Notes under the pieces: generated by a model
The model's database searches: none
What the model was told of the DNA's origin: nothing
What the model saw: only the letters and a program-made list of their open reading frames with translations
IMG/VR virus record: IMGVR_UViG_3300034198_004780
Span: 24,727 to 88,726 of that record
DNA length: 64,000 bases
Strand: one strand, 5' to 3'
DNA from: a virus
Shown: positions 1-64,000 of the stretch, piece after piece
Layout: each line of letters begins with the position of its first letter
How positions within the stretch are numbered: position 1 is the stretch's first letter
Translations under genes and position numbers: made by a program

Positions 1-3000
1 GTTATTTTAGAATATGAAACTCGAGTTTTTAATAATCTAAAAGTAAAATATAATCCTGATTTATTAGATATTAGCACAGTATTACCAGGAGCTTTTAGAG
101 ACAACTCTTACTCTCAAACTGAAGTTACTGATCTAGTAACAGCTGACTTTTTAAGATGGGCCGGATCGTTTGGAGTTGATTATCAAACCAATAATACACT
201 TGACGAATTGAATTCGTTTACATTTAATTACACAGGATCCGTTGATACCTTACGTAAAAATTCACTAACAGGATATTGGAGATCGATATACAAATATTTC
301 TATGACACTGATCGTCCCCACACACATCCGTGGGAAATGCTAGGTTTTTCAGAAGAACCAGTGTGGTGGACCAATGTCTACGGACCAGCTCCGTATACTA
401 GCGGTAATCTTGTGCTATGGGATGATTTAGAAGCGGGTCGAATTGTTCAAGGTGATCGTGCTGGCATTAATATTGCGTATGCTCGTCCTGGTCTAAGCAA
501 AATAATCCCAGTTAATGAAAGCGGAGTATTATTAAGCCCTACCGATTCGGGCCTTGCTGCTACACCTATTGTTAATCCTAATGATCCAAGACGTTTAGTG
601 GTGTTACGCAGCGATCAAATTGCCAACAGATGGGCGGTAGGAGATCAGGGTCCTGCTGAAACTGCTTGGCGTAGAAGTAGCTATTGGCCGTTTGCTTGCC
701 AAGTATTAATGGCATTGGCTTATCCAGCCACCTATGCCGCACAATTATTTGATACAAGTCGCATAAAGAAAAACATTGCAGGCCAATACAAATATGGCGA
801 TACTAAAACGTTTTTAAATCCTTCAAAGGTCTTAATTTATAGAGATGTAATAGATAGCCAGCGTGTTTTAGCATCGGGCTACAGTGTATTTGTTATTGAA
901 GCTGGAATTTCTAAAAATATAAATTATTTGAATTCATTAAAAGTTGATCTAACAAATTTAGATTATCGTCTAATGGTTAAACTTGGCGGTTTTGCCAGCA
1001 AAGAAAAATTACAAGTGGGAATAGATGCTGTAGACCCAACTAGCCCATATCCCGGTGCATTAATTCCATCTGAAGACTACAACATATTCTTCAACAAAAG
1101 CAATCCTATTGAAAGTCTTGAAATCTCGGGCCTTATTATTCAAAAAACGGGCCTCGGCTATTCAATTCGAGGATATGACAAATATAAACCATACTTTACT
1201 ATTTTAAAACCATTTGCGTCCAATCTTGATCAAATAGAGCGAGTGGGCGGACGTAGCGAATCTTATGTAACCTGGTCACAGAATACAACGTATAATATTG
1301 GACAGATAGTATTTTATACTGATAGATATTATAGAGTAACACAGCGGCATAATAGCGATGTTTCGTTTAATCTGTCATATTATCAAAGTTTACCATACCT
1401 ACCAACAGTGGGCGGAGTAGGCGTTTCAAGACGCACTGCATTTGACACAAGCGAAACTGTTGTTCCATATGGTGTAGAATACAAAACAATACAAGAAGTG
1501 TACGACTTAATTGTTGGATACGGGCAATGGTTGGAATCAAAAGGATTTATATTTGAAGAATTTAATTCTACATTGGAGCAAATACTTGATTGGAAATTCA
1601 CGGCTAAAGAATTCTTATATTGGACTACTCAAAACTGGGATGTAAACTCTATTATCACGTTAAGTCCGTTTGCTAATAAACTTACATTGAGATCAGATCA
1701 GGGTGTTGTTGAAAACATTATGAATGAATTCTACGAATACAGTTTATTAAAAGCCGACGGCAACATGTTTTCTAAAAATAATTTTACATTAGTAAGATTG
1801 GATGGCGAATTTTCAATTACAACAATGAATACACAAGATGGAATGTTCTTTGCTAGATTAAATTTAGTGCAAAAAGAGCATGCAGTGGTAATGAATAATT
1901 TTACCCTATTCAAAGACGTGGTGTATGCTGTAGAAACTGGCTACCGCCAACGGCGTGTTAAATTAAAAGGATTTCGAACAGCCAACTGGAATGGAGATTT
2001 TTTCAGTCCAGGATTTGTGTTTGATCAAGCAGTTGTTAGCGATTGGCAGAAGTTTGTGGATTATGGTATTGGTTCGGTGATTCGCTTCTCTGGAAAATAT
2101 TATTCGGCAATTAAATCAATCATTGGATCGAGTGCCTTTGATATTACTCAGTGGGCGCCACTAAATGAAAAACCAGAAGCTCAATTATTACCAAACTTTG
2201 ATTATAAGATTAATCAGTTTGAAGATTTCTATTCGTTAGACATTGACAACTTTGATGTTGGCCAACAGTCAATGGCACAACATTTAATTGGGTATACCCC
2301 GCGACCATATTTAAATTATATTATTTCTGATCCAACTGCACAGTACAAATTTTATCAAGGATTCATACGAGATAAAGGCAGTAAGAAATCTCTAACTAAT
2401 CTAAGTAAAGCTAGCTTTAATAACTTCCGTAGTTCTATTGATTTTAACGAAGAATGGGCGTTCCGTATTGGCTACTATGGTGGATACAACACATACCAAG
2501 AATTAGAAACATCGTTAGAATCTACAGGATTTATTGAGAATCCGCAGATTTTACAATTTGTTGAAAATAAACCTGTAGGTAAATCAGATACTGTTTATTA
2601 CAAAGATGAAGCAGATGCAATTATTAAACCTGAAAATTTTAATATTAATTTGATATTTCCTACAATTGAAACAACGCTAGCTGAAAATAATTTTAAATTA
2701 CCAGTGGCGGGATACGTGAGATTTGATGATGTCACCTCCACCGCCTATAATAAAAACAGCATATTAGACATTGCTAATAACAGCTTGTTAAAAGTTGGAA
2801 CTACCATTTGGTTAGGATTTAGAGAAGACGGTGAATGGGATGTTCTTCGATTAACTGAAGTTCCCACAATTATTACTGCGGTTGCTATTAATGTTGTTGG
2901 AGAATCGTTAACAATTAGCACTTACTATCCGCATCAACAATCGGTAGGTGACTTAATTAGCATTACAAGAATAGCTAGAGATATTGATCGATGCTATGTT

Positions 3001-6000
3001 ATTGATGAGGTACTAGGTCCAAATCAGTTTGTTGTTCGATCAACAATAAAATCAATGCCTCCGTTACCAAACACTATAAGGGGGTTAATGTTCTCATTTG
3101 ATTCTTCAAGATTAAGAACATTCGATGATCTTTCTGATATTAAATTTTTAGATCGCTGGGCACTTGGTGAAAAAGTTTGGGTAGATGATGACGGAACCGG
3201 CAAATGGGTAGTTTATAAAAAGAGTAATAACTACCAAGCAACTGTTTATAGCTCTATAATTCCTAAGTCTGGACAACATTATGCCAGCACCATAGTAACT
3301 GATGATAAAATTGTTGACGGTAGAACAGTAACAGTGGTTGTTGCATCTGCACCTGATTTTCAAGAAATTAACTTAGATGGTGATGATCTTCGAGGCAGAG
3401 TGTTTATATCAGTTAAAGACAGTTTTGGTGAAATCCAGTCATTTAATAATTACAATCTAAACGAAGATGTAACTTATTATAGTACTGCCACAAGTAGCCT
3501 TACTAATTTTGGTCAGAGTCTAGCATTTAATGCGACAGCCAATTTAGTAGTGGCAGGCGCTCCAGCAACCTCAAATGTCAAAACCGCACAATCTAGCAAC
3601 GGCTTTATTGTTAATACCGACTCTGAAGCAATTGAGCCTTTTGCAAAACAAGGTGTAGTAAAACTTTCAGTTCTAAATGCCGGATATAGAGAAATTGACA
3701 GTGCTCGAGTAGTTATTACAACTCCAATCCCTCAAACAGGCGCGGAATTTGGAACAAGCATTGCTCTTTCGTCAACATCGACTACAAACTTTAAATTATT
3801 AGTTGGTGCTCCGGGGCAAACAGTTAATAATGTTAGTTCTGCTGGTGCCGTTTACATATACAATGTTGTAGTTTCTACGGCAACAATAGCAGTTACTACC
3901 AGCACACAATCCGCTCTATTACAAGATTCAACGAACCCATTAATTGCTAATAGTGAATTTGGTACATCAATTTCTGGAAACGCTAGTCTAACCAGAGTTG
4001 CGGTATCTGCTCCTGGTTACTTTTCTAACAGCACTACATCAACAGGGGCTGTATTTGTTTATGATTTTGCAACCACATCAACTCCCACTATAATTACAGG
4101 CGAGGACGCAGCTATTAAATTTGGATCAGGAGATCAATTTGGTCCTAAAGTTACAATGACCAAGGACGGCGAATATCTCATAGTGGCAAGCTATAATGCA
4201 CTTGACCCGGATCTCGGAATACGGTCAGGGGTTGTTGATATTTTTAAATGGAATTCTGTTGCCAAGAAGTTTAAGCACCATCAACGCATCGGAGCGCCAA
4301 TATCGGCAGTCAACTCAACATTTGTTTATGGCTACGATATTTCTATTAGCGAGTCCGGTGATACTCTAGTTATTTCGTCAGTTGGCAATTCTAGAACTCC
4401 GCCACCAACATTTGACAAGTATACTGAACGATACAGTACATCAACAATCCTTGCTAAGAATTTTGAATCAATTTATGTAAATAATCTCACTTCAGATGAG
4501 CGGAATTCTCCAACAACGTTTGACAGTGGCGCAACAACATTTTCTTCTAACGTTATTAATGCAGGTACTGTGCATGTTTATAACCGGTTAGGGACCGGTG
4601 CAACTAAATGGGCCCATGCACAAAGTCTTTACAGTTCAGATATTGTATCTAATAGCATGTTTGGCCGCTCTGTATTTGCGACAAATAATTCAGTGTATGT
4701 CGGAGCTCCGGCCAAGTTATTAAACGGTAATGACGGAGCTAATCTTGGAATTGGACAATTGTTTTCGTTTGATAAAATTGATAATTCTATTAACAGTTGG
4801 GCACTGTATAGAAATCAAGCGCCATCGGTTGACCTTGAACCAATTACAAGAGCAATTACAATAGATTCTAATTCGGAGCAGATACAATATTATATTGATA
4901 TCATTGATCCCATTAAAGGTAAAGTCTTAGGAACAGCTGCAGAAGAATTGCGATACGTGACTTCTTATGATCCTGCAATATATAGTTTAGGAATATTAGG
5001 AGTTAATGTTAATTCTAATACCAACTGGCTTGATGAACACGTTGGCGAGTTATGGTGGGATCTATCATCAGTTAAGTACGTGTGGTATGAACAAGGTGAG
5101 CTAGAGTATAGAAAAAATAACTGGAATAATATATTCCCAGGTAGTTCTATTGATGTATATGAATGGGTAAGATCAGAGTATCTTCCAGCCGAATGGAGTC
5201 AGTTAGCAGATACAGCCGACGGACTAACACAAGGAGTAAGTGGACAACCTAAGTTTGTAGATAATTCAGTTATTAGTGTAAAACAAGTTTATAACTCTGT
5301 TTCAAATGCGTTTACTAATGTTTATTACTATTGGGTTAAGAATAAGGTCACAGTACCGACTAAAGTTGCTAACCGCAATAGATCTGCATTTGATATTGCT
5401 AATCAAATTGCTGATCCATTAAGTTCTGGACTACAATTTTTAGCAGTTATTAGTCCAACGTCGGTAATGTTGGCAAATATAAAATCTGTCATTGCCTCGG
5501 AACAGATTAATCTAAATATTTCGTTTGATCTAATTAATGATTCTGCAAACCGTCACACTGAATGGTTATTGCTAGAAGAAAACAATGCCAATAGTAAACC
5601 AAACTGGTTGTTAGAAAAGAAATTAATAGATAGTTTGTTAGGACACGATTCACTGGGAAATCCAGTGCCGGACCCCACATTGCCAAACAAATTACAATAT
5701 GGTATTGAAGTTCGCCCTCGTCAAAGTTTATTTGTTAATCGTCGAGAAGCGTTAAGAAACATAATTGAATTTGTTAATGACATACTCAGCAAGCAGTTAA
5801 TTACGGGGCAAATTAACTTTGCTAATTTAAATGCGGTTGACGATTTACCTAATGCGTCAACGTACGATTCTATCGTTGAGGATATTTTTACTTTAGAATT
5901 AATATCTACGAAATCTTTAATCACAGCAGAATTACAGCCAGTTATAGATTCTAATGGAAAAATTACCAACGTAACTATAGTAAATGCTGGATATGGTTAT

Positions 6001-9000
6001 CTAACAACCCCAACTGTATCTATTAATGGTACTGGCTTTGGAGCAGAAATTAGCTTAACTATTAACTCGTTTGGCAGTATTACAGAAGTCAATATTATAA
6101 ATGCCGGCACAAATTATACAGCAGATACAGAATTTGTTGTTCGCCCATATACCACAGTAGTACAGACAGATTCAAACTCAGCAAATAAATGGGCAGTATA
6201 TGAGTGGTCCGCAAATAAATCTGAATGGATTAAAATTCGTACACAAGATTTCAATACTACTTTATTCTGGAAATATATCGATTGGTCTGCTACCGATTAC
6301 GACCCATTAAAAGAAATTATTTCTACCGTTTCGTCTGTTTATGCTTTAGAAGCACTACAGGTATTATCCGAGGGCAGCTATGTTAAGGTTTTGAACGGCG
6401 GTGATGGCCGTTATCTAATTTTGAAAAAAACAAATGGAGCAGGCGGATCGTTTGAGCCAGATTGGGATGTTGTATATTCCGAAAAAGGAACAATTAAATT
6501 TTTAGAAACCATCTGGAACTTATCCGGAACACTATATGCTTGGGATGAAATAGTTGGATTTGATCAAACACAATATGATCAAGCACCCGATAAAGAGATT
6601 GAATTTATCTTAACTGCGCTTAAAGATGATATCTTTATTAGTGATCGTAAGGTTTACTGGAATCAACTATTCTTTAAAGCAGTTCGTTATGCAATGAGCG
6701 AACAGAAGTTTCTCGATTGGGCATTTAAAACAACATTTATTAGTGTTGTTAATAATTCTGGAAGTTTGGATCAAGTAGCTACTTATAAATTAGAAAATGT
6801 CAAGTATTATGAAGATTTCTTAAAAGAAATTAAACCATACCATACTAAGATTAGAAAATTCACCGAACAATACACTACTACAGAATTAACGAATACATTC
6901 TCAACTGACTTTGATTTACCAAGCTATTACAATACATCTACTTTAAACTTTAATAAAGTTGAATTTGGAAATAATCTACTATTGCAATATCCGTGGAAAG
7001 CGTGGTATGACAATTATGCCTACGGTGTGTCTACCATTGAATTATATGATAGCGGAGTTGGATATACAGAAACTCCTATAGTTAACATTGTAGCCGCAGC
7101 CGGTGATACAGGACATAGTGCAACAGCGGTGGCCTTTATATCGTTAGGTAGAATTTCACGAATTATTGTTACCAATCCTGGTAAGGGATACACAGCAACG
7201 CCAACAATATCTATTAACGGTGGCGGCAGTACTGTGCTGACTCCTGCTAGAGCTTATGCTCAATTGGGTGGCAGTCCGGTGAGATCTAATTCTATTACAA
7301 TGAAGTTTGATAGAACAACAGGTAACAGAGAAATTGGTGAGCAGTACTACACAGATACATTTGTTGCGCAAGGTGAAAATTTATTGTTTAATTTAACTTG
7401 GGTACCTGTACCTAATAAAGAATTAATTGTAATAACTCGAAATGGTATACTACAATTAGATGACTCGTATACTATATTATATAGTACAGCAAAATATAAT
7501 CCTCAACCTAATACTGAATATACTAAACAATCTGCAACACTGCGTTTAGAATTTATTCCAACAACTGGTGATGTGATAAAAATTACATATCCTAAGAGTT
7601 TGAATTTATATAACGCTGCAAGTCGTATTGAAGATTATTATCAACCTGGACCAGGCATGCCTGGAAAGGATCTCTCACAATTAATGACTGGTCTAGAATA
7701 TTCTGGTTTAATTGTTGACGGGCTACCATTTAACTTTGCTGGCGGCTGGGATGCAATGCCGTATGCCTCCACTGGCTGGGATAATTATGCTTTAGAAAAT
7801 GGCTATACATCCTTTGTAACTACACAAACATCTACGCAAACTTTTGTTCTTCCTACATTGATTACTACGGGTACTGAGGTTAATGTCTATGTTAAGAGCA
7901 TGGGCGATTCTAAAATTAATGGTCAGAGAATTGACAGCACTTCGACAACCTCATTAGTGCAGACATTGATTGGATTAGGAACAGGCGCTGTTGATAAGAT
8001 TGAAGTATTGATCCCGGGGATCGGCTATTCAAATACATACACAACATTTTCAATCTCCGCACCAAATACTGTAGGCGGAACAAATGCCGCGGCAACTATG
8101 GTTATTAATAGCGGATCTGTTACAAGTTTCGTAATTACCAATCCTGGAAGTGGATACACTGAGCCTCCAACAGTTACTATTGTTGAATCTATTAATCCAA
8201 ATAATTCAACAAGCACTATAACTCTGCCAGCTATTGCTAGAGCAGTTCTAAAAGCAGAGTTTACCGCAGTAGGTTCAACAGCAACAACATCAACTGTGAC
8301 AATACCTGACGCTGCGTTTACTACAACTTCAACATTGGTGATGTTTAGATACGCTGACAGCGACGGCACGGTATTGCCAACAGACCAAGACAGTTTAGAT
8401 GCGGTAGTTAGTGGCGGTAATTTAGCCTACACTACAGCATTGGGATTATCTCCTTCAGAAATTATTCTAGACGGCGGCTCACAAGCTACTCGCAGTATTA
8501 CTGGAATGATGGATGATGGATTCTTAAATAGTATTAACAGTCACGCACCAGAAGAATGTGTACCGGGACAGATTCAAGAGGCTGTAGGAATTAGCGTGTA
8601 TACTCAACCATCTAGTGCCGCACCAATAATTACCAATAGAAAATATTGGGCTGACGGAACTACATTAACCTACAAGTTAGGAGTTAAACCAGCCAATGCT
8701 GATTCGGTGATTGCAATCTTTAATAATCAATTAGTTCCTTCTAATGATTATACAATTGATTATGTTAATAATACATTCACATTCAATTCAAACACCGTTG
8801 GAACAGGTTGGCTAAGTCTAACATCAATGCAGTTGGGTACTTTAACACTACTAGGCACGTTTAACACTAGCACCTCTGCAGCCAGTGCGGTCTATACATC
8901 AGTGGTAAAATTTGCCGATGTAGGCAGTGTTTATGTTACAGTAAATGGGATCTCAACAACTAATTATACATTAAGTAGCTACCGTCGTCGTGCAAGATTA

Positions 9001-10506
9001 ACAATTAACGAGCCAGGAACTATTCAGGCGTATTTGTTTAATGGAGTAGAAAAATCGTTCAGTGAAGTAACGGATCAAATAATAGTAACAACGTCGACAA
9101 CTTCTACATTTGTCCTAAGTCAACCTCCAGGTAAAGTAGAACCATTTCATAGTCAAGTAATTGTAACTAAAAATGGATTAAGATTGCAACCTCCAGTTAC
9201 TACCTATTATAAAGTTTCTAATTCTCAATCAGTTTATGATATAAGTCAGTCTATTGTATATCCTGCAGGTTTGATCGATTTACAGCGAATTGAAGTTTAT
9301 GTTAACGGCGCAAAAATACCAGTTGGACAAGATTGGAATCTTGATCAAGGTGCGGGCCAGATTATTTTTAATAATAGTGTTATTTTTGATAATGACGTAA
9401 TAGCAATCGTAGTTAAGCAAGAAAACGATTATCTAATCGAAAATAACAAATTAATTTTAATCAACGCTGTACCAACCGGAACCAAGATAGAAATCACTAC
9501 ATTTACCAATCACGATCCTAATTTTATAAGAACAGAAACATTCAAAGGAGCAGTCAGCAACCAATACACAATGCAACGTCCTATATTAGATTCTGCGTAT
9601 GTATGGGCATCCTATAATGGAGAACCATTAATTGTCAATCTAGACTACACTATTGATATTGATAATCGAACTGTTGTTTTAAGAAATGGCCTGTATCAAG
9701 GTCCAGATGATATTGCGGTAATAACAAGTTTTGCAGATATATCGGCAAAAGAACTAATTGCCTATAGAATCTTTAAAGACATGCTAGGCCGCACTCATTA
9801 CAAACGATTAAGCGCACAAAATTCTACAGAGTTGGTTCAAGATTTAACAATGACTGCAACATCAATTACGGTTCAAGACAGCAGCGTTTTAACTAAACCT
9901 GATCCATTACATAATCTTCCAGGCATAGTGTTGATTGACGGTGAAAGAATAGAATTCTTTACAATTGTAGGCAACACATTAGGACAACTTCGCAGAAGCA
10001 CATTAGGTACAGCACCTAAGAATATTTACACAGCAGGAACTCCTGTAATTGATCAAGGAACGCATCAAACAGTGCCGTTCAAAGAAACTGTGGTTAAATA
10101 CACCACTGCTACAACTACTGTAACAAATGCGTATTCGTTGTTGGATTCGATTAAATTTGATCCTAGTGTAGCATATAGTGATCAAGTAGAAGTCCGCTAT
10201 CAGGGTCGTCCGTTGTTAAAACCTGGCCTTAATACAACCGAACATCAAATTGAATTGGGCTACGACTCTACATCAACGACTACAGTTGATGTTCCTGTTC
10301 CTTATGGATTTACAATTTCATCAACAAGCAGCGTATTAACACTCAACTTTACTCCGGTTGAAGGGGCACGATTAGAGGTTATAAAACGCACATCTAGGTC
10401 TTGGTATAATGTCCCACAGACATTATTAGAAAATACCACAGATCAAGCTAAATTTTTACTAGAAAGGCCGGCCACGTTGCCAGATAAATATCGTTATGGA
10501 CAATAA
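1..10506 (+). CDS. Giant virion structural protein, 5' end outside window
   Basis: The frame is open from base 1, with no stop, so the gene begins upstream. The visible part encodes 3,501 residues. A TTG at 208 is an internal codon and not a supported start. An FG-GAP/integrin-like beta-propeller spans about 3280-4760, with blades of the type FGxS...VxxGAP. Beta-rich repeats of the type GYTxxPTVxI lie at about 5980-6130, 7045-7270 and 8005-8250. Several domains with a NGxxLxxxxDYTID core follow from about 7430 to 10250. There is no enzymatic motif. Such long beta-repeat proteins in T4-like aquatic phages are baseplate or tail-fibre components, and the fibre genes follow directly. The stop overlaps the next start by 11 bases. 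That it is structural is fairly certain; its exact position in the virion is not known. Confidence 0.85.
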   Translation, partial: VILEYETRVFNNLKVKYNPDLLDISTVLPGAFRDNSYSQTEVTDLVTADFLRWAGSFGVDYQTNNTLDELNSFTFNYTGSVDTLRKNSLTGYWRSIYKYFYDTDRPHTHPWEMLGFSEEPVWWTNVYGPAPYTSGNLVLWDDLEAGRIVQGDRAGINIAYARPGLSKIIPVNESGVLLSPTDSGLAATPIVNPNDPRRLVVLRSDQIANRWAVGDQGPAETAWRRSSYWPFACQVLMALAYPATYAAQLFDTSRIKKNIAGQYKYGDTKTFLNPSKVLIYRDVIDSQRVLASGYSVFVIEAGISKNINYLNSLKVDLTNLDYRLMVKLGGFASKEKLQVGIDAVDPTSPYPGALIPSEDYNIFFNKSNPIESLEISGLIIQKTGLGYSIRGYDKYKPYFTILKPFASNLDQIERVGGRSESYVTWSQNTTYNIGQIVFYTDRYYRVTQRHNSDVSFNLSYYQSLPYLPTVGGVGVSRRTAFDTSETVVPYGVEYKTIQEVYDLIVGYGQWLESKGFIFEEFNSTLEQILDWKFTAKEFLYWTTQNWDVNSIITLSPFANKLTLRSDQGVVENIMNEFYEYSLLKADGNMFSKNNFTLVRLDGEFSITTMNTQDGMFFARLNLVQKEHAVVMNNFTLFKDVVYAVETGYRQRRVKLKGFRTANWNGDFFSPGFVFDQAVVSDWQKFVDYGIGSVIRFSGKYYSAIKSIIGSSAFDITQWAPLNEKPEAQLLPNFDYKINQFEDFYSLDIDNFDVGQQSMAQHLIGYTPRPYLNYIISDPTAQYKFYQGFIRDKGSKKSLTNLSKASFNNFRSSIDFNEEWAFRIGYYGGYNTYQELETSLESTGFIENPQILQFVENKPVGKSDTVYYKDEADAIIKPENFNINLIFPTIETTLAENNFKLPVAGYVRFDDVTSTAYNKNSILDIANNSLLKVGTTIWLGFREDGEWDVLRLTEVPTIITAVAINVVGESLTISTYYPHQQSVGDLISITRIARDIDRCYVIDEVLGPNQFVVRSTIKSMPPLPNTIRGLMFSFDSSRLRTFDDLSDIKFLDRWALGEKVWVDDDGTGKWVVYKKSNNYQATVYSSIIPKSGQHYASTIVTDDKIVDGRTVTVVVASAPDFQEINLDGDDLRGRVFISVKDSFGEIQSFNNYNLNEDVTYYSTATSSLTNFGQSLAFNATANLVVAGAPATSNVKTAQSSNGFIVNTDSEAIEPFAKQGVVKLSVLNAGYREIDSARVVITTPIPQTGAEFGTSIALSSTSTTNFKLLVGAPGQTVNNVSSAGAVYIYNVVVSTATIAVTTSTQSALLQDSTNPLIANSEFGTSISGNASLTRVAVSAPGYFSNSTTSTGAVFVYDFATTSTPTIITGEDAAIKFGSGDQFGPKVTMTKDGEYLIVASYNALDPDLGIRSGVVDIFKWNSVAKKFKHHQRIGAPISAVNSTFVYGYDISISESGDTLVISSVGNSRTPPPTFDKYTERYSTSTILAKNFESIYVNNLTSDERNSPTTFDSGATTFSSNVINAGTVHVYNRLGTGATKWAHAQSLYSSDIVSNSMFGRSVFATNNSVYVGAPAKLLNGNDGANLGIGQLFSFDKIDNSINSWALYRNQAPSVDLEPITRAITIDSNSEQIQYYIDIIDPIKGKVLGTAAEELRYVTSYDPAIYSLGILGVNVNSNTNWLDEHVGELWWDLSSVKYVWYEQGELEYRKNNWNNIFPGSSIDVYEWVRSEYLPAEWSQLADTADGLTQGVSGQPKFVDNSVISVKQVYNSVSNAFTNVYYYWVKNKVTVPTKVANRNRSAFDIANQIADPLSSGLQFLAVISPTSVMLANIKSVIASEQINLNISFDLINDSANRHTEWLLLEENNANSKPNWLLEKKLIDSLLGHDSLGNPVPDPTLPNKLQYGIEVRPRQSLFVNRREALRNIIEFVNDILSKQLITGQINFANLNAVDDLPNASTYDSIVEDIFTLELISTKSLITAELQPVIDSNGKITNVTIVNAGYGYLTTPTVSINGTGFGAEISLTINSFGSITEVNIINAGTNYTADTEFVVRPYTTVVQTDSNSANKWAVYEWSANKSEWIKIRTQDFNTTLFWKYIDWSATDYDPLKEIISTVSSVYALEALQVLSEGSYVKVLNGGDGRYLILKKTNGAGGSFEPDWDVVYSEKGTIKFLETIWNLSGTLYAWDEIVGFDQTQYDQAPDKEIEFILTALKDDIFISDRKVYWNQLFFKAVRYAMSEQKFLDWAFKTTFISVVNNSGSLDQVATYKLENVKYYEDFLKEIKPYHTKIRKFTEQYTTTELTNTFSTDFDLPSYYNTSTLNFNKVEFGNNLLLQYPWKAWYDNYAYGVSTIELYDSGVGYTETPIVNIVAAAGDTGHSATAVAFISLGRISRIIVTNPGKGYTATPTISINGGGSTVLTPARAYAQLGGSPVRSNSITMKFDRTTGNREIGEQYYTDTFVAQGENLLFNLTWVPVPNKELIVITRNGILQLDDSYTILYSTAKYNPQPNTEYTKQSATLRLEFIPTTGDVIKITYPKSLNLYNAASRIEDYYQPGPGMPGKDLSQLMTGLEYSGLIVDGLPFNFAGGWDAMPYASTGWDNYALENGYTSFVTTQTSTQTFVLPTLITTGTEVNVYVKSMGDSKINGQRIDSTSTTSLVQTLIGLGTGAVDKIEVLIPGIGYSNTYTTFSISAPNTVGGTNAAATMVINSGSVTSFVITNPGSGYTEPPTVTIVESINPNNSTSTITLPAIARAVLKAEFTAVGSTATTSTVTIPDAAFTTTSTLVMFRYADSDGTVLPTDQDSLDAVVSGGNLAYTTALGLSPSEIILDGGSQATRSITGMMDDGFLNSINSHAPEECVPGQIQEAVGISVYTQPSSAAPIITNRKYWADGTTLTYKLGVKPANADSVIAIFNNQLVPSNDYTIDYVNNTFTFNSNTVGTGWLSLTSMQLGTLTLLGTFNTSTSAASAVYTSVVKFADVGSVYVTVNGISTTNYTLSSYRRRARLTINEPGTIQAYLFNGVEKSFSEVTDQIIVTTSTTSTFVLSQPPGKVEPFHSQVIVTKNGLRLQPPVTTYYKVSNSQSVYDISQSIVYPAGLIDLQRIEVYVNGAKIPVGQDWNLDQGAGQIIFNNSVIFDNDVIAIVVKQENDYLIENNKLILINAVPTGTKIEITTFTNHDPNFIRTETFKGAVSNQYTMQRPILDSAYVWASYNGEPLIVNLDYTIDIDNRTVVLRNGLYQGPDDIAVITSFADISAKELIAYRIFKDMLGRTHYKRLSAQNSTELVQDLTMTATSITVQDSSVLTKPDPLHNLPGIVLIDGERIEFFTIVGNTLGQLRRSTLGTAPKNIYTAGTPVIDQGTHQTVPFKETVVKYTTATTTVTNAYSLLDSIKFDPSVAYSDQVEVRYQGRPLLKPGLNTTEHQIELGYDSTSTTTVDVPVPYGFTISSTSSVLTLNFTPVEGARLEVIKRTSRSWYNVPQTLLENTTDQAKFLLERPATLPDKYRYGQ

Positions 10507-11149
10507 TAAAAAAACACAAGAAATCCCAGTAGTGGTGGATACTCAACCAAACGAGCAGAGTTCTCTACATGTTCGTGGGCATATTAAGATTTTTGACCCC
10601 GAGACTAAAGAAGTCTTCATTGATAAGCCAAACGCTATTCACTACGAAAATTTTAGCATTGGATTAGCACAGGCTATGAGCAATCAGGGCAAAGGCTTTA
10701 TTGCTGAAATGTGCTTTGGCAACGGCGGAAGTCGAATTGACCCAACGGGTATTATAACATATCTTACTCCCAACGCAGTAGGATTAAATGCTGGACTTTA
10801 TAATCAACGATACGTTAAAAATATTGATTCGTCTAATGTACAAAATTTAGATCCGGCTAGAAATTTTATGGAAGTTCGTCATATCACTGGAACAGCATAT
10901 ACTGATATTCTAGTAAGTTGCTTATTAGACTTTGGTGAGCCATCGGGGCAGCAAGCCTTTGACAACAGTACTAGCGTTAATGGCGACTTTGTGTTTGACG
11001 AATTGGGACTACGAAGTTATAGTCCAGAAGGTCCAGGAGAAGGCATGCTGCTAACTCACGTTATTTTCCACCCTGTACAAAAGTCATTAAATCGTTTACT
11101 ACAAATAGATTACACAGTTAGAATTCAAAGTCTAACCAACGGGGCATAA
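10496..11149 (+). CDS. Conserved structural protein next to fibre genes
   Basis: This 217-residue protein starts with ATG inside the last codons of the giant gene, so the two are likely translationally coupled. It has no signal peptide or membrane segment. The N-terminal 25 residues are polar and probably flexible. The rest is predicted mostly beta with a segment VRGHIKIFDPETKEV. I recognise no enzyme motif. Its position between a giant tail protein and four fibre genes suggests a baseplate or fibre-attachment protein, which is inference from context only. Confidence 0.8.
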   Translation: MDNNKKTQEIPVVVDTQPNEQSSLHVRGHIKIFDPETKEVFIDKPNAIHYENFSIGLAQAMSNQGKGFIAEMCFGNGGSRIDPTGIITYLTPNAVGLNAGLYNQRYVKNIDSSNVQNLDPARNFMEVRHITGTAYTDILVSCLLDFGEPSGQQAFDNSTSVNGDFVFDELGLRSYSPEGPGEGMLLTHVIFHPVQKSLNRLLQIDYTVRIQSLTNGA

Positions 11150-11152
11150 TAA

Positions 11153-12316
11153 ATGAGCTATACCATATACTACTCAGATCCATCAAAAGTCAATTTTCCT
11201 ATCATTGTTCAAGATGATGTAAAATACAATAGTGTTGGTTCTGGCGGATTAACTTTAGTAGGTAGAAGTTATCCAGGATATGGCCAATCTCTTGCAGAAA
11301 ATTTTGTTCACCTACTAGAAAATTTTGCTAGTCCGGTACCTCCTTCTAATCCTATTGAAGGTCAGTTATGGTATGATTCTAATACCAGTAAGTTGAGATT
11401 AAACGATGGGTCAGCTACAGTTGCTAGATGGAAACCAGTTAATGGTATATTTCAGCAAGCAAATGAACCAGACAACGCTATTGCCGGCGATGTTTGGGTT
11501 GACACTAATACACAAAAATTAAGTATCTATAATGGCAACACAAACTTGTTTGTTCCAGTATCAACCGGCTATTCCGAAGACACCGACACTGGGAGCAGTT
11601 TTGAAACAATAACAGATACGTTAGGTAGTTTTCATCAAGTAGTTGTAAACAAGATAGACGGTACAATAATTTCAGTTGTTGCTGGTGAGGATTTTAATCC
11701 AAACCCACAGTTTGACGGCTTTACTAATTTACGTGCTGGAGTTAATATTGCTAATACTCGAGTATTCAACGGAACCGCGGTACGGTCTAATGCCTTAATC
11801 CAGAATAATATTGCAATTAACGGCAACAACTTCTTAAGAAAAGATACAAGCCAGGGCATAAACGGGCAGTTTAGTATTCTTCAAGACGGATCTGCATTAA
11901 AAATTGGATCAGATTCTAGTTTTATTATTGAAAGAGAATCTGAATATAAAGCTAATTTCATTAATACGTATCCCGATGATGGACAATTTAATTTTAAAGT
12001 TACAAATAATGAACTACAAACAACCGTATTAGAAATCAACGGAGCTACGGTATCACAAGGCATTAAGGTTCGTTCAACCACGGCGGCAACATCGACACTG
12101 ACGGGTGCGTTACAAGTAGTAGGTGGTGTAGGAATTGGCGGCAACTTATTCGTTGGAGGCTGGACAGTACTGAAGTCAACGACTACTTCAGCAGTTAATT
12201 CTTTTATAGGAACTCCAACCGGAGCAACAGTTTACTTTACTAATTTGACCCCTAAAAAGATTGGAGTTTATAGCGGAACTGCTTGGACAGACGCTATTGG
12301 AAATGTTTTAATTTAA
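11153..12316 (+). CDS. Tail fibre-like protein, paralogue 1 of 4
   Basis: This 387-residue protein has the N-terminal module shared by the next three genes: MxYTI, then a LxGxxxxxYGxxxxENFVxLLENFA segment, then P..P..GQLW(Y/F) by residue 75. The middle and end are low-complexity, Thr/Ser/Asn/Gly-rich beta sequence typical of trimeric fibres, including a GALQVVGGVGIGGNLFVGG segment. It lacks the C-terminal ATYADLAE domain of paralogues 3 and 4. The start is four bases after the previous stop. The shared N-terminus probably anchors all four to the same virion site. The fibre role is inferred from composition and synteny. Confidence 0.82.
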   Translation: MSYTIYYSDPSKVNFPIIVQDDVKYNSVGSGGLTLVGRSYPGYGQSLAENFVHLLENFASPVPPSNPIEGQLWYDSNTSKLRLNDGSATVARWKPVNGIFQQANEPDNAIAGDVWVDTNTQKLSIYNGNTNLFVPVSTGYSEDTDTGSSFETITDTLGSFHQVVVNKIDGTIISVVAGEDFNPNPQFDGFTNLRAGVNIANTRVFNGTAVRSNALIQNNIAINGNNFLRKDTSQGINGQFSILQDGSALKIGSDSSFIIERESEYKANFINTYPDDGQFNFKVTNNELQTTVLEINGATVSQGIKVRSTTAATSTLTGALQVVGGVGIGGNLFVGGWTVLKSTTTSAVNSFIGTPTGATVYFTNLTPKKIGVYSGTAWTDAIGNVLI

Positions 12317-12327
12317 TAGAGAAATAA

Positions 12328-14250
12328 ATGGCATATACACTAAAATTAACAGACGGTAAAATATTAACAACGCTACCTGATCAACAATCGGATAATCTTA
12401 CCACCAGCTTGACATTAATAGGTAAGAATGTAAATGCCTACGGTACTGACATTAATCAAAACTATATAAGACTGTTAGAAAATTTTGCTTTTACTTCTCA
12501 GCCGCGTAGTCCGTTAGAAGGACAACTATGGTTCAGTACGGTAGAACAGAGAATTAAAGTTTACACAAGATCTGGGCAATTTAAGCCAGTCGGTGGACCA
12601 ATTATCTCAGCTACTCAACCTATTACAGTAGTCCCAGGAGACTTTTGGTTTGATTCTGATGCAAGACAACTAAATCTTATAGATCAAAATAACGAACCAA
12701 TTGTCATTGGACCGTCATACGATTCTAGCATAGGAAAATCAGGATGGGTAACCGAACAATTTACTGCAAGTGATCTTTCAACTCAGACTGTTGTAAATTT
12801 ATATGCTAACAATACCCTACTTGGCATATTAAGTGATAGAGCGTTTACTATGTCAAGTACGCTTACTAGCATAACAAATGTGGGTGTTGGATTTAACGCA
12901 AATTATAATTCAACCGCTAAGACACAATTTTATGGAACAGCAACTAGCGCACTAACACTAACAGGCCGCTTTGGTACAATCCTGCCTGAGACAATTTTAG
13001 TTGATGCTCCGGGACTAACAATCACTAATGCGCTATCGATCAGTACCAATACACAATCATTATCAATTGGTAAAAATAAAGATTTTCAATTTTATGTACA
13101 AGGCGCCAATACCACAGCAACAATGCTGATCGGCGGACAGAATGAAGATTTTCAATTAAGAATCAATTCTGCAAATAACGTCAATAAACCACCGGTGTTT
13201 AACGTCAACGGAAGCACCGCTAGGCTTGGTATTTTTAATACTAATCCAACTGTAGATGTAGATATAAACGGCAGCGTTAATATCAACGGAAATTTATCAG
13301 TATCGGGCTCGTCAACTTTTATTACTTCTAGTAATTTATTGATTTCTGATAAAACAGTTGAGCTAGCTTATTCTACCGAAACCTACAGCAATGCACTGGC
13401 CGACGGCGGCGGCATAATATTACACGCCGGAGTTGACAAAACAATAACTTGGGGGTCAACATACGATGCCTGGACATTCTCTACTCATGTTGATTTGCAA
13501 AATACGTCACTGGCATACAAGATTGGCGGAGTAGATGTTCTTACTCAAGGTACGTTAGCTGCATCTGTAACACAAGCTCCAGGATTAATACAGGTTGGCC
13601 CGTTAACTACAGCAACAATTGGCCAACTTAAATTTGATAATTCAACAATTGGCGCAACAGTATTCGGTACTGTAATAACCGTAGGCGACAGCAATACTGC
13701 AAATATTAATTTTGCCGGTAAAAAATTATTTAATGCACTAGGACCATCTTCCAGCGATTCACGTAGTACCGTAGCAACAAAAGGATATGTTGATGATACA
13801 GCAGGAGTTGCGGCTAATCAAAAGCCAGTAGTAACTATTGACGTAACTGGAATAGCAGACAGTCCGGAAGATCCTCGATTAGATGCTTACGTAATTGACA
13901 TGTTAACACGTCTGTTGCCACCGGGGGATGATGAGCCTGACCCAGCATTCCGTACTCCGAATGGTTCTAGAGCTCGAGTACTTGCAATTAGATATACAAC
14001 TCCTGAACAATTAAATGTACCTAGTGAATTTATAGATTTAGGATTACGAGTATTAGTTGATAGCGGCGGCATTCAAAATTCTGCCAGTGTTGTTGGATAT
14101 TCTACTGCTATTAGAGCATCTACAAACATACCAGGAACAAACTTAGGAATTAATAGATGCATTAAACAATATATTGTATCTGGTGGAATTTGGGCTGGGC
14201 TGATTTATTCTGGCTCCTCTAACATTGTTTATACCGACGGCACTTGGTAA
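12328..14250 (+). CDS. Tail fibre-like protein, paralogue 2 of 4
   Basis: At 640 residues this is the longest of the four tandem paralogues. Residues 1-90 carry the shared module (LIGKN, YGxDxNxNYIRLLENFA, PLEGQLWF). A long repetitive Thr/Ser/Asn-rich shaft follows, with a segment GSVNINGNLSVSGSSTF like those in fibre shafts. The C-terminal 140 residues differ from the other paralogues. They contain DSRSTVATKGYVDD, a segment found before the tip of several phage fibres, and a tip domain that may determine binding. The start ATG at 12328 follows a 11-base gap. I see no catalytic motif. Confidence 0.82.
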   Translation: MAYTLKLTDGKILTTLPDQQSDNLTTSLTLIGKNVNAYGTDINQNYIRLLENFAFTSQPRSPLEGQLWFSTVEQRIKVYTRSGQFKPVGGPIISATQPITVVPGDFWFDSDARQLNLIDQNNEPIVIGPSYDSSIGKSGWVTEQFTASDLSTQTVVNLYANNTLLGILSDRAFTMSSTLTSITNVGVGFNANYNSTAKTQFYGTATSALTLTGRFGTILPETILVDAPGLTITNALSISTNTQSLSIGKNKDFQFYVQGANTTATMLIGGQNEDFQLRINSANNVNKPPVFNVNGSTARLGIFNTNPTVDVDINGSVNINGNLSVSGSSTFITSSNLLISDKTVELAYSTETYSNALADGGGIILHAGVDKTITWGSTYDAWTFSTHVDLQNTSLAYKIGGVDVLTQGTLAASVTQAPGLIQVGPLTTATIGQLKFDNSTIGATVFGTVITVGDSNTANINFAGKKLFNALGPSSSDSRSTVATKGYVDDTAGVAANQKPVVTIDVTGIADSPEDPRLDAYVIDMLTRLLPPGDDEPDPAFRTPNGSRARVLAIRYTTPEQLNVPSEFIDLGLRVLVDSGGIQNSASVVGYSTAIRASTNIPGTNLGINRCIKQYIVSGGIWAGLIYSGSSNIVYTDGTW

Positions 14251-14260
14251 GGGAAAGATA

Positions 14261-15862
14261 ATGTCATATACTATAAGCAAGACAAACGGCACAACATTGA
14301 TAGTTTTAAACGACGGGTTGGTTGACAAAAATGCAACATCGTTGTCTTTAGTTGGAAAAAATGTCAGCAGTTTTGGGGATGCGCAAAATGAAAATTTTGT
14401 TCATCTATTAGAAAACTTTGCTGGCGAGTTACAACCAAGAAGTCCGTTACAAGGACAGTTATGGTTTGACTCCTCGGCCAATGTAGCTCGTCCTGCTGTG
14501 TTTGATGGTGTTAAATGGCGTCCTCTAGCAGTCAGTCTTTACAGCAACACGTCCACTAACGCTATTATAGACAGCAACGGAGCAGTATTTACAGCCAACC
14601 AGCCTGGCGATTTTTGGTTTGATAGTGTTAACAAACAACTACATGTAGTTTCAGGCACATCAAATGAAACAACAATAATCGGTCCAGAAGCTGTAAAAGA
14701 CTTCGGTACTACAAAATTAGCATCAGTTAAAATGATTGATACTGCTAATCAAGGCCATCCAGTAATTCAAATGGTACTTGACGGCGAAATAATTGGAATA
14801 CTTAGTAATACTACTTTTAATTCTACAGCTACTGGATTTACTAAAGTTTTCCGCGGGCTAACATTTAAAAATTATAGTTCAAGTACTCTTTATACAACAA
14901 CAAGCTCGGACGTAGTTCTACACGGATTACACGAACAATTAGATCGATCTTTTACTAGACGTTCAATTAACGAACATATTCAAGCAGACTGGTATATTGA
15001 CAACAGCTATACATTAAACTTTGGCACAACGGGCCAGTCGTCAGTGACTTGGAGTACTGCAACTTCTAGATTATTGCTTACTTCGTTGGGCAGTATTAGA
15101 TTACAATCTGCAACCACTGCTGTTACATTTGACGGAAGTTCTGTCACTGCTTCTGCTAACACGGTTAATATAGGATCAACTTCTACAAGATTTAACATAG
15201 TTTATGCTAACACAGTAGATGCAAATACTGTTACTGCAAATGTTTTTAACGGTGTTGCAATATTTGACAATGGAGCTCGCGTACTTACAACTGCAACTAT
15301 TGGAGACTTTGGTACACAATTTATCAAAGGCACTGAAAATCAAATTACAGTTACTCCAAATACTGGTACAGTTACACTTAGCTTGTCTAACATAGTTGAT
15401 ATTAAACGACTACGTGGAGGCAATGCAGGCAATGCGGGAACTATATCAGGTACTTGGACATTAGAAAGCGGATCAAGTTTACAAGCTACCTATGCTGACT
15501 TGGCCGAGTGTTATCAAGCTGATACAGAATACGAACCAGGTACTGTGTTAGAATTTGGCGGTGAGTTCGAAGTAACAATAGCCGAGGATGGTACAAGAAG
15601 AGTCGCCGGAGTAGTGTCTACTGCGCCTGCATACTTAATGAATAGACAGTTAATGGGTGCAAATGTTGTTTCTGTAGCACTATCTGGACGAGTTCCTTGT
15701 AAGGTTCGTGGAAAAATATGCAAAGGAGACATGATGGTTTCTGCTGGTAGCGGGTATGCCCGGGCTGAATATTCACCCATCATGGGCAGTGTTATAGGCA
15801 AGGCACTTGAAAACTTTGAAGGCGTTGAAGGCGTAATCGAAGTAGTAGTAGGACGTCTATAA
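14261..15862 (+). CDS. Tail fibre-like protein, paralogue 3 of 4
   Basis: The start at 14261 is chosen because the encoded MSYTI matches the other paralogues and is preceded by GGGAAAG; an upstream in-frame ATG would add 12 residues overlapping the previous gene. The protein has 533 residues. Residues 1-90 are the shared anchor module, followed by a beta-rich shaft. The last 125 residues form a domain beginning ATYADLAECY, with PGTVLEFGG, VAGVVSTAPAY, GRVPCKVRG and GVIEVVVG. This domain is also at the end of paralogue 4. It resembles C-terminal domains of phage fibres that help trimerisation or are self-cleaved; cleavage here is unproven. Confidence 0.83.
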   Translation: MSYTISKTNGTTLIVLNDGLVDKNATSLSLVGKNVSSFGDAQNENFVHLLENFAGELQPRSPLQGQLWFDSSANVARPAVFDGVKWRPLAVSLYSNTSTNAIIDSNGAVFTANQPGDFWFDSVNKQLHVVSGTSNETTIIGPEAVKDFGTTKLASVKMIDTANQGHPVIQMVLDGEIIGILSNTTFNSTATGFTKVFRGLTFKNYSSSTLYTTTSSDVVLHGLHEQLDRSFTRRSINEHIQADWYIDNSYTLNFGTTGQSSVTWSTATSRLLLTSLGSIRLQSATTAVTFDGSSVTASANTVNIGSTSTRFNIVYANTVDANTVTANVFNGVAIFDNGARVLTTATIGDFGTQFIKGTENQITVTPNTGTVTLSLSNIVDIKRLRGGNAGNAGTISGTWTLESGSSLQATYADLAECYQADTEYEPGTVLEFGGEFEVTIAEDGTRRVAGVVSTAPAYLMNRQLMGANVVSVALSGRVPCKVRGKICKGDMMVSAGSGYARAEYSPIMGSVIGKALENFEGVEGVIEVVVGRL

Positions 15863-15869
15863 ATTTTAC

Positions 15870-15877
15870 GATAAATA
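15870..15877 (+). promoter_or_regulatory. Possible late promoter octamer (GATAAATA)
   Basis: The octamer matches the T4 late consensus TATAAATA at seven of eight positions and lies 12 bases before the fourth fibre gene. It sits in the short gap after paralogue 3. One mismatch and the very short leader make this tentative. Confidence 0.35.
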
Positions 15878-15889
15878 GTTGAAAATAAT

Positions 15890-17521
15890 ATGCCATATAC
15901 AATAAACAGAACCAACGGATTAAAAATAACAGTAGTTCAGGACGGTACAATCAATACTTCTGCGCTTGACATTACTCTTATCGGAAAAAATTATACAGGG
16001 TATGGTGAAACATTTAACGAAAATTTTGTAAAACTATTAGAAAATTTTTCAAATACTACTCCTCCCAAAAAGCCGTTGTCCGGGCAACTATTTTTTAATT
16101 CTAGTACCAAGTCTTTAAAAGTTTACGACGGCACTAAATTTAAATCAATCGGAGTTGTTGAAAGCAGTGACACTAAACCGACAGGTATGAATGCTGGCGA
16201 TCTATGGTATAAAACATCAGAAAAACGTTTATATGCCTATAGCGGAGTTGGATCTGATTGGATATTAGTAGGGCCCATATCAACTAAAGCATCTGTCAGT
16301 GGGGCAATTGAAGCAACTATCACTGCTACTAACTTAGTTTCACAAACAATTTTGAAACAAATTGTAGCAGGCCAAAATACATTTATATCATCCGCGGATC
16401 GATTTGATGTTTCCCCAACCGATGATGCGTATTCTGTATTTCCTAGAATTAAACAAGGAATAACATTTCCAAGCGCAGACGCTAACGGAATAAGTTATTC
16501 TCCTAATGTGTTTGGACATATTCTATGGGGTACCAGTGCCACTGCATTAGGGCTTGTTAAAAATAATGGAGATTATGTATCGGCTGATGATTATTTAAGA
16601 AGGTCAGAACTTGCGTCTATAACCGGATCAATTACAGTTAATAATGATGATGGTATTTTAATCGGTTCTCAGGATGTGTTAAAATTGCACATTACTGATA
16701 GTAATGTAGCCAACGCCAGTGTTATTAATGGATCAATTTTAAAAATCAATGCAAGATATAATGGCAATCAATATTATAACATTATTAGTTTAACTACAGG
16801 AACTAATAACGATCCTAAAGTACTACCTAATCCTGCAGCAACGGTTTATATTGGAACATCATCAAATCCATTTAGCTACGCATATGTTAATACGGTTACT
16901 TCTAATGCTATTTACGATAATGGTGCACGAGTACTTACTACTTCGACAATTGCCGGAACTGCTAATCAAATTAACGTAACTGCAGGTATTGGCGCTATTA
17001 CACTTAGCCTTCCGCAAAATATTCATGCTAGTGCAAGCCCAAGATTTAATGGAATGACATTAAGTAGTTTAACTGCTGGATCATCTCCCTCAATTATTAA
17101 CGGAGCTTGGCAATTAGCTGCCGGCGCAACTTTTCAAGCAACCTATGCCGACTTAGCAGAACGCTATGCCGCTGATGCTGAATATACTCCAGGAACTGTT
17201 TTAATCATTGGTGGAATTGCAGAAGTTACCACAACTGATCGCCACGGAAATACTGCGGTTGCTGGCATAGTATCTACTAACCCAGCGTACACACTAAATG
17301 AAACTGCTGGTGATAATTCTACACATCCGTATGTTGCTCTTAAAGGTCGAGTTCCCTGTAAAGTAACAGGATCAATTAGCAAGGGAGATTTGCTAGTTAC
17401 TTCATATAAAACAGGATACGCAGAACGTGCTCATGCTAATGATAACCCAAATGCTATCCTAGGACGAGCATTAGCAGATTTTGATGGTGATGACGGAGTT
17501 ATCGAAGTAATGATTGCCTAA
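15890..17521 (+). CDS. Tail fibre-like protein, paralogue 4 of 4
   Basis: This 543-residue protein repeats the plan of paralogue 3. It has the anchor module (MPYTI, LIGKNYTGYG, ENFVKLLENF, PLSGQLFF), a Ser/Thr/Asn-rich shaft and a C-terminal ATYADLAERY domain with VAGIVSTNPAY, GRVPCKVTG, KGDLLVTS and GVIEVMIA. A GATAAATA octamer at 15870-15877 lies 12 bases before the start and may be a late promoter. It is the last gene of the rightward late cluster and is followed by a strong hairpin terminator. The C-terminal domain is conserved while the shaft diverges, the usual pattern when fibre genes duplicate and recombine. Confidence 0.83.
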   Translation: MPYTINRTNGLKITVVQDGTINTSALDITLIGKNYTGYGETFNENFVKLLENFSNTTPPKKPLSGQLFFNSSTKSLKVYDGTKFKSIGVVESSDTKPTGMNAGDLWYKTSEKRLYAYSGVGSDWILVGPISTKASVSGAIEATITATNLVSQTILKQIVAGQNTFISSADRFDVSPTDDAYSVFPRIKQGITFPSADANGISYSPNVFGHILWGTSATALGLVKNNGDYVSADDYLRRSELASITGSITVNNDDGILIGSQDVLKLHITDSNVANASVINGSILKINARYNGNQYYNIISLTTGTNNDPKVLPNPAATVYIGTSSNPFSYAYVNTVTSNAIYDNGARVLTTSTIAGTANQINVTAGIGAITLSLPQNIHASASPRFNGMTLSSLTAGSSPSIINGAWQLAAGATFQATYADLAERYAADAEYTPGTVLIIGGIAEVTTTDRHGNTAVAGIVSTNPAYTLNETAGDNSTHPYVALKGRVPCKVTGSISKGDLLVTSYKTGYAERAHANDNPNAILGRALADFDGDDGVIEVMIA

Positions 17522-17537
17522 TCATTTTTTGGTTAAC

Positions 17538-17565
17538 GAAAAGGGACACCTCGGTGTCCCTTTTC
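17538..17565. terminator. Bidirectional intrinsic terminator
   Basis: The stem is GAAAAGGGACACC paired with GGTGTCCCTTTTC, 13 base pairs around a two-base gap (effectively a CTCG tetraloop). A-rich and T-rich flanks serve both strands. It lies between the convergent last fibre gene and the 17580-18164 gene, so it should stop both transcripts. Confidence 0.88.
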
Positions 17566-17579
17566 TTTGGAGATAAAAA

Positions 17580-18164
17580 TTAAACAGTTTCTTTAGTCTT
17601 CTTTTTAGGAGGATCTAATTCATCTGCTGTTTTACGGAGTTTAGCAGCTTCTTTATATAAAGCATCTGCGCGAGACCGCATTTCAGTTGGAGATAATTCA
17701 ACATTATTACTAATTGTTTCTTCTACTATTGCTGGAATCTTAGTACCTAATCCATCGTCAATTGTGGGTACTACTGAATTAGACCCGTCTTTTATGGTCA
17801 AATCATTTAGGGTTATTCCCTGTTGTTGAGCAATGATATTGTTCAACTCGTCCAATGGAATTGATGTTTTAGTATCTGGAGTAACCAGGACTGAGGTTGT
17901 TGCAACTTTTTTTAACATTCCGTTGGTATGCACAAACTGTAACATGTTTGAACCATCTGGAAATTTACGGACAGACATAATATCAGCTAGTTCGTTAGCC
18001 TGCTGGCCTGCCTCTGATTCCAAAAGAGTCATTAAAGAATCATGATAACTATCTGGGAGACCTTGTGTACCGATTACTAGAGCAGAGTATGGGTCTCCTG
18101 GAATTGTTCGATATGCAATAACAACCCTTGCGGCATTGTTTTTCATTTTACCAACGTGTTTCAT
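17580..18164 (-). CDS. Conserved hypothetical protein (194 aa)
   Basis: I do not know its function. The N-terminal half contains VVIAYRTIPGDPYSALVIGT, a globular region that I associate with a conserved T4-like phage family. The C-terminal 50 residues are a charged helix rich in Lys, Arg and Glu ending in a basic tail (PPKKKTKE), likely extended or nucleic-acid-contacting. The start is supported by a strong Shine-Dalgarno: the block ATAGGAGATTAAAATG is identical to that of the next upstream gene. It is the last gene of a three-gene minus-strand group with a late-type promoter before 18719. Confidence 0.75.
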   Translation of the reverse strand: MKHVGKMKNNAARVVIAYRTIPGDPYSALVIGTQGLPDSYHDSLMTLLESEAGQQANELADIMSVRKFPDGSNMLQFVHTNGMLKKVATTSVLVTPDTKTSIPLDELNNIIAQQQGITLNDLTIKDGSNSVVPTIDDGLGTKIPAIVEETISNNVELSPTEMRSRADALYKEAAKLRKTADELDPPKKKTKETV

Positions 18165-18176
18165 TTTAATCTCCTA

Positions 18177-18428
18177 TTAGGCTTCTGTAGTTTCAGCAGC
18201 AGGTTGTTGGGTAGCCACAGCATTTAGGAATCCATCTAATTTATTAAATGCACTTCCTACTGCTGCCATTTCAGCTGCCTTAAATGCACCACGCTGACTT
18301 GCTACGTCGATAATAGCACGTAGATTGCCTAGGTCCTGGATTGTTAATTCTGGACTAGCTGATGCCTGTGATTCTGGTGTTTGCTCTGCTGATGTTGTTT
18401 CTACTGCTGCTTGTTGTTTTGTAGACAT
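18177..18428 (-). CDS. Conserved small protein (83 aa)
   Basis: The first 28 residues are Ala/Ser/Glu/Gln-rich and probably disordered. The rest holds a helical domain with IQDLGNLRAIIDVASQRGAF and AAVGSAFNKLDGFLNAV. I recognise this domain as a recurring small protein of T4-like cyanophages with no assigned function. It shares an identical ribosome-binding block (ATAGGAGATTAAAATG) with the gene downstream. It likely belongs to the same late transcript as its neighbours. Confidence 0.78.
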   Translation of the reverse strand: MSTKQQAAVETTSAEQTPESQASASPELTIQDLGNLRAIIDVASQRGAFKAAEMAAVGSAFNKLDGFLNAVATQQPAAETTEA

Positions 18429-18437
18429 TTTAATCTC

Positions 18438-18719
18438 CTATGTGTTCTTGTCTAAGTAAGGACATGTTAGACTCAATATAGTTAGTTCTTTTGCATCCTC
18501 GACTCCAATTTCTTGAATCTCTAACATTTTGTTACTTGAATCTACTTTTAACGATTTGGTAATTGAATACCTGCTATCTAAGTTATGATAAATCCAAGCA
18601 TCTATTGCGTCAATACTATGTGTCTTAACGATCATTTTAGCAAAGTGTTGAGGTATGTAAGTTAAACGTCTTGCGCCCAAGATATTGAGCGGATTTACAG
18701 ACCCTTTTCCTAAAGCCAT
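18438..18719 (-). CDS. Hypothetical protein (93 aa)
   Basis: This small soluble protein is not one I recognise. It contains GARRLTYIPQHFAKMIV near the N-terminus and a beta-rich C-terminal half. No membrane segment or metal motif is visible. A TAGGT ribosome-binding site lies about eight bases before ATG, and a perfect TATAAATA octamer (18733-18740) lies just upstream. This makes it the first gene of a likely late three-gene unit (18719 to 17580). Confidence 0.7.
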   Translation of the reverse strand: MALGKGSVNPLNILGARRLTYIPQHFAKMIVKTHSIDAIDAWIYHNLDSRYSITKSLKVDSSNKMLEIQEIGVEDAKELTILSLTCPYLDKNT

Positions 18720-18731
18720 AATGTACCTACT

Positions 18732-19991
18732 TTATTTATAATATGCAACCTGGCCATATGGTGGAATTATGGATTCCGTACCGTGAATAATAAACAGTGT
18801 TTCGCAGAACTCTTCTGGACCCCAACTGCCGCATGGATATCCGTCTGTAAACATAATAAAACGTTTTGGATCAATATCGTTTTCTTCCATAAAACGGAAG
18901 TTGGCTTCAAAGTCTGTACCGCCCCCGCCCTTAACTTCGTAGCTCAAAATGTCACTGGCAGTATCTGCTGTAAACTCGGCAAAATTATAAACATCAGTGT
19001 CAAAGCACCAAAGTTTGAGTTTAAAATCTACATATTCGTCCATAATGCCTTTAACTTCGCTGATAAAGTCTTTGGCCTGCTTGTCCGAAATACTGCCGCT
19101 CATATCAATAGCACAACATACATCCACTGTTTCGTCATTGATCATACCTGGTAAAATAGCACCAGTCATTTGGCTTTTACGATTTGGACGGCTAAAGCTG
19201 AAGTTGCTCTTAAGAATACTTTGGATATTCATACGCAACAGTTCACGCCAATCCATTTTAGGTTCTGTAAAATCTTTAATCATACGTGCTACACCTGCTG
19301 GAATCTTACCAGCACCTGCGGCCTGTGCGGCACTGACCATAGCTTCTTTGATCTCATCGCGGATCTGCTTCTTTTCTTCAGCAGTTAGTTTAGGACGACC
19401 TTTGCCCTTGCCTTCTTGATCCCCACCGTCGTCATCCTCACCTTCTCCATCGCCTTCACCATCCAAATGCTCATCAAGCAATTCGCCTAGTGAACCGATG
19501 TCAATCTTTTCTGCTTTTTCATAAACATCATCATAAATCTGCTCATATGACCAACCACGATATTTGTTGTCTTGGAAGATTTTGATCCATTCTGGAACTT
19601 CGCCAATGCGTTCATCTTTGAGGATTTGATTAGCGGCATAGTCAGCGGCAATGTTTGACAATGTTGGGTCACGGCTATCACGACGACCCATATGATCAAA
19701 TACGTTATGTAGGACCTCGTGAGCAAATCCAAACTCTGCTTGTTTTGGAGTAAGACGATCTACAAATCCTACATTGTAATAAAATGTACGACCATCTGTA
19801 GCAAGTGTAGGACACCAATCACTAGCATCAACTAATTTCAAACGAGTAGCAAGATTGCCAAAGAACGGATGACGCAACAAAAGACCAACACGAGCCGTAG
19901 TTAACTTTTCGATAACCTTGTTCTTTTCCTCGTTGGTAAAAACACGAGTCTTGTCAATTTTTTTAGTACGCTCTTGCTTCATTGTAGTCAT
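18732..19991 (-). CDS. VWA-like metallopeptidase (DUF2201 type)
   Basis: This 419-residue protein has an N-terminal putative metallopeptidase domain. A zinc motif HEVLH lies at residues 91-95 with a further His at 100 (HExxHxxxxH) and NIAADYAAN around 113-121. An acidic Asp/Glu/Gly linker follows (about 170-195). The C-terminal von Willebrand A-like domain has an intact metal-binding DMSGS at 296-300 and a later FTDGYP. In bacteria such proteins pair with MoxR AAA ATPases to remodel or mature protein complexes; a MoxR-like gene lies upstream at 20514-21596. It has its own consensus sigma70 promoter, so it is likely expressed early or in the middle period. Its target is unknown. Confidence 0.85.
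   Translation of the reverse strand: MTTMKQERTKKIDKTRVFTNEEKNKVIEKLTTARVGLLLRHPFFGNLATRLKLVDASDWCPTLATDGRTFYYNVGFVDRLTPKQAEFGFAHEVLHNVFDHMGRRDSRDPTLSNIAADYAANQILKDERIGEVPEWIKIFQDNKYRGWSYEQIYDDVYEKAEKIDIGSLGELLDEHLDGEGDGEGEDDDGGDQEGKGKGRPKLTAEEKKQIRDEIKEAMVSAAQAAGAGKIPAGVARMIKDFTEPKMDWRELLRMNIQSILKSNFSFSRPNRKSQMTGAILPGMINDETVDVCCAIDMSGSISDKQAKDFISEVKGIMDEYVDFKLKLWCFDTDVYNFAEFTADTASDILSYEVKGGGGTDFEANFRFMEENDIDPKRFIMFTDGYPCGSWGPEEFCETLFIIHGTESIIPPYGQVAYYK
18733..18740 (-). promoter_or_regulatory. T4-type late promoter octamer (TATAAATA)
   Basis: This is an exact match to the T4 late promoter element on the minus strand. It overlaps the 3' end of the VWA metallopeptidase gene and lies 13 bases before the 18438-18719 start. 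It should drive the three small genes downstream. Confidence 0.6.
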
Positions 19992-20023
19992 TTTGGGTTC
20001 CTAGTATTTCAGTGTATGTATAT

Positions 20024-20052
20024 ATTATACAGTTATTCTTTGGTTTTGTCAA
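20024..20052 (-). promoter_or_regulatory. Sigma70 promoter for the VWA metallopeptidase
   Basis: On the minus strand TTGACA is followed by 17 bases and TATAAT, a perfect consensus. It overlaps the 3' end of the 20033-20218 gene. The leader to ATG at 19991 is about 25 bases and contains AGGA. Confidence 0.85.
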
Positions 20053-20218
20053 GTCCAAAATGAGCCAGAATCATCTCGTCTAAAACCAAACAACTGCATG
20101 TAGTTCTGTTAAATTCAGCTGCCTCTTCAATGATCAGTTTGGCAAATAAGTCCAATCCCTCTTGATCTGGATTATCTTCAATTCCGGCTTTTTGTTTAAG
20201 TTCAGTTAAGTTTGTCAT
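20033..20218 (-). CDS. Small conserved protein (61 aa)
   Basis: This is a short helical protein with LTELKQKAGI near the start and FAKLIIEEAAEF in the middle; it has two Cys residues (TTCSC). I associate the pattern with small T4-like phage proteins of unknown function. The ATG overlaps the stop of the 23-residue membrane peptide gene upstream (ATGA), so the three small genes 20453-20033 form a coupled unit. Confidence 0.65.
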   Translation of the reverse strand: MTNLTELKQKAGIEDNPDQEGLDLFAKLIIEEAAEFNRTTCSCLVLDEMILAHFGLDKTKE

Positions 20219-20286
20219 TCGCTAGTGTCTACAGCTACAATAATAGCAACTAGAGCAATCAAGATCAAAGCAATCCACATATCCAT
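20215..20286 (-). CDS. Tiny membrane peptide (23 aa)
   Basis: The peptide has MDMW followed by an uninterrupted hydrophobic helix (IALILIALVAIIVAV) and a polar DTSE tail. This is a single membrane span with no other domain. Both ends are tied to neighbours: its start overlaps the previous stop in TAATG and its stop overlaps the next start in ATGA. That double coupling is the main reason to call it real. A role in the host inner membrane is likely, but the function is unknown. Confidence 0.6.
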   Translation of the reverse strand: MDMWIALILIALVAIIVAVDTSE

Positions 20287-20453
20287 TAGTAATTTTCTTT
20301 AACCAAATAGTATTGTGGCTTTGGATATTTCTCTAAAATTTCTTCGCTTTTGATAAATGCGTTCATAACTGGAGCAGTAAAAAACATTTTATTGAGTACT
20401 GGTTTATGTGTTTCTGAATCGATCACGCTTAGATACCATGATTTTACAGCCAT
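20286..20453 (-). CDS. Small hypothetical protein (55 aa)
   Basis: This short open frame encodes a soluble basic protein beginning MAVKSWYLSV and ending in QYYLVKENY. Purine-rich AGAGAA precedes the ATG. The stop overlaps the start of the membrane peptide (TAATG). It lies downstream of the MoxR-like gene and its terminator hairpin, so the unit depends on read-through or a promoter I cannot see. No family is recognised. Confidence 0.6.
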   Translation of the reverse strand: MAVKSWYLSVIDSETHKPVLNKMFFTAPVMNAFIKSEEILEKYPKPQYYLVKENY

Positions 20454-20488
20454 ATTATATTCTCTTTTCTTTTATTGTGTGTTAAGTG

Positions 20489-20509
20489 AAAAAGGACCCC
20501 GTAGGGTCC
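20489..20509 (-). terminator. Intrinsic terminator after the MoxR-like gene
   Basis: On the minus strand a GGACCC stem, TACG loop and GGGTCC stem are followed by TTTTT. It begins five bases after the stop of the 20514-21596 gene. Confidence 0.78.
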
Positions 20510-20513
20510 AATT

Positions 20514-21596
20514 TTAATTCTCCATTGCTGAGATAATGTACTTGCCGTATTTGGCGTGGAACTCATCAAAGCTCTTGAGCTTGCTGGCATCAAACGGTAA
20601 GCTGTATTGTGTAAGGGCAACTTTGGCACCCATAACAACCAACTCGGTTGGGAAATTATCCATCATAAAACGGAAGAAACAATCAGCCATGTCATTCCAG
20701 TTCTTGACTTTCTTTTCATGTGCTGTTTGTAATTCATAGCACATACTAATAGTCAAAGAATACATTGCTGAAATCTCTTTAATCTCCAACTTTGTAACCT
20801 CACCATTTAAAATAGCTTCAGGCTTTGGCAACTGATTGGCAATTTTGCGATGTGCCATAAACTTCACTGCCAGACCATCCCCGATAGCGCCAGCTACGAG
20901 ATCAGTGAGCGTGTTCTCCGGCAAGTCATCGTCACCGAGGAGGTCTGACACGAAGCTCCATGAACGAGGCGTGGCAAACGCACGACTCGAACTTTTTGGA
21001 TCAAAGTCGTAGAGGTCTTGTTTAGCAAAACCACAGTAACCTACAACTTGTTCGTGAATCTTATTTTTAACAGCCCATTCTTGCCAATCATCATAATTAG
21101 TTTTAAGTTCTAAATGTAAGAAACGATTAGCTAACGGAGCAGGCATACGATATGTAACACCTTTGTCGCTTTCGCGGTTACCAGCGGCAACAATACTAAC
21201 ACCTTTTGGTAAATGATATGTACCTACTCGACCATTAAGAATCAGTTGATACGCCGCGGCCTGCGTAGCCGGGGCCGCGGAATTTAATTCGTCTAAGAAT
21301 AGAACTGCGGTACTATCTGGATCACTTGGCAACTCGCTCGGAGCCGCCCATTGCATTGTTTGTGCTTCTGGATTAAAGAATGGAATACCTTTAATATCTG
21401 TAGGTTCCCAAAGTGATAAACGGACGTCAACAACTTCACGGTCTGTTTCTTCTGCAATCTGTTTAACAATGTCTGATTTGCCAATACCAGGAGCTCCCCA
21501 AAGGAATACTGGACGGCTCACTTTAAAGCATTTACGAATAGCCGCTTTGGCTTCGTTAGGTGTTTGTGTACGATTAGAACTGATTGACTCTGCCAT
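20514..21596 (-). CDS. MoxR-like AAA+ ATPase
   Basis: This 360-residue AAA+ ATPase has Walker A GAPGIGKS at residues 34-41 and Walker B VLFLDELN at 98-105, then GNRE (sensor region) and PAPLANRF (arginine-finger region). The layout and length fit the MoxR/YeaC type, which works with VWA-domain partners; such a partner is encoded at 18732-19991. The likely role is ATP-driven remodelling or activation of a protein complex in the infected cell. It is a one-gene transcript, with a sigma70 promoter at 21648-21676 and a hairpin terminator directly after the stop. The substrate is unknown. Confidence 0.88.
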   Translation of the reverse strand: MAESISSNRTQTPNEAKAAIRKCFKVSRPVFLWGAPGIGKSDIVKQIAEETDREVVDVRLSLWEPTDIKGIPFFNPEAQTMQWAAPSELPSDPDSTAVLFLDELNSAAPATQAAAYQLILNGRVGTYHLPKGVSIVAAGNRESDKGVTYRMPAPLANRFLHLELKTNYDDWQEWAVKNKIHEQVVGYCGFAKQDLYDFDPKSSSRAFATPRSWSFVSDLLGDDDLPENTLTDLVAGAIGDGLAVKFMAHRKIANQLPKPEAILNGEVTKLEIKEISAMYSLTISMCYELQTAHEKKVKNWNDMADCFFRFMMDNFPTELVVMGAKVALTQYSLPFDASKLKSFDEFHAKYGKYIISAMEN

Positions 21597-21647
21597 TTTA
21601 TGTCTCTTTCTATAAAAGTTAGTTTACAACGCTCACTGCATACATAT

Positions 21648-21676
21648 AGTATAGCGTCAACTAGCAAAAAGGTCAA
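21648..21676 (-). promoter_or_regulatory. Sigma70 promoter for the MoxR-like gene
   Basis: TTGACC, 17 bases, TATACT on the minus strand, about 50 bases before the ATG at 21596. The leader is longer than at the other early promoters in this window. Confidence 0.78.
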
Positions 21677-22083
21677 GTGGTGGTTTGTCCAGCGTCTTCG
21701 GTGTTGTTTTTCAGCGACATGGCCTTGGCAATTCCAAACTTTTGGACATCACCGCTAAACAGTACCAATTGGACAGCAGTTTTTTCTTTGAATACAATTA
21801 TAGATTTTTTGGTTATATAGTATGGACCATCAATAAACCGATCTAGCCAAATGGTAACTTGATTTGTAAGTGTAAATTCTTTTGGAAACTCTATATTGTA
21901 GCTTTTCATATCCATTCGTTCAGTGAATACACTAAATCCCTCATCAGTAAGACGCATGCCGCCTGTTTCTTTCTTACGGGGATTTTGCCAAATAACAACG
22001 TGATTTTTGTTTAAACTTTTTAGATCTGATGGCCAACCTAACTGCTCGCTGACTATTTTGGTTAAAGAATGTTTAACATCCAT
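21673..22083 (-). CDS. Conserved T4-like phage protein (136 aa)
   Basis: This soluble protein has a compact mixed alpha/beta pattern: VVIWQNPRKKETGGMRLTDE near residues 28-47, then FTLTNQVTIWLDRFIDGPYY, KKSIIVFKEK and LFSGDVQKFG. I recognise the family as a recurrent cyanophage/T4-like hypothetical, without known function. It starts three bases from the next gene upstream, indicating an operon running from 24110 (5' nuclease) to 21673. Confidence 0.78.
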   Translation of the reverse strand: MDVKHSLTKIVSEQLGWPSDLKSLNKNHVVIWQNPRKKETGGMRLTDEGFSVFTERMDMKSYNIEFPKEFTLTNQVTIWLDRFIDGPYYITKKSIIVFKEKTAVQLVLFSGDVQKFGIAKAMSLKNNTEDAGQTTT

Positions 22084-22085
22084 TA

Positions 22086-22367
22086 TTAGAGTCGAGTACC
22101 TGTGGTCAATTTATATACAGCAAAATCGGCGCAGTTAAATAATTCGTTTAATTTTTTAGCAAGATTTATAGCATGCCCAGAATTTGAAAAAGAAATCTTC
22201 TTGTATTTTGGACCTAATTGTTGTGCTACTAAACTTGTGGTTTTTAGATTAACCGGCTTGTCTTTATAAAAAACAGCCCAAATGGCTTCAGCCTCAAGTA
22301 CCTGTTCAGTCTTGTAGGTTTTCTTACTGGTTATTTCTAGAAGCACAATTGGCTTAGGGCGGCTCAT
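22086..22367 (-). CDS. Conserved T4-like phage protein (93 aa)
   Basis: The sequence holds PIVLLEITSKKTYKTEQVLE, AIWAVFYKDKPVNLKT and KYKKISFSNSGHAINLAKKL. This order is a familiar small protein of T4-like aquatic phages, function unknown. An AAGGAT ribosome-binding site precedes the ATG. A 45-base gap separates it from 22413-22637; an AATAAATA octamer at 22396-22403 there might be a weak late promoter, but nothing else supports that. Confidence 0.78.
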   Translation of the reverse strand: MSRPKPIVLLEITSKKTYKTEQVLEAEAIWAVFYKDKPVNLKTTSLVAQQLGPKYKKISFSNSGHAINLAKKLNELFNCADFAVYKLTTGTRL

Positions 22368-22412
22368 TCTACGTATCCTTTTATATATACGCAGTTATTT
22401 ATTCAAAAACCG

Positions 22413-22637
22413 CTATAAACTGCCACCATCCATTTTAACAGTAACATCGCCTGATTGTTGTACAGACAGCGCAATAGCATCTAAATCACCGGCTAAACGA
22501 GTCATTACCACTGCTAGACTTTCTTCTAGTAAGGTTGCTTCATCTATTGACAAATTAACTGTCTTTTGACTACTTTTTCGAGCAATTCGAGCCTTTTCGA
22601 GGAACAATTCGATAGGTAAAGTATTGAGTGGTTTCAT
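22413..22637 (-). CDS. Conserved T4-like phage protein (74 aa)
   Basis: This short helical protein has LPIELFLEKARIARKS, LSIDEATLLEESLAVVMTRL and a terminal DGGSL. I recognise it as a small conserved T4-like phage protein, function unknown. It lies one base downstream of the 22639-23121 gene, so the two are cotranscribed with the 5' nuclease gene. Confidence 0.76.
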   Translation of the reverse strand: MKPLNTLPIELFLEKARIARKSSQKTVNLSIDEATLLEESLAVVMTRLAGDLDAIALSVQQSGDVTVKMDGGSL

Positions 22638-22638
22638 T

Positions 22639-23121
22639 CTAGTCCTTGCTTACAGAGTTAAGTATCGAACGCATTTCTAATTCGGTCTTAAATGGGCCTT
22701 GAAATGGATAGCGTTCCAGTGTAATCAGTTTGGGACAAAATGATTTAACCCAACCTTTACGGAATTTAATTACATAATACCCAGCACAATACAAGCTCTT
22801 GCTCTTTGAGCTTTTGGCATAAATTGGCAACTTTTTCTTAACGTTCCATAGTGGACTAAACGCTCGTCCGTTCATTGGAAAACCATAAATGTCTTGAGAA
22901 GTTATAGTTGGCCGTGTTGTCTTTTCTTTTTTAATAGCATCTTCTGTGATAGTGATGCCGAATCGTTCTTTAATTTCTGTAAGATCACCTACTTCAATTT
23001 TTTGACCTCGACAAAGAACGCTGTAGCCTTTTTTCTCTTTGCTAAGAGTGCCAACTTTTTCACCATCGGTCTCTAGAATCCAAAATTTATTTGGAATTAA
23101 TACTTTGGCAGTTGTTATCAT
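22639..23121 (-). CDS. Conserved T4-like phage protein (160 aa)
   Basis: The N-terminal part contains IPNKFWILETDGEKVGTL and the middle YGFPMNGRAFSPLWNVKKKL and YAKSSKSKSLYCAGYYVIKF. It is soluble with no enzyme signature that I know. It belongs to a family seen next to the RNase H-like nuclease in related phages, which suggests a replication-related role only by position. The start overlaps the nuclease stop by four bases (ATGA). Confidence 0.78.
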   Translation of the reverse strand: MITTAKVLIPNKFWILETDGEKVGTLSKEKKGYSVLCRGQKIEVGDLTEIKERFGITITEDAIKKEKTTRPTITSQDIYGFPMNGRAFSPLWNVKKKLPIYAKSSKSKSLYCAGYYVIKFRKGWVKSFCPKLITLERYPFQGPFKTELEMRSILNSVSKD

Positions 23122-24110
23122 TTATGATACCTCGCATTTAATGGATCTGAATAACTCTGTGCCTGTTCACTTACCTTAATCAAATCGTAGGTAGCACAGA
23201 ATTTAATAAGTCTAATACCCACTTGACTGATATTCTTTTCTTTAGCAATTTCTGCTTTAATAGTATCTTCAATCCACATTTTTGGTTCTGCTGGATGTGC
23301 CTTAAGATCGCATAAGGTAACATTGCGAGCGTAGTCATCTAACACACGATGCTCTTTACCTTCATGATCGGTCCAACGCTGCAGCATCATGTTATTCCAT
23401 GCCCAGCCTTTAGTGTTGCGATCAGCATAGGCCTCTTGCAATCCTACTTTGTTTTTTGTGCCTTTTGTGCGGACACCCGGATACGCTGAGAAGACGTTAT
23501 CGCTAGTATCCCCTCGCATGCATTTTTCAAAGAGAAGCCATTCAGGATCCGGCGCTGGTTTTTCTTCATTAGTTTTTTTATCTTTAACTCTTTTGCCTTT
23601 TTCATCAAAGTACCCTTCGTGTGTAGTAGTAACTCCAGTAACGCCATTATACTGTTTTACGTTAGGTGCAATAAGTTGTGCAAAGTCGCCATCTGTACTA
23701 ATGATAACATGATTGTCATCGGGATGTGCAGCAACCCAACCTGCAATTAGATCATCTGCTTCTAGATTAGCGTGTTGTAGAACTGTACAGTTTGTCTTTT
23801 CGTGTATGTAATCTTTAAAATCATCAAAGGTTTCCCAAAAGATTTTATCTTCTTCTGCATCTCTAGGACTCAGCGCATCACGAGCAACTTGTCGATTACG
23901 CTTGTATGGCTCGTAGTAATCCTTACGCCATGAGCGCCCCTCTAAACAAAAGATCACATGACTACCGTCAAAGTCTTTCCACGCTTTGCGTACAGAGTTT
24001 AGAATTACATGTAGACTCATTCCTACCTTTTCGCTAATGTCGCCACGTACTACATGACGAGCTCTAAAAAAAACATTTGCAGTATCGATTAATAAGTAAG
24101 TTTTATTCAT
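23118..24110 (-). CDS. rnh: 5'-3' exonuclease / RNase H (T4 Rnh type, FEN-1 family)
   Basis: This 330-residue nuclease of the FEN-1/T4 RNase H family removes RNA primers and flaps during lagging-strand synthesis. The acidic metal sites are visible: LLIDTAN (Asp9), EADD at 117-120 and STDGDF at 138-143, followed by RGDTSDNV, the helix-hairpin-helix entry. Length is close to T4 RNase H (305). It is the first gene of a minus-strand early unit that includes four small conserved proteins. Its promoter is a consensus sigma70 site at 24117-24145, shared in an intergenic region with a plus-strand homing endonuclease. Confidence 0.9.
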   Translation of the reverse strand: MNKTYLLIDTANVFFRARHVVRGDISEKVGMSLHVILNSVRKAWKDFDGSHVIFCLEGRSWRKDYYEPYKRNRQVARDALSPRDAEEDKIFWETFDDFKDYIHEKTNCTVLQHANLEADDLIAGWVAAHPDDNHVIISTDGDFAQLIAPNVKQYNGVTGVTTTHEGYFDEKGKRVKDKKTNEEKPAPDPEWLLFEKCMRGDTSDNVFSAYPGVRTKGTKNKVGLQEAYADRNTKGWAWNNMMLQRWTDHEGKEHRVLDDYARNVTLCDLKAHPAEPKMWIEDTIKAEIAKEKNISQVGIRLIKFCATYDLIKVSEQAQSYSDPLNARYHK

Positions 24111-24116
24111 TCTTTT

Positions 24117-24145
24117 ATTGTACTAGATTTCTCAAATAATGTCAA
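24117..24145 (-). promoter_or_regulatory. Sigma70 promoter for the 5' nuclease operon
   Basis: TTGACA, 17 bases, TACAAT on the minus strand. The -10 hexamer ends seven bases before the ATG at 24110, so the mRNA leader would be at most a few bases. A GIY-YIG gene is divergent from it. Confidence 0.8.
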
Positions 24146-24152
24146 TAACATT

Positions 24153-24223
24153 GATAAATAAAGGTGCCCCTCGCGATACTCGAAATATCCAGGAGCTCTA
24201 ACAGTTAAAAGGAACTATCAGCA
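24153..24223 (+). promoter_or_regulatory. Leader of GIY-YIG gene 1: late-type octamer and hairpin
   Basis: A GATAAATA octamer at 24153-24160 precedes a leader closely matching that at 28537-28607. A hairpin can form from GCCCCT (24166-24171) with AGGAGC (24191-24196) and an inner GATA/TATC stem (24175-24178 with 24186-24189). AAGGA lies about ten bases before the ATG. Confidence 0.6.
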
Positions 24224-24826
24224 ATGACTATTTACACCCTCTACATAAAGACCCATAATAAAACCGGTCTTAAATACCTTGGTCAAACTACATCAAAAGA
24301 TCCACACAAATATCCTGGATCTGGATTATATTGGAAAGCTCATTTGAATAAACATGGATATGATTATAACACGGAAATCCTACACGAATGCCAATCTAAA
24401 GAAGAATTAAAAGAACGAGGTTTATATTACAGTAATCTTTGGAATATAGTAGAAAGTAATAACTGGGCTAATCTTAAAGAAGAACAAGGCGACGGTGGTA
24501 GGCAAAGTGAAGCAGTTAGAAAACGAATTAGTGAAACAGGCAAAGGTAGAATACCTTGGAACAAAGGCAAACAAATATGGTCCGAAGAAGAAAAGATCAA
24601 AATCGGAGAACGCAATAAAGCACGTGGACCGCAATCTGCAGAAACTATTGCTAAACGTGTAGAAAAAACTACAGGTAAAAAAAGAACTGATGAACAAAAA
24701 CAGCGATCTTCTGATGCACAAAAAGGAAGAGAATTAACTGAAGAGCACAAGGCTAAATTAAAAGCGGCGGCACAAAATAGAATTGCACCGCCGTGGAACA
24801 AGGGACTTAAAAAAAAGTCTAGCTAA
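24224..24826 (+). CDS. GIY-YIG homing endonuclease with NUMOD3 motifs
   Basis: This 200-residue free-standing homing endonuclease has an N-terminal GIY-YIG nuclease domain: YTLYIKTHNKTGLKYLGQTT is the GIY...YIG region, followed by HLNKHGYDY and the catalytic-type Glu in the QSKEELKERG helix. Several NUMOD3 DNA-binding motifs follow (ISETGKGRIPWNKGK, and SxEH/KAKL types toward the end). Such genes copy themselves into related genomes by cutting the empty site. It is on the opposite strand from its neighbours, and its stop overlaps the convergent 24819-25196 gene. The first 90 residues are near-identical in pattern to the 28608-29339 enzyme. Confidence 0.9.
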   Translation: MTIYTLYIKTHNKTGLKYLGQTTSKDPHKYPGSGLYWKAHLNKHGYDYNTEILHECQSKEELKERGLYYSNLWNIVESNNWANLKEEQGDGGRQSEAVRKRISETGKGRIPWNKGKQIWSEEEKIKIGERNKARGPQSAETIAKRVEKTTGKKRTDEQKQRSSDAQKGRELTEEHKAKLKAAAQNRIAPPWNKGLKKKSS

Positions 24827-25196
24827 TCTCTGACTTTCCGTTAGGCAATTTGTTTACATTAATATAACCCGAACCTCTACGATCCATTCCGGGTACGTTT
24901 TCTTCACTGCCTACTTCACGACATAAATCACTAAACCACTGATCTACAAGTTCTTCATCTGTAGTGCCAGTGTATCCATTGTTTCTTAACATCGACACAA
25001 AATACTCATTCCAGTCAAGTTCAAAAAAGCCATTCTTTGGATTTTCTGGATTTACGTGAGTTTGTAAAACGGTTACCCACGGCTCCTTATTGGCAGTTGC
25101 TGCCGTCTTCGGATCTGCTGGACTAGCGTCTACTCGATACTTTTCAGCTTCTTTTGTTTTTTTTGACTTGAACAAGTCTTTAATTTTTTCTAACAT
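24819..25196 (-). CDS. Conserved T4-like phage protein (125 aa)
   Basis: This soluble protein has a basic N-terminus (IKDLFKSKKTKEAEK) then a conserved core with EPWVTVLQTHVNPENPKNGF, FELDWNEYFV, DEELVDQWFSDLCREV and DRRGSGYIN. I recognise the core from T4-like cyanophages, without known function. AAAAGGTAAG precedes the ATG. Its 3' end overlaps the convergent homing endonuclease by eight bases, so that insertion spared the coding sequence. Confidence 0.8.
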   Translation of the reverse strand: MLEKIKDLFKSKKTKEAEKYRVDASPADPKTAATANKEPWVTVLQTHVNPENPKNGFFELDWNEYFVSMLRNNGYTGTTDEELVDQWFSDLCREVGSEENVPGMDRRGSGYINVNKLPNGKSEIS

Positions 25197-25426
25197 ATCT
25201 TACCTTTTATTATTGCTACCAAAAATTCTTCTTTAGTCAACCAGTAATTTTCAAAAACTGGTGTACCTGGTCCTGTCCAAACAGCTTCACCATGATACCC
25301 CAATTTTAACCAAATCCAGCAACCACTTATTAAACAGCGATGCGGCCACCATGCAAATGTTAATCGCCATTGTGCTTTTCTAAAAAAAGCATCATACCAA
25401 TCTCTTGTTTCAAATGGGATCGGCAT
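25190..25426 (-). CDS. Hypothetical protein, Trp-rich (78 aa)
   Basis: The start at 25426 is chosen because its ATG follows the upstream stop by one base; an earlier in-frame start would overlap the upstream gene by 32 bases. The protein has many aromatic residues (FAWWPHRCLISGCWIWLKLG) and may associate with the membrane face, but has no clear full transmembrane helix. The TKEEFLVAIIKG end looks helical. No family is recognised. It is part of a chain of closely spaced genes below QueE. Confidence 0.65.
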   Translation of the reverse strand: MPIPFETRDWYDAFFRKAQWRLTFAWWPHRCLISGCWIWLKLGYHGEAVWTGPGTPVFENYWLTKEEFLVAIIKGKIC

Positions 25427-25427
25427 A

Positions 25428-25691
25428 TTATATCCAACTAGCCGCTCTAGCAATTCCAACTAATCCAACTAAAATCCAAAATGCGTTTAATAATGTATAA
25501 GCCGCATCTTTTTTCAAGGTAGCACAATATGTTAATAATATTGCATCTATGGTATTAAACACCCACACAAACATAAATGGACTATCTGGTCCTAACCAAG
25601 ATACTAAGCTAAAACTAATGATACGCATAACAACCCCAATCATTTCAAATTGAGGGATATGCGTATTAATATAATTTAAAACAAATTTCAT
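25428..25691 (-). CDS. Small membrane protein (87 aa)
   Basis: There are two to three membrane helices: about 16-33 (MIGVVMRIISFSLVSWLG), 38-56 (FMFVWVFNTIDAILLTYCA) and 64-85. It starts one base from the QueE stop, so the genes are coupled. The layout is similar to the other phage membrane protein at 40051-40353, but I do not see clear homology. Function unknown. Confidence 0.72.
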   Translation of the reverse strand: MKFVLNYINTHIPQFEMIGVVMRIISFSLVSWLGPDSPFMFVWVFNTIDAILLTYCATLKKDAAYTLLNAFWILVGLVGIARAASWI

Positions 25692-26564
25692 TTAAGTTCC
25701 CCACTCATTCTTGAAAAGCGGCACCTGAAGCCTATCACTATATCTTAGGCCATTTTTCATAGCTATCAACGCCACTGCCTTATTATTCAGAGCGTATACA
25801 CTTTCAACGCCTCCGACCGGCATTAAGTAGACATGACCTGTAAATCCAGCGGCACGATATTCACTTGCGGCTTTAAGAGCATAATCACAATCTTCTTCAG
25901 TAGCAATAACAAATTTAAGATAGGTAGTACCTACTTGTTCATACTCACATACAACTTCTGGGCGAATAGCTTCTTCCCACTTTTCACCACTGCAAGGAAG
26001 TTTAGCACTGACACTAAATGTAATCTCACGATCAATGCCATAAGCGTTGCGCCATTTAGTTAGATAGTCTTTAAATTCTGGAGTTAGCTTTTGAGTACCA
26101 TTTGTTTCAAAAGTAATCTCTTTTAATCCCTTCATTTTAAGATTGTCAAGCAGGTCTGGATAAGCACGTTGCCAGCCTAGCAAAGGTTCACCGCCTGTAA
26201 TAACCAAATGTTCATCTAACCATTCATTGTGCGGTAGAATTTCCATAATGCGATCTGCAAGTTCATTTGAACTTTCTTTAATAACAAATTTTTTAAATTC
26301 GGGATATATAGAACTATAACTATCGCATCCAGTTTTTGCCAACGGTAAATCTTTAAATGTTTTATATTGATCAATATTTTTAATAAACTCAACAACTTCT
26401 GGATTATGCGTTTCGTCAACACCGAGAATGTCTTTTTCGTATCTTCCAAAATTTTTACAACGGAAGTTGCAACCAAACATACGAAGGAACACACTCGGGA
26501 CACCCATATATCGACCTTCTCCTTGTATGCTGTAAAATAGCTCTGTATAATGTAATTTTGACAT
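25692..26564 (-). CDS. queE: QueE-like 7-carboxy-7-deazaguanine synthase (radical SAM)
   Basis: QueE converts 6-carboxy-tetrahydropterin to 7-carboxy-7-deazaguanine (CDG), the third step of the preQ0 pathway. The start YTELFYSIQGEGRYMGVPSV is typical of the family, and TGGEPLLGW is the SAM-binding GGE motif. The radical SAM cysteines are unusual: Cys32 and Cys36 are present but the third position of CxxxCxxC is Phe39. A conserved TGCDSY with Cys80 probably supplies the third iron-sulfur ligand, a variant that I recall in T4-like phage QueE proteins. With FolE, a QueD-like protein and DpdA in the same window it should feed DNA modification. Confidence 0.86.
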   Translation of the reverse strand: MSKLHYTELFYSIQGEGRYMGVPSVFLRMFGCNFRCKNFGRYEKDILGVDETHNPEVVEFIKNIDQYKTFKDLPLAKTGCDSYSSIYPEFKKFVIKESSNELADRIMEILPHNEWLDEHLVITGGEPLLGWQRAYPDLLDNLKMKGLKEITFETNGTQKLTPEFKDYLTKWRNAYGIDREITFSVSAKLPCSGEKWEEAIRPEVVCEYEQVGTTYLKFVIATEEDCDYALKAASEYRAAGFTGHVYLMPVGGVESVYALNNKAVALIAMKNGLRYSDRLQVPLFKNEWGT

Positions 26565-27350
26565 TCAAATCCTTTTTTGTTTAATGATACCATAATCTTC
26601 AAACGTCTTTCCAATATACGGAAAAAAATCTTTATGAAAATAGCAAAATCGTTTAGTTATTATAGCATTATTATCTAACACAGTCAATGTATTTTTAGTA
26701 AATGTTGGATACAATTTTAACAAATCATCGCTGTTTTCACAAAACCCTAACGGTGTTTTATATGAATACTTCGATGCGGCTAAACTCCTACTTCGTAATC
26801 CCTGTTTTACTTTTCTTGGCCGTTTGCTTGCGGCCTGTTTTTTAAGTTTGGTTTCTTTTGAGTCTTTTCTATTTTTGGCCAACGCTTCATATAAAATTCC
26901 ATTATACATGTCAAATAATTTTTTAGGAATTCTTTTAACTTCGTTCGTATATAGGTGTTTTGCTACTACTGTATTTTTGCTATAATTACTAACAACCTTT
27001 GCGTGTTCCTCTCTAATATAAGCATAAACCCTGCTGGTAATTTTATAATCACGTTGAACATCACCGGTTGTTGAATACACCATTTTGTGTAACGCTTTAA
27101 TCATTTTAGGACTGTTAGTTGCCCTTGCCAATAACAGATGAGCAATATAGTGTTGTCTAGCACCTAATTTAATAAGATTGTTTTTATTGTTGGTACCATT
27201 AAAAGAACGAGGAATGATATGATGATTTTCAATGTAACCATCAAATTTAATATTTTTATAATAGTTGATAAATTTTAGATAGCGTTCTATGATGTATTCT
27301 TTGGGAAGAATAGAATTTTTGAGAAGGTATTGTTTAATGTCATCAGACAT
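26565..27350 (-). CDS. HNH homing endonuclease
   Basis: The start at 27350 (MSDDIKQ) is preceded by GGAG; an upstream in-frame start would lack this. This 261-residue protein has the HNH nuclease core ENHHIIPRSFNGTNNKNNL and then ARQHYIAHLLLAR, the usual layout of phage HNH homing enzymes. The C-terminal region is Lys/Arg-rich with a segment KTPLGFCENSDDLL that resembles a modular DNA-binding repeat. It sits directly before queE (TGAATG), so it may be transcribed with it. An AATAAATA octamer lies at 27429-27436. Confidence 0.85.
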   Translation of the reverse strand: MSDDIKQYLLKNSILPKEYIIERYLKFINYYKNIKFDGYIENHHIIPRSFNGTNNKNNLIKLGARQHYIAHLLLARATNSPKMIKALHKMVYSTTGDVQRDYKITSRVYAYIREEHAKVVSNYSKNTVVAKHLYTNEVKRIPKKLFDMYNGILYEALAKNRKDSKETKLKKQAASKRPRKVKQGLRSRSLAASKYSYKTPLGFCENSDDLLKLYPTFTKNTLTVLDNNAIITKRFCYFHKDFFPYIGKTFEDYGIIKQKRI

Positions 27351-27428
27351 ATAAGATACTCCAGTAAAGTAATAAGGGGCTATCTGCGTTACTGGCACAG
27401 AAGGAGGATCAGTCCGTTCACCCAATAT

Positions 27429-27436
27429 TATTTATT
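27429..27436 (-). promoter_or_regulatory. Possible late octamer of the HNH gene (AATAAATA)
   Basis: It matches TATAAATA at seven of eight positions, 78 bases before the HNH start. The other three homing endonucleases in the region also have such an octamer upstream. Sequence alone leaves this tentative. Confidence 0.35.
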
Positions 27437-27632
27437 ATTCTGCCCTTCCGCTAGTGCATGAATCACTCCACGTATCTGCCGCTTGTTTTTGATACTGCGC
27501 CAAATCCCATTTATCCTTAGCCGCTTTGTAGGCATCTTCAGTTAATCCATGCCAACCGCAACAATCACCTGTGGGGCTACGGCCACAACCACAAGATCCA
27601 ATCTTACCATTTTCATTTGCTCTAACCTGCAT
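27435..27632 (-). CDS. Small Cys-rich protein, CDGSH-like iron-sulfur candidate
   Basis: This 65-residue protein has a cluster GSCGCGRSPTGDCCGWHGL at residues 12-30. The order C-x-C-x2-S-x4-C-C-G-W-H resembles the CDGSH motif (C-x-C-x2-S-x3-P-x-C-D-G-S-H) but is one residue shorter and has Cys in place of Asp. A helical tail follows. This may bind a [2Fe-2S] cluster or zinc. I recall similar small proteins in T4-like cyanophages, with no tested role. It is coupled to the 27632-28084 gene (shared base at the junction). Confidence 0.7.
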   Translation of the reverse strand: MQVRANENGKIGSCGCGRSPTGDCCGWHGLTEDAYKAAKDKWDLAQYQKQAADTWSDSCTSGRAE

Positions 27633-28084
27633 TATTTTTCACCTTTTAAGCTGTCCATAATTACTCTGCGTTCTTTATTATACACTTGTTTTTGAAGAAA
27701 AGCAACAAACTCGTCGTGTTCCATTTTCTCTGCTTTATTTAGAATATTTTGGCAAGCCCGCAAATAATACCTACGACGAGCGGCTTTGGTAACACCTTTT
27801 TCATTTTCTACCGTAAATTGAAAAGTTCGAACCAACGCCTCTGCTGCCTCACTGGGTTTACCGTGCCATTCCACGTCACCGTCATTGGTAATAATTAGTA
27901 CTTCTTTATTTCCAGATGTAGTAAATGTAATTGCATTTTTAGCAGGAGCAAGATTACCAATAGTTATTCCAGAATTGGCCCAGTTATATCCAGATCCTGC
28001 TCCGCTTAATGTATATGCCGGCAACGATGATATAGTTGTTCCTACTGCTCCAGTGCTGCACCAAGTAAACTCTATAGGTTTAAT
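27632..28084 (-). CDS. Conserved phage protein, possible ATT start (about 150 aa)
   Basis: The protein starts around IKPIEFTWC, which I recognise as the beginning of a T4-like phage family. The only nearby codon is ATT at 28082-28084, overlapping the HIT gene stop as ATTAA. The frame stays open upstream across the HIT gene (an ATG at 28162, preceded by AAGGG, would add 26 residues), but that part is an overlap frame and not family-like. The first half is beta-rich with LIITNDGDVEWHGK; the second half is basic and helical (GVTKAARRRYYLRACQNIL). The start is uncertain and the function unknown. Confidence 0.65.
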   Translation of the reverse strand: MKPIEFTWCSTGAVGTTISSLPAYTLSGAGSGYNWANSGITIGNLAPAKNAITFTTSGNKEVLIITNDGDVEWHGKPSEAAEALVRTFQFTVENEKGVTKAARRRYYLRACQNILNKAEKMEHDEFVAFLQKQVYNKERRVIMDSLKGEK

Positions 28085-28487
28085 CTGCTCGATAGTTCGG
28101 CGATTTATAGTTTCCCTTCCCCGGGATCGTATTGCGGACACCACCAATCGGATCTTCAACATCACCCTTTCTGCGAGGGATAAGATGGATATGGGGCCAT
28201 CCAACAGTTTGACCAGCAGTTTCGCCTTGATTAAGTCCAACATTGAAACCGTCCCATTCTCCGGCCGCCACCATTCTTTTACCTTCTCTAACAGCATCTT
28301 CAAATGCATCATTTAACAACTCCATTGAATTATATTTAGGTACGAATAATAAATGTCCAGGGGTACAGGGATATTTGTCATAATACACTACAACATGAAA
28401 ATCTTCACGAAACACATTATCCCACGGTGCGCTACTTTCCTCTAGCGTATCTGGACCGTCAAATATCTTATTGTTCATTTTGTCCAC
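28080..28487 (-). CDS. HIT-family nucleotide hydrolase/transferase
   Basis: This 135-residue protein has the histidine-triad fold: FHVVVYYDKYPCTPGHLLFVP, NVGLNQGETAGQTVGWPHIHLIPR and a C-terminal segment after GGVRN. In the normal HxHxHxx motif the last two His are present (HIH) but the first is replaced by Trp. HIT enzymes act on nucleotide phosphoramidates or dinucleotides; the catalytic His is kept, so activity is plausible. A sigma70-like promoter lies upstream and AAGGTGGA precedes the ATG. Confidence 0.85.
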   Translation of the reverse strand: MDKMNNKIFDGPDTLEESSAPWDNVFREDFHVVVYYDKYPCTPGHLLFVPKYNSMELLNDAFEDAVREGKRMVAAGEWDGFNVGLNQGETAGQTVGWPHIHLIPRRKGDVEDPIGGVRNTIPGKGNYKSPNYRAD

Positions 28488-28500
28488 CTTAATTTACTTT

Positions 28501-28529
28501 ATTATTACATAGAACTAAAAACAAGTCAA
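28501..28529 (-). promoter_or_regulatory. Probable sigma70 promoter for the HIT gene
   Basis: TTGACT, 17 bases, AATAAT on the minus strand (or TAATAA with 16). It is weaker than the other early promoters here. It lies between the HIT gene and the divergent GIY-YIG gene. Confidence 0.55.
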
Positions 28530-28536
28530 ATATATT

Positions 28537-28607
28537 GATAAATAAAAGTGCCCCTCGCGATGCGCCAACATCCAGGAGCTCTAACAGTTTATAAGGAACT
28601 ATCAGCA
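28537..28607 (+). promoter_or_regulatory. Leader of GIY-YIG gene 2: late-type octamer and hairpin
   Basis: GATAAATA at 28537-28544 precedes a leader closely matching 24153-24223. GCCCCT (28550-28555) can pair with AGGAGC (28574-28579) and GATG (28559-28562) with CATC (28569-28572). Relative to copy 1 one inner pair changes from A:T to G:C. AAGGA precedes the ATG. Confidence 0.6.
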
Positions 28608-29339
28608 ATGACTATTTACAACCTCTATGTAAAGACCCATAATAAAACCGGTCTTAAATATCTCGGACAAACTACCAAAAAAGATCCCCATAAGTATCCC
28701 GGTTCGGGAAAGTATTGGACAGCTCATTTAAACAAGCATGGTTATGATTATACTACAGAAGTTCTTCACGAGTGTCAATCTAAAGAGGAATTAAAAGAAC
28801 AAGGATTGCATTACAGCAATATTTGGAATGTTGTAGAAAGTGCCGAATGGGCCAACCTAAAACCTGAAAGCGGCGACGGTGGTGACATGTCTATGTGTAA
28901 ATCTTTTATTGAGGGAATTAAAAATAGAAAGATGCCATCGAGAAAAGGTATACCAAGGACTAAAGAGACTTGTGCTAATATAAGCAAGGCAAAAAAAGGT
29001 AAAATGCCAAAAAATCTAGATTTATTTACCCAATCATCAACAGATACCATATGGTATCATAATCCAATTACTGGAGAACACAGTAGGATTAAACAAGGTA
29101 ATATTGCTCCTCGAGGATTTATAAAAGGAAACATTCGAGGTTCAAAAAGTAATACCGATAATCCACGCAACCCTACTCCGGTACGTTGTGTTGAACTTTC
29201 TATGGATTTTCCTACCCTTAAATCAGCCGCTCAGTTTGCTAATCTAAAATGTCCGAGAGATATTGTTGATTCTATAATAGGTCGAAATCAAAGAAAAACC
29301 GCCGGAGGATACCATTGGCAGTTTTTATCTAAAGATTAA
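28608..29339 (+). CDS. GIY-YIG homing endonuclease with NUMOD3 and NUMOD1
   Basis: The start at 28608 matches the paralogue at 24224 in sequence and leader; an upstream in-frame ATG would run through the leader hairpin. This 243-residue protein has an N-terminal GIY-YIG domain (YNLYVKTHNKTGLKYLGQTT and KEELKEQGLHYSN), a NUMOD3 motif around KETCANISKAKKGKMPKN, and a C-terminal NUMOD1 helix-turn-helix (CVELSMDFPTLKSAAQFANL). The C-terminal half differs from that of the 24224 enzyme, so the two probably cut different sites. It is convergent with the phosphoribosyltransferase and ends directly beside its stop. Confidence 0.9.
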   Translation: MTIYNLYVKTHNKTGLKYLGQTTKKDPHKYPGSGKYWTAHLNKHGYDYTTEVLHECQSKEELKEQGLHYSNIWNVVESAEWANLKPESGDGGDMSMCKSFIEGIKNRKMPSRKGIPRTKETCANISKAKKGKMPKNLDLFTQSSTDTIWYHNPITGEHSRIKQGNIAPRGFIKGNIRGSKSNTDNPRNPTPVRCVELSMDFPTLKSAAQFANLKCPRDIVDSIIGRNQRKTAGGYHWQFLSKD

Positions 29340-29891
29340 TTATTTCATCCAGAAGTTTTCATAAGGGAAGTCGACCCAGACATCATCCTCAGCTTTATTA
29401 ACTTCAATGCCCCAGTAGTCCATTTTAACATCGCACTTGCTGGCAAGATTATCTACAACTACTGCAAAACGTACATTGTTATTCCAAATGTTATTCCAAC
29501 GCGGATCTGACGGTAAACAACCACTGCGCCAATCTTCCATAATCCAATTAAGTGTGGCGCCACTGTCGTTGATGTCATCTACTATGAGAATATTTTTGCC
29601 TCTCGTGCTACGTGGAGTATCACCGTCGTAGGTGTCACCGGTATATCCAAACGCATCTTCCGCCATCCAAAGATTGCTTTCTGGCCCAAGTTCAGAGGCA
29701 TTATCTCGTAGACTAACACCCAAAGCAAACATAGGTACATTGAAATAATGACTGATCATAACAGCAGGCAATAACCCACCACGGGTAAGACCTACTACAT
29801 AGTCGGGACGCCATTCGCTGACGGCAATATCTCTACAGATTTTACCCATTTGAAATTGAAACTCTTGCCAACTGATTTTATTTTTGTTCAT
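29340..29891 (-). CDS. Phosphoribosyltransferase (type I PRTase fold)
   Basis: This 183-residue protein has the PRPP-binding signature ILIVDDINDSGATL and an upstream VVGLTRGGLLPAVMISHYF, the usual PRTase layout of hypoxanthine- or xanthine-type enzymes. It would join a nucleobase to PRPP, but the base cannot be told. Its position beside 7-deazaguanine genes makes purine salvage, or release of a free deazapurine, worth testing. The gene overlaps the next upstream by 14 bases. Confidence 0.84.
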   Translation of the reverse strand: MNKNKISWQEFQFQMGKICRDIAVSEWRPDYVVGLTRGGLLPAVMISHYFNVPMFALGVSLRDNASELGPESNLWMAEDAFGYTGDTYDGDTPRSTRGKNILIVDDINDSGATLNWIMEDWRSGCLPSDPRWNNIWNNNVRFAVVVDNLASKCDVKMDYWGIEVNKAEDDVWVDFPYENFWMK

Positions 29892-30372
29892 TTTTGCTCT
29901 TTCGCATTTTCATATAATATTCGTTTTGAATCCATATGTTGTTTACTAGAAAGCCCCAATCACGCACTTTCTTAAATGGCATAAACAAGGTCCAGGCCGT
30001 AACACCTGGTTTTAATTCAATACGATGATAGCTGTTGGGACTGCATATACGGAAGTGTCCAGGGCCTCTCCATTTTTGTACTTCGCAGGTCATTTCGCCC
30101 ATTTCATTAAAGAACGGAATCCACTCCCAATATCCGCCACGCAAAATTAGTGTACAGTATCCCCATGGATGATCATGAGGGGTTTCCTCGTCGCTTTTAT
30201 GAAATCGATGAAGGAAAATATTAAACAAAAATTTATTCCTATTTTTAAGAAATAAGTAATATCTAGTCAAGTATAGCTCGTTATCTACTCTATCATATAT
30301 TAAATTCTTACGACCCAATATTATCATAAATTTATCAAATAGCTTAAATAATTTTTTTATCATTAAATTCAT
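29878..30372 (-). CDS. Cupin-like conserved protein (164 aa)
   Basis: A small beta-barrel pattern is visible: PHDHPWGYCTLILRGGYWEW, HFRICSPNSYHRIEL and AWTLFMPFKK. His residues in HDH and YHRIEL are in the positions used by cupins to bind a metal. The first 20 residues are hydrophobic-basic. The chosen ATG at 30372 lies inside the end of the upstream homing endonuclease; a later ATG at 30327 is possible. The endonuclease insertion may have replaced the original upstream sequence. The reaction is unknown. Confidence 0.72.
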   Translation of the reverse strand: MNLMIKKLFKLFDKFMIILGRKNLIYDRVDNELYLTRYYLFLKNRNKFLFNIFLHRFHKSDEETPHDHPWGYCTLILRGGYWEWIPFFNEMGEMTCEVQKWRGPGHFRICSPNSYHRIELKPGVTAWTLFMPFKKVRDWGFLVNNIWIQNEYYMKMRKSKNEQK

Positions 30373-31276
30373 TTTCCCAAATGGTTACCAATTTAAACCC
30401 TAAATTTTTTAATATCTCTTCTCGTTTTATAGTGTTATTATACAACGTTCCAAACGATAAATCAACTGATGAATTAATCATTTTAGAATCAAATATATTT
30501 GGATTTCCGTGCCAGTAATCTCCATAAAATTCATATATAGTATTTGTTTTAGGATCATACCCATCTACAACAAAGTATCCTACATCATATCGAATTTCGT
30601 GTTCTCTCATAAATTCTATATCAAATGAATCTAACCACTGTTGAGATATAGGACTTACTGACGTGCCGGCACATAGTTTACACCCAGACCCCTGAATATG
30701 GTCTCTTGGCGCCTGTTTAAATACTCCGTGCTCTTTACAAATAATTTCTACTTGGTTAATAAGTGTTTTGTAATCCACTAAAGAATAATCGTATCTATCA
30801 TTATGGATGATCTTAGATCTTTTTACAAACTCATCAGTACCTAATCTTTTCTTGTTTGAAATTTTATCTTTTTTACATAAAGGACATCCTTGCCCTCTTA
30901 TAATATGGTATGCTGTATTGTTAAACACAGTATTGTGTACTTTACATAAAACGGTTAATCTACTACCGGTATTATAAAATACTGATGATAAAAAATCAAA
31001 TTTATCACCAAATTTTTTAAAACATTTAAGTTTTAAATCTTCAATATCTTGAATTAAAATTTTTGAAGATTTTTCTTTTTTTCTTTGTAACCCACATTTA
31101 GGACAACCTGCAGATAAGTGATCGTAATGATGTTGTAAAAATTTTCCATGTATCGGACAAATTATAGTAACCTTACCATTAATTTTATTACAAATATCAA
31201 GTGTTGCATAATCATACTTGTTTCCGTGTTTTAGTTTATATTTTTCTAACAACTCTTCTTTGCTATATGCTTTCAT
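30344..31276 (-). CDS. EDxHD/Vsr-like homing endonuclease with zinc-finger repeats
   Basis: The start at 31276 is chosen because GGAG sits eight bases before it. This 310-residue protein has three repeats of the type K.GxKYDY...V.I.C..HG.F.Q....H..G.GCPxC (about 5-63, 75-138 and 150-207), which bind DNA through zinc. The C-terminal nuclease domain has DGYDPKTNTIYEFYGDYWHG followed by REEILKNLGFKLVTIWENEF, the Vsr/EDxHD fold of I-Bth0305I-type enzymes. It is a free-standing homing endonuclease. A CATAAATA octamer at 31302-31309 may drive late expression. Confidence 0.85.
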   Translation of the reverse strand: MKAYSKEELLEKYKLKHGNKYDYATLDICNKINGKVTIICPIHGKFLQHHYDHLSAGCPKCGLQRKKEKSSKILIQDIEDLKLKCFKKFGDKFDFLSSVFYNTGSRLTVLCKVHNTVFNNTAYHIIRGQGCPLCKKDKISNKKRLGTDEFVKRSKIIHNDRYDYSLVDYKTLINQVEIICKEHGVFKQAPRDHIQGSGCKLCAGTSVSPISQQWLDSFDIEFMREHEIRYDVGYFVVDGYDPKTNTIYEFYGDYWHGNPNIFDSKMINSSVDLSFGTLYNNTIKREEILKNLGFKLVTIWENEFNDKKII

Positions 31277-31301
31277 ACTGATGATCTCCACATCTATCGT
31301 T

Positions 31302-31309
31302 TATTTATG
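31302..31309 (-). promoter_or_regulatory. T4-type late octamer of the EDxHD endonuclease (CATAAATA)
   Basis: It matches the late consensus at seven of eight positions and lies 25 bases before the chosen start, the spacing expected for a late promoter. It overlaps the 3' end of the 31305-31514 gene. Confidence 0.5.
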
Positions 31310-31514
31310 TAGATTGTCTATCAATATCATCTTGACTCCTTGCTATATCATACATTAGTTTAAATTGTTCCCAGCTATGATGTAATGCTGGGTATTTTTC
31401 ACACATACGACCTAGACGGATTGAATCAATTTTATAAGTAGTCATCCAACTGTGTTGTCTGTCTAATTTTAAATCTGAGGCAATTTTTGCCAATTCATCT
31501 ACAACGCTTTTCAT
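31305..31514 (-). CDS. Small conserved protein (69 aa)
   Basis: This helical protein has VVDELAKIASDLKLDRQH, TYKIDSIRLGRMCEKYP and a C-terminal WEQFKLMYDIARSQDDI. I associate the WEQF...ARSQDD pattern with small T4-like phage proteins with no known function. The start overlaps the stop of the upstream 31511-31843 gene (ATGA), so it belongs to the folE operon. A homing endonuclease is inserted directly downstream. Confidence 0.7.
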   Translation of the reverse strand: MKSVVDELAKIASDLKLDRQHSWMTTYKIDSIRLGRMCEKYPALHHSWEQFKLMYDIARSQDDIDRQST

Positions 31515-31843
31515 AACTTTAGTGTTTCTATTGTGATGATCTTGCCTAGCTCCTTGCCGATATCCTTGTCATCCGTGATAACATGTAGACTATTATGGTG
31601 ACGATCCTTCTGCCGGTCATAAAAACTAGTTTCAATAACAGTTCCACCCGATGCTTTAAAGACTTTAAAATTAATACCGCGATCGTTGTCTATTGATAGG
31701 CTAGGCATTACAGCAACAGCATAACTGTCTTGTTCTACTATATCTTCGCCACTATCATTAAGCCAATCGCGAAACCTTTGTTTCCACGTTTTTTTATAAT
31801 TAAAGTTGCCTGGGTTAATGCTTACATTATATGGTGATCTCAT
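31511..31843 (-). CDS. Conserved hypothetical protein (110 aa)
   Basis: The N-terminus is basic and aromatic (YKKTWKQRFRDWLND), followed by a beta-rich part with YAVAVMPSLSIDNDRGINFK and GTVIETSFYDRQKDRHHNSL. No catalytic motif is seen. Its start overlaps the FolE stop by four bases, so it is translated with FolE. I recall similar proteins in T4-like phages, with no function assigned. Confidence 0.72.
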   Translation of the reverse strand: MRSPYNVSINPGNFNYKKTWKQRFRDWLNDSGEDIVEQDSYAVAVMPSLSIDNDRGINFKVFKASGGTVIETSFYDRQKDRHHNSLHVITDDKDIGKELGKIITIETLKL

Positions 31844-32607
31844 TTACCTGCGTGTCCTTGCTGTAGTTTAATGTTATCAAAAAACTCTTTTTTAGTATCC
31901 ATGTCGCTTTGAAATGCTCCAGTTAATACTGTAGTTTGAGTCATGGAACTACCTGCCATAATTCCCCTATTGGTACAGCAACCGTGTTCGGCCTGTATAT
32001 AAACTGCAATATTCTTGCTTCCTGTAGCGTTGCTTATTTCTCTTGCGATGTCGTTACACAGTTCTTCCTGTAAAGTGCCACGGCGAGCACACCACTGAGC
32101 AATACGAGTGTACTTGCTGAGACCAATAAGCCTGTCGGCAGCAATAATACCAATATAAGCAACACCCACCACAGGCTGGTGATGATGACTACACATGCTA
32201 CGAAGCTCACTACGCACAACCAACATACCTTTGTATCCATCATCTACCTCATTAGGAAAACTTGTTGCATCGGGCGCTTCATCATACCGCCCTGCCATAA
32301 TTTCGTTAAAATACATCTTAGCTAGTCGTTTAGCAGTACCTTGACTATTAGGATCATTTTCACGGTCAATAAGTAATGCATCAAGAACGCCTTCAAATGC
32401 TATAGTTGCGTTTGCAATTAGTTCATCTCTATGTCCAACTACATATTCGCTAATATTATCTCCGGCCCAAAAGCGTTTCTTATTGCGTCGCATATTGAAG
32501 CGAATAGCATCTGCTAGGTTACCTTCTTTATAATCTTTGTTGTCATCGCCTTGCATGTCTGCACCAGCAAGGACGTTTTTTAAATCTTCTGTTGTAAATG
32601 TTGTCAA
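31840..32607 (-). CDS. folE: GTP cyclohydrolase I (FolE type)
   Basis: FolE opens GTP to 7,8-dihydroneopterin triphosphate, the first step to 7-deazaguanine bases. The protein has 255 residues, with zinc ligands in MCSHHHQPVVG (Cys and His) and HGCCTNRGI (Cys), plus a substrate segment LIGLSKYTRIAQWCARR. The N-terminal 60 residues are a phage-specific extension. It lies in a leftward operon with a glycosyltransferase, a QueD-like protein and DpdA, and with QueE further along. Supply of modified-base precursors is therefore the most likely role, rather than folate synthesis. Confidence 0.92.
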   Translation of the reverse strand: MTTFTTEDLKNVLAGADMQGDDNKDYKEGNLADAIRFNMRRNKKRFWAGDNISEYVVGHRDELIANATIAFEGVLDALLIDRENDPNSQGTAKRLAKMYFNEIMAGRYDEAPDATSFPNEVDDGYKGMLVVRSELRSMCSHHHQPVVGVAYIGIIAADRLIGLSKYTRIAQWCARRGTLQEELCNDIAREISNATGSKNIAVYIQAEHGCCTNRGIMAGSSMTQTTVLTGAFQSDMDTKKEFFDNIKLQQGHAGK

Positions 32608-32648
32608 TTCTATTCTCCGAGTTTATGCCGTGGATGGCTTGTATAGTA

Positions 32649-33752
32649 CTATTTTATATTCTTTAGCAGATTATTACAATTAAAAAATTGCTCAGTTAAA
32701 TCTTGTGCTTGTTTATTTAGGCTAGGTAATAACTTACTATAATTCTCCATGTGCTGGATAATTTTATTACATAGTTCTGGGCGATGTGCGGTATATGACT
32801 CAAATGATTCTGTCCATTCACTTGGATATTTAAAAGCGTCATAATACATTTCAGTATATGATAAACGATCCGGAACCATTGGAATAGCATCTACAATAGC
32901 ACCCTCATAACAACTAATGCCCAGTGTTTCCTGTAGGTTAGCTGAAAACACCAACTTGGCCTCACCTAGTAAATTATGGTATTCATTCTTTGACAATTGT
33001 TGATCCTGACAAACAACGAACTCATATTGTGGTAAATGTTCTTTTAGATCACGGAATATTTCAACTTGTTTCTCTGGAGCAATACGATGTGGAAATAATA
33101 TTAGATCACGCTTGGGCATATTTTTATATGCGGCAAGGGTACCATCCATATATTCCATAGGCCACCCTGTGCGTACAATCTTGTCTGTAAGCGTACCTGC
33201 ACGTAACTCTGCTAGCTCGTCATCAAACCAAGGATTCTCACTAATGGGTCCATTTTGTAATAGATTGGTAAAAAACATTTCAATATGAAACTCAGTAGCA
33301 AAGTAGTTGTAGTCAAATGCGTGATAAAAACTCTTCTCAGCGTATCTAACCCAAGGCTTATCACCTACAAGACGTCCTAAAAAATCTTGAGGATCATAAC
33401 TACCAGCATGCCACAGACCGTGAGTCGTTACAGGAATCTGTAACAGTTCACTCATATATTTTAGGTTGATGATGCCAGGGTGCCAAGCATCAGTAAAAAT
33501 AAAGTGATCGCCAGGGCTAATTGCTCCGGAGCAAAATAGCCTGCCCATTTTTTCAACTTGACTAGACTTATATATATTGGTGCCACCAAAATTAAGGAAA
33601 GCGCCAGGAGTAGTGGCTGTAGGGATGTCCGTAGGGCCAGAGATAATTTCGACATGATGTCCTTTTTTTCGTAAGAGACTAGGTACATGAGTTTTCCATT
33701 CACCTGTGTACCTTGTTTCAACACTTTCTAAGTCGACTAAAAATATAGTCAT
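32649..33752 (-). CDS. GT-B glycosyltransferase (family 4-like)
   Basis: This 367-residue protein has the two-domain GT-B pattern. The N-terminal domain holds VPSLLRKKGHHVEIISGP and TDAWHPGIINLKYMS. The C-terminal domain holds LILFPHRIAPEKQVEIFRDL and ETLGISCYEGAIVDAIPMVP, the donor-binding EX7E-type region (Glu at ETLG and in YEGA). No membrane segment is present. It lies between folE and a QueD-like gene, so glycosylation of the deazaguanine base or another DNA base is a reasonable inference. Host-surface or protein glycosylation is the alternative. Confidence 0.82.
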   Translation of the reverse strand: MTIFLVDLESVETRYTGEWKTHVPSLLRKKGHHVEIISGPTDIPTATTPGAFLNFGGTNIYKSSQVEKMGRLFCSGAISPGDHFIFTDAWHPGIINLKYMSELLQIPVTTHGLWHAGSYDPQDFLGRLVGDKPWVRYAEKSFYHAFDYNYFATEFHIEMFFTNLLQNGPISENPWFDDELAELRAGTLTDKIVRTGWPMEYMDGTLAAYKNMPKRDLILFPHRIAPEKQVEIFRDLKEHLPQYEFVVCQDQQLSKNEYHNLLGEAKLVFSANLQETLGISCYEGAIVDAIPMVPDRLSYTEMYYDAFKYPSEWTESFESYTAHRPELCNKIIQHMENYSKLLPSLNKQAQDLTEQFFNCNNLLKNIK

Positions 33753-33973
33753 TAGGCTTCTCTACGTTCCTTAGCTTCACGACGGGCTTTGCGCTGTAGA
33801 TACTCTTGAGTACGCTGCCAATCCTTGTAAGCCTTAGACCTGTAAAGATCTGCAGGGTTAAAATCGATCAATTCCAAACGGCAATGATCGTGCCATGTTT
33901 CTAGGTCACTAAAGATCTTCGATACTTCAGGTTTCATAGTTAGATACTTCGCTAACCACTTTGGCTGTGCCAT
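33752..33973 (-). CDS. Conserved small T4-like protein (73 aa)
   Basis: This short helical protein contains VSKIFSDLETWHDHCRLELI, DFNPADLYRSKAYKDWQR and a very basic end (RKARREAKERREA). I recognise the WHDxCRLxLxxFNPADLY signature from T4-like cyanophages; the role is unknown. The basic tail suggests nucleic-acid binding. It shares a base with the glycosyltransferase start and lies in the same operon. Confidence 0.78.
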   Translation of the reverse strand: MAQPKWLAKYLTMKPEVSKIFSDLETWHDHCRLELIDFNPADLYRSKAYKDWQRTQEYLQRKARREAKERREA

Positions 33974-33991
33974 TTTATTTCCTTTTAATAC

Positions 33992-34369
33992 TTAAGGTTT
34001 ATATTCAACGATTCCATCGGATTCGCCGTCTTCGGATACAACTACTTCATAATATCTCTCGCCGTACTTTGGCAGGAGATGATTATTTAGGATATCTGTA
34101 GCAATCATTTCACATGACTTGTGATTTTGATTCCCAGATTGAATAAATTCTTGTAATGCCCACTTGACCAAGAAAAACTCTAGTTCACGATCTAAGTGTG
34201 TAACACCAATCTTTACATCAACTTTGAACATATGACGATGTTCATTTTCTAAGAATTTAATACGAGGATCAATAGTTCCAGCATGTGGATAGTAGTGAAA
34301 TCCTTCAAACTCTGTACGTACTTTAATAAAAGTACTTGTGCAAGGTCTTATGTCTTGTTTAATATTCAT
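33992..34369 (-). CDS. queD: QueD-like 6-carboxytetrahydropterin synthase (T-fold)
   Basis: This 125-residue protein matches the QueD/PTPS fold. FEGFH corresponds to FEAAH, and NEHRHMFKVDV corresponds to LHGHSFMVRLEI of E. coli QueD, giving the three zinc His. A C-terminal VSEDGESDGIVEY occupies the Glu-containing end. The catalytic Cys of E. coli QueD, four residues before the HxH, is Leu here; a Cys in NHKSCEMIATDIL might substitute. It would turn dihydroneopterin triphosphate into 6-carboxytetrahydropterin for QueE. It overlaps the next upstream gene by four bases. Confidence 0.72.
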   Translation of the reverse strand: MNIKQDIRPCTSTFIKVRTEFEGFHYYPHAGTIDPRIKFLENEHRHMFKVDVKIGVTHLDRELEFFLVKWALQEFIQSGNQNHKSCEMIATDILNNHLLPKYGERYYEVVVSEDGESDGIVEYKP

Positions 34370-34893
34370 TTAATAATCTCATCTTTACCATATTCGTCCC
34401 AGCTTGTAAACTGATCACGACCTGTTAGGCTGTGAAGTGTATGACACCAAACTCCTGGATTTGTTGCCTTGAAGTCTTTGTCGTCTAGTTTAATTGTAGC
34501 ATTATATCCTAGCTGTGTCAAGTGGGGAATCTTTACAGATAGTTGAGGAATAAATTTCCTTTGTTCAACTAGTGAGCTTTCCAAAAGACCTTCAACCAAA
34601 CTAACGTCTAAATCTAAGGTACACCACAAGTCATGTTCCAAGCAATCCAAAATCATCATCTCCCAATCACGCCAGCCGTCACCATCATTAGTTTCTAATT
34701 TTGGAAAACTTTGATTGGCACCAAAATAAACGTGTGTACAATCGTTATTCTTGACCAAATTAAGTATAACGCTGGCATCTTGGATGCCTACTACAAATAG
34801 TGTACGCATACCAAACGCAGGAGTCTTTTCAATTTCGGTACCAACAAAGAATGTTACTTCTTCGCTGACGCCTGTGTCGTAATCACGTTTCAT
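34366..34893 (-). CDS. Conserved T4-like protein in the deazaguanine operon (175 aa)
   Basis: I recognise the family (MKRDYDTGVSEEVTFFVGTE, GMRTLFVVGIQDASVI, HVYFGANQSF, LWCTLDLDV) from T4-like cyanophages, but no function is known to me. It has no SGGxDS ATP-pyrophosphatase motif, so it is not QueC. The alternating beta/alpha pattern with VVG and DxD elements suggests a nucleotide- or radical-type small fold. It lies with four-base overlaps between the QueD-like gene and dpdA, which strongly suggests a shared pathway. Confidence 0.78.
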   Translation of the reverse strand: MKRDYDTGVSEEVTFFVGTEIEKTPAFGMRTLFVVGIQDASVILNLVKNNDCTHVYFGANQSFPKLETNDGDGWRDWEMMILDCLEHDLWCTLDLDVSLVEGLLESSLVEQRKFIPQLSVKIPHLTQLGYNATIKLDDKDFKATNPGVWCHTLHSLTGRDQFTSWDEYGKDEIIK

Positions 34894-36524
34894 TCTGCTA
34901 TACTTTCCTCAAGAGCTCGTAAGTCGTCATCATCTGGATTCTCAAGATCAACTTCTGATGAATTAGTAATTTGTTCAAGTTCAAATAAACTACCAAAAGT
35001 ATTTGCCGCAGGACCGCCTTGTAATCGAGCACCTTCTAATGATTTTAAAAACGGGCCAGCTTGCTCGATCATTTCAAATGCTTCTTCTTTGGTAGTAGTA
35101 TTAAACAGGTCTTCGATAAAAGAACTAAAATACAGAATGTTACGTGGAACCCAGTCTGAATACTCATCGCTCATGTCTTGTGCTTTAACTTTCTTCCAAT
35201 GTTTCCATGAAAGTTTATCTTTAGTTTTAGCAATCTCAATGTCCATCAACTGTTGAGCACGTTGAACTGCACGAATATGACATTCAACGTTATGACCCAT
35301 CATAAGTGCATAGGCAAAACTATCCCACGATGTTTTGTTAGGAATCTTACCTAACTTGTTAAGTCTTGGAACTTCGACATAATGTTCCGGATTCAAATGA
35401 TCAAACTTTACACCTTCGCCTAACTGTGCTTGTGTCTTTGGAGTTCCGAGATTATAGTAGGCAATATCGCCCATCGTTAATCTGCGTCCAATTTCTGATT
35501 CGAATGGGAACGGAATGTCTGATCCTGAAAGTGCTTTGTTATCTGGGGCTTTGTCCATAATAACACTCCACCGCTTGGGCGTGTGGACTGCTGTTGTATA
35601 GACGAGTCCGTGTGCTGTTGCGATGAACGGTGAGGCGCAGTCAAAAGATACGGTAAAGTTTTCATTAATATGCTTTCTAATTTGTCGTTGAATTAAAGTC
35701 AAGTAGCATGACCAATCTAATTGGGCAGTGCCCAAGAAGTGCATCCAGTCTTTACCTTTGAGTAAATTATCTTCACGTAATGTAACTAGGCGCTTTAATG
35801 TGATATCCATCTTACACATATTAGCACCGCCCATTGCCCAACCTTCTGCTTCCTTACCAGCATATTTGCCTTTAGGATCGGAGAATTCTTTTACACCTTG
35901 ATACCACTTTTCAGCGGTATCCCAATCACCACCTTGTAGAACGTTAAGCCATTTGGTCTGACCTAAACGATTTTCTAAGAAGTAGTCATTGTTGAAGCGT
36001 GTCTTATCCAAACAATCTTCAAATGTTTTTAATCCAGTTTTAGGTGAGTGAATGTGATCACAGGCCCATGTTGGCACGTCCAACATCATTGACCAATCTG
36101 CTGTAAGCTCAAGCCACTCGAGAATCTTTTGACGAGTCTTGTTGGCTTCCTTGCCTTCAAAGTTTAACCAGTCAAATTTGAGAACACCCTTACCAATCTG
36201 ATATCCACCTGAGTCCCCCAAGATCATGGTGTTGCTACGATCTCGTTGTTGAATCATAGACTCTTGTTCCATGCTCTTGACAAGATCCAACTGAGCGTGA
36301 CCTGCTGAATACAGACCATATTTGTAGGTAAAGTAGCCGTCTTCTGGATTTAGAAAGTTCATGCCTTCTACTCCGCGATCAAAGCCTACAGGAATGCGAT
36401 CATCTGCGATAAACTTTTCTAATCGTTGTTTAGCAATATATGTGGAATAGAAAGAGGAGATTGCTGGCAAATATATTGCATAATCTTTCTGTAGTGGGGT
36501 TAGGTTGACTGGCGGAGTCTTCAT
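34890..36524 (-). CDS. dpdA: DpdA-type tRNA-guanine transglycosylase-like DNA modification enzyme
   Basis: DpdA proteins are TGT homologues that swap guanine in DNA for a 7-deazaguanine base. This 544-residue protein shows the TGT signatures. The first catalytic Asp is in ILGDSGGYQIGKG (Asp104), matching DSGGFQ. LQGGDWD lies near 196, GWAMGGANMC near 228, and WMHFLGTAQ near 260. The nucleophile Asp is in FDCASP (Asp295). The C-terminal 200 residues are specific to this group. It is in one operon with the clamp and the FolE/QueD-like genes. The exact base it inserts depends on precursors not all visible here. Confidence 0.88.
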   Translation of the reverse strand: MKTPPVNLTPLQKDYAIYLPAISSFYSTYIAKQRLEKFIADDRIPVGFDRGVEGMNFLNPEDGYFTYKYGLYSAGHAQLDLVKSMEQESMIQQRDRSNTMILGDSGGYQIGKGVLKFDWLNFEGKEANKTRQKILEWLELTADWSMMLDVPTWACDHIHSPKTGLKTFEDCLDKTRFNNDYFLENRLGQTKWLNVLQGGDWDTAEKWYQGVKEFSDPKGKYAGKEAEGWAMGGANMCKMDITLKRLVTLREDNLLKGKDWMHFLGTAQLDWSCYLTLIQRQIRKHINENFTVSFDCASPFIATAHGLVYTTAVHTPKRWSVIMDKAPDNKALSGSDIPFPFESEIGRRLTMGDIAYYNLGTPKTQAQLGEGVKFDHLNPEHYVEVPRLNKLGKIPNKTSWDSFAYALMMGHNVECHIRAVQRAQQLMDIEIAKTKDKLSWKHWKKVKAQDMSDEYSDWVPRNILYFSSFIEDLFNTTTKEEAFEMIEQAGPFLKSLEGARLQGGPAANTFGSLFELEQITNSSEVDLENPDDDDLRALEESIAE

Positions 36525-36527
36525 AGA

Positions 36528-37262
36528 TTATGCCTGTGCTGGAATGATATACTTGTAAGTAGCAATACCACTATCTAATTCAATTTGCATAGCACCGTCA
36601 TTACTAATACTCAACTTAGTGTTGTTTGCATCTGCAATTTTTAAGATACTTAATACTTGACTAACCGGCCATGTCCAAGACTTGCTCAATGTTCCTGCAA
36701 CTCCTGTGGCAAATACAAATTCACCACCGTGGGTTGATTGATCACCAAATACAAATTTAAGATTACCATTTTCAGTCTTAGTTAGGAATGTTGCGTGTTC
36801 TGCATTGGCGGCCGCCTGAAAGTTGAAACGCTGGATAGCGGCAACTGTGGGACTAACTTCAACGTGCCAATTAACACCGCGGAATTTAACTGTTTTAAGT
36901 TTCTCGTTGATAATTTCTGTGTTCATAAAACGATAATCGTTTTTAAAATCACCTACGTCATTTTCAAAGTGGATACCAACTGGAACTGTATCACCATTGC
37001 GATCAGCGGTAACAATGTCAAGTTTAGCATTTTCTTTGTAAACTGGGCAGTCTAAATGAATCTTCAACTTGTTAAGTTGTGGCATACCAAAGACGCCCTT
37101 CATTTCCGGTACTGCTGTGTTTACTTCTCCGTACATGATTACAGAACGGTCATCAGCCATACTATCAATCTTAGTAGCGGAGTCATCACCTGTAATTTTA
37201 ACGGTATCTAGGAATCCTAGATTATGTGTATGTCCTACAATGTCTTTAAGCAAATCAAGCAT
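36528..37262 (-). CDS. 45: Sliding clamp (gp45)
   Basis: This 244-residue clamp is close to T4 gp45 (228) and tethers gp43 to DNA; in T4 it also activates late promoters. Segments VSPTVAAIQRFNFQAAANAE and WTWPVSQVLSILKIADANN lie at the positions expected for the second domain of the clamp. It is the first gene of the long operon running to dpdA, folE and beyond. It has an excellent promoter (37281-37309) and ribosome site (AAAGGAGAATT), consistent with strong early synthesis. Confidence 0.9.
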   Translation of the reverse strand: MLDLLKDIVGHTHNLGFLDTVKITGDDSATKIDSMADDRSVIMYGEVNTAVPEMKGVFGMPQLNKLKIHLDCPVYKENAKLDIVTADRNGDTVPVGIHFENDVGDFKNDYRFMNTEIINEKLKTVKFRGVNWHVEVSPTVAAIQRFNFQAAANAEHATFLTKTENGNLKFVFGDQSTHGGEFVFATGVAGTLSKSWTWPVSQVLSILKIADANNTKLSISNDGAMQIELDSGIATYKYIIPAQA

Positions 37263-37280
37263 ATAATTCTCCTTTGTTAT

Positions 37281-37309
37281 ATTATATTTAGGTTTTTGGT
37301 CTTTGTCAA
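37281..37309 (-). promoter_or_regulatory. Sigma70 promoter for the clamp/deazaguanine operon
   Basis: TTGACA, 17 bases, TATAAT on the minus strand, a perfect consensus, 18 bases before the gp45 ATG. It should also drive dpdA, the QueD-like gene, the glycosyltransferase and folE. Confidence 0.88.
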
Positions 37310-37315
37310 GTAATT

Positions 37316-39985
37316 TTATTCAAAGCTGAATAAATTACCAAAATTATTGTCTTGCGTTGTGGATTCCAAATCCCACTCTAGTACACCGATAAGATTATCT
37401 AGTTTATTGTTGATAATGGCAGTTTCCATAGCACTATCATCAAAAGGCAATTCCTTAAACCACTGTGGCAAGCGCATCTCATCGACCGGATAAGCAACTG
37501 AAGTATAGCCCAAGGGATTCTCCTTTACCTTACACACAATTACTTTCATACCATCAACAACCTGTTGACTGTATTTGTCACCATTCATGCGCTTGAGAGT
37601 GTTCCAATTGATACTTGCTCTAACGTGACCTGGCATATTGGCTTTACCGGCTTTCTTTTCCTTGGCTTCGTATTCGGCAATATTGTTGGCACGTTTTGGG
37701 CTTCCTTTCTCCCAACCCGGCCGACTCTTAAACTCGGTGCGGAACTGACTGATACGATCGAGGATTTCAGTTTCGCCAGAACCATTTAATACCTTGGTTA
37801 GAAGTTCACTTAAAAAGTTCTGCATGAACTCTGGAGTATCTGAACGTTTCAAGTCTAGACCCATGGCTTTGATCTTACCTGGGCTGTCTTCTGTATCCTG
37901 TCTCTTACCATCTTTGTCGTAGTACAGTACAGCATAGCGTTTCTTGGTAATAAACAGGCCTTTAATAGCAACAATCTCACGACCTGCTTTGATAACTTCT
38001 CCTCGCGACTTTGGACAGTGAAAATCATCCAGCATAAACTGCGGGAATGTATCATTGACTTCTTCAGAGATCTGATCATATAACTGTACTACTGATTCTT
38101 TATTCCACGGAATGAGTCCCTTGTTGATATCATTCTTCAGCACAGGCCAAGCAGTAAAATATACAGAGTCAGTATCACCGTAGATGATGCTCTTACCTGT
38201 GTAGTCATACTCACCTGCAATGTATTCATTTACCTTTGCAGCCATATGACGGGCAATGCGGCGTCCTGTAAGAGTGGTTGATTGACCAATACGCTTGTCA
38301 AAGAAACGACAACCAGGATTAAGAATAGCACCATACAGACTGTTGAGGTTAATCTTTTTAACCAATTGACGCTTGTCCCAATATTCTTCTTCAATTTTAT
38401 TCTCCGCTTTAATACATTCTTTTAATTTGGCCTGCATGTCTTTACGTTCACTATACCATCGTTTCAGCAATCCAGGAATAACACCTTCTTTTTCGTAACT
38501 AAAGATAGTACCGTTAGCTGATAACATCCAAGGTTGATTACTGTCAAAAAATACATCATGTAATTGAGCACCACTTAGTACATCAGTCGACCCGTCTTCC
38601 CAATCAACAATAATATCGTGACTGATATCTTTACTCATGACAAGTTCATATTCATTACTGCCGAACTTGCCTTCCCATGCTGACGCAAAGCTACTGCCCT
38701 TGGCCATTTTAGCTTCAATTTCATCTTTGGTATAGTCTTGACGCAACTGTCCAACAATGGTCTCAGGACCCATATTAAGTGCTCTAATGGCACTGGGATA
38801 TAGTGAGTTGATGTCCATGCTTCCAATCCAGTCGTGAAGACCTTTCTTTGGATACGCTACATATGCACCCGCTGCTTGATTATCACCGCGGTCATCCATT
38901 CTAGGCCGGCTTGGAACAATAAGACCCTTGTGATGGGCTTCATTGATAATGGCCTGTTCAGTAACAGCCACAGCACCCATTGTTGTTTGGATCAATACAG
39001 TATTCTCATGAGCGACGGTATTAGCAAGGTCGATAAACTTCAGTTTCTTATCCAGATCATCAAGTAGTTTACAGTCATTAATGTTGTATTCAATAAACTT
39101 ACGGAAGTCATTGTTGTACAACTGATCAAGTGTGCCTTCGTATTGTGTCTTACGTTGACCCAACTCATATTCAGCAATAGCATCTAGTCGATATGAATGA
39201 CGTTCTTCGTAGGTGTACTTGCGATACAGTTCTAGTGAGTCAACGTGTACACGACCAATCAAGTCATATGTAACAGCAGCCTTGCCATACTTTTCATATT
39301 CACGTTTTTTAGGGAACTGTCCTAGCAGACAAAAACGACGAGTGTCATCTTTGCTTAGTGTTTTAGTAACACGATTAACTGTGTAGGGGATATCAAATCC
39401 TTCTGAGTTCCAACCTGACAATACATCAGCATCTTCAATAATGTTTAGAAACGCTTCTAACATATCTCCTTCATTGTCAAACAATACTGTATTGGGAAAC
39501 TCTTTAACCTGTTCTTGCGCCTGCTCCATGGTTAGTGTCTTTGGCGGAACTGCAAAACATACCATAGTTTCCATCCACTGTAGATAAACAGCAATAGCAG
39601 TGATTGGCATGAACGCATCTTCTGGTGATGCATAACCACGTTCTGGGTCGAAGTCGACCTCAATATCGAAAAAGGCTACGTTTAGTTTTGGAGCATCTTT
39701 GCCTAGGTAATTATCTTCTAGACAACGAAATACAGGGTTGATATCACTTTCAAATAACTTTTGACCTGAATGTATCTTTTGTTCTTTAGCAAATTCTTTC
39801 CAGTTCTTACAAGTGACTCTTGTCAACTGATCCCCATAAATTGACGTGTACTTGCCCTTTTGATCAGGGTAATAAAACAAGTAACGTGCTGGGTATTCTT
39901 GAAATATACGACCCTTCTTCGGGTCACGTTCTACAACGGTGACGATATCTGTCTCCCGATCCCATCGGGCATCTACATAACTCAT
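37316..39985 (-). CDS. 43: Family B DNA polymerase (gp43)
   Basis: This 889-residue polymerase is complete and close to T4 gp43 (898). The proofreading exonuclease motifs are present: DIE at 107-109, GWNSEGFDIPY at 191-201, and YNINDCKLLDDL at 300-311. The polymerase motifs are DINSLYPS at 391-398, KKINLNSLYG at 543-552 and YGDTDS at 602-607. The C-terminus ends NNFGNLFSFE, matching the clamp-binding tail of T4-like polymerases. No intron or split is seen. The leader carries two hairpins with near-identical loops at the ribosome-binding site, suggesting autoregulation. Confidence 0.96.
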   Translation of the reverse strand: MSYVDARWDRETDIVTVVERDPKKGRIFQEYPARYLFYYPDQKGKYTSIYGDQLTRVTCKNWKEFAKEQKIHSGQKLFESDINPVFRCLEDNYLGKDAPKLNVAFFDIEVDFDPERGYASPEDAFMPITAIAVYLQWMETMVCFAVPPKTLTMEQAQEQVKEFPNTVLFDNEGDMLEAFLNIIEDADVLSGWNSEGFDIPYTVNRVTKTLSKDDTRRFCLLGQFPKKREYEKYGKAAVTYDLIGRVHVDSLELYRKYTYEERHSYRLDAIAEYELGQRKTQYEGTLDQLYNNDFRKFIEYNINDCKLLDDLDKKLKFIDLANTVAHENTVLIQTTMGAVAVTEQAIINEAHHKGLIVPSRPRMDDRGDNQAAGAYVAYPKKGLHDWIGSMDINSLYPSAIRALNMGPETIVGQLRQDYTKDEIEAKMAKGSSFASAWEGKFGSNEYELVMSKDISHDIIVDWEDGSTDVLSGAQLHDVFFDSNQPWMLSANGTIFSYEKEGVIPGLLKRWYSERKDMQAKLKECIKAENKIEEEYWDKRQLVKKINLNSLYGAILNPGCRFFDKRIGQSTTLTGRRIARHMAAKVNEYIAGEYDYTGKSIIYGDTDSVYFTAWPVLKNDINKGLIPWNKESVVQLYDQISEEVNDTFPQFMLDDFHCPKSRGEVIKAGREIVAIKGLFITKKRYAVLYYDKDGKRQDTEDSPGKIKAMGLDLKRSDTPEFMQNFLSELLTKVLNGSGETEILDRISQFRTEFKSRPGWEKGSPKRANNIAEYEAKEKKAGKANMPGHVRASINWNTLKRMNGDKYSQQVVDGMKVIVCKVKENPLGYTSVAYPVDEMRLPQWFKELPFDDSAMETAIINNKLDNLIGVLEWDLESTTQDNNFGNLFSFE

Positions 39986-39990
39986 ACTCT

Positions 39991-40040
39991 CTCCTACCGC
40001 TTATGGCCGGTTAACCTTCACTTAGCGATTTATGGCTCGC
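39991..40040 (-). promoter_or_regulatory. Candidate gp43 translational operator (double hairpin)
   Basis: On the minus strand, GCGA/TCGC (40040-40037 with 40028-40025) closes an 8-base loop GCCATAAA. ACCG/CGGT (40011-40008 with 39999-39996) closes an 8-base loop GCCATAAG. The second hairpin abuts the AGGAG ribosome site at 39995-39991. T4 gp43 represses its own mRNA by binding a hairpin with an 8-base loop at this place. Confidence 0.55.
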
Positions 40041-40050
40041 AGGACCGTCT

Positions 40051-40353
40051 TCATGAAATATTTATGATTCTAATCAACGCAACTGTATCAATTGCGACTA
40101 GCAACAGATAGTTAGACAACATACCAACGCTACCGCGGCTCCACGATGCCCAGCCAAATATGGCACATTGTAAAATAAAAGTTGGGTAAAGTATCAACCA
40201 CGGCGGATTGGGAACAGTAATGGCTAAGGCAACTGCACATCCTATGCTCATCAACCAGGCAAGGATTTCTAAAACAAATCTTAAAGGGTATTCTTTAAAA
40301 TCTCTATTAGCCCATTGCCAAGTATCAGTAATACCTTTTTTAAGTTGAATCAT
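40051..40353 (-). CDS. Conserved phage membrane protein (100 aa)
   Basis: There are three membrane helices: about 25-47 (LRFVLEILAWLMSIGCAVALA), 50-68 (PPWLILYPTFILQCAIFGW) and 76-97. The family is known to me from T4-like cyanophages, beside DNA replication genes, and has no assigned function. It shares its first base with the stop of the upstream DsbA-like gene, so the pair comes from the same promoter. The three-helix layout would also suit a small transporter or membrane anchor. Confidence 0.78.
   Translation of the reverse strand: MIQLKKGITDTWQWANRDFKEYPLRFVLEILAWLMSIGCAVALAITVPNPPWLILYPTFILQCAIFGWASWSRGSVGMLSNYLLLVAIDTVALIRIINIS
40059..40066 (-). promoter_or_regulatory. Possible late octamer upstream of gene 43 (CATAAATA)
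   Basis: It matches the late consensus at seven of eight positions but lies 74 bases before the gp43 start, inside the end of the membrane protein gene. Late expression of a polymerase would be unusual, so it may be chance. Confidence 0.25.
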
Positions 40354-40655
40354 TAGTCGTCGTTGCGGTTTGGATTAATTGTATCGTTGTGTATTTCGCG
40401 AGTAGCGTGACCTGCAATGTCAACAATAGTTTCTAAATCATCAAACTCGTTAAACACACGATCCCAATCACCCTTTTGTGCAACTTTAATTGCTTTCTTA
40501 ATGGTGCTGGGCTTTACTTCCAATTCTTCTGCTACTGCTTTTATGGTATCGTTGAGACCTTCTGTAAGGTCTTGAACTTCTTGCAGCACAGTCACACCCT
40601 CAGAAATCAACTGACGGATCTTTGCTTTTTCTGGATCGCCGAATACTTTGCTCAT
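40353..40655 (-). CDS. dsbA: DsbA-like double-stranded DNA-binding protein
   Basis: This 100-residue helical protein contains LNDTIKAVAEELEVKPSTI followed by KKAIKVAQKGDWDRVFNEF. This aligns by eye with the middle of T4 DsbA (NELIKDIRIRAKDELGV, then a short basic helix and an acidic segment). T4 DsbA binds double-stranded DNA and helps late promoters. The match is from memory and the N-terminus differs. The gene has its own perfect sigma70 promoter. Confidence 0.65.
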   Translation of the reverse strand: MSKVFGDPEKAKIRQLISEGVTVLQEVQDLTEGLNDTIKAVAEELEVKPSTIKKAIKVAQKGDWDRVFNEFDDLETIVDIAGHATREIHNDTINPNRNDD

Positions 40656-40675
40656 AAAAAATCTCCTATACTGAT

Positions 40676-40704
40676 ATTATATAGGAGATCTAGAGTAAAG
40701 TCAA
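40676..40704 (-). promoter_or_regulatory. Sigma70 promoter for the DsbA-like gene
   Basis: TTGACT, 17 bases, TATAAT on the minus strand, 20 bases before the ATG at 40655. AGGAGA provides a ribosome site. Inverted GATCTCCTATA/TATAGGAGAT flank the -10. Confidence 0.85.
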
Positions 40705-40711
40705 GCATCGA

Positions 40712-41662
40712 TTACCGTTTGGTTAATTTGTTTAATTGATTTTGGAGTTTTTCTTCGTAAGTGCGTTCATGCTCAAACAACTCATCAGCTAGACTGTCGT
40801 GTGTCCACCCTTCTTTTGGCACACAGTTAGGAACAGTACGTCCACCTTTCTTCTTTGTACCTACAGGCTTGTAGCCTTTCCAGCAGGGATTTTCTGTCCG
40901 AAGACTTTCTGTTTTATTGTCCATGTGTTTTGCCAACCGATCAATTGCACCTGCTGAATCACCCGGCTTGGCTTTACGCTTGGCTTCAATATCAGCATGT
41001 TTCTTTTCGCGCTCTGTGGAACCTTTACGGAACTTTTCAAGAGCTGATGCTTCACTTACTTTGGGATTGATGCCCTGCTCTTTTTGACTTAGTAAATAAT
41101 CCCAAACGCTGACCAGCATCATTTCTGCTTTGGCAATCTTTTCCTGACACCATTCTGGAAGATTGTCGCCGTCATTGATAGTTTCTAACAAACCATCTAC
41201 TGATCTTTTTAGAGTGTGTAAGTTGCTTTCAGCCATACCAGCTTCGTCATTATATTCTGGACTATCAAACTCTTCCGCCATTTCTTTCTCTTTGCGATTA
41301 ATCTTACGTTGTGCTGTATTCATATTGATATGGCGTACAGCTTGATCAATCCAATCTTTATCGCCAGTACGCGGGTTAGGTACAGCGGCCTTAGCGGCGT
41401 CCTGTTGTGTCTTGCGTTTTTCTTTATAGCTCTTCAGAGTGTCAATACTTAGTTCGTTCAGTTGACGAGCAAGACGCACTTCATAGTTTTCAGCAAACTC
41501 TGCTTTCTTATGCTTTACATCGCCATTCTTTTCAGCTCGCTTTTTGTCTTTATGTGCGCCAGCGGCACCACCGCCGATTGCCGCATTGGCATTTTTAGCA
41601 ACAGGGTTCTTTGTCTTGATTGTGCGAATAGGATCGCGACGGTCTTTTTTTTCTTCGTTCAT
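40712..41662 (-). CDS. Head-region conserved protein with CWKGY motif (316 aa)
   Basis: This basic, mostly helical protein has a flexible start (GGGAAGAHKDKKRAEKNGDV, about 31-49), a helical middle and a C-terminal C-x19-C motif at residues 260-280 (CWKGYKPVGT...TVPNC). The same motif is in the 1,427-residue protein of this cluster at 1330-1350. GAGAHKDKK-type segments recur in proteins of aquatic T4-like phages near head genes. No enzyme motif is visible. It is the last gene of an overlapping run from 48973 and probably a packaged or scaffold-associated protein; this is inference. Confidence 0.72.
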   Translation of the reverse strand: MNEEKKDRRDPIRTIKTKNPVAKNANAAIGGGAAGAHKDKKRAEKNGDVKHKKAEFAENYEVRLARQLNELSIDTLKSYKEKRKTQQDAAKAAVPNPRTGDKDWIDQAVRHINMNTAQRKINRKEKEMAEEFDSPEYNDEAGMAESNLHTLKRSVDGLLETINDGDNLPEWCQEKIAKAEMMLVSVWDYLLSQKEQGINPKVSEASALEKFRKGSTEREKKHADIEAKRKAKPGDSAGAIDRLAKHMDNKTESLRTENPCWKGYKPVGTKKKGGRTVPNCVPKEGWTHDSLADELFEHERTYEEKLQNQLNKLTKR

Positions 41663-42435
41663 TTTGTTCTCTTTATTACTTTAGATTTTTTCTTGGCGTC
41701 TTTTGGAGCACCTACTGTACCACCAAATAACCACCCACCGCCCTGGGCAGGTGCGCTAGCAATGCTCCCTGAGCCAGTAGCACCACTGCTTGCAGATTCT
41801 TTTACATCTGCGGCACTAGTAGGATGTTCATCATTGTCACCGCTCTTGGCAATTAGTTTACCATTTGATCTGTCTAGGCTCTTCAACGCTTGAGGTTTAT
41901 GCTCTTCTTCGCCTTTCATAATTTTACGAGCGCGAGCAAGTCCGTCAACAATAACATCTAGACCATTTTCATCTGCTTGATATTTTATACCAATACCGCC
42001 TGCGGCTTCCCAAGCTGAGATATTACTACCACGGTCATCTACTAAAATGTTAGGAGTGCCGTCTGCTTGTTTTGCCCACTTGGCTTTGTTTGGAGTAATA
42101 ACAATATCAACAGGTTGTGGATTTAAATGTTGTTTAATCCAAATTCTTTTGTTCTTTTCACTATTTTCAAAATCGCCACGTAGTGGACTAGAGCAGATAT
42201 GATAGTGTCCGTACAATTTTACAATCATGGAAACTAATTGATCTGCATTACGTAATTTTGGTAGTCGTGCAAAGAAGTCTGTGCCCACCATTTTGTTTAG
42301 TGTGGGGTCAGTCTTTGCTGGAGGAATATCTCTGTAGTTACCGCTTTCGATGCCGGCAAGTTTAGCGTACTCTGTAAAAAAGTCTGCTAATACTCCATCC
42401 ATGTCTAAGTAAACTTCTGGTCGCTTCTCTTTCAT
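41659..42435 (-). CDS. HAD-type 5'-nucleotidase-like protein with low-complexity tail
   Basis: The start at 42435 overlaps the previous stop (ATGA); 42447 is possible. The N-terminal 160 residues are a HAD phosphatase of the 5'(3')-deoxyribonucleotidase type: VYLDMDGVLADF (two catalytic Asp), HYHICSSPLRG (motif II), and NILVDDRGSNISAWEAAGG (motif IV). The last 70 residues are a Ser/Gly/Ala linker (ASSGATGSGSIAS) and a basic tail, unlike other nucleotidases. It may dephosphorylate nucleotides. The tail and the head-gene context suggest packaging. Confidence 0.82.
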   Translation of the reverse strand: MKEKRPEVYLDMDGVLADFFTEYAKLAGIESGNYRDIPPAKTDPTLNKMVGTDFFARLPKLRNADQLVSMIVKLYGHYHICSSPLRGDFENSEKNKRIWIKQHLNPQPVDIVITPNKAKWAKQADGTPNILVDDRGSNISAWEAAGGIGIKYQADENGLDVIVDGLARARKIMKGEEEHKPQALKSLDRSNGKLIAKSGDNDEHPTSAADVKESASSGATGSGSIASAPAQGGGWLFGGTVGAPKDAKKKSKVIKRTK

Positions 42436-42812
42436 TTCTTCATCCAATCTGCTACAGGGCTACGAGTAGATACATCTTTAGTTTCTTCACTATTGATTGT
42501 ACTAATTAATTTTTTATCACTAGGCGATAGGCCGACTAATTTTAACGCATCGTCTATGTAGTCGTCAATCGTATTGGAGTAAGATACAATGACTTGATTC
42601 TCCCCCCAAGGGCTTACTGCATTAAACTCTGATCCAGCATCATTAGGATCTTTACGACCTTTTGCCGCCGCAATGGCAACACCAAACCGGTATTGCTTAT
42701 ACGGATCTTGATTTTGTAAAGCGGGAATTACATACGTAGCAGGTAAGGCACATGCAACGTCATCTTGCATACTTCCTATTCTACTTTCGTGAATGAATTC
42801 TCTTGCTCTCAT
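42432..42812 (-). CDS. Candidate capsid-targeted protein, MRAREFIHE type (126 aa)
   Basis: The protein begins MRAREFIHES. This resembles the T4 internal-protein targeting sequence MKTYQEFIAE, with I-H-E at the gp21-type cleavage position. The rest is a small soluble domain (YRFGVAIAAAKG, ALKLVGLSPSDKK) ending SPVADWMKK. It is paralogous to the next gene upstream. It overlaps both neighbours by four bases. Packaging in the head and release into the host are inferred from the N-terminus and context only. Confidence 0.72.
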   Translation of the reverse strand: MRAREFIHESRIGSMQDDVACALPATYVIPALQNQDPYKQYRFGVAIAAAKGRKDPNDAGSEFNAVSPWGENQVIVSYSNTIDDYIDDALKLVGLSPSDKKLISTINSEETKDVSTRSPVADWMKK

Positions 42813-43195
42813 TTCTTTTTATCTTTCTTTGAAGGCTTCATCCAGTCTGCAACTGGGCTAACATTATTTGTACTGTCTAACTCATCACTGTCTATATCAC
42901 CGTGGTTTAAATCTTCAGCGTGAGCCCCTACTGTTTTAAATGCCAGTGTCAGCATGTCTTTTTCAACTTGACTGTAAGGGAATGCCGCTTTGTTTTTTCC
43001 AATCCAACTTTTTGGATCCATGTCTGGGGGAGTAATACCGTCGCATCCGGCCACAGCCATTCCTAGTCTATAAGCAACATAATCTGCGTTCCACCGTTCA
43101 GAGTCACTAAATGTGATAACTCCGCGAGTAGACTGTTGCTGTCTCTTAGACATCTTACCAGCCTTTACTTCAGTTAGTAGTTCGTTAATTCTCAT
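42809..43195 (-). CDS. Candidate capsid-targeted protein, MRINELLTE type (128 aa)
   Basis: It begins MRINELLTEVKAGK, with L-T-E at the same place as I-A-E of T4 internal proteins. The core (VAYRLGMAVAGCDGITPP, LAFKTVGAHAED) and the end (VSPVADWMKPSKK) match the 42432-42812 protein, so this is a tandem duplication. The C-terminus is Lys-rich, in keeping with contact with packaged DNA. No function is known. Confidence 0.72.
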   Translation of the reverse strand: MRINELLTEVKAGKMSKRQQQSTRGVITFSDSERWNADYVAYRLGMAVAGCDGITPPDMDPKSWIGKNKAAFPYSQVEKDMLTLAFKTVGAHAEDLNHGDIDSDELDSTNNVSPVADWMKPSKKDKKK

Positions 43196-43503
43196 TTCTT
43201 TTCCACAGGCTTTTCTGATGTAAGGTACGGTAAACTAAACCATAACTTAAACCATTCGGGTGTTCCAGGTTTAATATTGTGCTTCTTCATCAGTTCACCC
43301 TTTTCATTACCAGTGACGCTGATATTACTACCCTTATTTATTTCTGTATTGTGAGCACGGTATTCTTGTAGTCTACCCTCTGCGCTAATCCCTGCTAGAT
43401 ACTGTATGACCTTTAATTCGTGTATGGGATCTTCAGGAGATAGATATGCATCATTGTCACTGTCCTGCGGAATATTATCTGTTGTTATACGATACTGTTT
43501 CAT
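43192..43503 (-). CDS. Conserved head-cluster protein (103 aa)
   Basis: The start at 43503 overlaps the upstream stop (ATGA) and gives MKQYRITTDN. The middle contains HELKVIQYLAGISAEGRLQE, and the end contains KKHNIKPGTPEWFKLWFSLP followed by a basic tail. The GTPEWFKLWFSLP segment is one that I recall in small myophage proteins. It lacks the I/LxE cleavage pattern of its neighbours. It is embedded in the overlapping gene run and probably belongs to the same packaged set. Confidence 0.7.
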   Translation of the reverse strand: MKQYRITTDNIPQDSDNDAYLSPEDPIHELKVIQYLAGISAEGRLQEYRAHNTEINKGSNISVTGNEKGELMKKHNIKPGTPEWFKLWFSLPYLTSEKPVEKK

Positions 43504-44006
43504 TTCTTTTTGCCAGCACAATGCGCTTTTTGACTAAATCCTTTAGGATTAGAGCAATTGATACTGCTCTTATACTTTAATGTCCACTTTTCTTCAAGGG
43601 CTGAATCAGTCAGTGGTCCGCCAGTGACCCATGCATCGCATGTTCTTTTTGCTGCACATTTGAATTTTAGGAATCTACAGTAACCAATATCTCCAGCTTC
43701 AATGGTGGGATCTTCTGCTCCTTGATCTGAATCTATACCTTGAGCAATACAGTCTAACGCAGTTGTACGTTGATCAAAGGCCGCACAGTTACCGCATAGG
43801 CTTTGTTTTGCTTCTTCTGCGGAGTCTAAATTCCACTCATCAACTTTTTTCATCCAAAATTTAGTATTAGGCAAGTCTGGGTTTAAGGGACCATATCCGT
43901 ATTCGTCAATGGCCTTTTGTCTATTTTCAAGATTGATGGCAATGTCTTGTGTAGCTAACGGACATTTGTTATCTGTATTTTTAGCGATAATTTCAGTAAT
44001 TCTCAT
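43500..44006 (-). CDS. Cys-rich protein, possible iron-sulfur or zinc binder (168 aa)
   Basis: The start at 44006 (MRITEIIAKN) follows the upstream stop by one base; an earlier frame start is an overlap. Six Cys lie in CGNC (71-74), Cys86, GYC (110), Cys117 and RTCDAW (123). The pattern C-x2-C...C...C-AW resembles high-potential iron-sulfur proteins, though zinc is as likely. A second short Cys motif INCSNPKGFSQKAHC is at the end. The N-terminus has the MRxTEII form of the cluster. Confidence 0.74.
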   Translation of the reverse strand: MRITEIIAKNTDNKCPLATQDIAINLENRQKAIDEYGYGPLNPDLPNTKFWMKKVDEWNLDSAEEAKQSLCGNCAAFDQRTTALDCIAQGIDSDQGAEDPTIEAGDIGYCRFLKFKCAAKRTCDAWVTGGPLTDSALEEKWTLKYKSSINCSNPKGFSQKAHCAGKKK

Positions 44007-44007
44007 A

Positions 44008-44298
44008 TCAGCAGTTCCAACGACGACGTGCTTTACATATTGCCTTGTCCGGAGTCTTTGAGCAATCAATATTATGCATCTTCTTTTGACCAGCGGATCT
44101 AGCGCAATAGCTTGATCGACGCTTTGAATCTTTACTACCTGCTTTTAACTTACTAGGTTTAGTAGTAACCGCAGTCTTTAACTTACTACCTGGATTCTCA
44201 CGACGATACGCACTCACAGCTTTCTTACTCATGCCGTCAGTTTTATCTTTTTTATTGGTCTTTTGCCAATCTTCGTTAATAAATTCTCTAGCTCTCAT
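44008..44298 (-). CDS. Candidate capsid-targeted basic protein, MRAREFINE type (96 aa)
   Basis: The first nine residues, MRAREFINE, match the 42432 protein and the T4 CTS pattern with I-N-E. The rest is strongly basic: SKKAVSAYRRENPGSKLKT, then KPSKLKAGSKDSKRRSSYC and a Cys-containing end CKARRRWNC. This basic module is common in small proteins of aquatic T4-like phages. It would suit DNA binding inside the head. It overlaps the next gene by four bases. Confidence 0.75.
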   Translation of the reverse strand: MRAREFINEDWQKTNKKDKTDGMSKKAVSAYRRENPGSKLKTAVTTKPSKLKAGSKDSKRRSSYCARSAGQKKMHNIDCSKTPDKAICKARRRWNC

Positions 44299-47200
44299 TT
44301 TTTCTTTGCCTTGCCTGCTTTCATATTAGCCATCCAGTGTGCCATTCGAGCTTTTTCACCTGAGCTGTTCTTAGCAGTCTTTCTTAGACTACTAACACTG
44401 GCTTTGGTATTGACACCTGAACGTTTTGCTAGACCTTTGCGTCCAGGTTTCTTACCATCGGCAAAATTCTCTAATAACTTGTCAACAGCGTTGGCTATGA
44501 CTTCTTCCCAACCCTCACCTATTTTAACACAATTATTGACTCTTGTCCCACCTTTCATCTTGGTTCCAGACTTTCGATATCCTTTCCAACATTTTGGGTC
44601 TAATCGTTGTTTTGCCTCATCAACGTTCTGCTCAATAGTTTTGGTTTTTATGCTCCAGTCGCTAAATTTTAATCCTAACATTGTTTGAAACTTTTCAAAT
44701 TCTTTAATAGACGGAAATAAAAATACGGATTTAAGCAGATCGCCATCTAATTTGTTCCCTTCGGGATATTGTTTTATTTCACCGTCAACATTAAAATATG
44801 CTCGATTATTTTCTATTTTTACAAGTTTATATGGCTGAGCAAAATGTACTATAGATAAATTATGCGCAGGCAATATTGAAGTCACTGACACATACACATA
44901 AGAGTTTCCTTTTTGAATATCTTTAGGTGTATGTTGTTTTAAAAAATGTTGTAAATTTTTGTAATCGGTGCTGTTTTCAAATAGTCTGGGATTTTTTAAT
45001 AAGTCTTGTCTAAGATCTTCTTCTTGTTCTTCCCAAATTGGTTCTAATGGAATTTTATTGAAGTTGATATGATTGTAGCTTTCGCCGACTAAATCGCCCT
45101 GACGTGCTGGGCGTTTTGCTGTGGCCTTTAATTGACCTGCTGTACCTAACTTATTTTTCTTACTGCTAGTAAATGAGCTGTCTGGAGACATGGTCTCATC
45201 AGTTAGACTAAACGCTCGCAAATTCTTTTCAATCTGTCCAGGACGGACATCTTTGGTTAAACTCATAGAGTAGCGTGGGTCGTTGGCCTGTGCCTTTGTA
45301 GCAATAACACCCGAAGCGCTCTCCATTGTACTCTTATCAACAACATAGTTGCCCATACCTACCCCAGCCATTGTTTCTACCGGAGCGGCCACTTTCTGTT
45401 GGGTCGTAGGTGCTGGAGTTTTAACGTCCATACCTTGTTTGGTTAATTCTATAAGTTTCATAATCCATGCTCGCCCTAGTTTTTTAACATCAAAACCTTT
45501 TTCCCATACAGCCAATTGCTGTTGTGGAGTCGCATTAGGATCTTTAAGAATATCTCTTAATTTTGTAAAACTCATGCCTGTACCACGCGGCGTTGCTTCT
45601 AAACTAACCTTAACGTGTTCGTATCCTGCAAATTTATTTACAGCCTTCATCAATGCGTTGGCAATATTCATACCCGCCTGATCCTCACCTACCATAACAA
45701 TAACATTATCATAGCGTGGTGGTTTGCCTGGTAGTGGATTGATCAGCTCATGTTTAATTTTCTGTATAAGTGTACCACCAGCCTGTGTTACTGCACTAAT
45801 ATTGCTGGCATACTTAGGATAAAGTTTGTGCCATGTTTGTACTTTAATATCGACTGGAATAGGATCATCCTTGCCTACAGCGTTGCCGATAAACAGGTAA
45901 GGATCTCCGCCTACTTCTGCGGCTTTCTTAACTGTGTAATCAAATAGCTGTTCGTGTCCAACATGTCCAACAAAACTGCCAATAGCAACTACCGCAGTTT
46001 TATTTTCACCACGTGGGCGTTCTGTGCGGGCATTTACCTTAGCGGCATTCTTATCTGCAATAATATCACGCTGTTCTTGACTTGTAATTTTAATAGGACC
46101 CATACGACTATTGATAACAATACCTTCGTAGTCCTTACCTAACATATCCTTGCCTATAATGTTTGGATCTTTGATAATGGCATCTTCAAGAGCTTGTTTA
46201 ACTGGTCCAAGTGCGGCTTTGACTTCTGCGGCTTGATCACGCTTCTTACTAGCCAGCATGGCTTTCATCTGTTCAATATTCTCTAACGGCGGAACAATAG
46301 CAGTAACATCAAGTGCTTCATTTTGTGTTAGGCTATTGTCAATAAACATAACGCTGCCGCCCTTGCCAATTCCTGTTAGGGCTTTAATAACTCCTTCGCT
46401 ATCGGGTAAGTCTTCGCCTGTATCACCTTGTACTACACGGAACGGTACTAGAGCAAGCTCTACACCATCTGGAAGTTTGTCATAATGTATACCAACAAAT
46501 TTTAGCTTGCCTTCTGGAGTCTGTGTAGCAAATGGCAAGTATAATACTTCGCAGGTAACTTGTTTGTTGATTAAGAATTTAGGACCTAACTTGCTATCGA
46601 CTAATTTAATAGCCTTCATCATTTGTTCAAATAGTTGATCGAATAGTTGAGCACGACCTAATACATCCGGATCAGTTGTGCCTTTCTTTTGATGATAGTC
46701 TAGGAATCCTGCTTTGTATCTTGGTTCAGTACGGCTGGTTCCCATAAAAGGTTTACCATCTTTATCCTTACCAAAACGTCCACCAAAGCCGTCTACTTTA
46801 ACATTTAGTGGAATATTTTTTAATTGGAACTGCCCGTTACCTTGATGTAGTTCATCTAACAAGTCTAAAAAGTCTACTGACTTTAAATCACGTAGATGCG
46901 GCATACCTTTACGTAGCTGTGCTTTTACTGCTGGATCTTCTCCAGCTTCACCTATTGCTTCAGTTACTGGTTTTTTTTTGGATTCGTGGGCTTGTTCGTA
47001 GTCCATTGCCATTTTAACTGCTTGCTGTCTTAAACCTTTAGCATCGGCAATCTTTAGAGCAGTTATACCGCCACCGCCTAATAGCATAGCATCAACAGCG
47101 GCAAATTTTGTATCACGGTCTCTTACAGGATCATTTGCTGTAAGCATCTGTGCTCCTGGCCCAAAGCATATATCTAAGAAACGTTTTGCCGCTTCTTCAC

Positions 47201-48578
47201 GACCTTGCTCGTCAAGATATTTGTTTGCTAGTTGAAGTGTTCCAACAAAACTCTGTTGTAATTTTAAATCTTCTGCTGTAGGTTTCCTTCCAAATAATTT
47301 TTGGAACTGTGAAGAAAGATTTTGATCATAGTCACGTTGACTAGGATCTAATAACTGCATTACAGGAATACCATCAATTTCTTTAGGTTGTCCAGTCTCC
47401 GGATCAATGTAAGGCTTATACTTACTACTTATCCCACCACCCTGACCGCTGGCTACAGCAAAACTATAATCACTATCAGTAACTGGTTCTGGACTAATCT
47501 TAGTGCTTTTCTTTAGAACACGGGCAACATACTTGGTGCTGGCTTGTGCGTAAGGTATAGCACGATAGATATACTTGTGGAACACACCTTTAATGCCTGC
47601 GGCCATATCTGTGTAATCAGAACTATGACTAAACTTAAACCAATCTGTAGGTTTAGCAGGCTCTTTACCTGCAGCAGGTTTGTAAGGTCCTAATTCAAAA
47701 TCGACCTGTACTCTAACAGGAGGATCATCTAATTTCCAAAGTCCGGAGAGCGACGCATTAAATCCTAGGAATGTTGCAGGCCCAATTTTCTTACCAATAA
47801 CCGATTTTAACCACTCGCGAACCTGTTCACCAATTTCTTGATCAACTTGTGTATCTATATCGCCCACTTTGGTTTTTTTAAGTTTGTTTAGGAAGTCTTC
47901 GTCTGATACACCTTTGATATTAAAGAATTCTATAGTGCTACCGCTAAGTGCTTCTCTAGTGTTTAGTAATTTTGGATCCCAAATTGGTCTACCATAAGTT
48001 GACTCAAAATTTTGATTCATTGCTACTAATAGTTCATGTATCTTGCCAACCATAAGTGTGCGGTTGTGCAATTTAAGATCTATTTCATCTGCTTTGTGTT
48101 GTCCAGGCGCACCTTGCCAGCCTGGGCTCTGATATGATACATTGCCACCTTCACTAATCGGTTTTAATTTTAAAAATTCTGGATGTGCCTTGTTAAACTC
48201 ACGCATAATAATACCAGCCAATGCATGTGCTTGATTTTCGTCTGGTGAACCAGTAGTACCGTCTATAGCAACATTCCGGCGATGTTGTTTAGCATGCACA
48301 AGTTCGTGTGCTAGAGTTCTCAATATATCTACAGGTTGACGATTTGCCACAGCAAGTTCTAATGCATAGGTTACGTCATTAAATCTACCTTGGGATGGTT
48401 GATCGTCTTGTGTTAATGATTTCTTGAGAATAATTTTAGGTAACTTATCTAATTCAAGAATCTGTTTGGCAGTTGGCAAAAATATTTTTATTATTTCTGT
48501 CAAGTCTGACGGAGTTATCGACTTGGTAACAGTTTGATTATTTTCAGTAGGAGATTGAAAAATATCTCTTAATTTCAT
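44295..48578 (-). CDS. Multi-domain protein: metalloprotease, nucleotidyltransferase and NMNAT-like domains (1,427 aa)
   Basis: It begins MKLRDIF, like the other cluster members. Residues 70-130 hold a zinc metallopeptidase motif HELVH (91-95) with a likely third ligand Glu114. Residues about 545-850 resemble a ligase-type nucleotidyltransferase: KVDG at 594-597, a CEVLYLPF segment, EGIVI at 818-822 and GPIKI at 827-831. Residues 860-1055 resemble a nucleotidylyltransferase: GSFVGHVGH at 867-875 and GTGMSFTKLR at 999-1008. A C-x19-C motif (1330-1350) and basic tail end the protein. The role could parallel T4 Alt, an injected enzyme, but this is inference. Confidence 0.84.
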   Translation of the reverse strand: MKLRDIFQSPTENNQTVTKSITPSDLTEIIKIFLPTAKQILELDKLPKIILKKSLTQDDQPSQGRFNDVTYALELAVANRQPVDILRTLAHELVHAKQHRRNVAIDGTTGSPDENQAHALAGIIMREFNKAHPEFLKLKPISEGGNVSYQSPGWQGAPGQHKADEIDLKLHNRTLMVGKIHELLVAMNQNFESTYGRPIWDPKLLNTREALSGSTIEFFNIKGVSDEDFLNKLKKTKVGDIDTQVDQEIGEQVREWLKSVIGKKIGPATFLGFNASLSGLWKLDDPPVRVQVDFELGPYKPAAGKEPAKPTDWFKFSHSSDYTDMAAGIKGVFHKYIYRAIPYAQASTKYVARVLKKSTKISPEPVTDSDYSFAVASGQGGGISSKYKPYIDPETGQPKEIDGIPVMQLLDPSQRDYDQNLSSQFQKLFGRKPTAEDLKLQQSFVGTLQLANKYLDEQGREEAAKRFLDICFGPGAQMLTANDPVRDRDTKFAAVDAMLLGGGGITALKIADAKGLRQQAVKMAMDYEQAHESKKKPVTEAIGEAGEDPAVKAQLRKGMPHLRDLKSVDFLDLLDELHQGNGQFQLKNIPLNVKVDGFGGRFGKDKDGKPFMGTSRTEPRYKAGFLDYHQKKGTTDPDVLGRAQLFDQLFEQMMKAIKLVDSKLGPKFLINKQVTCEVLYLPFATQTPEGKLKFVGIHYDKLPDGVELALVPFRVVQGDTGEDLPDSEGVIKALTGIGKGGSVMFIDNSLTQNEALDVTAIVPPLENIEQMKAMLASKKRDQAAEVKAALGPVKQALEDAIIKDPNIIGKDMLGKDYEGIVINSRMGPIKITSQEQRDIIADKNAAKVNARTERPRGENKTAVVAIGSFVGHVGHEQLFDYTVKKAAEVGGDPYLFIGNAVGKDDPIPVDIKVQTWHKLYPKYASNISAVTQAGGTLIQKIKHELINPLPGKPPRYDNVIVMVGEDQAGMNIANALMKAVNKFAGYEHVKVSLEATPRGTGMSFTKLRDILKDPNATPQQQLAVWEKGFDVKKLGRAWIMKLIELTKQGMDVKTPAPTTQQKVAAPVETMAGVGMGNYVVDKSTMESASGVIATKAQANDPRYSMSLTKDVRPGQIEKNLRAFSLTDETMSPDSSFTSSKKNKLGTAGQLKATAKRPARQGDLVGESYNHINFNKIPLEPIWEEQEEDLRQDLLKNPRLFENSTDYKNLQHFLKQHTPKDIQKGNSYVYVSVTSILPAHNLSIVHFAQPYKLVKIENNRAYFNVDGEIKQYPEGNKLDGDLLKSVFLFPSIKEFEKFQTMLGLKFSDWSIKTKTIEQNVDEAKQRLDPKCWKGYRKSGTKMKGGTRVNNCVKIGEGWEEVIANAVDKLLENFADGKKPGRKGLAKRSGVNTKASVSSLRKTAKNSSGEKARMAHWMANMKAGKAKKK

Positions 48579-48973
48579 TTGCTGCCCAAATTGTATTCGT
48601 CTTTAACAATGTCTTGATGATAGTGATCAGTTAGTCTTTTGCAAAGTTCTTTACGCATTTTTATGTCAAATACTTCTTTTGGATCACCTTGAACATCGGT
48701 CTCTTTATAAAATTTAACGCATCCAACATTAACCATAGGCAACCATACTTTCCAATCATGTTCGTCACTATCAGTTTTGTCGTCTAATTTTTGTTTAAGT
48801 GCTTTAGCAGTTGGCATAAAATATTTTTTATGCAGGTCATTGTCATCAAGAATAAACCAAAAGACGTTGTCTGTTAGCTCGGTTTCTTCTTCTTTTTTAA
48901 GAGTGTCGGGATTGGCTGTATCATCTCGATCGGAGTCCTGATTAATATTTCCAAAAAATTCGTATAGTTTCAT
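48575..48973 (-). CDS. Conserved protein of the capsid-targeted cluster (132 aa)
   Basis: It begins MKLYEFFGN, similar to the CTS-like starts in this cluster but without an I/LxE site in the first ten residues. An acidic stretch follows (about 14-34), then VFWFILDDNDLHKKYFMPTA and a KVWLPMVNVGCVKFYKE core. The NDVFWFILD...LHK..FMP pattern is familiar from T4-like cyanophages. The FxPTAK segment also occurs near residue 33 of the following gene. It is the first gene of the overlapping run. Confidence 0.76.
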   Translation of the reverse strand: MKLYEFFGNINQDSDRDDTANPDTLKKEEETELTDNVFWFILDDNDLHKKYFMPTAKALKQKLDDKTDSDEHDWKVWLPMVNVGCVKFYKETDVQGDPKEVFDIKMRKELCKRLTDHYHQDIVKDEYNLGSK

Positions 48974-49007
48974 AGTAGTTTGCTACATCCAAAGTAGTAT
49001 TACCCTG

Positions 49008-49015
49008 TATTTAGT
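49008..49015 (-). promoter_or_regulatory. Weak late-type octamer before the packaged-protein run (ACTAAATA)
   Basis: The site has two mismatches to TATAAATA and lies 34 bases before the 48973 start. It is the only promoter-like element in the 64-base gap, so it is listed as a candidate for the run 48973-40712. Confidence 0.3.
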
Positions 49016-49037
49016 GTATTTTACATCTAACAAACAG

Positions 49038-49505
49038 TTAAAAATTTATTCTAATTGATCTTAAAGAACCGCGGCTGATGTCTAAACGAGCACGGACCCA
49101 TGCATAATTGCCAGTAAATTCGCAGATATCTGTTTGAGTAGGGTGACTAATAGCTGCACCTGCGCTGGTGATACCGGCACTACCTGTAGTTTCTATTCCT
49201 AGATACCGCTTTCGAGTATCCTCTGTCAGCTCTGTCCAATCACCTTCCCCTGGGTTAGGAGTAGTGCTAACTTGAATAGTGCAGGTGCCCATAAATGCTC
49301 CTTCTACGGTATATGATACACTATGAGTTCTACTGCCTAATCCATAGTATCCCGCTGCTTCTATACGATTACTATAGATAGTAAGTACTGGGTCCGGCTT
49401 TTGTCCGTTGATCATTTGTGGCATGGTAATACCGGGCTGAGTAGTACGTGTATTTTTTGTTGACCACGGGTTGTAAAATTCAAAGGTTTTGCTTAGTGCA
49501 GGCAT
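49038..49505 (-). CDS. Hypothetical, probably structural protein (155 aa)
   Basis: The start at 49505 (MPALSKTFEF) has AGGAAC nine bases upstream; a GTG start overlapping the upstream stop would add six residues. The protein is beta-rich, with VSYTVEGAFMGTCTIQVSTT and WVRARLDISRGSLRSIRINF, and no Cys cluster or membrane segment. Its composition suits a small virion decoration or fibre protein. No family is recognised. Confidence 0.68.
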   Translation of the reverse strand: MPALSKTFEFYNPWSTKNTRTTQPGITMPQMINGQKPDPVLTIYSNRIEAAGYYGLGSRTHSVSYTVEGAFMGTCTIQVSTTPNPGEGDWTELTEDTRKRYLGIETTGSAGITSAGAAISHPTQTDICEFTGNYAWVRARLDISRGSLRSIRINF

Positions 49506-49522
49506 AATAGTTCCTATATACA

Positions 49523-50194
49523 CTATTTAACTGTTAATTGCATATCACTTATGACAAAATCCTGTATGCTACGCACATGTCCACCTAAAAACAAGGTAAC
49601 TAACAGTAGTTGACTGCGATCAGCAACGTAGACAAATGGGTCTTGGAAGTACGGACTACCATTTCCTAACCATTTAATTGTACCAGCACTGGCCTGTATG
49701 GTGCCTTCATAGTTTTTTAACCATTCTAAAAAGCTAGTTCTTTGCCAGGGTGGCATACGATATCGAATATACACACGATGCCGATACTTACCGTGCGGAT
49801 AATCATTACACAGAATTATTTTAGAACCATTTTCTAGTGCTGCTAGGTCAGTGTTTCCGCTAGGTTTAGATACACTAACAACATACTTTTCGAGGCTATC
49901 TAATATGTTGTTATATAGATTTATATCATTAAGATAAAAACTTAAGGTATCCCATTCTGCTCGTATCTGTAGATCGCCTGTTATAAAGGGTTCAACCTTG
50001 ATGATAAAATCCAGCAGATTCTTTTTAGCAACCTCAGAATAATTGCGAGAATAACGGCCAGTGTTGTCGTCTATACAGAATTTACGAGCTTCATTAATAC
50101 CCCAACGCTTGACTAAACTAGCGCCGGGTACCGATGTTTCAATGCGATAAGCCCATTTTTTAAAATAGAGTTTGTTAGTCTGATAGACTTTCAT
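49523..50194 (-). CDS. Conserved hypothetical protein (223 aa)
   Basis: This is a soluble aromatic-rich protein. Segments KLYFKKWAYRIETSVPGASL at the start, SKIILCNDYPHGKYRHRVYI in the middle and PYFQDPFVYVADRSQLLLVT near the end give a mixed alpha/beta pattern. I cannot assign a family. The gene overlaps the ClpA-type gene by 20 bases at its start, so the two are translationally linked. A substrate or adaptor for the unfoldase is possible but unsupported. Confidence 0.7.
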   Translation of the reverse strand: MKVYQTNKLYFKKWAYRIETSVPGASLVKRWGINEARKFCIDDNTGRYSRNYSEVAKKNLLDFIIKVEPFITGDLQIRAEWDTLSFYLNDINLYNNILDSLEKYVVSVSKPSGNTDLAALENGSKIILCNDYPHGKYRHRVYIRYRMPPWQRTSFLEWLKNYEGTIQASAGTIKWLGNGSPYFQDPFVYVADRSQLLLVTLFLGGHVRSIQDFVISDMQLTVK

Positions 50195-52454
50195 TATCTT
50201 CTACTTCAACAACCTTGACTTTTTCACTTAACACTTCGATAAAGTTAAATGTAAATTGTCCATCTTCTACAGCAATCTCAACTATGCCACCGTTGACTAG
50301 TTTGCCAAACAGGATTTCTTTAGAAAGAGGTTTTTTAATGTGTTCATCAATGGCACGAGCCAGTGGTCGAGCACCCATCTTCTTATTAAAGCCTTTCTTG
50401 ATCAGCAACTCAACCGCTTCTGCTGTAGGTTTAACATGAACATTCTTTTCTTTAATCTGTGCGTTAAGTTCGTCAAGGAACTTCTTAACAATTTTAATCA
50501 TGGTAGTCTGTTCCAACTTACCAAACTGAATAATGCTATCTAAACGATTGCGAAATTCTGGTTTAAAGTATGAGTTAATAGCACTTGTAGCATCGCCATC
50601 ACGCTCAAGACTACCAAAGCCAACACCGTTCTTCTCAGCATCACTAGCACCCAAATTACTTGTTAGAATAACAATAGCATTACGTCCATCTGCTTTCTTA
50701 CCATTGCTTCCGGTAACAAAACCATTGTCCATCAAGCCTAACAAGACATTGCTAACACTTGGATGAGCTTTTTCAATTTCATCTAACAATAGGATACAGT
50801 TTGGATTCTCTTGCAGTTGTGTAACAAGTTGTCCGGCATTGTCTTCAAATCCTACATATCCTGGGGGCGCACCGATAAATTTAGCAACAGAATGCTGTTC
50901 TTGGAACTCACTCATATCAAAGCGTACTAGTTTGACTCCGAGGCTCTCGGCCAAGACCTTTGCAGTCTCTGTCTTACCACATCCGGTCGGCCCAGTAAAC
51001 AGAAAATTACCTACAGGTTTGTTTAGTGACTTTAGTCCAGCTTGCGAAATATAAATCTTATCTAGCAAAATATCAATTGCTTTATCTTGTCCAAATACTT
51101 TACCATGCATATTCTTGTCAAGATTCTTAAGATTATTGTTTTCTTTAGCCGCAACCTGCTCTAATGGCAAGTTTGATTGTTTGGCAACTTCAAACATGAT
51201 TTCATCGTGATCCACTGTGCCGCCGTCTTCGTCGCGTACTTTAAATCGAGCACACGCACAATCAATCAAATCAATTGCTTTGTCTGGGAGTTTTTTATCA
51301 GTCATGTATTTGATAGAATACCTAACACTATCGACTACAGCCTGCTTGGTAATCTTAACACCGTGGTGTTTTTCGTAGTACTTTTTAAGACCATTGATAA
51401 TCTTAATTGCCACTGCTTCTGAAGGTTCGTCAACTGTAACACGTTGGAAACGACGCATTAACGCACGATCCTTCTCAAAGTGCTTGCGGAACTCTTCCCA
51501 AGTAGTTGAAGCAATAACCTTTAGGGTACCTTTGCCTAATGCCGGTTTAAGCATGTTGGCCATGTCGTTAGATCCGCCACCTACTGCTCCAGCACCGCTC
51601 ATCATGTGTGCTTCGTCAATAAAAATAATACATTTCTTTTTCTTTTCTAGAGCAGTGATAACCATCTTTAGGCGTTCTTCAAAATCACCACGATACTTGG
51701 ATCCGGCTAACATAGCTGAGATATCCAAGTTATAAACAGTATGATCCTTCAAATATTTTGGAACAGCACCTTCGACAATTTTGCGAGCAAGTCCTTCAGC
51801 GATTGCAGTCTTACCTACACCGGGGTCGCCAATCATCATCACGTTGCTCTTAGAGCGACGTGCTAGTACCAATTGAATCTCTTCAATTTCTTTTTCACGT
51901 CCAATAACTGGATCAATTTTTTTCTGTTTAACTTTGTTGTTTAAGTTGACACAATACTGTACAATCATTTTTTCAAACTGCGCACTGTTAACTTCGTCTG
52001 TTTCTGAATCAACATTCTTGGGAGCAACCTGATCCATGAAATCAATAAACGCATCTTTTTCTATTTTGGCTTGACGTAAAAAGTGTGCGGCATGACTTTT
52101 CTTTTCTGAGAACAAACTAATAAAGCAATCTTTAGGTTCAATTGTAGAACGGCCAGCAAATAACACTTGTGTAAACGCACGATTCAACATGCGTTCCATT
52201 GAGTGTGTCTTGCGTGGACGTACATCTGATTCTTCCAGGGCAATATCCTTAAGATCTTCATTGATAAATTTTTCAAGACTATCTTTGAGAAGATCTAAGT
52301 CTGCTCCAAAGTCTCCTAAAAGTTGTTCAAATTTTGAATCAACAATTAGGCTATATAGGAAATGCTCTAAAGTAATATATTCGTGCCGATTTTTAGTCGC
52401 CAATTTAATAGCACGTTCAAAGATTACTTCTAAATCTGAATTTGGTTCTAACAT
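50175..52454 (-). CDS. clpA: ClpA-type AAA+ unfoldase (759 aa)
   Basis: The start at 52454 gives [16 protein letters not shown], aligning with E. coli ClpA; an upstream start would overlap def. The N-domain (1-150) is followed by D1 with GDPGVGKT (209-216) and IIFIDEAH, and D2 with GPTGCGKT (488-495) and [10 protein letters not shown]. The ClpP-docking loop of ClpA (IGL) appears as VGF in the segment [12 protein letters not shown], which still fits the [LIV]-G-[FL] rule. No ClpP is visible, so it may use the host protease. It lies in an operon with DnaJ and deformylase. Confidence 0.93.
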
Positions 52455-52455
52455 T

Positions 52456-52944
52456 TCATTTCCTTTTTGATTTTTTAACACCAAGTGCCCATTTTACTGG
52501 ACTAACCCTGTCTTGAAAAACAATACCTTCTAAATGATCTAACTCATGTAGAAAGCACTTACACTCGTAACCTTCTAACTTTGCTTCTTTTATTTCACCT
52601 AGGCTATTTTGCCAACGTGCCTTAATTGCTGTAGGTCTTTTTATATTAACAAAAATTCCAGGAAAACTCAAACATCCTTCCTCCATATCAGCAATGTCTT
52701 CTGTATTAGCAACAACTTCTGGATTAAAAAATGCCATTCCGGGTTCTGGACTATCTTTATGCCCCATGACAAATACTCGGGCTTCGATACCGACTTGATT
52801 GGCAGCAAGTCCGATGCCGTCATACTGCAACATGGTTTTGATCATGTCTTTTTCTAATTGTACAGGATCGTGGCTAGGATTAGCAAAATCAAAGTTTGGA
52901 ATCTGTTTTCTCAGTATAGGGTTAGGAAATTTTACAATGTTCAT
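52456..52944 (-). CDS. def: Peptide deformylase
   Basis: This 162-residue enzyme removes the formyl group from nascent proteins. All three motifs are intact: GIGLAANQVG, EGCLSFPG (metal Cys) and HELDHLEG (two His and catalytic Glu). Length is normal. Phage deformylases occur in cyanophages, where they are thought to help rapid protein maturation. It overlaps the DnaJ stop by four bases and is followed by the ClpA-type gene. Confidence 0.95.
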   Translation of the reverse strand: MNIVKFPNPILRKQIPNFDFANPSHDPVQLEKDMIKTMLQYDGIGLAANQVGIEARVFVMGHKDSPEPGMAFFNPEVVANTEDIADMEEGCLSFPGIFVNIKRPTAIKARWQNSLGEIKEAKLEGYECKCFLHELDHLEGIVFQDRVSPVKWALGVKKSKRK

Positions 52945-53756
52945 TTTATATTTAATTGTCGTAGATTACTTTTCTGTTCTTCTGATAATGTTGGAATTTT
53001 AATTTTAATTCTAATCAATAATCTACCGCGACGTGTGTGATTATTAAAGTTAGGCATTCCGTGTCCGTTTAGACTTAAAATAGCATCGTGTTGTACGCCA
53101 GCAGGTATGTTGGTTTCTAATTGTTTACCATCAATGCCTTTGACAGTGATAGTCCCACCTAACAAGGCATCAAAACAATCAATTACATGTTCTTGTATTA
53201 GGTCATCGCCTTGCCTTTTGAAAACTGGATGGTTTTGTATTTGTACTGACAACAACATATCTCCGCGAGGAGCACCAATTTGTGAGTCATCACCCATGCC
53301 CTGCAATTTTAGTGTGGTGCCTTCGTGAATACCTTTGGGAATAGTAATATTAACAGTCTGCTCATGTCCGCTGGGCAGTGTCACCGAAGCCAGCATTTCT
53401 TTACCGTAAAACGCTTCTTCTAGACTAATTGCTGTTTGTAATTGAATATTGCGATTACCTTGCGGTCTACGCTGATGGAATCCAAAGATGTCACCAAACG
53501 GTGACCCCTGTCCAAAGAACTGCTCAAAGCCTTCAGGGCCGTGAAAATGGAATCCACCCTGTGGTGCAGGATTATCGTATTGTGATCGTTTGTTGGGATC
53601 GCTTAAGGTAGCGTAGGCTGCTTGGATCTCTTGAAACTTGCCAGCATCTCCACCGCGGTCAGGATGGTGCTTCATAGCCGCAGAACGATAGGCACGTTTA
53701 ATCTCGTCGTCTGTTGCGGTTCGGGATACACCTAGGGTTTCGTAATAATTGCTCAT
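52941..53756 (-). CDS. DnaJ-like co-chaperone (CbpA type)
   Basis: This 271-residue J protein has an N-terminal J-domain (YYETLGVSRTATDDEIKRAY with KHHPDRGGD, the HPD motif), a Gly/Phe-rich linker (about 70-100) and two C-terminal substrate-binding domains. The Cys-rich zinc finger of DnaJ is absent, so it is of the CbpA type. It would recruit the host DnaK to fold or disassemble proteins during infection. It has a consensus sigma70 promoter and starts the dnaJ-def-clpA operon. Confidence 0.93.
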   Translation of the reverse strand: MSNYYETLGVSRTATDDEIKRAYRSAAMKHHPDRGGDAGKFQEIQAAYATLSDPNKRSQYDNPAPQGGFHFHGPEGFEQFFGQGSPFGDIFGFHQRRPQGNRNIQLQTAISLEEAFYGKEMLASVTLPSGHEQTVNITIPKGIHEGTTLKLQGMGDDSQIGAPRGDMLLSVQIQNHPVFKRQGDDLIQEHVIDCFDALLGGTITVKGIDGKQLETNIPAGVQHDAILSLNGHGMPNFNNHTRRGRLLIRIKIKIPTLSEEQKSNLRQLNIK

Positions 53757-53768
53757 AGTAATATATTA

Positions 53769-53797
53769 ATTATACTACTTTAGTTGAGTTATGTCAA
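53769..53797 (-). promoter_or_regulatory. Sigma70 promoter for the dnaJ-def-clpA operon
   Basis: TTGACA, 17 bases, TATAAT on the minus strand, a perfect consensus, 12 bases before the ATG at 53756. The -35 touches the end of the holin gene region. Confidence 0.87.
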
Positions 53798-54105
53798 CTA
53801 TTTGGAGGAGGTGCGTCAATACCTTGATTCATTGCGGTGATCTTTTCTTGTCCACGACTCCAAGCCGCAACACCCAAAACAGCACCCATGGCCATATGGA
53901 ACAAACCGCCACCTTTAAGTGTTAAAGGCTCCCATTCGGTAGCAACAACACCTTGTTGATCATATGCTTGTATGGCGGTCCACAAGATTGGAAAAATAAT
54001 AAAATCAAATATACACACAGTCATGTACATCCATCCCATCATTGGACGCCATTTTGCAGATACCCAATCGTTAGTTGGTGCCGCAGTAGATTGGTGTATA
54101 GTCAT
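53794..54105 (-). CDS. Putative holin, GTA-type three-TM family
   Basis: This 103-residue protein has WRPMMGWMYMTVCIFDFIIF near the start, a second hydrophobic part, and LFHMAMGAVLGVAAWSRGQEK. The order WRP-x-GW, DFIIFPI and GAVxGxxAWSRGxEK matches the holin family of gene transfer agents (GTA_holin_3TM). It would permit lysis by forming inner-membrane lesions. It lies with two spanin-like genes, coupled by single-base overlap, but no endolysin is next to them. Confidence 0.74.
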   Translation of the reverse strand: MTIHQSTAAPTNDWVSAKWRPMMGWMYMTVCIFDFIIFPILWTAIQAYDQQGVVATEWEPLTLKGGGLFHMAMGAVLGVAAWSRGQEKITAMNQGIDAPPPNS

Positions 54106-54368
54106 TATTTTGCGCTCTCAAAAATTTTCTTTTGGTCTATATACCATTGTTGCCAGCCACGTAACTGATTGGCAATTTCATTGTATATTCCGTAGTTTTC
54201 TATCACTGTGTCAAATATTATACTTGCACTGGCACCTGCTGGAATTTCTTTTAGTTCTGGCGGCGGTGTTTGTAGTGTGTCGCTGGCCTTGGGAAAGTTC
54301 TGGGCTACCGGAACAGTTACGCATCCAACTAGTCCAATCACACACAGAGCAATTAGCAGGTGTTTCAC
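54105..54368 (-). CDS. Lipoprotein, candidate outer-membrane spanin
   Basis: A lipoprotein signal MKHLLIALCVIGLVGC places a lipidated Cys at residue 16 (lipobox LVGC). The mature part is short, Pro-rich at 26-42, then helical to WYIDQKKIFESAK. This fits an o-spanin (Rz1-like), which joins an inner-membrane partner to fuse the membranes at lysis. The partner is likely the adjacent 54365-54811 gene, which overlaps by four bases. Assignment is from architecture and context. Confidence 0.68.
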   Translation of the reverse strand: MKHLLIALCVIGLVGCVTVPVAQNFPKASDTLQTPPPELKEIPAGASASIIFDTVIENYGIYNEIANQLRGWQQWYIDQKKIFESAK

Positions 54369-54811
54369 TTAACAGTCTCCTTACGATTCTTTGCAGCATC
54401 GTTTAACACATCAATTACAGCCTGGTCTACAGAACACTGTCGGTTTAATTGATCTGCTAATTCTTGTAATCGCTTTTTATTAGTTTCAGTAATGTCTTTA
54501 ATTCGAACCTGTTCTCGAAGAATCTGCTCTGCTAATCGAGTATTAGCTTCTGCGGATGCAGTTTCCGAACGGCTGATCTTTAATTCCATAGCGGCGATGC
54601 GAATCTTGTATTCAGCATCTTTGGCAATACCACCTTCATACCAAACCGCAACCACAGTTAGGATAATACCAGCAACTTGAATAGGAAGTTTATATTGTGA
54701 TACAAATGGAATAGCAGTAAGTACAAAGCTAACAGCAATAGTCAGCAATCCCACTAATAACATTAGGTGAAATACAAAATCAGGAAGCCAGTTTAAGATC
54801 CACATTACCAT
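54365..54811 (-). CDS. Candidate inner-membrane spanin (148 aa)
   Basis: Two membrane helices lie at about 12-33 and 40-61. A long coiled-coil-like helix follows (about 68-135, MELKISRSETASAEANTRLA onward), ending in a basic tail. Most i-spanins have one span and a periplasmic coiled coil; this one has two, so the topology needs checking. With the neighbouring lipoprotein and holin it forms a lysis cassette. Confidence 0.62.
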   Translation of the reverse strand: MVMWILNWLPDFVFHLMLLVGLLTIAVSFVLTAIPFVSQYKLPIQVAGIILTVVAVWYEGGIAKDAEYKIRIAAMELKISRSETASAEANTRLAEQILREQVRIKDITETNKKRLQELADQLNRQCSVDQAVIDVLNDAAKNRKETVK

Positions 54812-55578
54812 TTACTCTTTTGTAAAATAACAGCACGATCGCCATTACGGATTAAGAAATGATCTTCAATTTTGTTAATATCGTAATTGCCTAGATACTT
54901 GTTTAGGTATAATACTTGACCTCTGCTGGATTCGTCTAATTGAATAGCACCTTGTAGGGCTTGCTTTAATGTATTATATTCGCCTATGGCAATTAGTTTA
55001 GCAGTTAACGGCTCAGCATATGGTTTCTTAAAAGTAATATTGCGGCCTTCACCCATTTCAACTTCTGTAGCACCTTGATCAAAAAAGTCCGCAGCTTCTT
55101 CTGATTCGGCACCTTCAATGCTTCTATCGTACTCTTTTGGCGTTAGCGGAACAGTATCTGTAATTGATTCTTCGCTAAAATTGTGACCACCAATATCGCG
55201 ATACCAACGGAACCGCCAATCAGTGCAATCACATAATTGACTAATGCCGTTTATTAAATCTTTAATTTGAGCAGGAGCATGTTTTGTACGTTCTAATTCT
55301 ACAAATATACTATAGTTGCCATCACGCTCTTCACCGGAGCTAACATCGGCATCTAATATAAAATTATAACCCTTTTCAATAAATTCCATTAGGTCCTGGG
55401 CTGGCTCTTTATCAACAGCGCGGAATCTTAAAACAATAACATCTCGATCCTCGCCCATTTTACTGCCGTATTGATCTATAGTAAAAAGATTATCCACTGT
55501 GTCTTTAAGGTCGCCTCTACGTAGGCCTTCAGTTAACTTATTGTCCACTTGGAGCCACCGGTTCTGGAATTGTGTCAT
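54805..55578 (-). CDS. Conserved hypothetical protein (257 aa)
   Basis: The start at 55578 (MTQFQNRWLQ) is preferred over an in-frame ATG nine codons upstream; either overlaps the previous gene. The protein is soluble: DRDVIVLRFRAVDKEPAQDL, DWRFRWYRDIGG and LTAKLIAIGEYNTLKQALQG are notable segments, without an enzyme motif. I cannot name the family. It belongs to a late-type transcript from 56083, so a structural or assembly role is possible. Confidence 0.7.
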   Translation of the reverse strand: MTQFQNRWLQVDNKLTEGLRRGDLKDTVDNLFTIDQYGSKMGEDRDVIVLRFRAVDKEPAQDLMEFIEKGYNFILDADVSSGEERDGNYSIFVELERTKHAPAQIKDLINGISQLCDCTDWRFRWYRDIGGHNFSEESITDTVPLTPKEYDRSIEGAESEEAADFFDQGATEVEMGEGRNITFKKPYAEPLTAKLIAIGEYNTLKQALQGAIQLDESSRGQVLYLNKYLGNYDINKIEDHFLIRNGDRAVILQKSKW

Positions 55579-56083
55579 TTGGCATTGCCTCTGTTGCTGC
55601 CGCATCTGCGGTCATTGCTGTGTTAGGATCGAAGTCAATATGATCTCGAATGTATTTACTTTGTTGACGCTTCTGACCTTGGTAGATATCCTGCATTAAT
55701 TTTTTAGGTATGGTAATTGAAACAATCCAAACAGGGAGTGCATCAATCTTGCCTTTCTTTGTGCCAGGACGGAAGTCGCTTGCCTTATAAACTTTACGTG
55801 GAACCAACAGGTCTTGTTGTTGATATGTGACTTTACAACCGTAGTCTAATAATCGTGAAGCGCCGACTGGGTCTGGCATATTTTCGTATGGCCACATAAA
55901 TTTGCATGTTACTGAATGTCTATGCATCTCTGGACCTATAACTAGTTCACCATCTTCCCAGTTTCTATATACGTATAAATCTAGGTCGTCGATGACACGT
56001 TCAAAATCCTTAAGAATTTTAAACGCAGAGTCATTAGTTGTTAGTGTTTCGATGTTTTTAATTATATCTACAATATCATGCAT
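55538..56083 (-). CDS. Conserved phage protein (181 aa)
   Basis: This soluble protein has IKNIETLTTNDSAFKILKDF at the start, MPDPVGASRLLDYGCKVTYQ in the middle and DALPVWIVSITIPKKLMQDI toward the end. The terminal 30 residues are Ala/Pro/Thr-rich and probably disordered. The PDPxGAxRL...G(C)KV pattern recurs in T4-like and related phages, with no function known to me. A late-type octamer lies 21 bases upstream of the ATG, so it is likely made late. Confidence 0.75.
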   Translation of the reverse strand: MHDIVDIIKNIETLTTNDSAFKILKDFERVIDDLDLYVYRNWEDGELVIGPEMHRHSVTCKFMWPYENMPDPVGASRLLDYGCKVTYQQQDLLVPRKVYKASDFRPGTKKGKIDALPVWIVSITIPKKLMQDIYQGQKRQQSKYIRDHIDFDPNTAMTADAAATEAMPNDTIPEPVAPSGQ

Positions 56084-56104
56084 AAGAGCTCTCGGTTGAC
56101 TTAG

Positions 56105-56112
56105 TATTTATG
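56105..56112 (-). promoter_or_regulatory. T4-type late octamer (CATAAATA)
   Basis: Seven of eight positions match TATAAATA; it sits 21 bases before the ATG at 56083. The same octamer and spacing occur before the fibre gene at 61568. It likely drives 56083 to the lysis genes. Confidence 0.6.
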
Positions 56113-56199
56113 CTATTCAAAATAACGGCATTTGAAATGGTTTTTTTGAAATACCTGATAACTATATTATGCAGGTCTCCCAACTAATGGAGGTTAGAT

Positions 56200-56949
56200 T
56201 TGTCTAGAAACAACGCAAAACGACGTAATCCTCAGCAGAGCACACGTCATAACGACAGTCAAAACTTAATTGAAATCAACACTTATTTCAAAAAACAATC
56301 GCAGGTCCACATAGTTCCACGCAATACATCGCAGGAACGCTACCTAGAACTACTAAAAAACCCTAAAAAGTTCATCGTTTTTGCCATCGGCCCAGCCGGA
56401 ACTGGCAAGACTATGCTCGGGGTTCAAATGGCCATCAAACAATTAAAAGAGGGGGTGATTGATAAGATTGTAGTTACCCGGCCGGCAGTTAGCGTGGATG
56501 AGGAACATGGTTTCCTCCCAGGAACATTGAATCAAAAAATGGAACCCTGGACTAAGCCGATTATGGATGTATTCCAAGAGTATTATCACACTAAACAGAT
56601 AGCAGAAATGCTAGAAGAAGGTATTATAGAAATCTCCCCGCTGGCATATATGCGCGGTCGTACGTTCAAGAACGCTTTTATCGTTGCAGATGAAATGCAG
56701 AACGCAACACCTAGCCAGATGAAGATGCTACTCACACGTTTGGGCGAAGGCTCGCGTATGGTAGTTACAGGAGATTTGAATCAAGCAGATCGTCCACGTG
56801 AAAACGGATTGCTAGAATTCTGCAGTTTATACGGCCAAGGAGGTGACTATCGTATGATTGCTATGGCGAGGTTTGAAACTAAGGACATCGAGAGACATCC
56901 AGTGGTAAAAGAAGTTCTATCTATCTATAAGGAAACCGATAGCGAATAA
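56200..56949 (+). CDS. phoH: PhoH-like ATPase
   Basis: This 249-residue P-loop protein of the PhoH family has Walker A GPAGTGKT near residue 68 and Walker B with FIVADEMQNATPSQM near 160; TGDLNQAD follows. PhoH is very common in aquatic phages, and its role in infection is not settled; RNA handling or phosphate response have been proposed. The start is TTG, chosen because GGAGGT lies ten bases upstream and no ATG in frame fits better. It is the only plus-strand non-structural gene besides the two homing endonucleases, and it ends in a bidirectional terminator. Confidence 0.92.
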   Translation: MSRNNAKRRNPQQSTRHNDSQNLIEINTYFKKQSQVHIVPRNTSQERYLELLKNPKKFIVFAIGPAGTGKTMLGVQMAIKQLKEGVIDKIVVTRPAVSVDEEHGFLPGTLNQKMEPWTKPIMDVFQEYYHTKQIAEMLEEGIIEISPLAYMRGRTFKNAFIVADEMQNATPSQMKMLLTRLGEGSRMVVTGDLNQADRPRENGLLEFCSLYGQGGDYRMIAMARFETKDIERHPVVKEVLSIYKETDSE

Positions 56950-56970
56950 AACACTCAACAAAATTTAATA

Positions 56971-57013
56971 AAAACCGCATACATACGACCTGCAAAATCG
57001 TGTATGCGGTTTT
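56971..57013. terminator. Bidirectional intrinsic terminator after phoH and gp44
   Basis: AAAACCGCATACA pairs with TGTATGCGGTTTT, a 13-bp stem around a 17-base loop that may hold an inner CGA/TCG stem. Runs of T follow on both strands. It lies between the convergent phoH and clamp-loader genes. Confidence 0.85.
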
Positions 57014-57017
57014 TTAA

Positions 57018-57938
57018 TTATTGGAGTCTTGCCAACTTGACCATTACTGCTGACAAGTTGATTTCTGGATCAGCAATGAGAGTATGATCTACTAGTCCTT
57101 GTTTAATAACCAATAAGGCTGCATCTTTTGTTTCTTCGTCTTTGCCAAATAACTCTAAGTTGTCATACATCCAACGATAGATACCTTCCATCTCTTCTGG
57201 TCGAGCAGTGCCACATAACAATTTACGAGCTTTTTGAATCTGTCCAGACTTGAACAAATCAACCATCTGTATCTTCCAGTCAGCTTGTCCGGCATCGGAC
57301 TTATTAGCACCCAACAACGCACCATCCTGGATATTCTGTTGAACAAAATTAATACACTTGCGTAGGTCTGGATAGGTCACTTTGACGTAGGTATCTAGAG
57401 TATCTAGATCAAACTCAATAGCTTCTTCTACTAATATGGTAGCAACACGAGCAGTAAACTCAGTTTGATCAATCGATCCAAAATGCATCTGTTGACAACG
57501 ACTATGGATAGCAGGAATAATTTGATTAGGATGATTGCAGGTCAGTATAAATCGTGAAGTGCTGGAATATTCTTCCATAACACCACGCATGGCCGCCTGG
57601 GCCGCTGGAGTTAGATAATCAGCCTCGTCAAGTAGTACAACTTTAAATGGACCAAATGGCATCATGCTAATGAAGTTTGTAATGCGATCACGAACCTCAT
57701 CGATACCACGCTCACGACTTGCGTTGATCTCCAGTATGTCAAACTCTTCGATACCGATCTCATTAAGCAGGAGTTTAGCCAGGGTAGTCTTACCAATACC
57801 TGGCGATCCACTCAACAACAGGTGCGGTATTGATCCTTCTTTAATCCAGTTGAGAATCTGCTTCTTTTGACCTTCATCTCGGAATACATACCCGTCTACT
57901 GTATTAGGCCTCCATTTTTCAACCCAAAGTTCGCGCAT
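57018..57938 (-). CDS. 44: Clamp-loader ATPase (gp44)
   Basis: This 306-residue AAA+ protein of the RFC/DnaX family loads the gp45 clamp onto DNA with gp62. Walker A is GSPGIGKTT (about 43-51), Walker B VVLLDEADYL, and the arginine-finger motif is HSRCQQMHF. Length matches T4 gp44 (319). It is a single-gene transcript with its own promoter and terminator. gp62 is not in the window. Confidence 0.93.
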   Translation of the reverse strand: MRELWVEKWRPNTVDGYVFRDEGQKKQILNWIKEGSIPHLLLSGSPGIGKTTLAKLLLNEIGIEEFDILEINASRERGIDEVRDRITNFISMMPFGPFKVVLLDEADYLTPAAQAAMRGVMEEYSSTSRFILTCNHPNQIIPAIHSRCQQMHFGSIDQTEFTARVATILVEEAIEFDLDTLDTYVKVTYPDLRKCINFVQQNIQDGALLGANKSDAGQADWKIQMVDLFKSGQIQKARKLLCGTARPEEMEGIYRWMYDNLELFGKDEETKDAALLVIKQGLVDHTLIADPEINLSAVMVKLARLQ

Positions 57939-57980
57939 TTATTTCTTCCTTATCTAATATTAATATTACATCACACTCTT

Positions 57981-58009
57981 ATTATACAGAAAATAAAAGG
58001 GCCTGTCAA
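57981..58009 (-). promoter_or_regulatory. Sigma70 promoter for gp44
   Basis: TTGACA, 17 bases, TATAAT on the minus strand, a perfect consensus. The -35 hexamer (58004-58009) is exactly the loop of the upstream gene's terminator hairpin. The leader to the ATG is about 35 bases. Confidence 0.87.
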
Positions 58010-58017
58010 GGCCCTTT
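57990..58017 (-). terminator. Intrinsic terminator after the Bax-inhibitor gene
   Basis: On the minus strand AAAGGGCC, a six-base loop TTGACA and GGCCCTTT are followed by TTTTATTTT. It ends the 60201-58037 operon and overlaps the gp44 promoter. Confidence 0.82.
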
Positions 58018-58036
58018 CTAACTAGTTTAACAGTTA

Positions 58037-58711
58037 TTATCGTCTGTTGCCAAATAGCTGTAGTAAGTTTAAGAACAAGTTGATAAAGTCCAAGTACAAG
58101 GATAATGCACCTAGTACTTCTTCACGTCCAGTATCGGTATCTCTTGCAACCAGCTCACGAATCTTTTGAGTGTCGTAGGCAGTTAGTCCTAAAAAAATAA
58201 TAATAGCAATAGCTGAAATAACCATTTGCATTACTGAACTACCAATAAAGATATTAACAACGCTGGCAATGATGATTGCAATTAAGCCTACAAACATAAA
58301 TGAGCCCACTGATGTCAAGTCCTTTTTGGTGAAGTAACCGTAAATGCTCATTGTTCCAAACAATACTGCTCCACCCATAAACGCTGTAAAGATGCTGCCC
58401 ATGGTATAGATTGCAAAGATTGTAGCAAAGCTCAGACCCATCAATGCGGCAAACACCTGCAAGAATACCTGTAGTCCTGCCTTGCTAAGATTATCTGCGG
58501 CAAATGTCATACCAAGGATTGCAACTAACGGAGCAAAAATTACAACCCATTTTAATGCCCCGGTAAAAAAGAATTGTAACAGCTCTGGACTAGTTCCTAC
58601 AAAATAACTTACAATCATACTGGTAAGTACAGCTAGACTCATGTTTCCATAAACACGCCCCATGGCCTCGTTAATGCCAGCGGCTGATCGATATACTCCT
58701 GTTGCGTACAT
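58037..58711 (-). CDS. Bax inhibitor-1 family membrane protein (YccA/YbhL type)
   Basis: This 224-residue protein has seven predicted membrane helices and the family end YDTQKIRELV...LYLDFINLFLNLLQLF. Bacterial members are pH-dependent calcium leak channels (YetJ) or regulate FtsH (YccA). A phage copy could protect the host membrane or block FtsH proteolysis; this is inference. It is the last gene of a five-gene operon, three bases after the MazG-like gene. Confidence 0.9.
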   Translation of the reverse strand: MYATGVYRSAAGINEAMGRVYGNMSLAVLTSMIVSYFVGTSPELLQFFFTGALKWVVIFAPLVAILGMTFAADNLSKAGLQVFLQVFAALMGLSFATIFAIYTMGSIFTAFMGGAVLFGTMSIYGYFTKKDLTSVGSFMFVGLIAIIIASVVNIFIGSSVMQMVISAIAIIIFLGLTAYDTQKIRELVARDTDTGREEVLGALSLYLDFINLFLNLLQLFGNRR

Positions 58712-58714
58712 AAA

Positions 58715-59083
58715 CTACTCCTTAGTTAAAAATTGTGCTAACGATGGCGCAGTCCAACCTACCGGCTTAAGGACCTTACCATCTTCACGCTTGCGAACCT
58801 TGCCTGTTTCTTTGTCAATTTTAGCAAAGTTTGTATCCATAACTTCTTTCCATGCACCCTCTGCATCGGCACCCATCGAATGAATGGCACCAATAGTGAC
58901 GACTAGGATGTCAATAAGTGCATCTAATTGCTCTAATCGATCTTTATTAATTTCAGCAGTAGCAAGCTCGTTAAATTCTTCTTCAATAAGGTTTTTATAA
59001 AGCTCAAACTGCTGTGTATTTTCTACACCCACTGATTGGTCGCAGGCCTTCATAAATTTTTCTTGGTCTCTAAATGGGTTCAT
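58715..59083 (-). CDS. MazG-like nucleotide pyrophosphohydrolase
   Basis: This 122-residue all-alpha protein has the NTP-pyrophosphohydrolase pattern: LIEEEFNELATAE (ExxE) and LEQLDALIDILVVTIGA (D, three residues, D). The end DGKVLKPVGWTAPSL is shared with cyanophage homologues that I recall. It probably cleaves (d)NTP to (d)NMP or house-cleans nucleotides. It overlaps the GroES-like gene by a base. Confidence 0.85.
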   Translation of the reverse strand: MNPFRDQEKFMKACDQSVGVENTQQFELYKNLIEEEFNELATAEINKDRLEQLDALIDILVVTIGAIHSMGADAEGAWKEVMDTNFAKIDKETGKVRKREDGKVLKPVGWTAPSLAQFLTKE

Positions 59084-59466
59084 TAGGCACCTGGAATGTT
59101 AAAATTGAAATTACCACCAGCTGCAGCTGCAACGTTTCTTTGTGCGCCTTCTGGCTTCGAATCAGATATTAACATAATACCCTTGTTATCTGCCACCTGA
59201 AGATTGGTAATAGAGCCGTCCTCGTTTTCAAGTTCAAATGTGCGAGTCCAACGACCGTGTTCGATAAGAATCCAATCGCCAACTTTTACATCATGCTGAT
59301 CAGGACCTATAGCATACACACGACCCCAGCGAGGCTTAACACCACCGCCTTTTCCGTTGTCGCTTTGAAGTACAATACCGCCCTTAGTTGTTTCCTCACC
59401 AAACTCCATATCGGTAAAAAAAACTCTATCTTTAATTGGAACTACTTTTCCTTGGATCTTCATCAA
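59083..59466 (-). CDS. GroES-like co-chaperonin
   Basis: This 127-residue protein has the GroES beta-barrel pattern: VVPIKDRVFFTDMEF, TTKGGIVLQS (the mobile-loop position), WGRVYAIGPDQHDVKVGDWI and DNKGIMLISD. Such a phage protein, like T4 gp31, would pair with host GroEL to fold the capsid protein. The last 25 residues are a Gly/Asn/Ala tail not seen in GroES. It is in an operon with the MazG-like and DnaE-like genes. Confidence 0.83.
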   Translation of the reverse strand: MMKIQGKVVPIKDRVFFTDMEFGEETTKGGIVLQSDNGKGGGVKPRWGRVYAIGPDQHDVKVGDWILIEHGRWTRTFELENEDGSITNLQVADNKGIMLISDSKPEGAQRNVAAAAGGNFNFNIPGA

Positions 59467-59675
59467 TTGCCTTGTGCTTTAGGATCTTGTTTGTTGTAAT
59501 GGTCGCCTACAATATCTTCACGCTTGCGAACAACTACTCCACCTGGCCCTAATTCATCGCCGCGAGCATTCATACGAACATTACCCACTGCTGGCATTGT
59601 TTCGTTGCGTGAAGCCAATGATTCCATATCAACTTGTTTTCCCTGCATACTACGATATACCTTACGTTCAGCCAT
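59463..59675 (-). CDS. Conserved T4-like small protein (70 aa)
   Basis: The protein has YRSMQGKQVDMESL, then AVGNVRMNARGDELGPGGVV and KREDIVGDHY. I recognise this order as a small protein of T4-like cyanophages and pelagiphages; function not known. A strong AAAGGAGAAAC ribosome site precedes the ATG. It overlaps the GroES-like start by four bases and the DnaE-like stop by eight. Confidence 0.8.
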   Translation of the reverse strand: MAERKVYRSMQGKQVDMESLASRNETMPAVGNVRMNARGDELGPGGVVVRKREDIVGDHYNKQDPKAQGN

Positions 59676-60201
59676 TTTGTTTCTCCTTTAAGAATTCATG
59701 GATGTCTAAATTGTATTTTAGACTGTCGACTTTATGGATCCCAAGCAAGTATAATATATAGCTCGCGACACTAGATCCTCTACCTACTCCCCACACGATC
59801 TTATTTTCACGCATGGTGTCTACTAAGTATTTAAGATAATACAAGAGGTCGAACATGCCATGCTGAATGTATAATTCTAACTCTGTACTAACTCGTTTTG
59901 TCTGCTCTGGAGTAGAGCACAGGCCATACAGCATCTCTACTAGGTTTGGACAGTAATCATCAGGCATAAACCACCGGGCTTGATTGGCTCGATCAAACTC
60001 TGCTACACTGACCTCTGGATCCACACAAAATTGTACAAAACCAGCTTTATCATAATTTTTCTTTACACTTTCATTGAAAATTGTACAAATCGCCGGATTG
60101 TCTAAGAAAATTGTTCCAAGGTCTGTAATTTTACCAGAGTACAGAGCGTCAAAAGCTTCTTGAGCATTTAACACAACTTGTCCGTATTCTGTGATTTTCA
60201 T
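59668..60201 (-). CDS. DnaE-like (DNA polymerase III alpha) fragment (177 aa)
   Basis: Near the C-terminus is GRGSSVASYILYLLGI (140-155) followed by VDSLKYNLDIHEFL. This matches the GRGSAAGSLVAYLLGI-type catalytic-palm element of bacterial polymerase III alpha. The rest (about 60-130, with helices around YGLCSTPEQTKRVSTELELY) resembles the helical region before it. The PHP domain and catalytic Asp triad are absent, so it cannot polymerise alone. It begins a five-gene operon and, by its promoter, should have an almost leaderless mRNA. Confidence 0.75.
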   Translation of the reverse strand: MKITEYGQVVLNAQEAFDALYSGKITDLGTIFLDNPAICTIFNESVKKNYDKAGFVQFCVDPEVSVAEFDRANQARWFMPDDYCPNLVEMLYGLCSTPEQTKRVSTELELYIQHGMFDLLYYLKYLVDTMRENKIVWGVGRGSSVASYILYLLGIHKVDSLKYNLDIHEFLKEKQNG

Positions 60202-60206
60202 ACCTT

Positions 60207-60235
60207 ATTATAACAGGTATTGTCTGCAGGGTCAA
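60207..60235 (-). promoter_or_regulatory. Sigma70 promoter for the dnaE-like/groES-like operon
   Basis: TTGACC, 17 bases, TATAAT on the minus strand. The -10 ends five bases before the ATG at 60201, so the first gene may be translated leaderless. It drives genes down to the 57990-58017 terminator. Confidence 0.83.
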
Positions 60236-60474
60236 CCTATGTTGATAAGTCCGTCCAAATCTTTGTTTTGTTTGGACATGAGCTTTTTGCTAGCTTCATA
60301 TTGTCGTCTTACTGTTTCTTCCCGTAGAGATTCTAGCACCATTGCTACCTGTTGCGCCAGGGCGCTATTACCAACTCTGAGAGCAATACTGTATTTTTTA
60401 TTAAGATCAGTCATGCGGCTTTCGAGGTCTGCATCCTTTAGCTGAGTAAGATCTTCTAGAAGTGGATTAAACAT
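60232..60474 (-). CDS. Conserved T4-like small protein (80 aa)
   Basis: This is a long helical protein: LEDLTQLKDADLESRMTDLN, VGNSALAQQVAMVLESL, RRQYEASKKL and a LDGLI end. I recognise the pattern from T4-like cyanophages, with unknown function. Its 3' end overlaps the sigma70 promoter of the next operon by four bases. It is three bases after the fibre gene upstream and so likely shares its late transcript. Confidence 0.76.
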   Translation of the reverse strand: MFNPLLEDLTQLKDADLESRMTDLNKKYSIALRVGNSALAQQVAMVLESLREETVRRQYEASKKLMSKQNKDLDGLINIG

Positions 60475-60476
60475 AA

Positions 60477-61568
60477 TTAATTATATAGATCTCGCTTACA
60501 ATAATATATTGTTGCCCCACCGTCGTACGAATATAAATGATAAACTACTCTATTTGTAATATTGTATGTGCTTGTAGCTTCTACAGTTTCTTCAAATCGT
60601 AAGGTTTGTCCAGGAGTAGTCGACATTCGAATTTCGTATAATTGAGTAAGATCGGACGCAACTGGCGCAAAATAATATGTAGTTCCTTCAACAAAATTAT
60701 ATCCCGGAAATACTGTTATTGTTCTGTTATCGACTACTTTGTCAATGTATGTAACAGCGTCGGTACTGGCAGTAACAGTGCTTGATAAGAATACACCATA
60801 TCCGCGTGCCAACCCTGCAGTTCCTAAATAGCCGTCAACTAATCGATCGTACACGGAAACAATCGTAGATGTTGATCCGTAGGTAGTACACGAGCTTCTA
60901 AATTCAGTATTTGCAACAAAGGCCGAGTTAGCTCCTGTAAATCCTACTTCTACAGAAATTGGAGAGTAATTTCCGCTAGTTGGCCAATTTGTTATTTTTA
61001 ATGAGGTTAACGAATTTCCTGTTACATCAACTGTTACTTTTTGATATCTTCCATTATTATAATCTAATGTAATATCGGTAGAATTTGCAGTAGTGGTATA
61101 GAGTTTTGGAACTACAGCATACTTATGATCAGCAAAGTATAGTTGATTAACCCCTGAGATATTTAGATAATTGTTTGCAGTTGAAATAACAGCAACACCG
61201 ACATTAATATTATTTGCTACAAAAAGATTTGTTAAAGTTCCAATTGATGTAATATTATCAAATGGAATATTTGTAATTAAACTTCCGTCTCCAATAAATC
61301 TACCCTGAGTAGTAATATCTCCAGAATTAACAATACTAACTGAATTAATTGTTGTACCCGTAAAAATAGTAGGAGTAGTAATGTTTGATAGCTGACTAGC
61401 AATGCCTTCCTGAATTACTTGAATATCTGTAATTTCTGCGGCTGTAACATCAAACGCATTTTTAATATTACCAAAAATATCTCTAAATCCCTGAGTGTCG
61501 TTGTCTTGACCAGGAACAGGATATCCAGTATCGATATTCGAGCTAAAATTAGTAATTGTTGATGACAT
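60477..61568 (-). CDS. Fibre-like structural protein (363 aa)
   Basis: The N-terminus contains PVPGQDNDTQGFRDIFGNIK, a segment common at the start of T4-like aquatic phage fibre proteins, followed by FDVTAAEITDIQVIQ and a beta-rich shaft of Thr/Ser/Asn. A segment GRFIGDGSLITNIPF resembles those in fibre shafts. The C-terminal part contains a Tyr-rich domain. A late-type octamer lies 20 bases upstream. It is probably a tail-fibre or receptor-binding component. Confidence 0.76.
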   Translation of the reverse strand: MSSTITNFSSNIDTGYPVPGQDNDTQGFRDIFGNIKNAFDVTAAEITDIQVIQEGIASQLSNITTPTIFTGTTINSVSIVNSGDITTQGRFIGDGSLITNIPFDNITSIGTLTNLFVANNINVGVAVISTANNYLNISGVNQLYFADHKYAVVPKLYTTTANSTDITLDYNNGRYQKVTVDVTGNSLTSLKITNWPTSGNYSPISVEVGFTGANSAFVANTEFRSSCTTYGSTSTIVSVYDRLVDGYLGTAGLARGYGVFLSSTVTASTDAVTYIDKVVDNRTITVFPGYNFVEGTTYYFAPVASDLTQLYEIRMSTTPGQTLRFEETVEATSTYNITNRVVYHLYSYDGGATIYYCKRDLYN

Positions 61569-61588
61569 ATATATTTTCCGTTGTCGTA

Positions 61589-61596
61589 TATTTATG
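61589..61596 (-). promoter_or_regulatory. T4-type late octamer (CATAAATA)
   Basis: Seven of eight positions match TATAAATA; it sits 20 bases before the ATG at 61568, in the gap between the protease and the fibre gene. The same arrangement occurs at 56105-56112. Confidence 0.6.
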
Positions 61597-61600
61597 TATC

Positions 61601-63295
61601 TTAAAGTGTGCGTTTAATTCTTGAGCGAGGATATACTGCTCCCGATATCGGTCTGGGACTGTAGTTAACCTTAGGAAAAGCCAGTCCAACAGTTTCACGT
61701 TCTTCTTTATAGGCTAGATATTTGTTTTCAGATCCTTGTAAAGAATTAAGATCAGTAGTTCCGCCTCCTGTATCGCCCATCTGAGCATTTTTGGCATAGT
61801 ATGCTAGATATTCGATTGCCTTGGCCTGTGTCATGTTAGGGTAAGTTTCCAGCATTGCGGCTATGACTCCACATACTTGCGGACTTGCCATACTGGTTCC
61901 AGAACTTTTACCAATCTTGTAGGTACTATTTCTAGGATCGTTAACCCCACCAAAACTAAGAGTGCTGTTAAAAGAACTCATGATATTTTGTCCCGGAGCA
62001 TATAAATCTACTCTAGGTCCACAATTGCTAAATGTTGCTTTGTATTCTGCCACAGACGATCCTACTGCACCTATACACAGTACTGCAGGAACTGAGCCTG
62101 GTGCAGATCCTTGGCGATAATACCAGGAGTAATTCACGACCCCATACTTTGCCACAAATCGATTATTGTAATCTATACCACTAGGTACATCAATGTTAGC
62201 AGATTCGTTTCCGGCAGCCGCTACAACAATAATTCCGTCAGCAATGGCATCTGTAATATCTGCCGCGGTGGCGTTGCTGTAGTACGGTATTTCAGTGATT
62301 GGATTATCTTCGGTTCCTGCCTTTGCGTAAACCCCAACTGCGGTCAACTGAGTTTTTGTTAAAGGAGTAACAAAATTAGTATCGCCGCTGGCTAGTCCTC
62401 GATATATTGCGTAGGTAGGTCCAGTTGTTGTATATCCCACGCTATTAGGAAAGGTCAGTGACGCCCCATAACTACAATTACATATTGTGGGATTGCGTCT
62501 GCCAGTAACTGGATTGACAGGTTTGCTATTATGCCACGCTCGAACGTAGTCCCATAGTTCTAATGCGTTAAGCCCGTTGGGATCTGTACTATATGGGCTT
62601 ATATTATATATGTTTGCTTTTCTAGCCCAACCTTGTGTATTACCAGCAACTGTTCCGGCAACGTGTGCACCGTGATTGTTATCTCTGGTAAGATTGACAT
62701 CAGCTCCACTATACGGAGTATAGACGTATGTTCCATTTGCCCCACCACTGACTACATTGGTAAGTGATAGCCAATTAAATTGTACAACTCTAGAACCGCC
62801 AGTTCCGTCTGCATTTAATGCATACTCCGGATGAGCTGGATCTATAAGACCATCAATAATTACCACGTCAACATTACGACCTTCTGCGTTTACCTGTATG
62901 GTACCTGTTTCAGAAGCATTTCCATTGCTGCCCCAATTACTCCTTTGTTGACCAATCACTGATCTTAGTAATCCCCAATTTTTATAATTGGAATTGTTAG
63001 ATGATGATTTGTCCCATGTGGCTGATTGTGTATAAAATGGTTGTATGCTGTCTAATTCTAATTGCAGTGGACTAACTGACAGCACCCTAGGATCGTTCTG
63101 TAGATTAGCAGCCTCTTCAGCAGTTAACATGTAATTGGTATTGCGACTAAGAGGTCGTCTCTTTGTGCTTTCTACTGCTCGATCTGGAATATACAAATCT
63201 CCACCGAGAGTCTCTATGTCGTGATAAAATCCTTCAAGATCATCGTAATTTTTTAAGGTAACAACATATTCCTGTTGTGTTAAATTTGTGGACAT
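61601..63295 (-). CDS. Subtilisin-like serine protease (peptidase S8)
   Basis: This 564-residue protein has the full S8 triad. Asp148 is in VVIIDG, His208 in NNHGAHVAGTVAG, and Ser468 in SGTSMASPQV; the oxyanion Asn363 is in AAGNES. Residues 1-80 form an inhibitor-like prodomain ending with a RVLSVSP segment. No signal peptide is visible. Because it lies between fibre-like genes, it may be a virion-borne protease that digests host surface or processes fibres. Its cleavage specificity is unknown. Confidence 0.92.
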   Translation of the reverse strand: MSTNLTQQEYVVTLKNYDDLEGFYHDIETLGGDLYIPDRAVESTKRRPLSRNTNYMLTAEEAANLQNDPRVLSVSPLQLELDSIQPFYTQSATWDKSSSNNSNYKNWGLLRSVIGQQRSNWGSNGNASETGTIQVNAEGRNVDVVIIDGLIDPAHPEYALNADGTGGSRVVQFNWLSLTNVVSGGANGTYVYTPYSGADVNLTRDNNHGAHVAGTVAGNTQGWARKANIYNISPYSTDPNGLNALELWDYVRAWHNSKPVNPVTGRRNPTICNCSYGASLTFPNSVGYTTTGPTYAIYRGLASGDTNFVTPLTKTQLTAVGVYAKAGTEDNPITEIPYYSNATAADITDAIADGIIVVAAAGNESANIDVPSGIDYNNRFVAKYGVVNYSWYYRQGSAPGSVPAVLCIGAVGSSVAEYKATFSNCGPRVDLYAPGQNIMSSFNSTLSFGGVNDPRNSTYKIGKSSGTSMASPQVCGVIAAMLETYPNMTQAKAIEYLAYYAKNAQMGDTGGGTTDLNSLQGSENKYLAYKEERETVGLAFPKVNYSPRPISGAVYPRSRIKRTL

Positions 63296-63299
63296 GATA

Positions 63300-64000
63300 T
63301 TAATTCTCTAATTGTACTAGAGTTAAGGTAACAGTAATAGCCGCTGCCCCACCTGAATTATTTGTTACCGCACATTGTATATTGTTTGTTGCAAGAGTCT
63401 CATCGTTAAATCCAAAAACTCCCGGACTCATAACAACTGTTCCAGTAGCCAGTGTAATAATTTCAGCAATTACTCCCGAACCAGGTAGTGGGTCTGTTCC
63501 CTGTGCTCTACCGGCATCGGCTATTCTTGCTGCGGCAGTTGTATACAATCGAACCCAACTTGCTGTATTGGTTTGTACTTTTTGTAGAAGATAGCTTTTA
63601 AATCCTGTTATTGATATATTACCAGTGGCTCCGTTGGCTATGGGTGCTGTAGTTGCTGACACTGATGTTCTTGACGGAAATAAATTAGCCCATGATAAAG
63701 AATTTGCGCCATCTGTAATTAACGCCTGTCCGCTGCTGCCAGTAGCAACAGGATAGGCCATAACAGAATTATCAACAGATACAACTCCTGCAAGAATAGC
63801 TAAACCTGCGCCAACCTTAACTCCACCTAATATGGTATTGCTGGCAGTCGGTAATGTGTAGGCAGATGCTGCACTGATAACGCCACTACCATTGATTGTG
63901 ACAGTAGTGCCATCAACCTTAACTCCACCTAATGTGGTATTGCTAGCTGTTGGTAATGTGTAAGGTGTTGGGATATTAACAGAAATAGTGCCATCACCTG
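63300..64000 (-). CDS. Fibre-like structural protein, 5' end outside window
   Basis: The frame from 63300 continues with no stop to the right edge, so an ATG at 63761 is not necessarily the start. The visible part is 233 codons. Tandem segments of the type YTLPTASNTxLGGVKV occur before residue VMAYPVATG, with a near-exact 102-base (34-codon) repeat at 63813-63860 and 63915-63962. Such repeats are typical of fibre shafts. The C-terminal 150 residues form a beta-rich globular domain. It is immediately upstream of the subtilisin gene. Confidence 0.78.
   Translation of the reverse strand, partial: GDGTISVNIPTPYTLPTASNTTLGGVKVDGTTVTINGSGVISAASAYTLPTASNTILGGVKVGAGLAILAGVVSVDNSVMAYPVATGSSGQALITDGANSLSWANLFPSRTSVSATTAPIANGATGNISITGFKSYLLQKVQTNTASWVRLYTTAAARIADAGRAQGTDPLPGSGVIAEIITLATGTVVMSPGVFGFNDETLATNNIQCAVTNNSGGAAAITVTLTLVQLEN
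63813..63962 (-). repeat. Tandem 102-base repeat in the fibre-like gene
   Basis: The 48 bases at 63813-63860 recur at 63915-63962 with a few substitutions, an offset of 102 bases, exactly 34 codons. The repeat preserves the frame and encodes a YTLPTASNT(I/T)LGGVKV segment. Confidence 0.8.

Follow-up and report, generated by a model that had tools for sequence, protein, structure and literature searches.

Capsid-targeting (CTS) tagging of phage cargo, processing by the head protease gp21, polyvalent proteins and ligase–Polβ pairs are all already known. In T4, gp21 cleaves behind L/I-X-E, and the 10 N-terminal residues of IPIII are enough to serve as a CTS that directs a protein into the head (PMC9026906). 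Polyvalent proteins are injected or transferred phage proteins, for which the analogy with polyproteins has already been drawn (PMC5512222). In the RlaP strategy, a phage Pol-beta nucleotidyltransferase is paired with an RNA ligase, and cut tRNAs are restored and sealed (PMC7824862). A cytidyltransferase has also been found by virion mass spectrometry in S-SM1 (PMC3037559) and in S-CREM2, where the authors allow for contamination or carry-over (PMC10665884). When we searched the literature for a polyprotein with a prohead protease and a nucleotidyltransferase, the polyvalent-protein paper (PMC5512222) was the sole relevant match, and the literature searched contained no polyprotein that combines these elements and has its domain borders cleaved by the head protease.

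Four enzyme-like domains in one reading frame

The stretch of DNA analysed here, a 64-kb window, belongs to an IMG/VR virus record of 88,726 bp. An open reading frame of 1,427 residues occupies positions 44295–48578 of its minus strand, with an ATG start at 48578, and runs to 44295; the features described below lie on the same strand. A previous sequence-only reading gave this frame without its strand and saw in it the signatures of three enzyme families. The frame is real and the motifs lie where they were placed, with HELVH at 91–95, KVDG at 594–597, EGIVI at 818–822 and GTGMSFTKLR at 999–1008; HVGH is located within 867–876 and Glu114 is present. These motifs go beyond chance, because the catalytic residues of the HExxH, LIG and NMN domains are invariant across homologues, which we took from IMG/VR for our alignments. 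The three proposed families find support, and the count rises to four: the NT domain (residues 144–535), which sits between the HExxH domain and LIG and is conserved as strongly as the other three, had been overlooked. We thus predict one protease-like and three different nucleotide-transferring domains, with further modules beyond them at the C-terminus. A phmmer search of the whole protein against PDB sequences returned nothing useful, and weak Pfam matches such as Toprim and Pox_Rif were taken as chance.

The HExxH module (residues about 25–141; 48156–48506) resembles a metallopeptidase. Its HELVH motif (residues 91–95; 48294–48308) has Glu114 as the candidate third ligand, and H91, E92, H95 and E114 are invariant in 10/10 HExxH domains, so that the zincin signature of HExxH plus a third-ligand Glu is present throughout the 10 aligned sequences. 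Pfam matches DUF6782, a putative metallopeptidase family, to all ten (best E 4e-4) and M78 with a best E of 6e-5. The metalloprotease assignment made earlier for this region thus holds at the level of putative families, but the module of the window protein itself scores below the curated DUF6782 and M78 cut-offs. A profile search of the domain against PDB sequences gave nothing useful.

NT (46974–48149) carries GS at 213–214, GDID at 239–242 and a QxD motif with D293. All three motifs are invariant in 56/56 NT sequences (alignment positions G70 S71, D97 D99 and D150), with a long spacing from GS to DxD, and the domain matches phrog_19290. The AlphaFold2 model has a pLDDT of 95.4 and a pTM of 0.90. 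Its best Foldseek matches in the PDB are CutA, CdnB, PolX, Tut1, a CCA-adding enzyme and OAS3, mostly Pol-beta enzymes and including RNA-tailing ones; these matches are weak (E 0.18 or worse, probability 0.21 or less), which leaves the superfamily assignment dependent mainly on the motifs. Taken together, motifs and weak fold matches suggest a Pol-beta-like nucleotidyltransferase. Pfam returned no Pol-beta-type family, RlaP included, for 30 members at E ≤ 1, and so lent no support to an assignment of NT to RlaP; a profile search against PDB sequences gave nothing useful.

LIG (residues 549–846; 46041–46934) is predicted to be an RNA-ligase-like covalent nucleotidyltransferase. It contains KVDG at 594, EGIVI at 818 and PIK at 828, and a 37-sequence alignment shows no variation (37/37) at the Lys, Asp and Gly of motif I, at a Glu resembling that of motif III, at the Glu and Gly of EGIVI or at the PIK Lys. 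The AlphaFold2 model (pLDDT 90.6, pTM 0.84), compared with the PDB by Foldseek, resembles the nucleotidyltransferase core of RNA ligases, in agreement with the ligase-type assignment first made from KVDG and EGIVI. RNA ligases are the best matches, led by that of Palaeococcus (8uce; E 2e-4, probability 1.0) and including Naegleria Rnl and T4 Rnl1 and Rnl2, with DNA ligases mostly ranked lower; TM-scores are modest (0.35–0.44). Because Pfam returned no ligase family, RNA or DNA, for 31 members at E ≤ 1, we describe LIG as working like an RNA ligase and do not file it as a member. A profile search against PDB sequences returned nothing useful, and an S-SRM01 gene (6907–8565) considered as a LIG homologue failed.

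NMN (residues about 860–1060; 45399–46001) is assigned by HVGH, GTGMSFTKLR and profile matches to the HIGH superfamily of adenylyl/cytidylyltransferases, consistent with the NMNAT-like domain proposed before. Every one of 31 members has HxGH and the GTGxSFTxLR arginine (invariant alignment positions H23, G25, H26 and R159). The Pfam family FAD_syn matches 29 of these 31 with a best E of 1e-4, the window member falling below the cut-off. RibF was matched among PDB sequences at E 0.007 and the phrog_3041 cytidyltransferase at E 3e-11, and split NMN homologues from Xanthomonas phage X1 and cyanophages pass CTP_transf_like.

Three smaller modules follow. D5 (residues 1167–1320; 44619–45080) has a 61% identical stretch in the homologue L055. 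A CWKGYRK...NNCV module (residues 1322–1360; 44499–44615) is common to phrog_4359, 22379, 9737 and others. The tail module, NFADGK...RMAHWMANMKAGKAKKK (residues 1371–1427; 44298–44468), occurs on many other viral ORFs, with up to 94% identity between unrelated ones and this tail, and is placed between NT and LIG in two homologues (L066 and L070).

An adjacent CTS-tagged gene beginning MKLYEFF (48575–48973) shows 36% identity to L137 and L131 at their N-termini and is also related to L173; in these three relatives its domain is fused ahead of NT, with LME|GGN between them (the bar marks the predicted cut). On the other side lies a tagged gene beginning MRAREFINE|DWQK (44008–44298), which matches DUF6321 (PF19846, E 3e-11); this domain, a separate gene in the window, follows NMN within one fused protein in L003 and L237 (69–70% identity). 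Two further genes (42432–43195) carry the N-terminal CTS tags MRAREFIHE|S and MRINELLTE|V. A HAD gene in the vicinity resembles a deoxynucleotidase.

A recurrent trio and its probable substrate

NT, LIG and NMN occur together and in this order in 77/77 distinct homologues complete enough to judge, and by this comparison the triad is one fixed unit. The HExxH domain is fused in only 3 of these 77 proteins (the window protein, L045 and L055) and is elsewhere a stand-alone gene or joined to another domain, which marks it, by sequence, as an optional module. In Xanthomonas phage X1 the unit is split: consecutive overlapping genes encode, in turn, NT, a 334-aa protein without annotation, LIG (E 4e-16) and an NMNAT-like enzyme, and keep the NT, LIG, NMN order of the fusions. 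These split genes lie near tRNA-queuosine genes. NT is found alone in Campylobacter phage CP220 and Vibrio phage phiKT1024.

A similar pairing is seen in cyanophages. In P-TIM40, S-SM1, P-SSM7 and S-CAM9, a cytidyltransferase gene has a ligase-like DUF6267 gene immediately upstream; in C48C1 and DLP6 one small gene separates the two, and in phrog_455 they are fused. DUF6267, of which we found no mention in the literature searched, has KxDG and EGFV motifs in common with LIG. DUF6267 as a LIG homologue is unproven (hhalign probability 6%, hmmsearch E 0.01).

We favour RNA repair as the task of the trio, because RNA ligases lead the LIG matches, the RNA_ligase family (PF09414) is absent from 9/9 related records, and the RlaP strategy has been described. 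NT, LIG and NMN would work in a single pathway in which RNA ends, such as those of tRNAs cut by host anticodon nucleases, are mended ahead of phage gene expression: NT would put back lost nucleotides, LIG would adenylylate and then seal the ends, and NMN would supply or process an adenylylated nucleotide such as NAD. No end-healing kinase or 2′,3′-phosphatase was identified, which counts against this reading.

The same domains could instead act on DNA, with the packaged triad repairing the entering phage genome at its ends or gaps through Pol-beta-like gap filling and ligation, as PolX and a ligase do in base-excision repair. ASFV PolX and ASFV DNA ligase are indeed among the Foldseek matches, and 7/9 related records have no match to an ATP-dependent DNA ligase. 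However, RNA ligases rank above DNA ligases for LIG, an NMNAT-like partner would have no obvious role, and the location of the X1 split genes near tRNA-queuosine genes does not favour DNA, so that we regard DNA repair as unlikely. When LIG was considered as a substitute for an ordinary DNA ligase, 2/9 related records proved to have a DNA ligase of their own.

A second alternative concerns NAD: NMN would regenerate NAD+, the ligase-like domain would use NAD+, and the injected triad, by making or handling NAD-like nucleotides, would shield or restore the host's NAD when defences deplete it. NMN is a HIGH-superfamily domain akin to cytidyltransferases that carry an annotation as homologues of NMNAT, and the DUF6267–cytidyltransferase pair is widespread in cyanophages. 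Yet a NadV-type partner (PF04095) is present in just 2/9 related records, no family match points to an NAD-dependent ligase domain, and the obligatory Pol-beta-like domain would be left unexplained. We consider this reading quite unlikely; it and DNA repair are nonetheless serious competitors of RNA repair, which is retained below as the preferred function.

Predicted prohead-protease sites at the domain borders

The polyprotein begins with a CTS-like tag, MKLRDIF (residues 1–7; 48558–48578), from which the sequence-only reading had proposed a packaged protein. Support for that proposal is now far stronger, and comes from tags and cut sites across homologues and from the tagged neighbouring genes. 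One tag regular expression fits 69/77 homologues. The tag pattern is present in 5/9 ORFs of this cluster versus 0/60 other ORFs of the window, a comparison that is illustrative because the pattern was derived from these proteins.

A predicted prohead-protease site, [LIV]xE|GGN, marks the start of NT in 76/77 proteins (55/56 of the non-redundant homologues), the odd one having V-I-E|GSN. It usually lies 12–17 residues into the protein, behind a tag such as MLLRELF. Among 50 such short leaders, 45 have L or I at P3 and the other 5 have V, an L/I excess with p about 3e-17 relative to leader composition. Where an extra domain, either HExxH or that of the MKLYEFF gene, precedes NT, the same site divides the two. 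This is the arrangement in the window protein, whose tag is followed by no clean site (MKLRDIFQSPTE) and whose only matching site in this region stands before NT, at ISE143|GGN (48150–48158).

The NT–LIG linker contains the predicted sites VTE540|A and IGE544|A (46947–46967). All 56 non-redundant linkers contain [LIV]xE, at most 14 residues from LIG in 55 proteins and with Ala at P1′ in 46, although these site counts come from related proteins and are thus not independent events. Towards the C-terminus, LLE1370|NFADG (44469–44477) precedes the tail module, which has a Glu before it in all 28 contexts and a full [LIV]xE in 19 of them; one ORF consists of a tag and this module only (MKIRDILE|NFADGK). 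The DWQK module is likewise preceded by Glu in 10/10 contexts. A possible site ahead of D5, VGE1166|S (45081–45089), fits [LIV]xE and is weaker than the others.

Genes that encode these domains separately start at the same points. The stand-alone NT of phiKT1024 begins ATG-GGC-GGT-AAT (M|GGN) and is preceded by an in-frame stop; the annotated start of X1 NT is at the same position. In a contig of an Anaerolineae MAG (L261), NT and LIG are encoded separately, NT with the start MLISFGEFLNE|GGN and LIG with MGFEKYLQE|AEIAASKRKG, the latter resembling a junction within the fusions such as SINE|AEVVQSKRKG in L085. Stand-alone HExxH genes begin MKIIDLLE|N, MRIQELLE|S or MLLTQLFE|S. That T4 prohead-protease motifs lie at the domain borders, where stand-alone genes also start, is thus well supported by sequence comparison.

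Relatives carry a protease of the type that would cut such sites. Peptidase_S77 (gp21) scores above its cut-off in 6/14 records that hold the polyprotein gene, and gp23 in the same six has a conserved L-x-E|(S/A)A(T/S) ahead of the part covered by the Gp23 model (6/6). The 88.7-kb source record, a fragment, contains no gp21 gene. The border motifs could be incidental, with no processing, if a flexible linker simply met a conserved EGGN start; the linkers are rich in E and the homologues are not independent. We find this improbable, because 2,000 within-linker shuffles reached [LIV]xE in a mean of 21 and a maximum of 34 of the 56 linkers against the 56/56 observed, stand-alone genes begin exactly at the borders, and gp23 of the relatives uses LxE|(S/A).

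The cytidyltransferases detected in S-SM1 and S-CREM2 virions are diverged relatives of NMN, and these enzymes, too, start with such a tag, which in S-SM1 reads MKKFSAFLNE|A. Overall, packaging and cutting of the polyprotein are well supported by comparison of these sequences. For the window protein itself we infer packaging and cutting, and likewise injection, an RNA substrate and the role of NMN. The description of this gene product as one multi-enzyme protein is likely wrong for the mature virion, as the head protease probably separates the enzymes.

A proposed model of enzyme delivery in the virion

On balance, we lean towards reading the protein as a CTS-tagged, head-packaged polyprotein of a T4-like phage that is cut into enzymes, injected and used, probably, for RNA repair; we put this at slightly better than an even chance. 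The N-terminal tag would draw the polyprotein into the prohead core, where a gp21-type protease would cut after (L/I/V)-x-E at the domain borders and free a zincin-like module, NT, a LIG–NMN piece and small C-terminal modules. These pieces would then enter the host along with the phage DNA. To a more general proposal we assign somewhat less than an even chance: modules placed behind a tag or between (L/I/V)xE sites may constitute exchangeable cargo, loaded and freed by the capsid-maturation protease, and the fixed trio of differently folded nucleotidyltransferases inside may be a virion-delivered RNA-repair set acting before the first phage transcript.

The suggestion by analogy with T4 Alt that the domains modify host proteins on entry, by AMPylation or proteolysis, is very improbable, because LIG matches RNA ligases and the constant part of these proteins is the triad, the protease-like domain being optional, even though Pol-beta NTases and zincins in polyvalent proteins are predicted to act on proteins (PMC5512222). 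Of the two targets put forward originally, host proteins or RNA, the former is thus without support, and nucleic-acid end chemistry is the better supported.

If the model is true, capsid maturation is not the only task of the head protease, which would also free a set of injected enzymes from one polyprotein, and module shuffling would explain cargo swapping in T4-like phages. It would give functions to the large unannotated families phrog_19290 and phrog_12709, and possibly to DUF6267/phrog_455, and would account for the cytidyltransferase in cyanophage virions. Some phages would then bring RNA repair along, ahead of translation arrest by host RNA-cutting defences.

Comparison with known systems

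The cyanophage pair of DUF6267 and cytidyltransferase (phrog_455, phrog_395) resembles part of the trio in that a ligase-like protein with KxDG and EGFV stands beside, or is fused to, a HIGH-superfamily enzyme, with CTS-like tags and with the cytidyltransferase seen in virions. It differs in that no NT was recognised beside it, and the relation of DUF6267 to LIG is unproven. Sets of an Rnl-type ligase and RlaP (PMC7824862) similarly use a ligase and a Pol-beta nucleotidyltransferase jointly, whereas NT and LIG match no known Pfam family, an NMNAT-like enzyme is the third member, and delivery would be in the virion and not by expression after infection.

Polyvalent proteins (Iyer et al. 2017, PMC5512222) join many unrelated catalytic domains, zincins and Pol-beta NTases included. 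The polyprotein shares this multi-domain build and, we infer, the delivery; with the terms searched, we found no description of the NT–LIG–NMN set in that paper. Release differs between the two: polyvalent proteins use embedded peptidase domains (PMC5512222), whereas the sites of the polyprotein fit a head-maturation protease.

T4 Alt and IPI–III, which are CTS-tagged, processed by gp21 and injected, share with the polyprotein a tag of about 10 residues and an (L/I)xE site, and its relatives encode a T4-type protease and capsid protein. The likeness to Alt drawn in the sequence-only reading therefore holds for delivery (CTS and gp21 processing) but not for enzymology, as no ADP-ribosyltransferase-type family was returned. 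Whereas the T4 proteins follow a plan of one cargo per gene, the polyprotein carries several enzyme-like domains with predicted cleavage sites between them.

Module mobility and neighbouring genes

In two related viral sequences, L066 and L070, the NFADGK...AHWMANMK module sits within the polyprotein, with the Pol-beta-like nucleotidyltransferase (NT) domain on one side and the RNA-ligase-like (LIG) domain on the other. The inserted module is bounded by its own Glu junctions, and its insertion between NT and LIG shows that modules move. Elsewhere, split genes for NT, LIG and the HIGH/NMNAT-like domain (NMN) are adjoined by unannotated proteins (L240, 7948-8952; L248, 5133-5912), for which Pfam gave no convincing match; by eye, these look like PD-(D/E)XK nuclease candidates, possibly a further partner of NT, LIG and NMN.

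Within the tagged cluster of the window polyprotein, a HAD-type gene (41659-42447, minus strand) is, by its matches to phrog_2643 (E = 5e-23) and NT5C (E = 2e-5), of the 5'-3' deoxyribonucleotidase family, and might provide a phosphatase partner for the predicted head-packaged enzymes. The TTG listed as the start of ORF 43500-44069 (minus strand) is probably wrong; an internal start would give the N-terminus MRITEIIAKN, one more capsid-tag-like beginning.

Among the neighbouring minus-strand genes (50175-53756), the one at 52456-52944 matches phrog_2890 (E = 3e-42) and resembles a peptide deformylase; judged by eye, 50175-52484 is similar to a Clp ATPase gene and 52941-53756 to one for a DnaJ-like protein. 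ORF 58037-58711 (minus strand) resembles, on inspection, a Bax-inhibitor-1/YccA membrane protein, to our knowledge unusual for a phage. Two mutually similar ORFs (24224-24826 and 28548-29339) lie on the plus strand, opposite to the surrounding genes, and both carry (M)TIYxLYxKTHNKTGLKYLGQTT close to the N-terminus; by eye, they look like putative GIY-YIG homing endonucleases.

Likeness to known phages

Also by eye, ORF 25692-26564 (minus strand) resembles a QueE-type radical SAM enzyme. In Campylobacter phage CP220, NT is adjoined by a radical SAM gene, and in Xanthomonas phage X1 queuosine genes lie close to NT.
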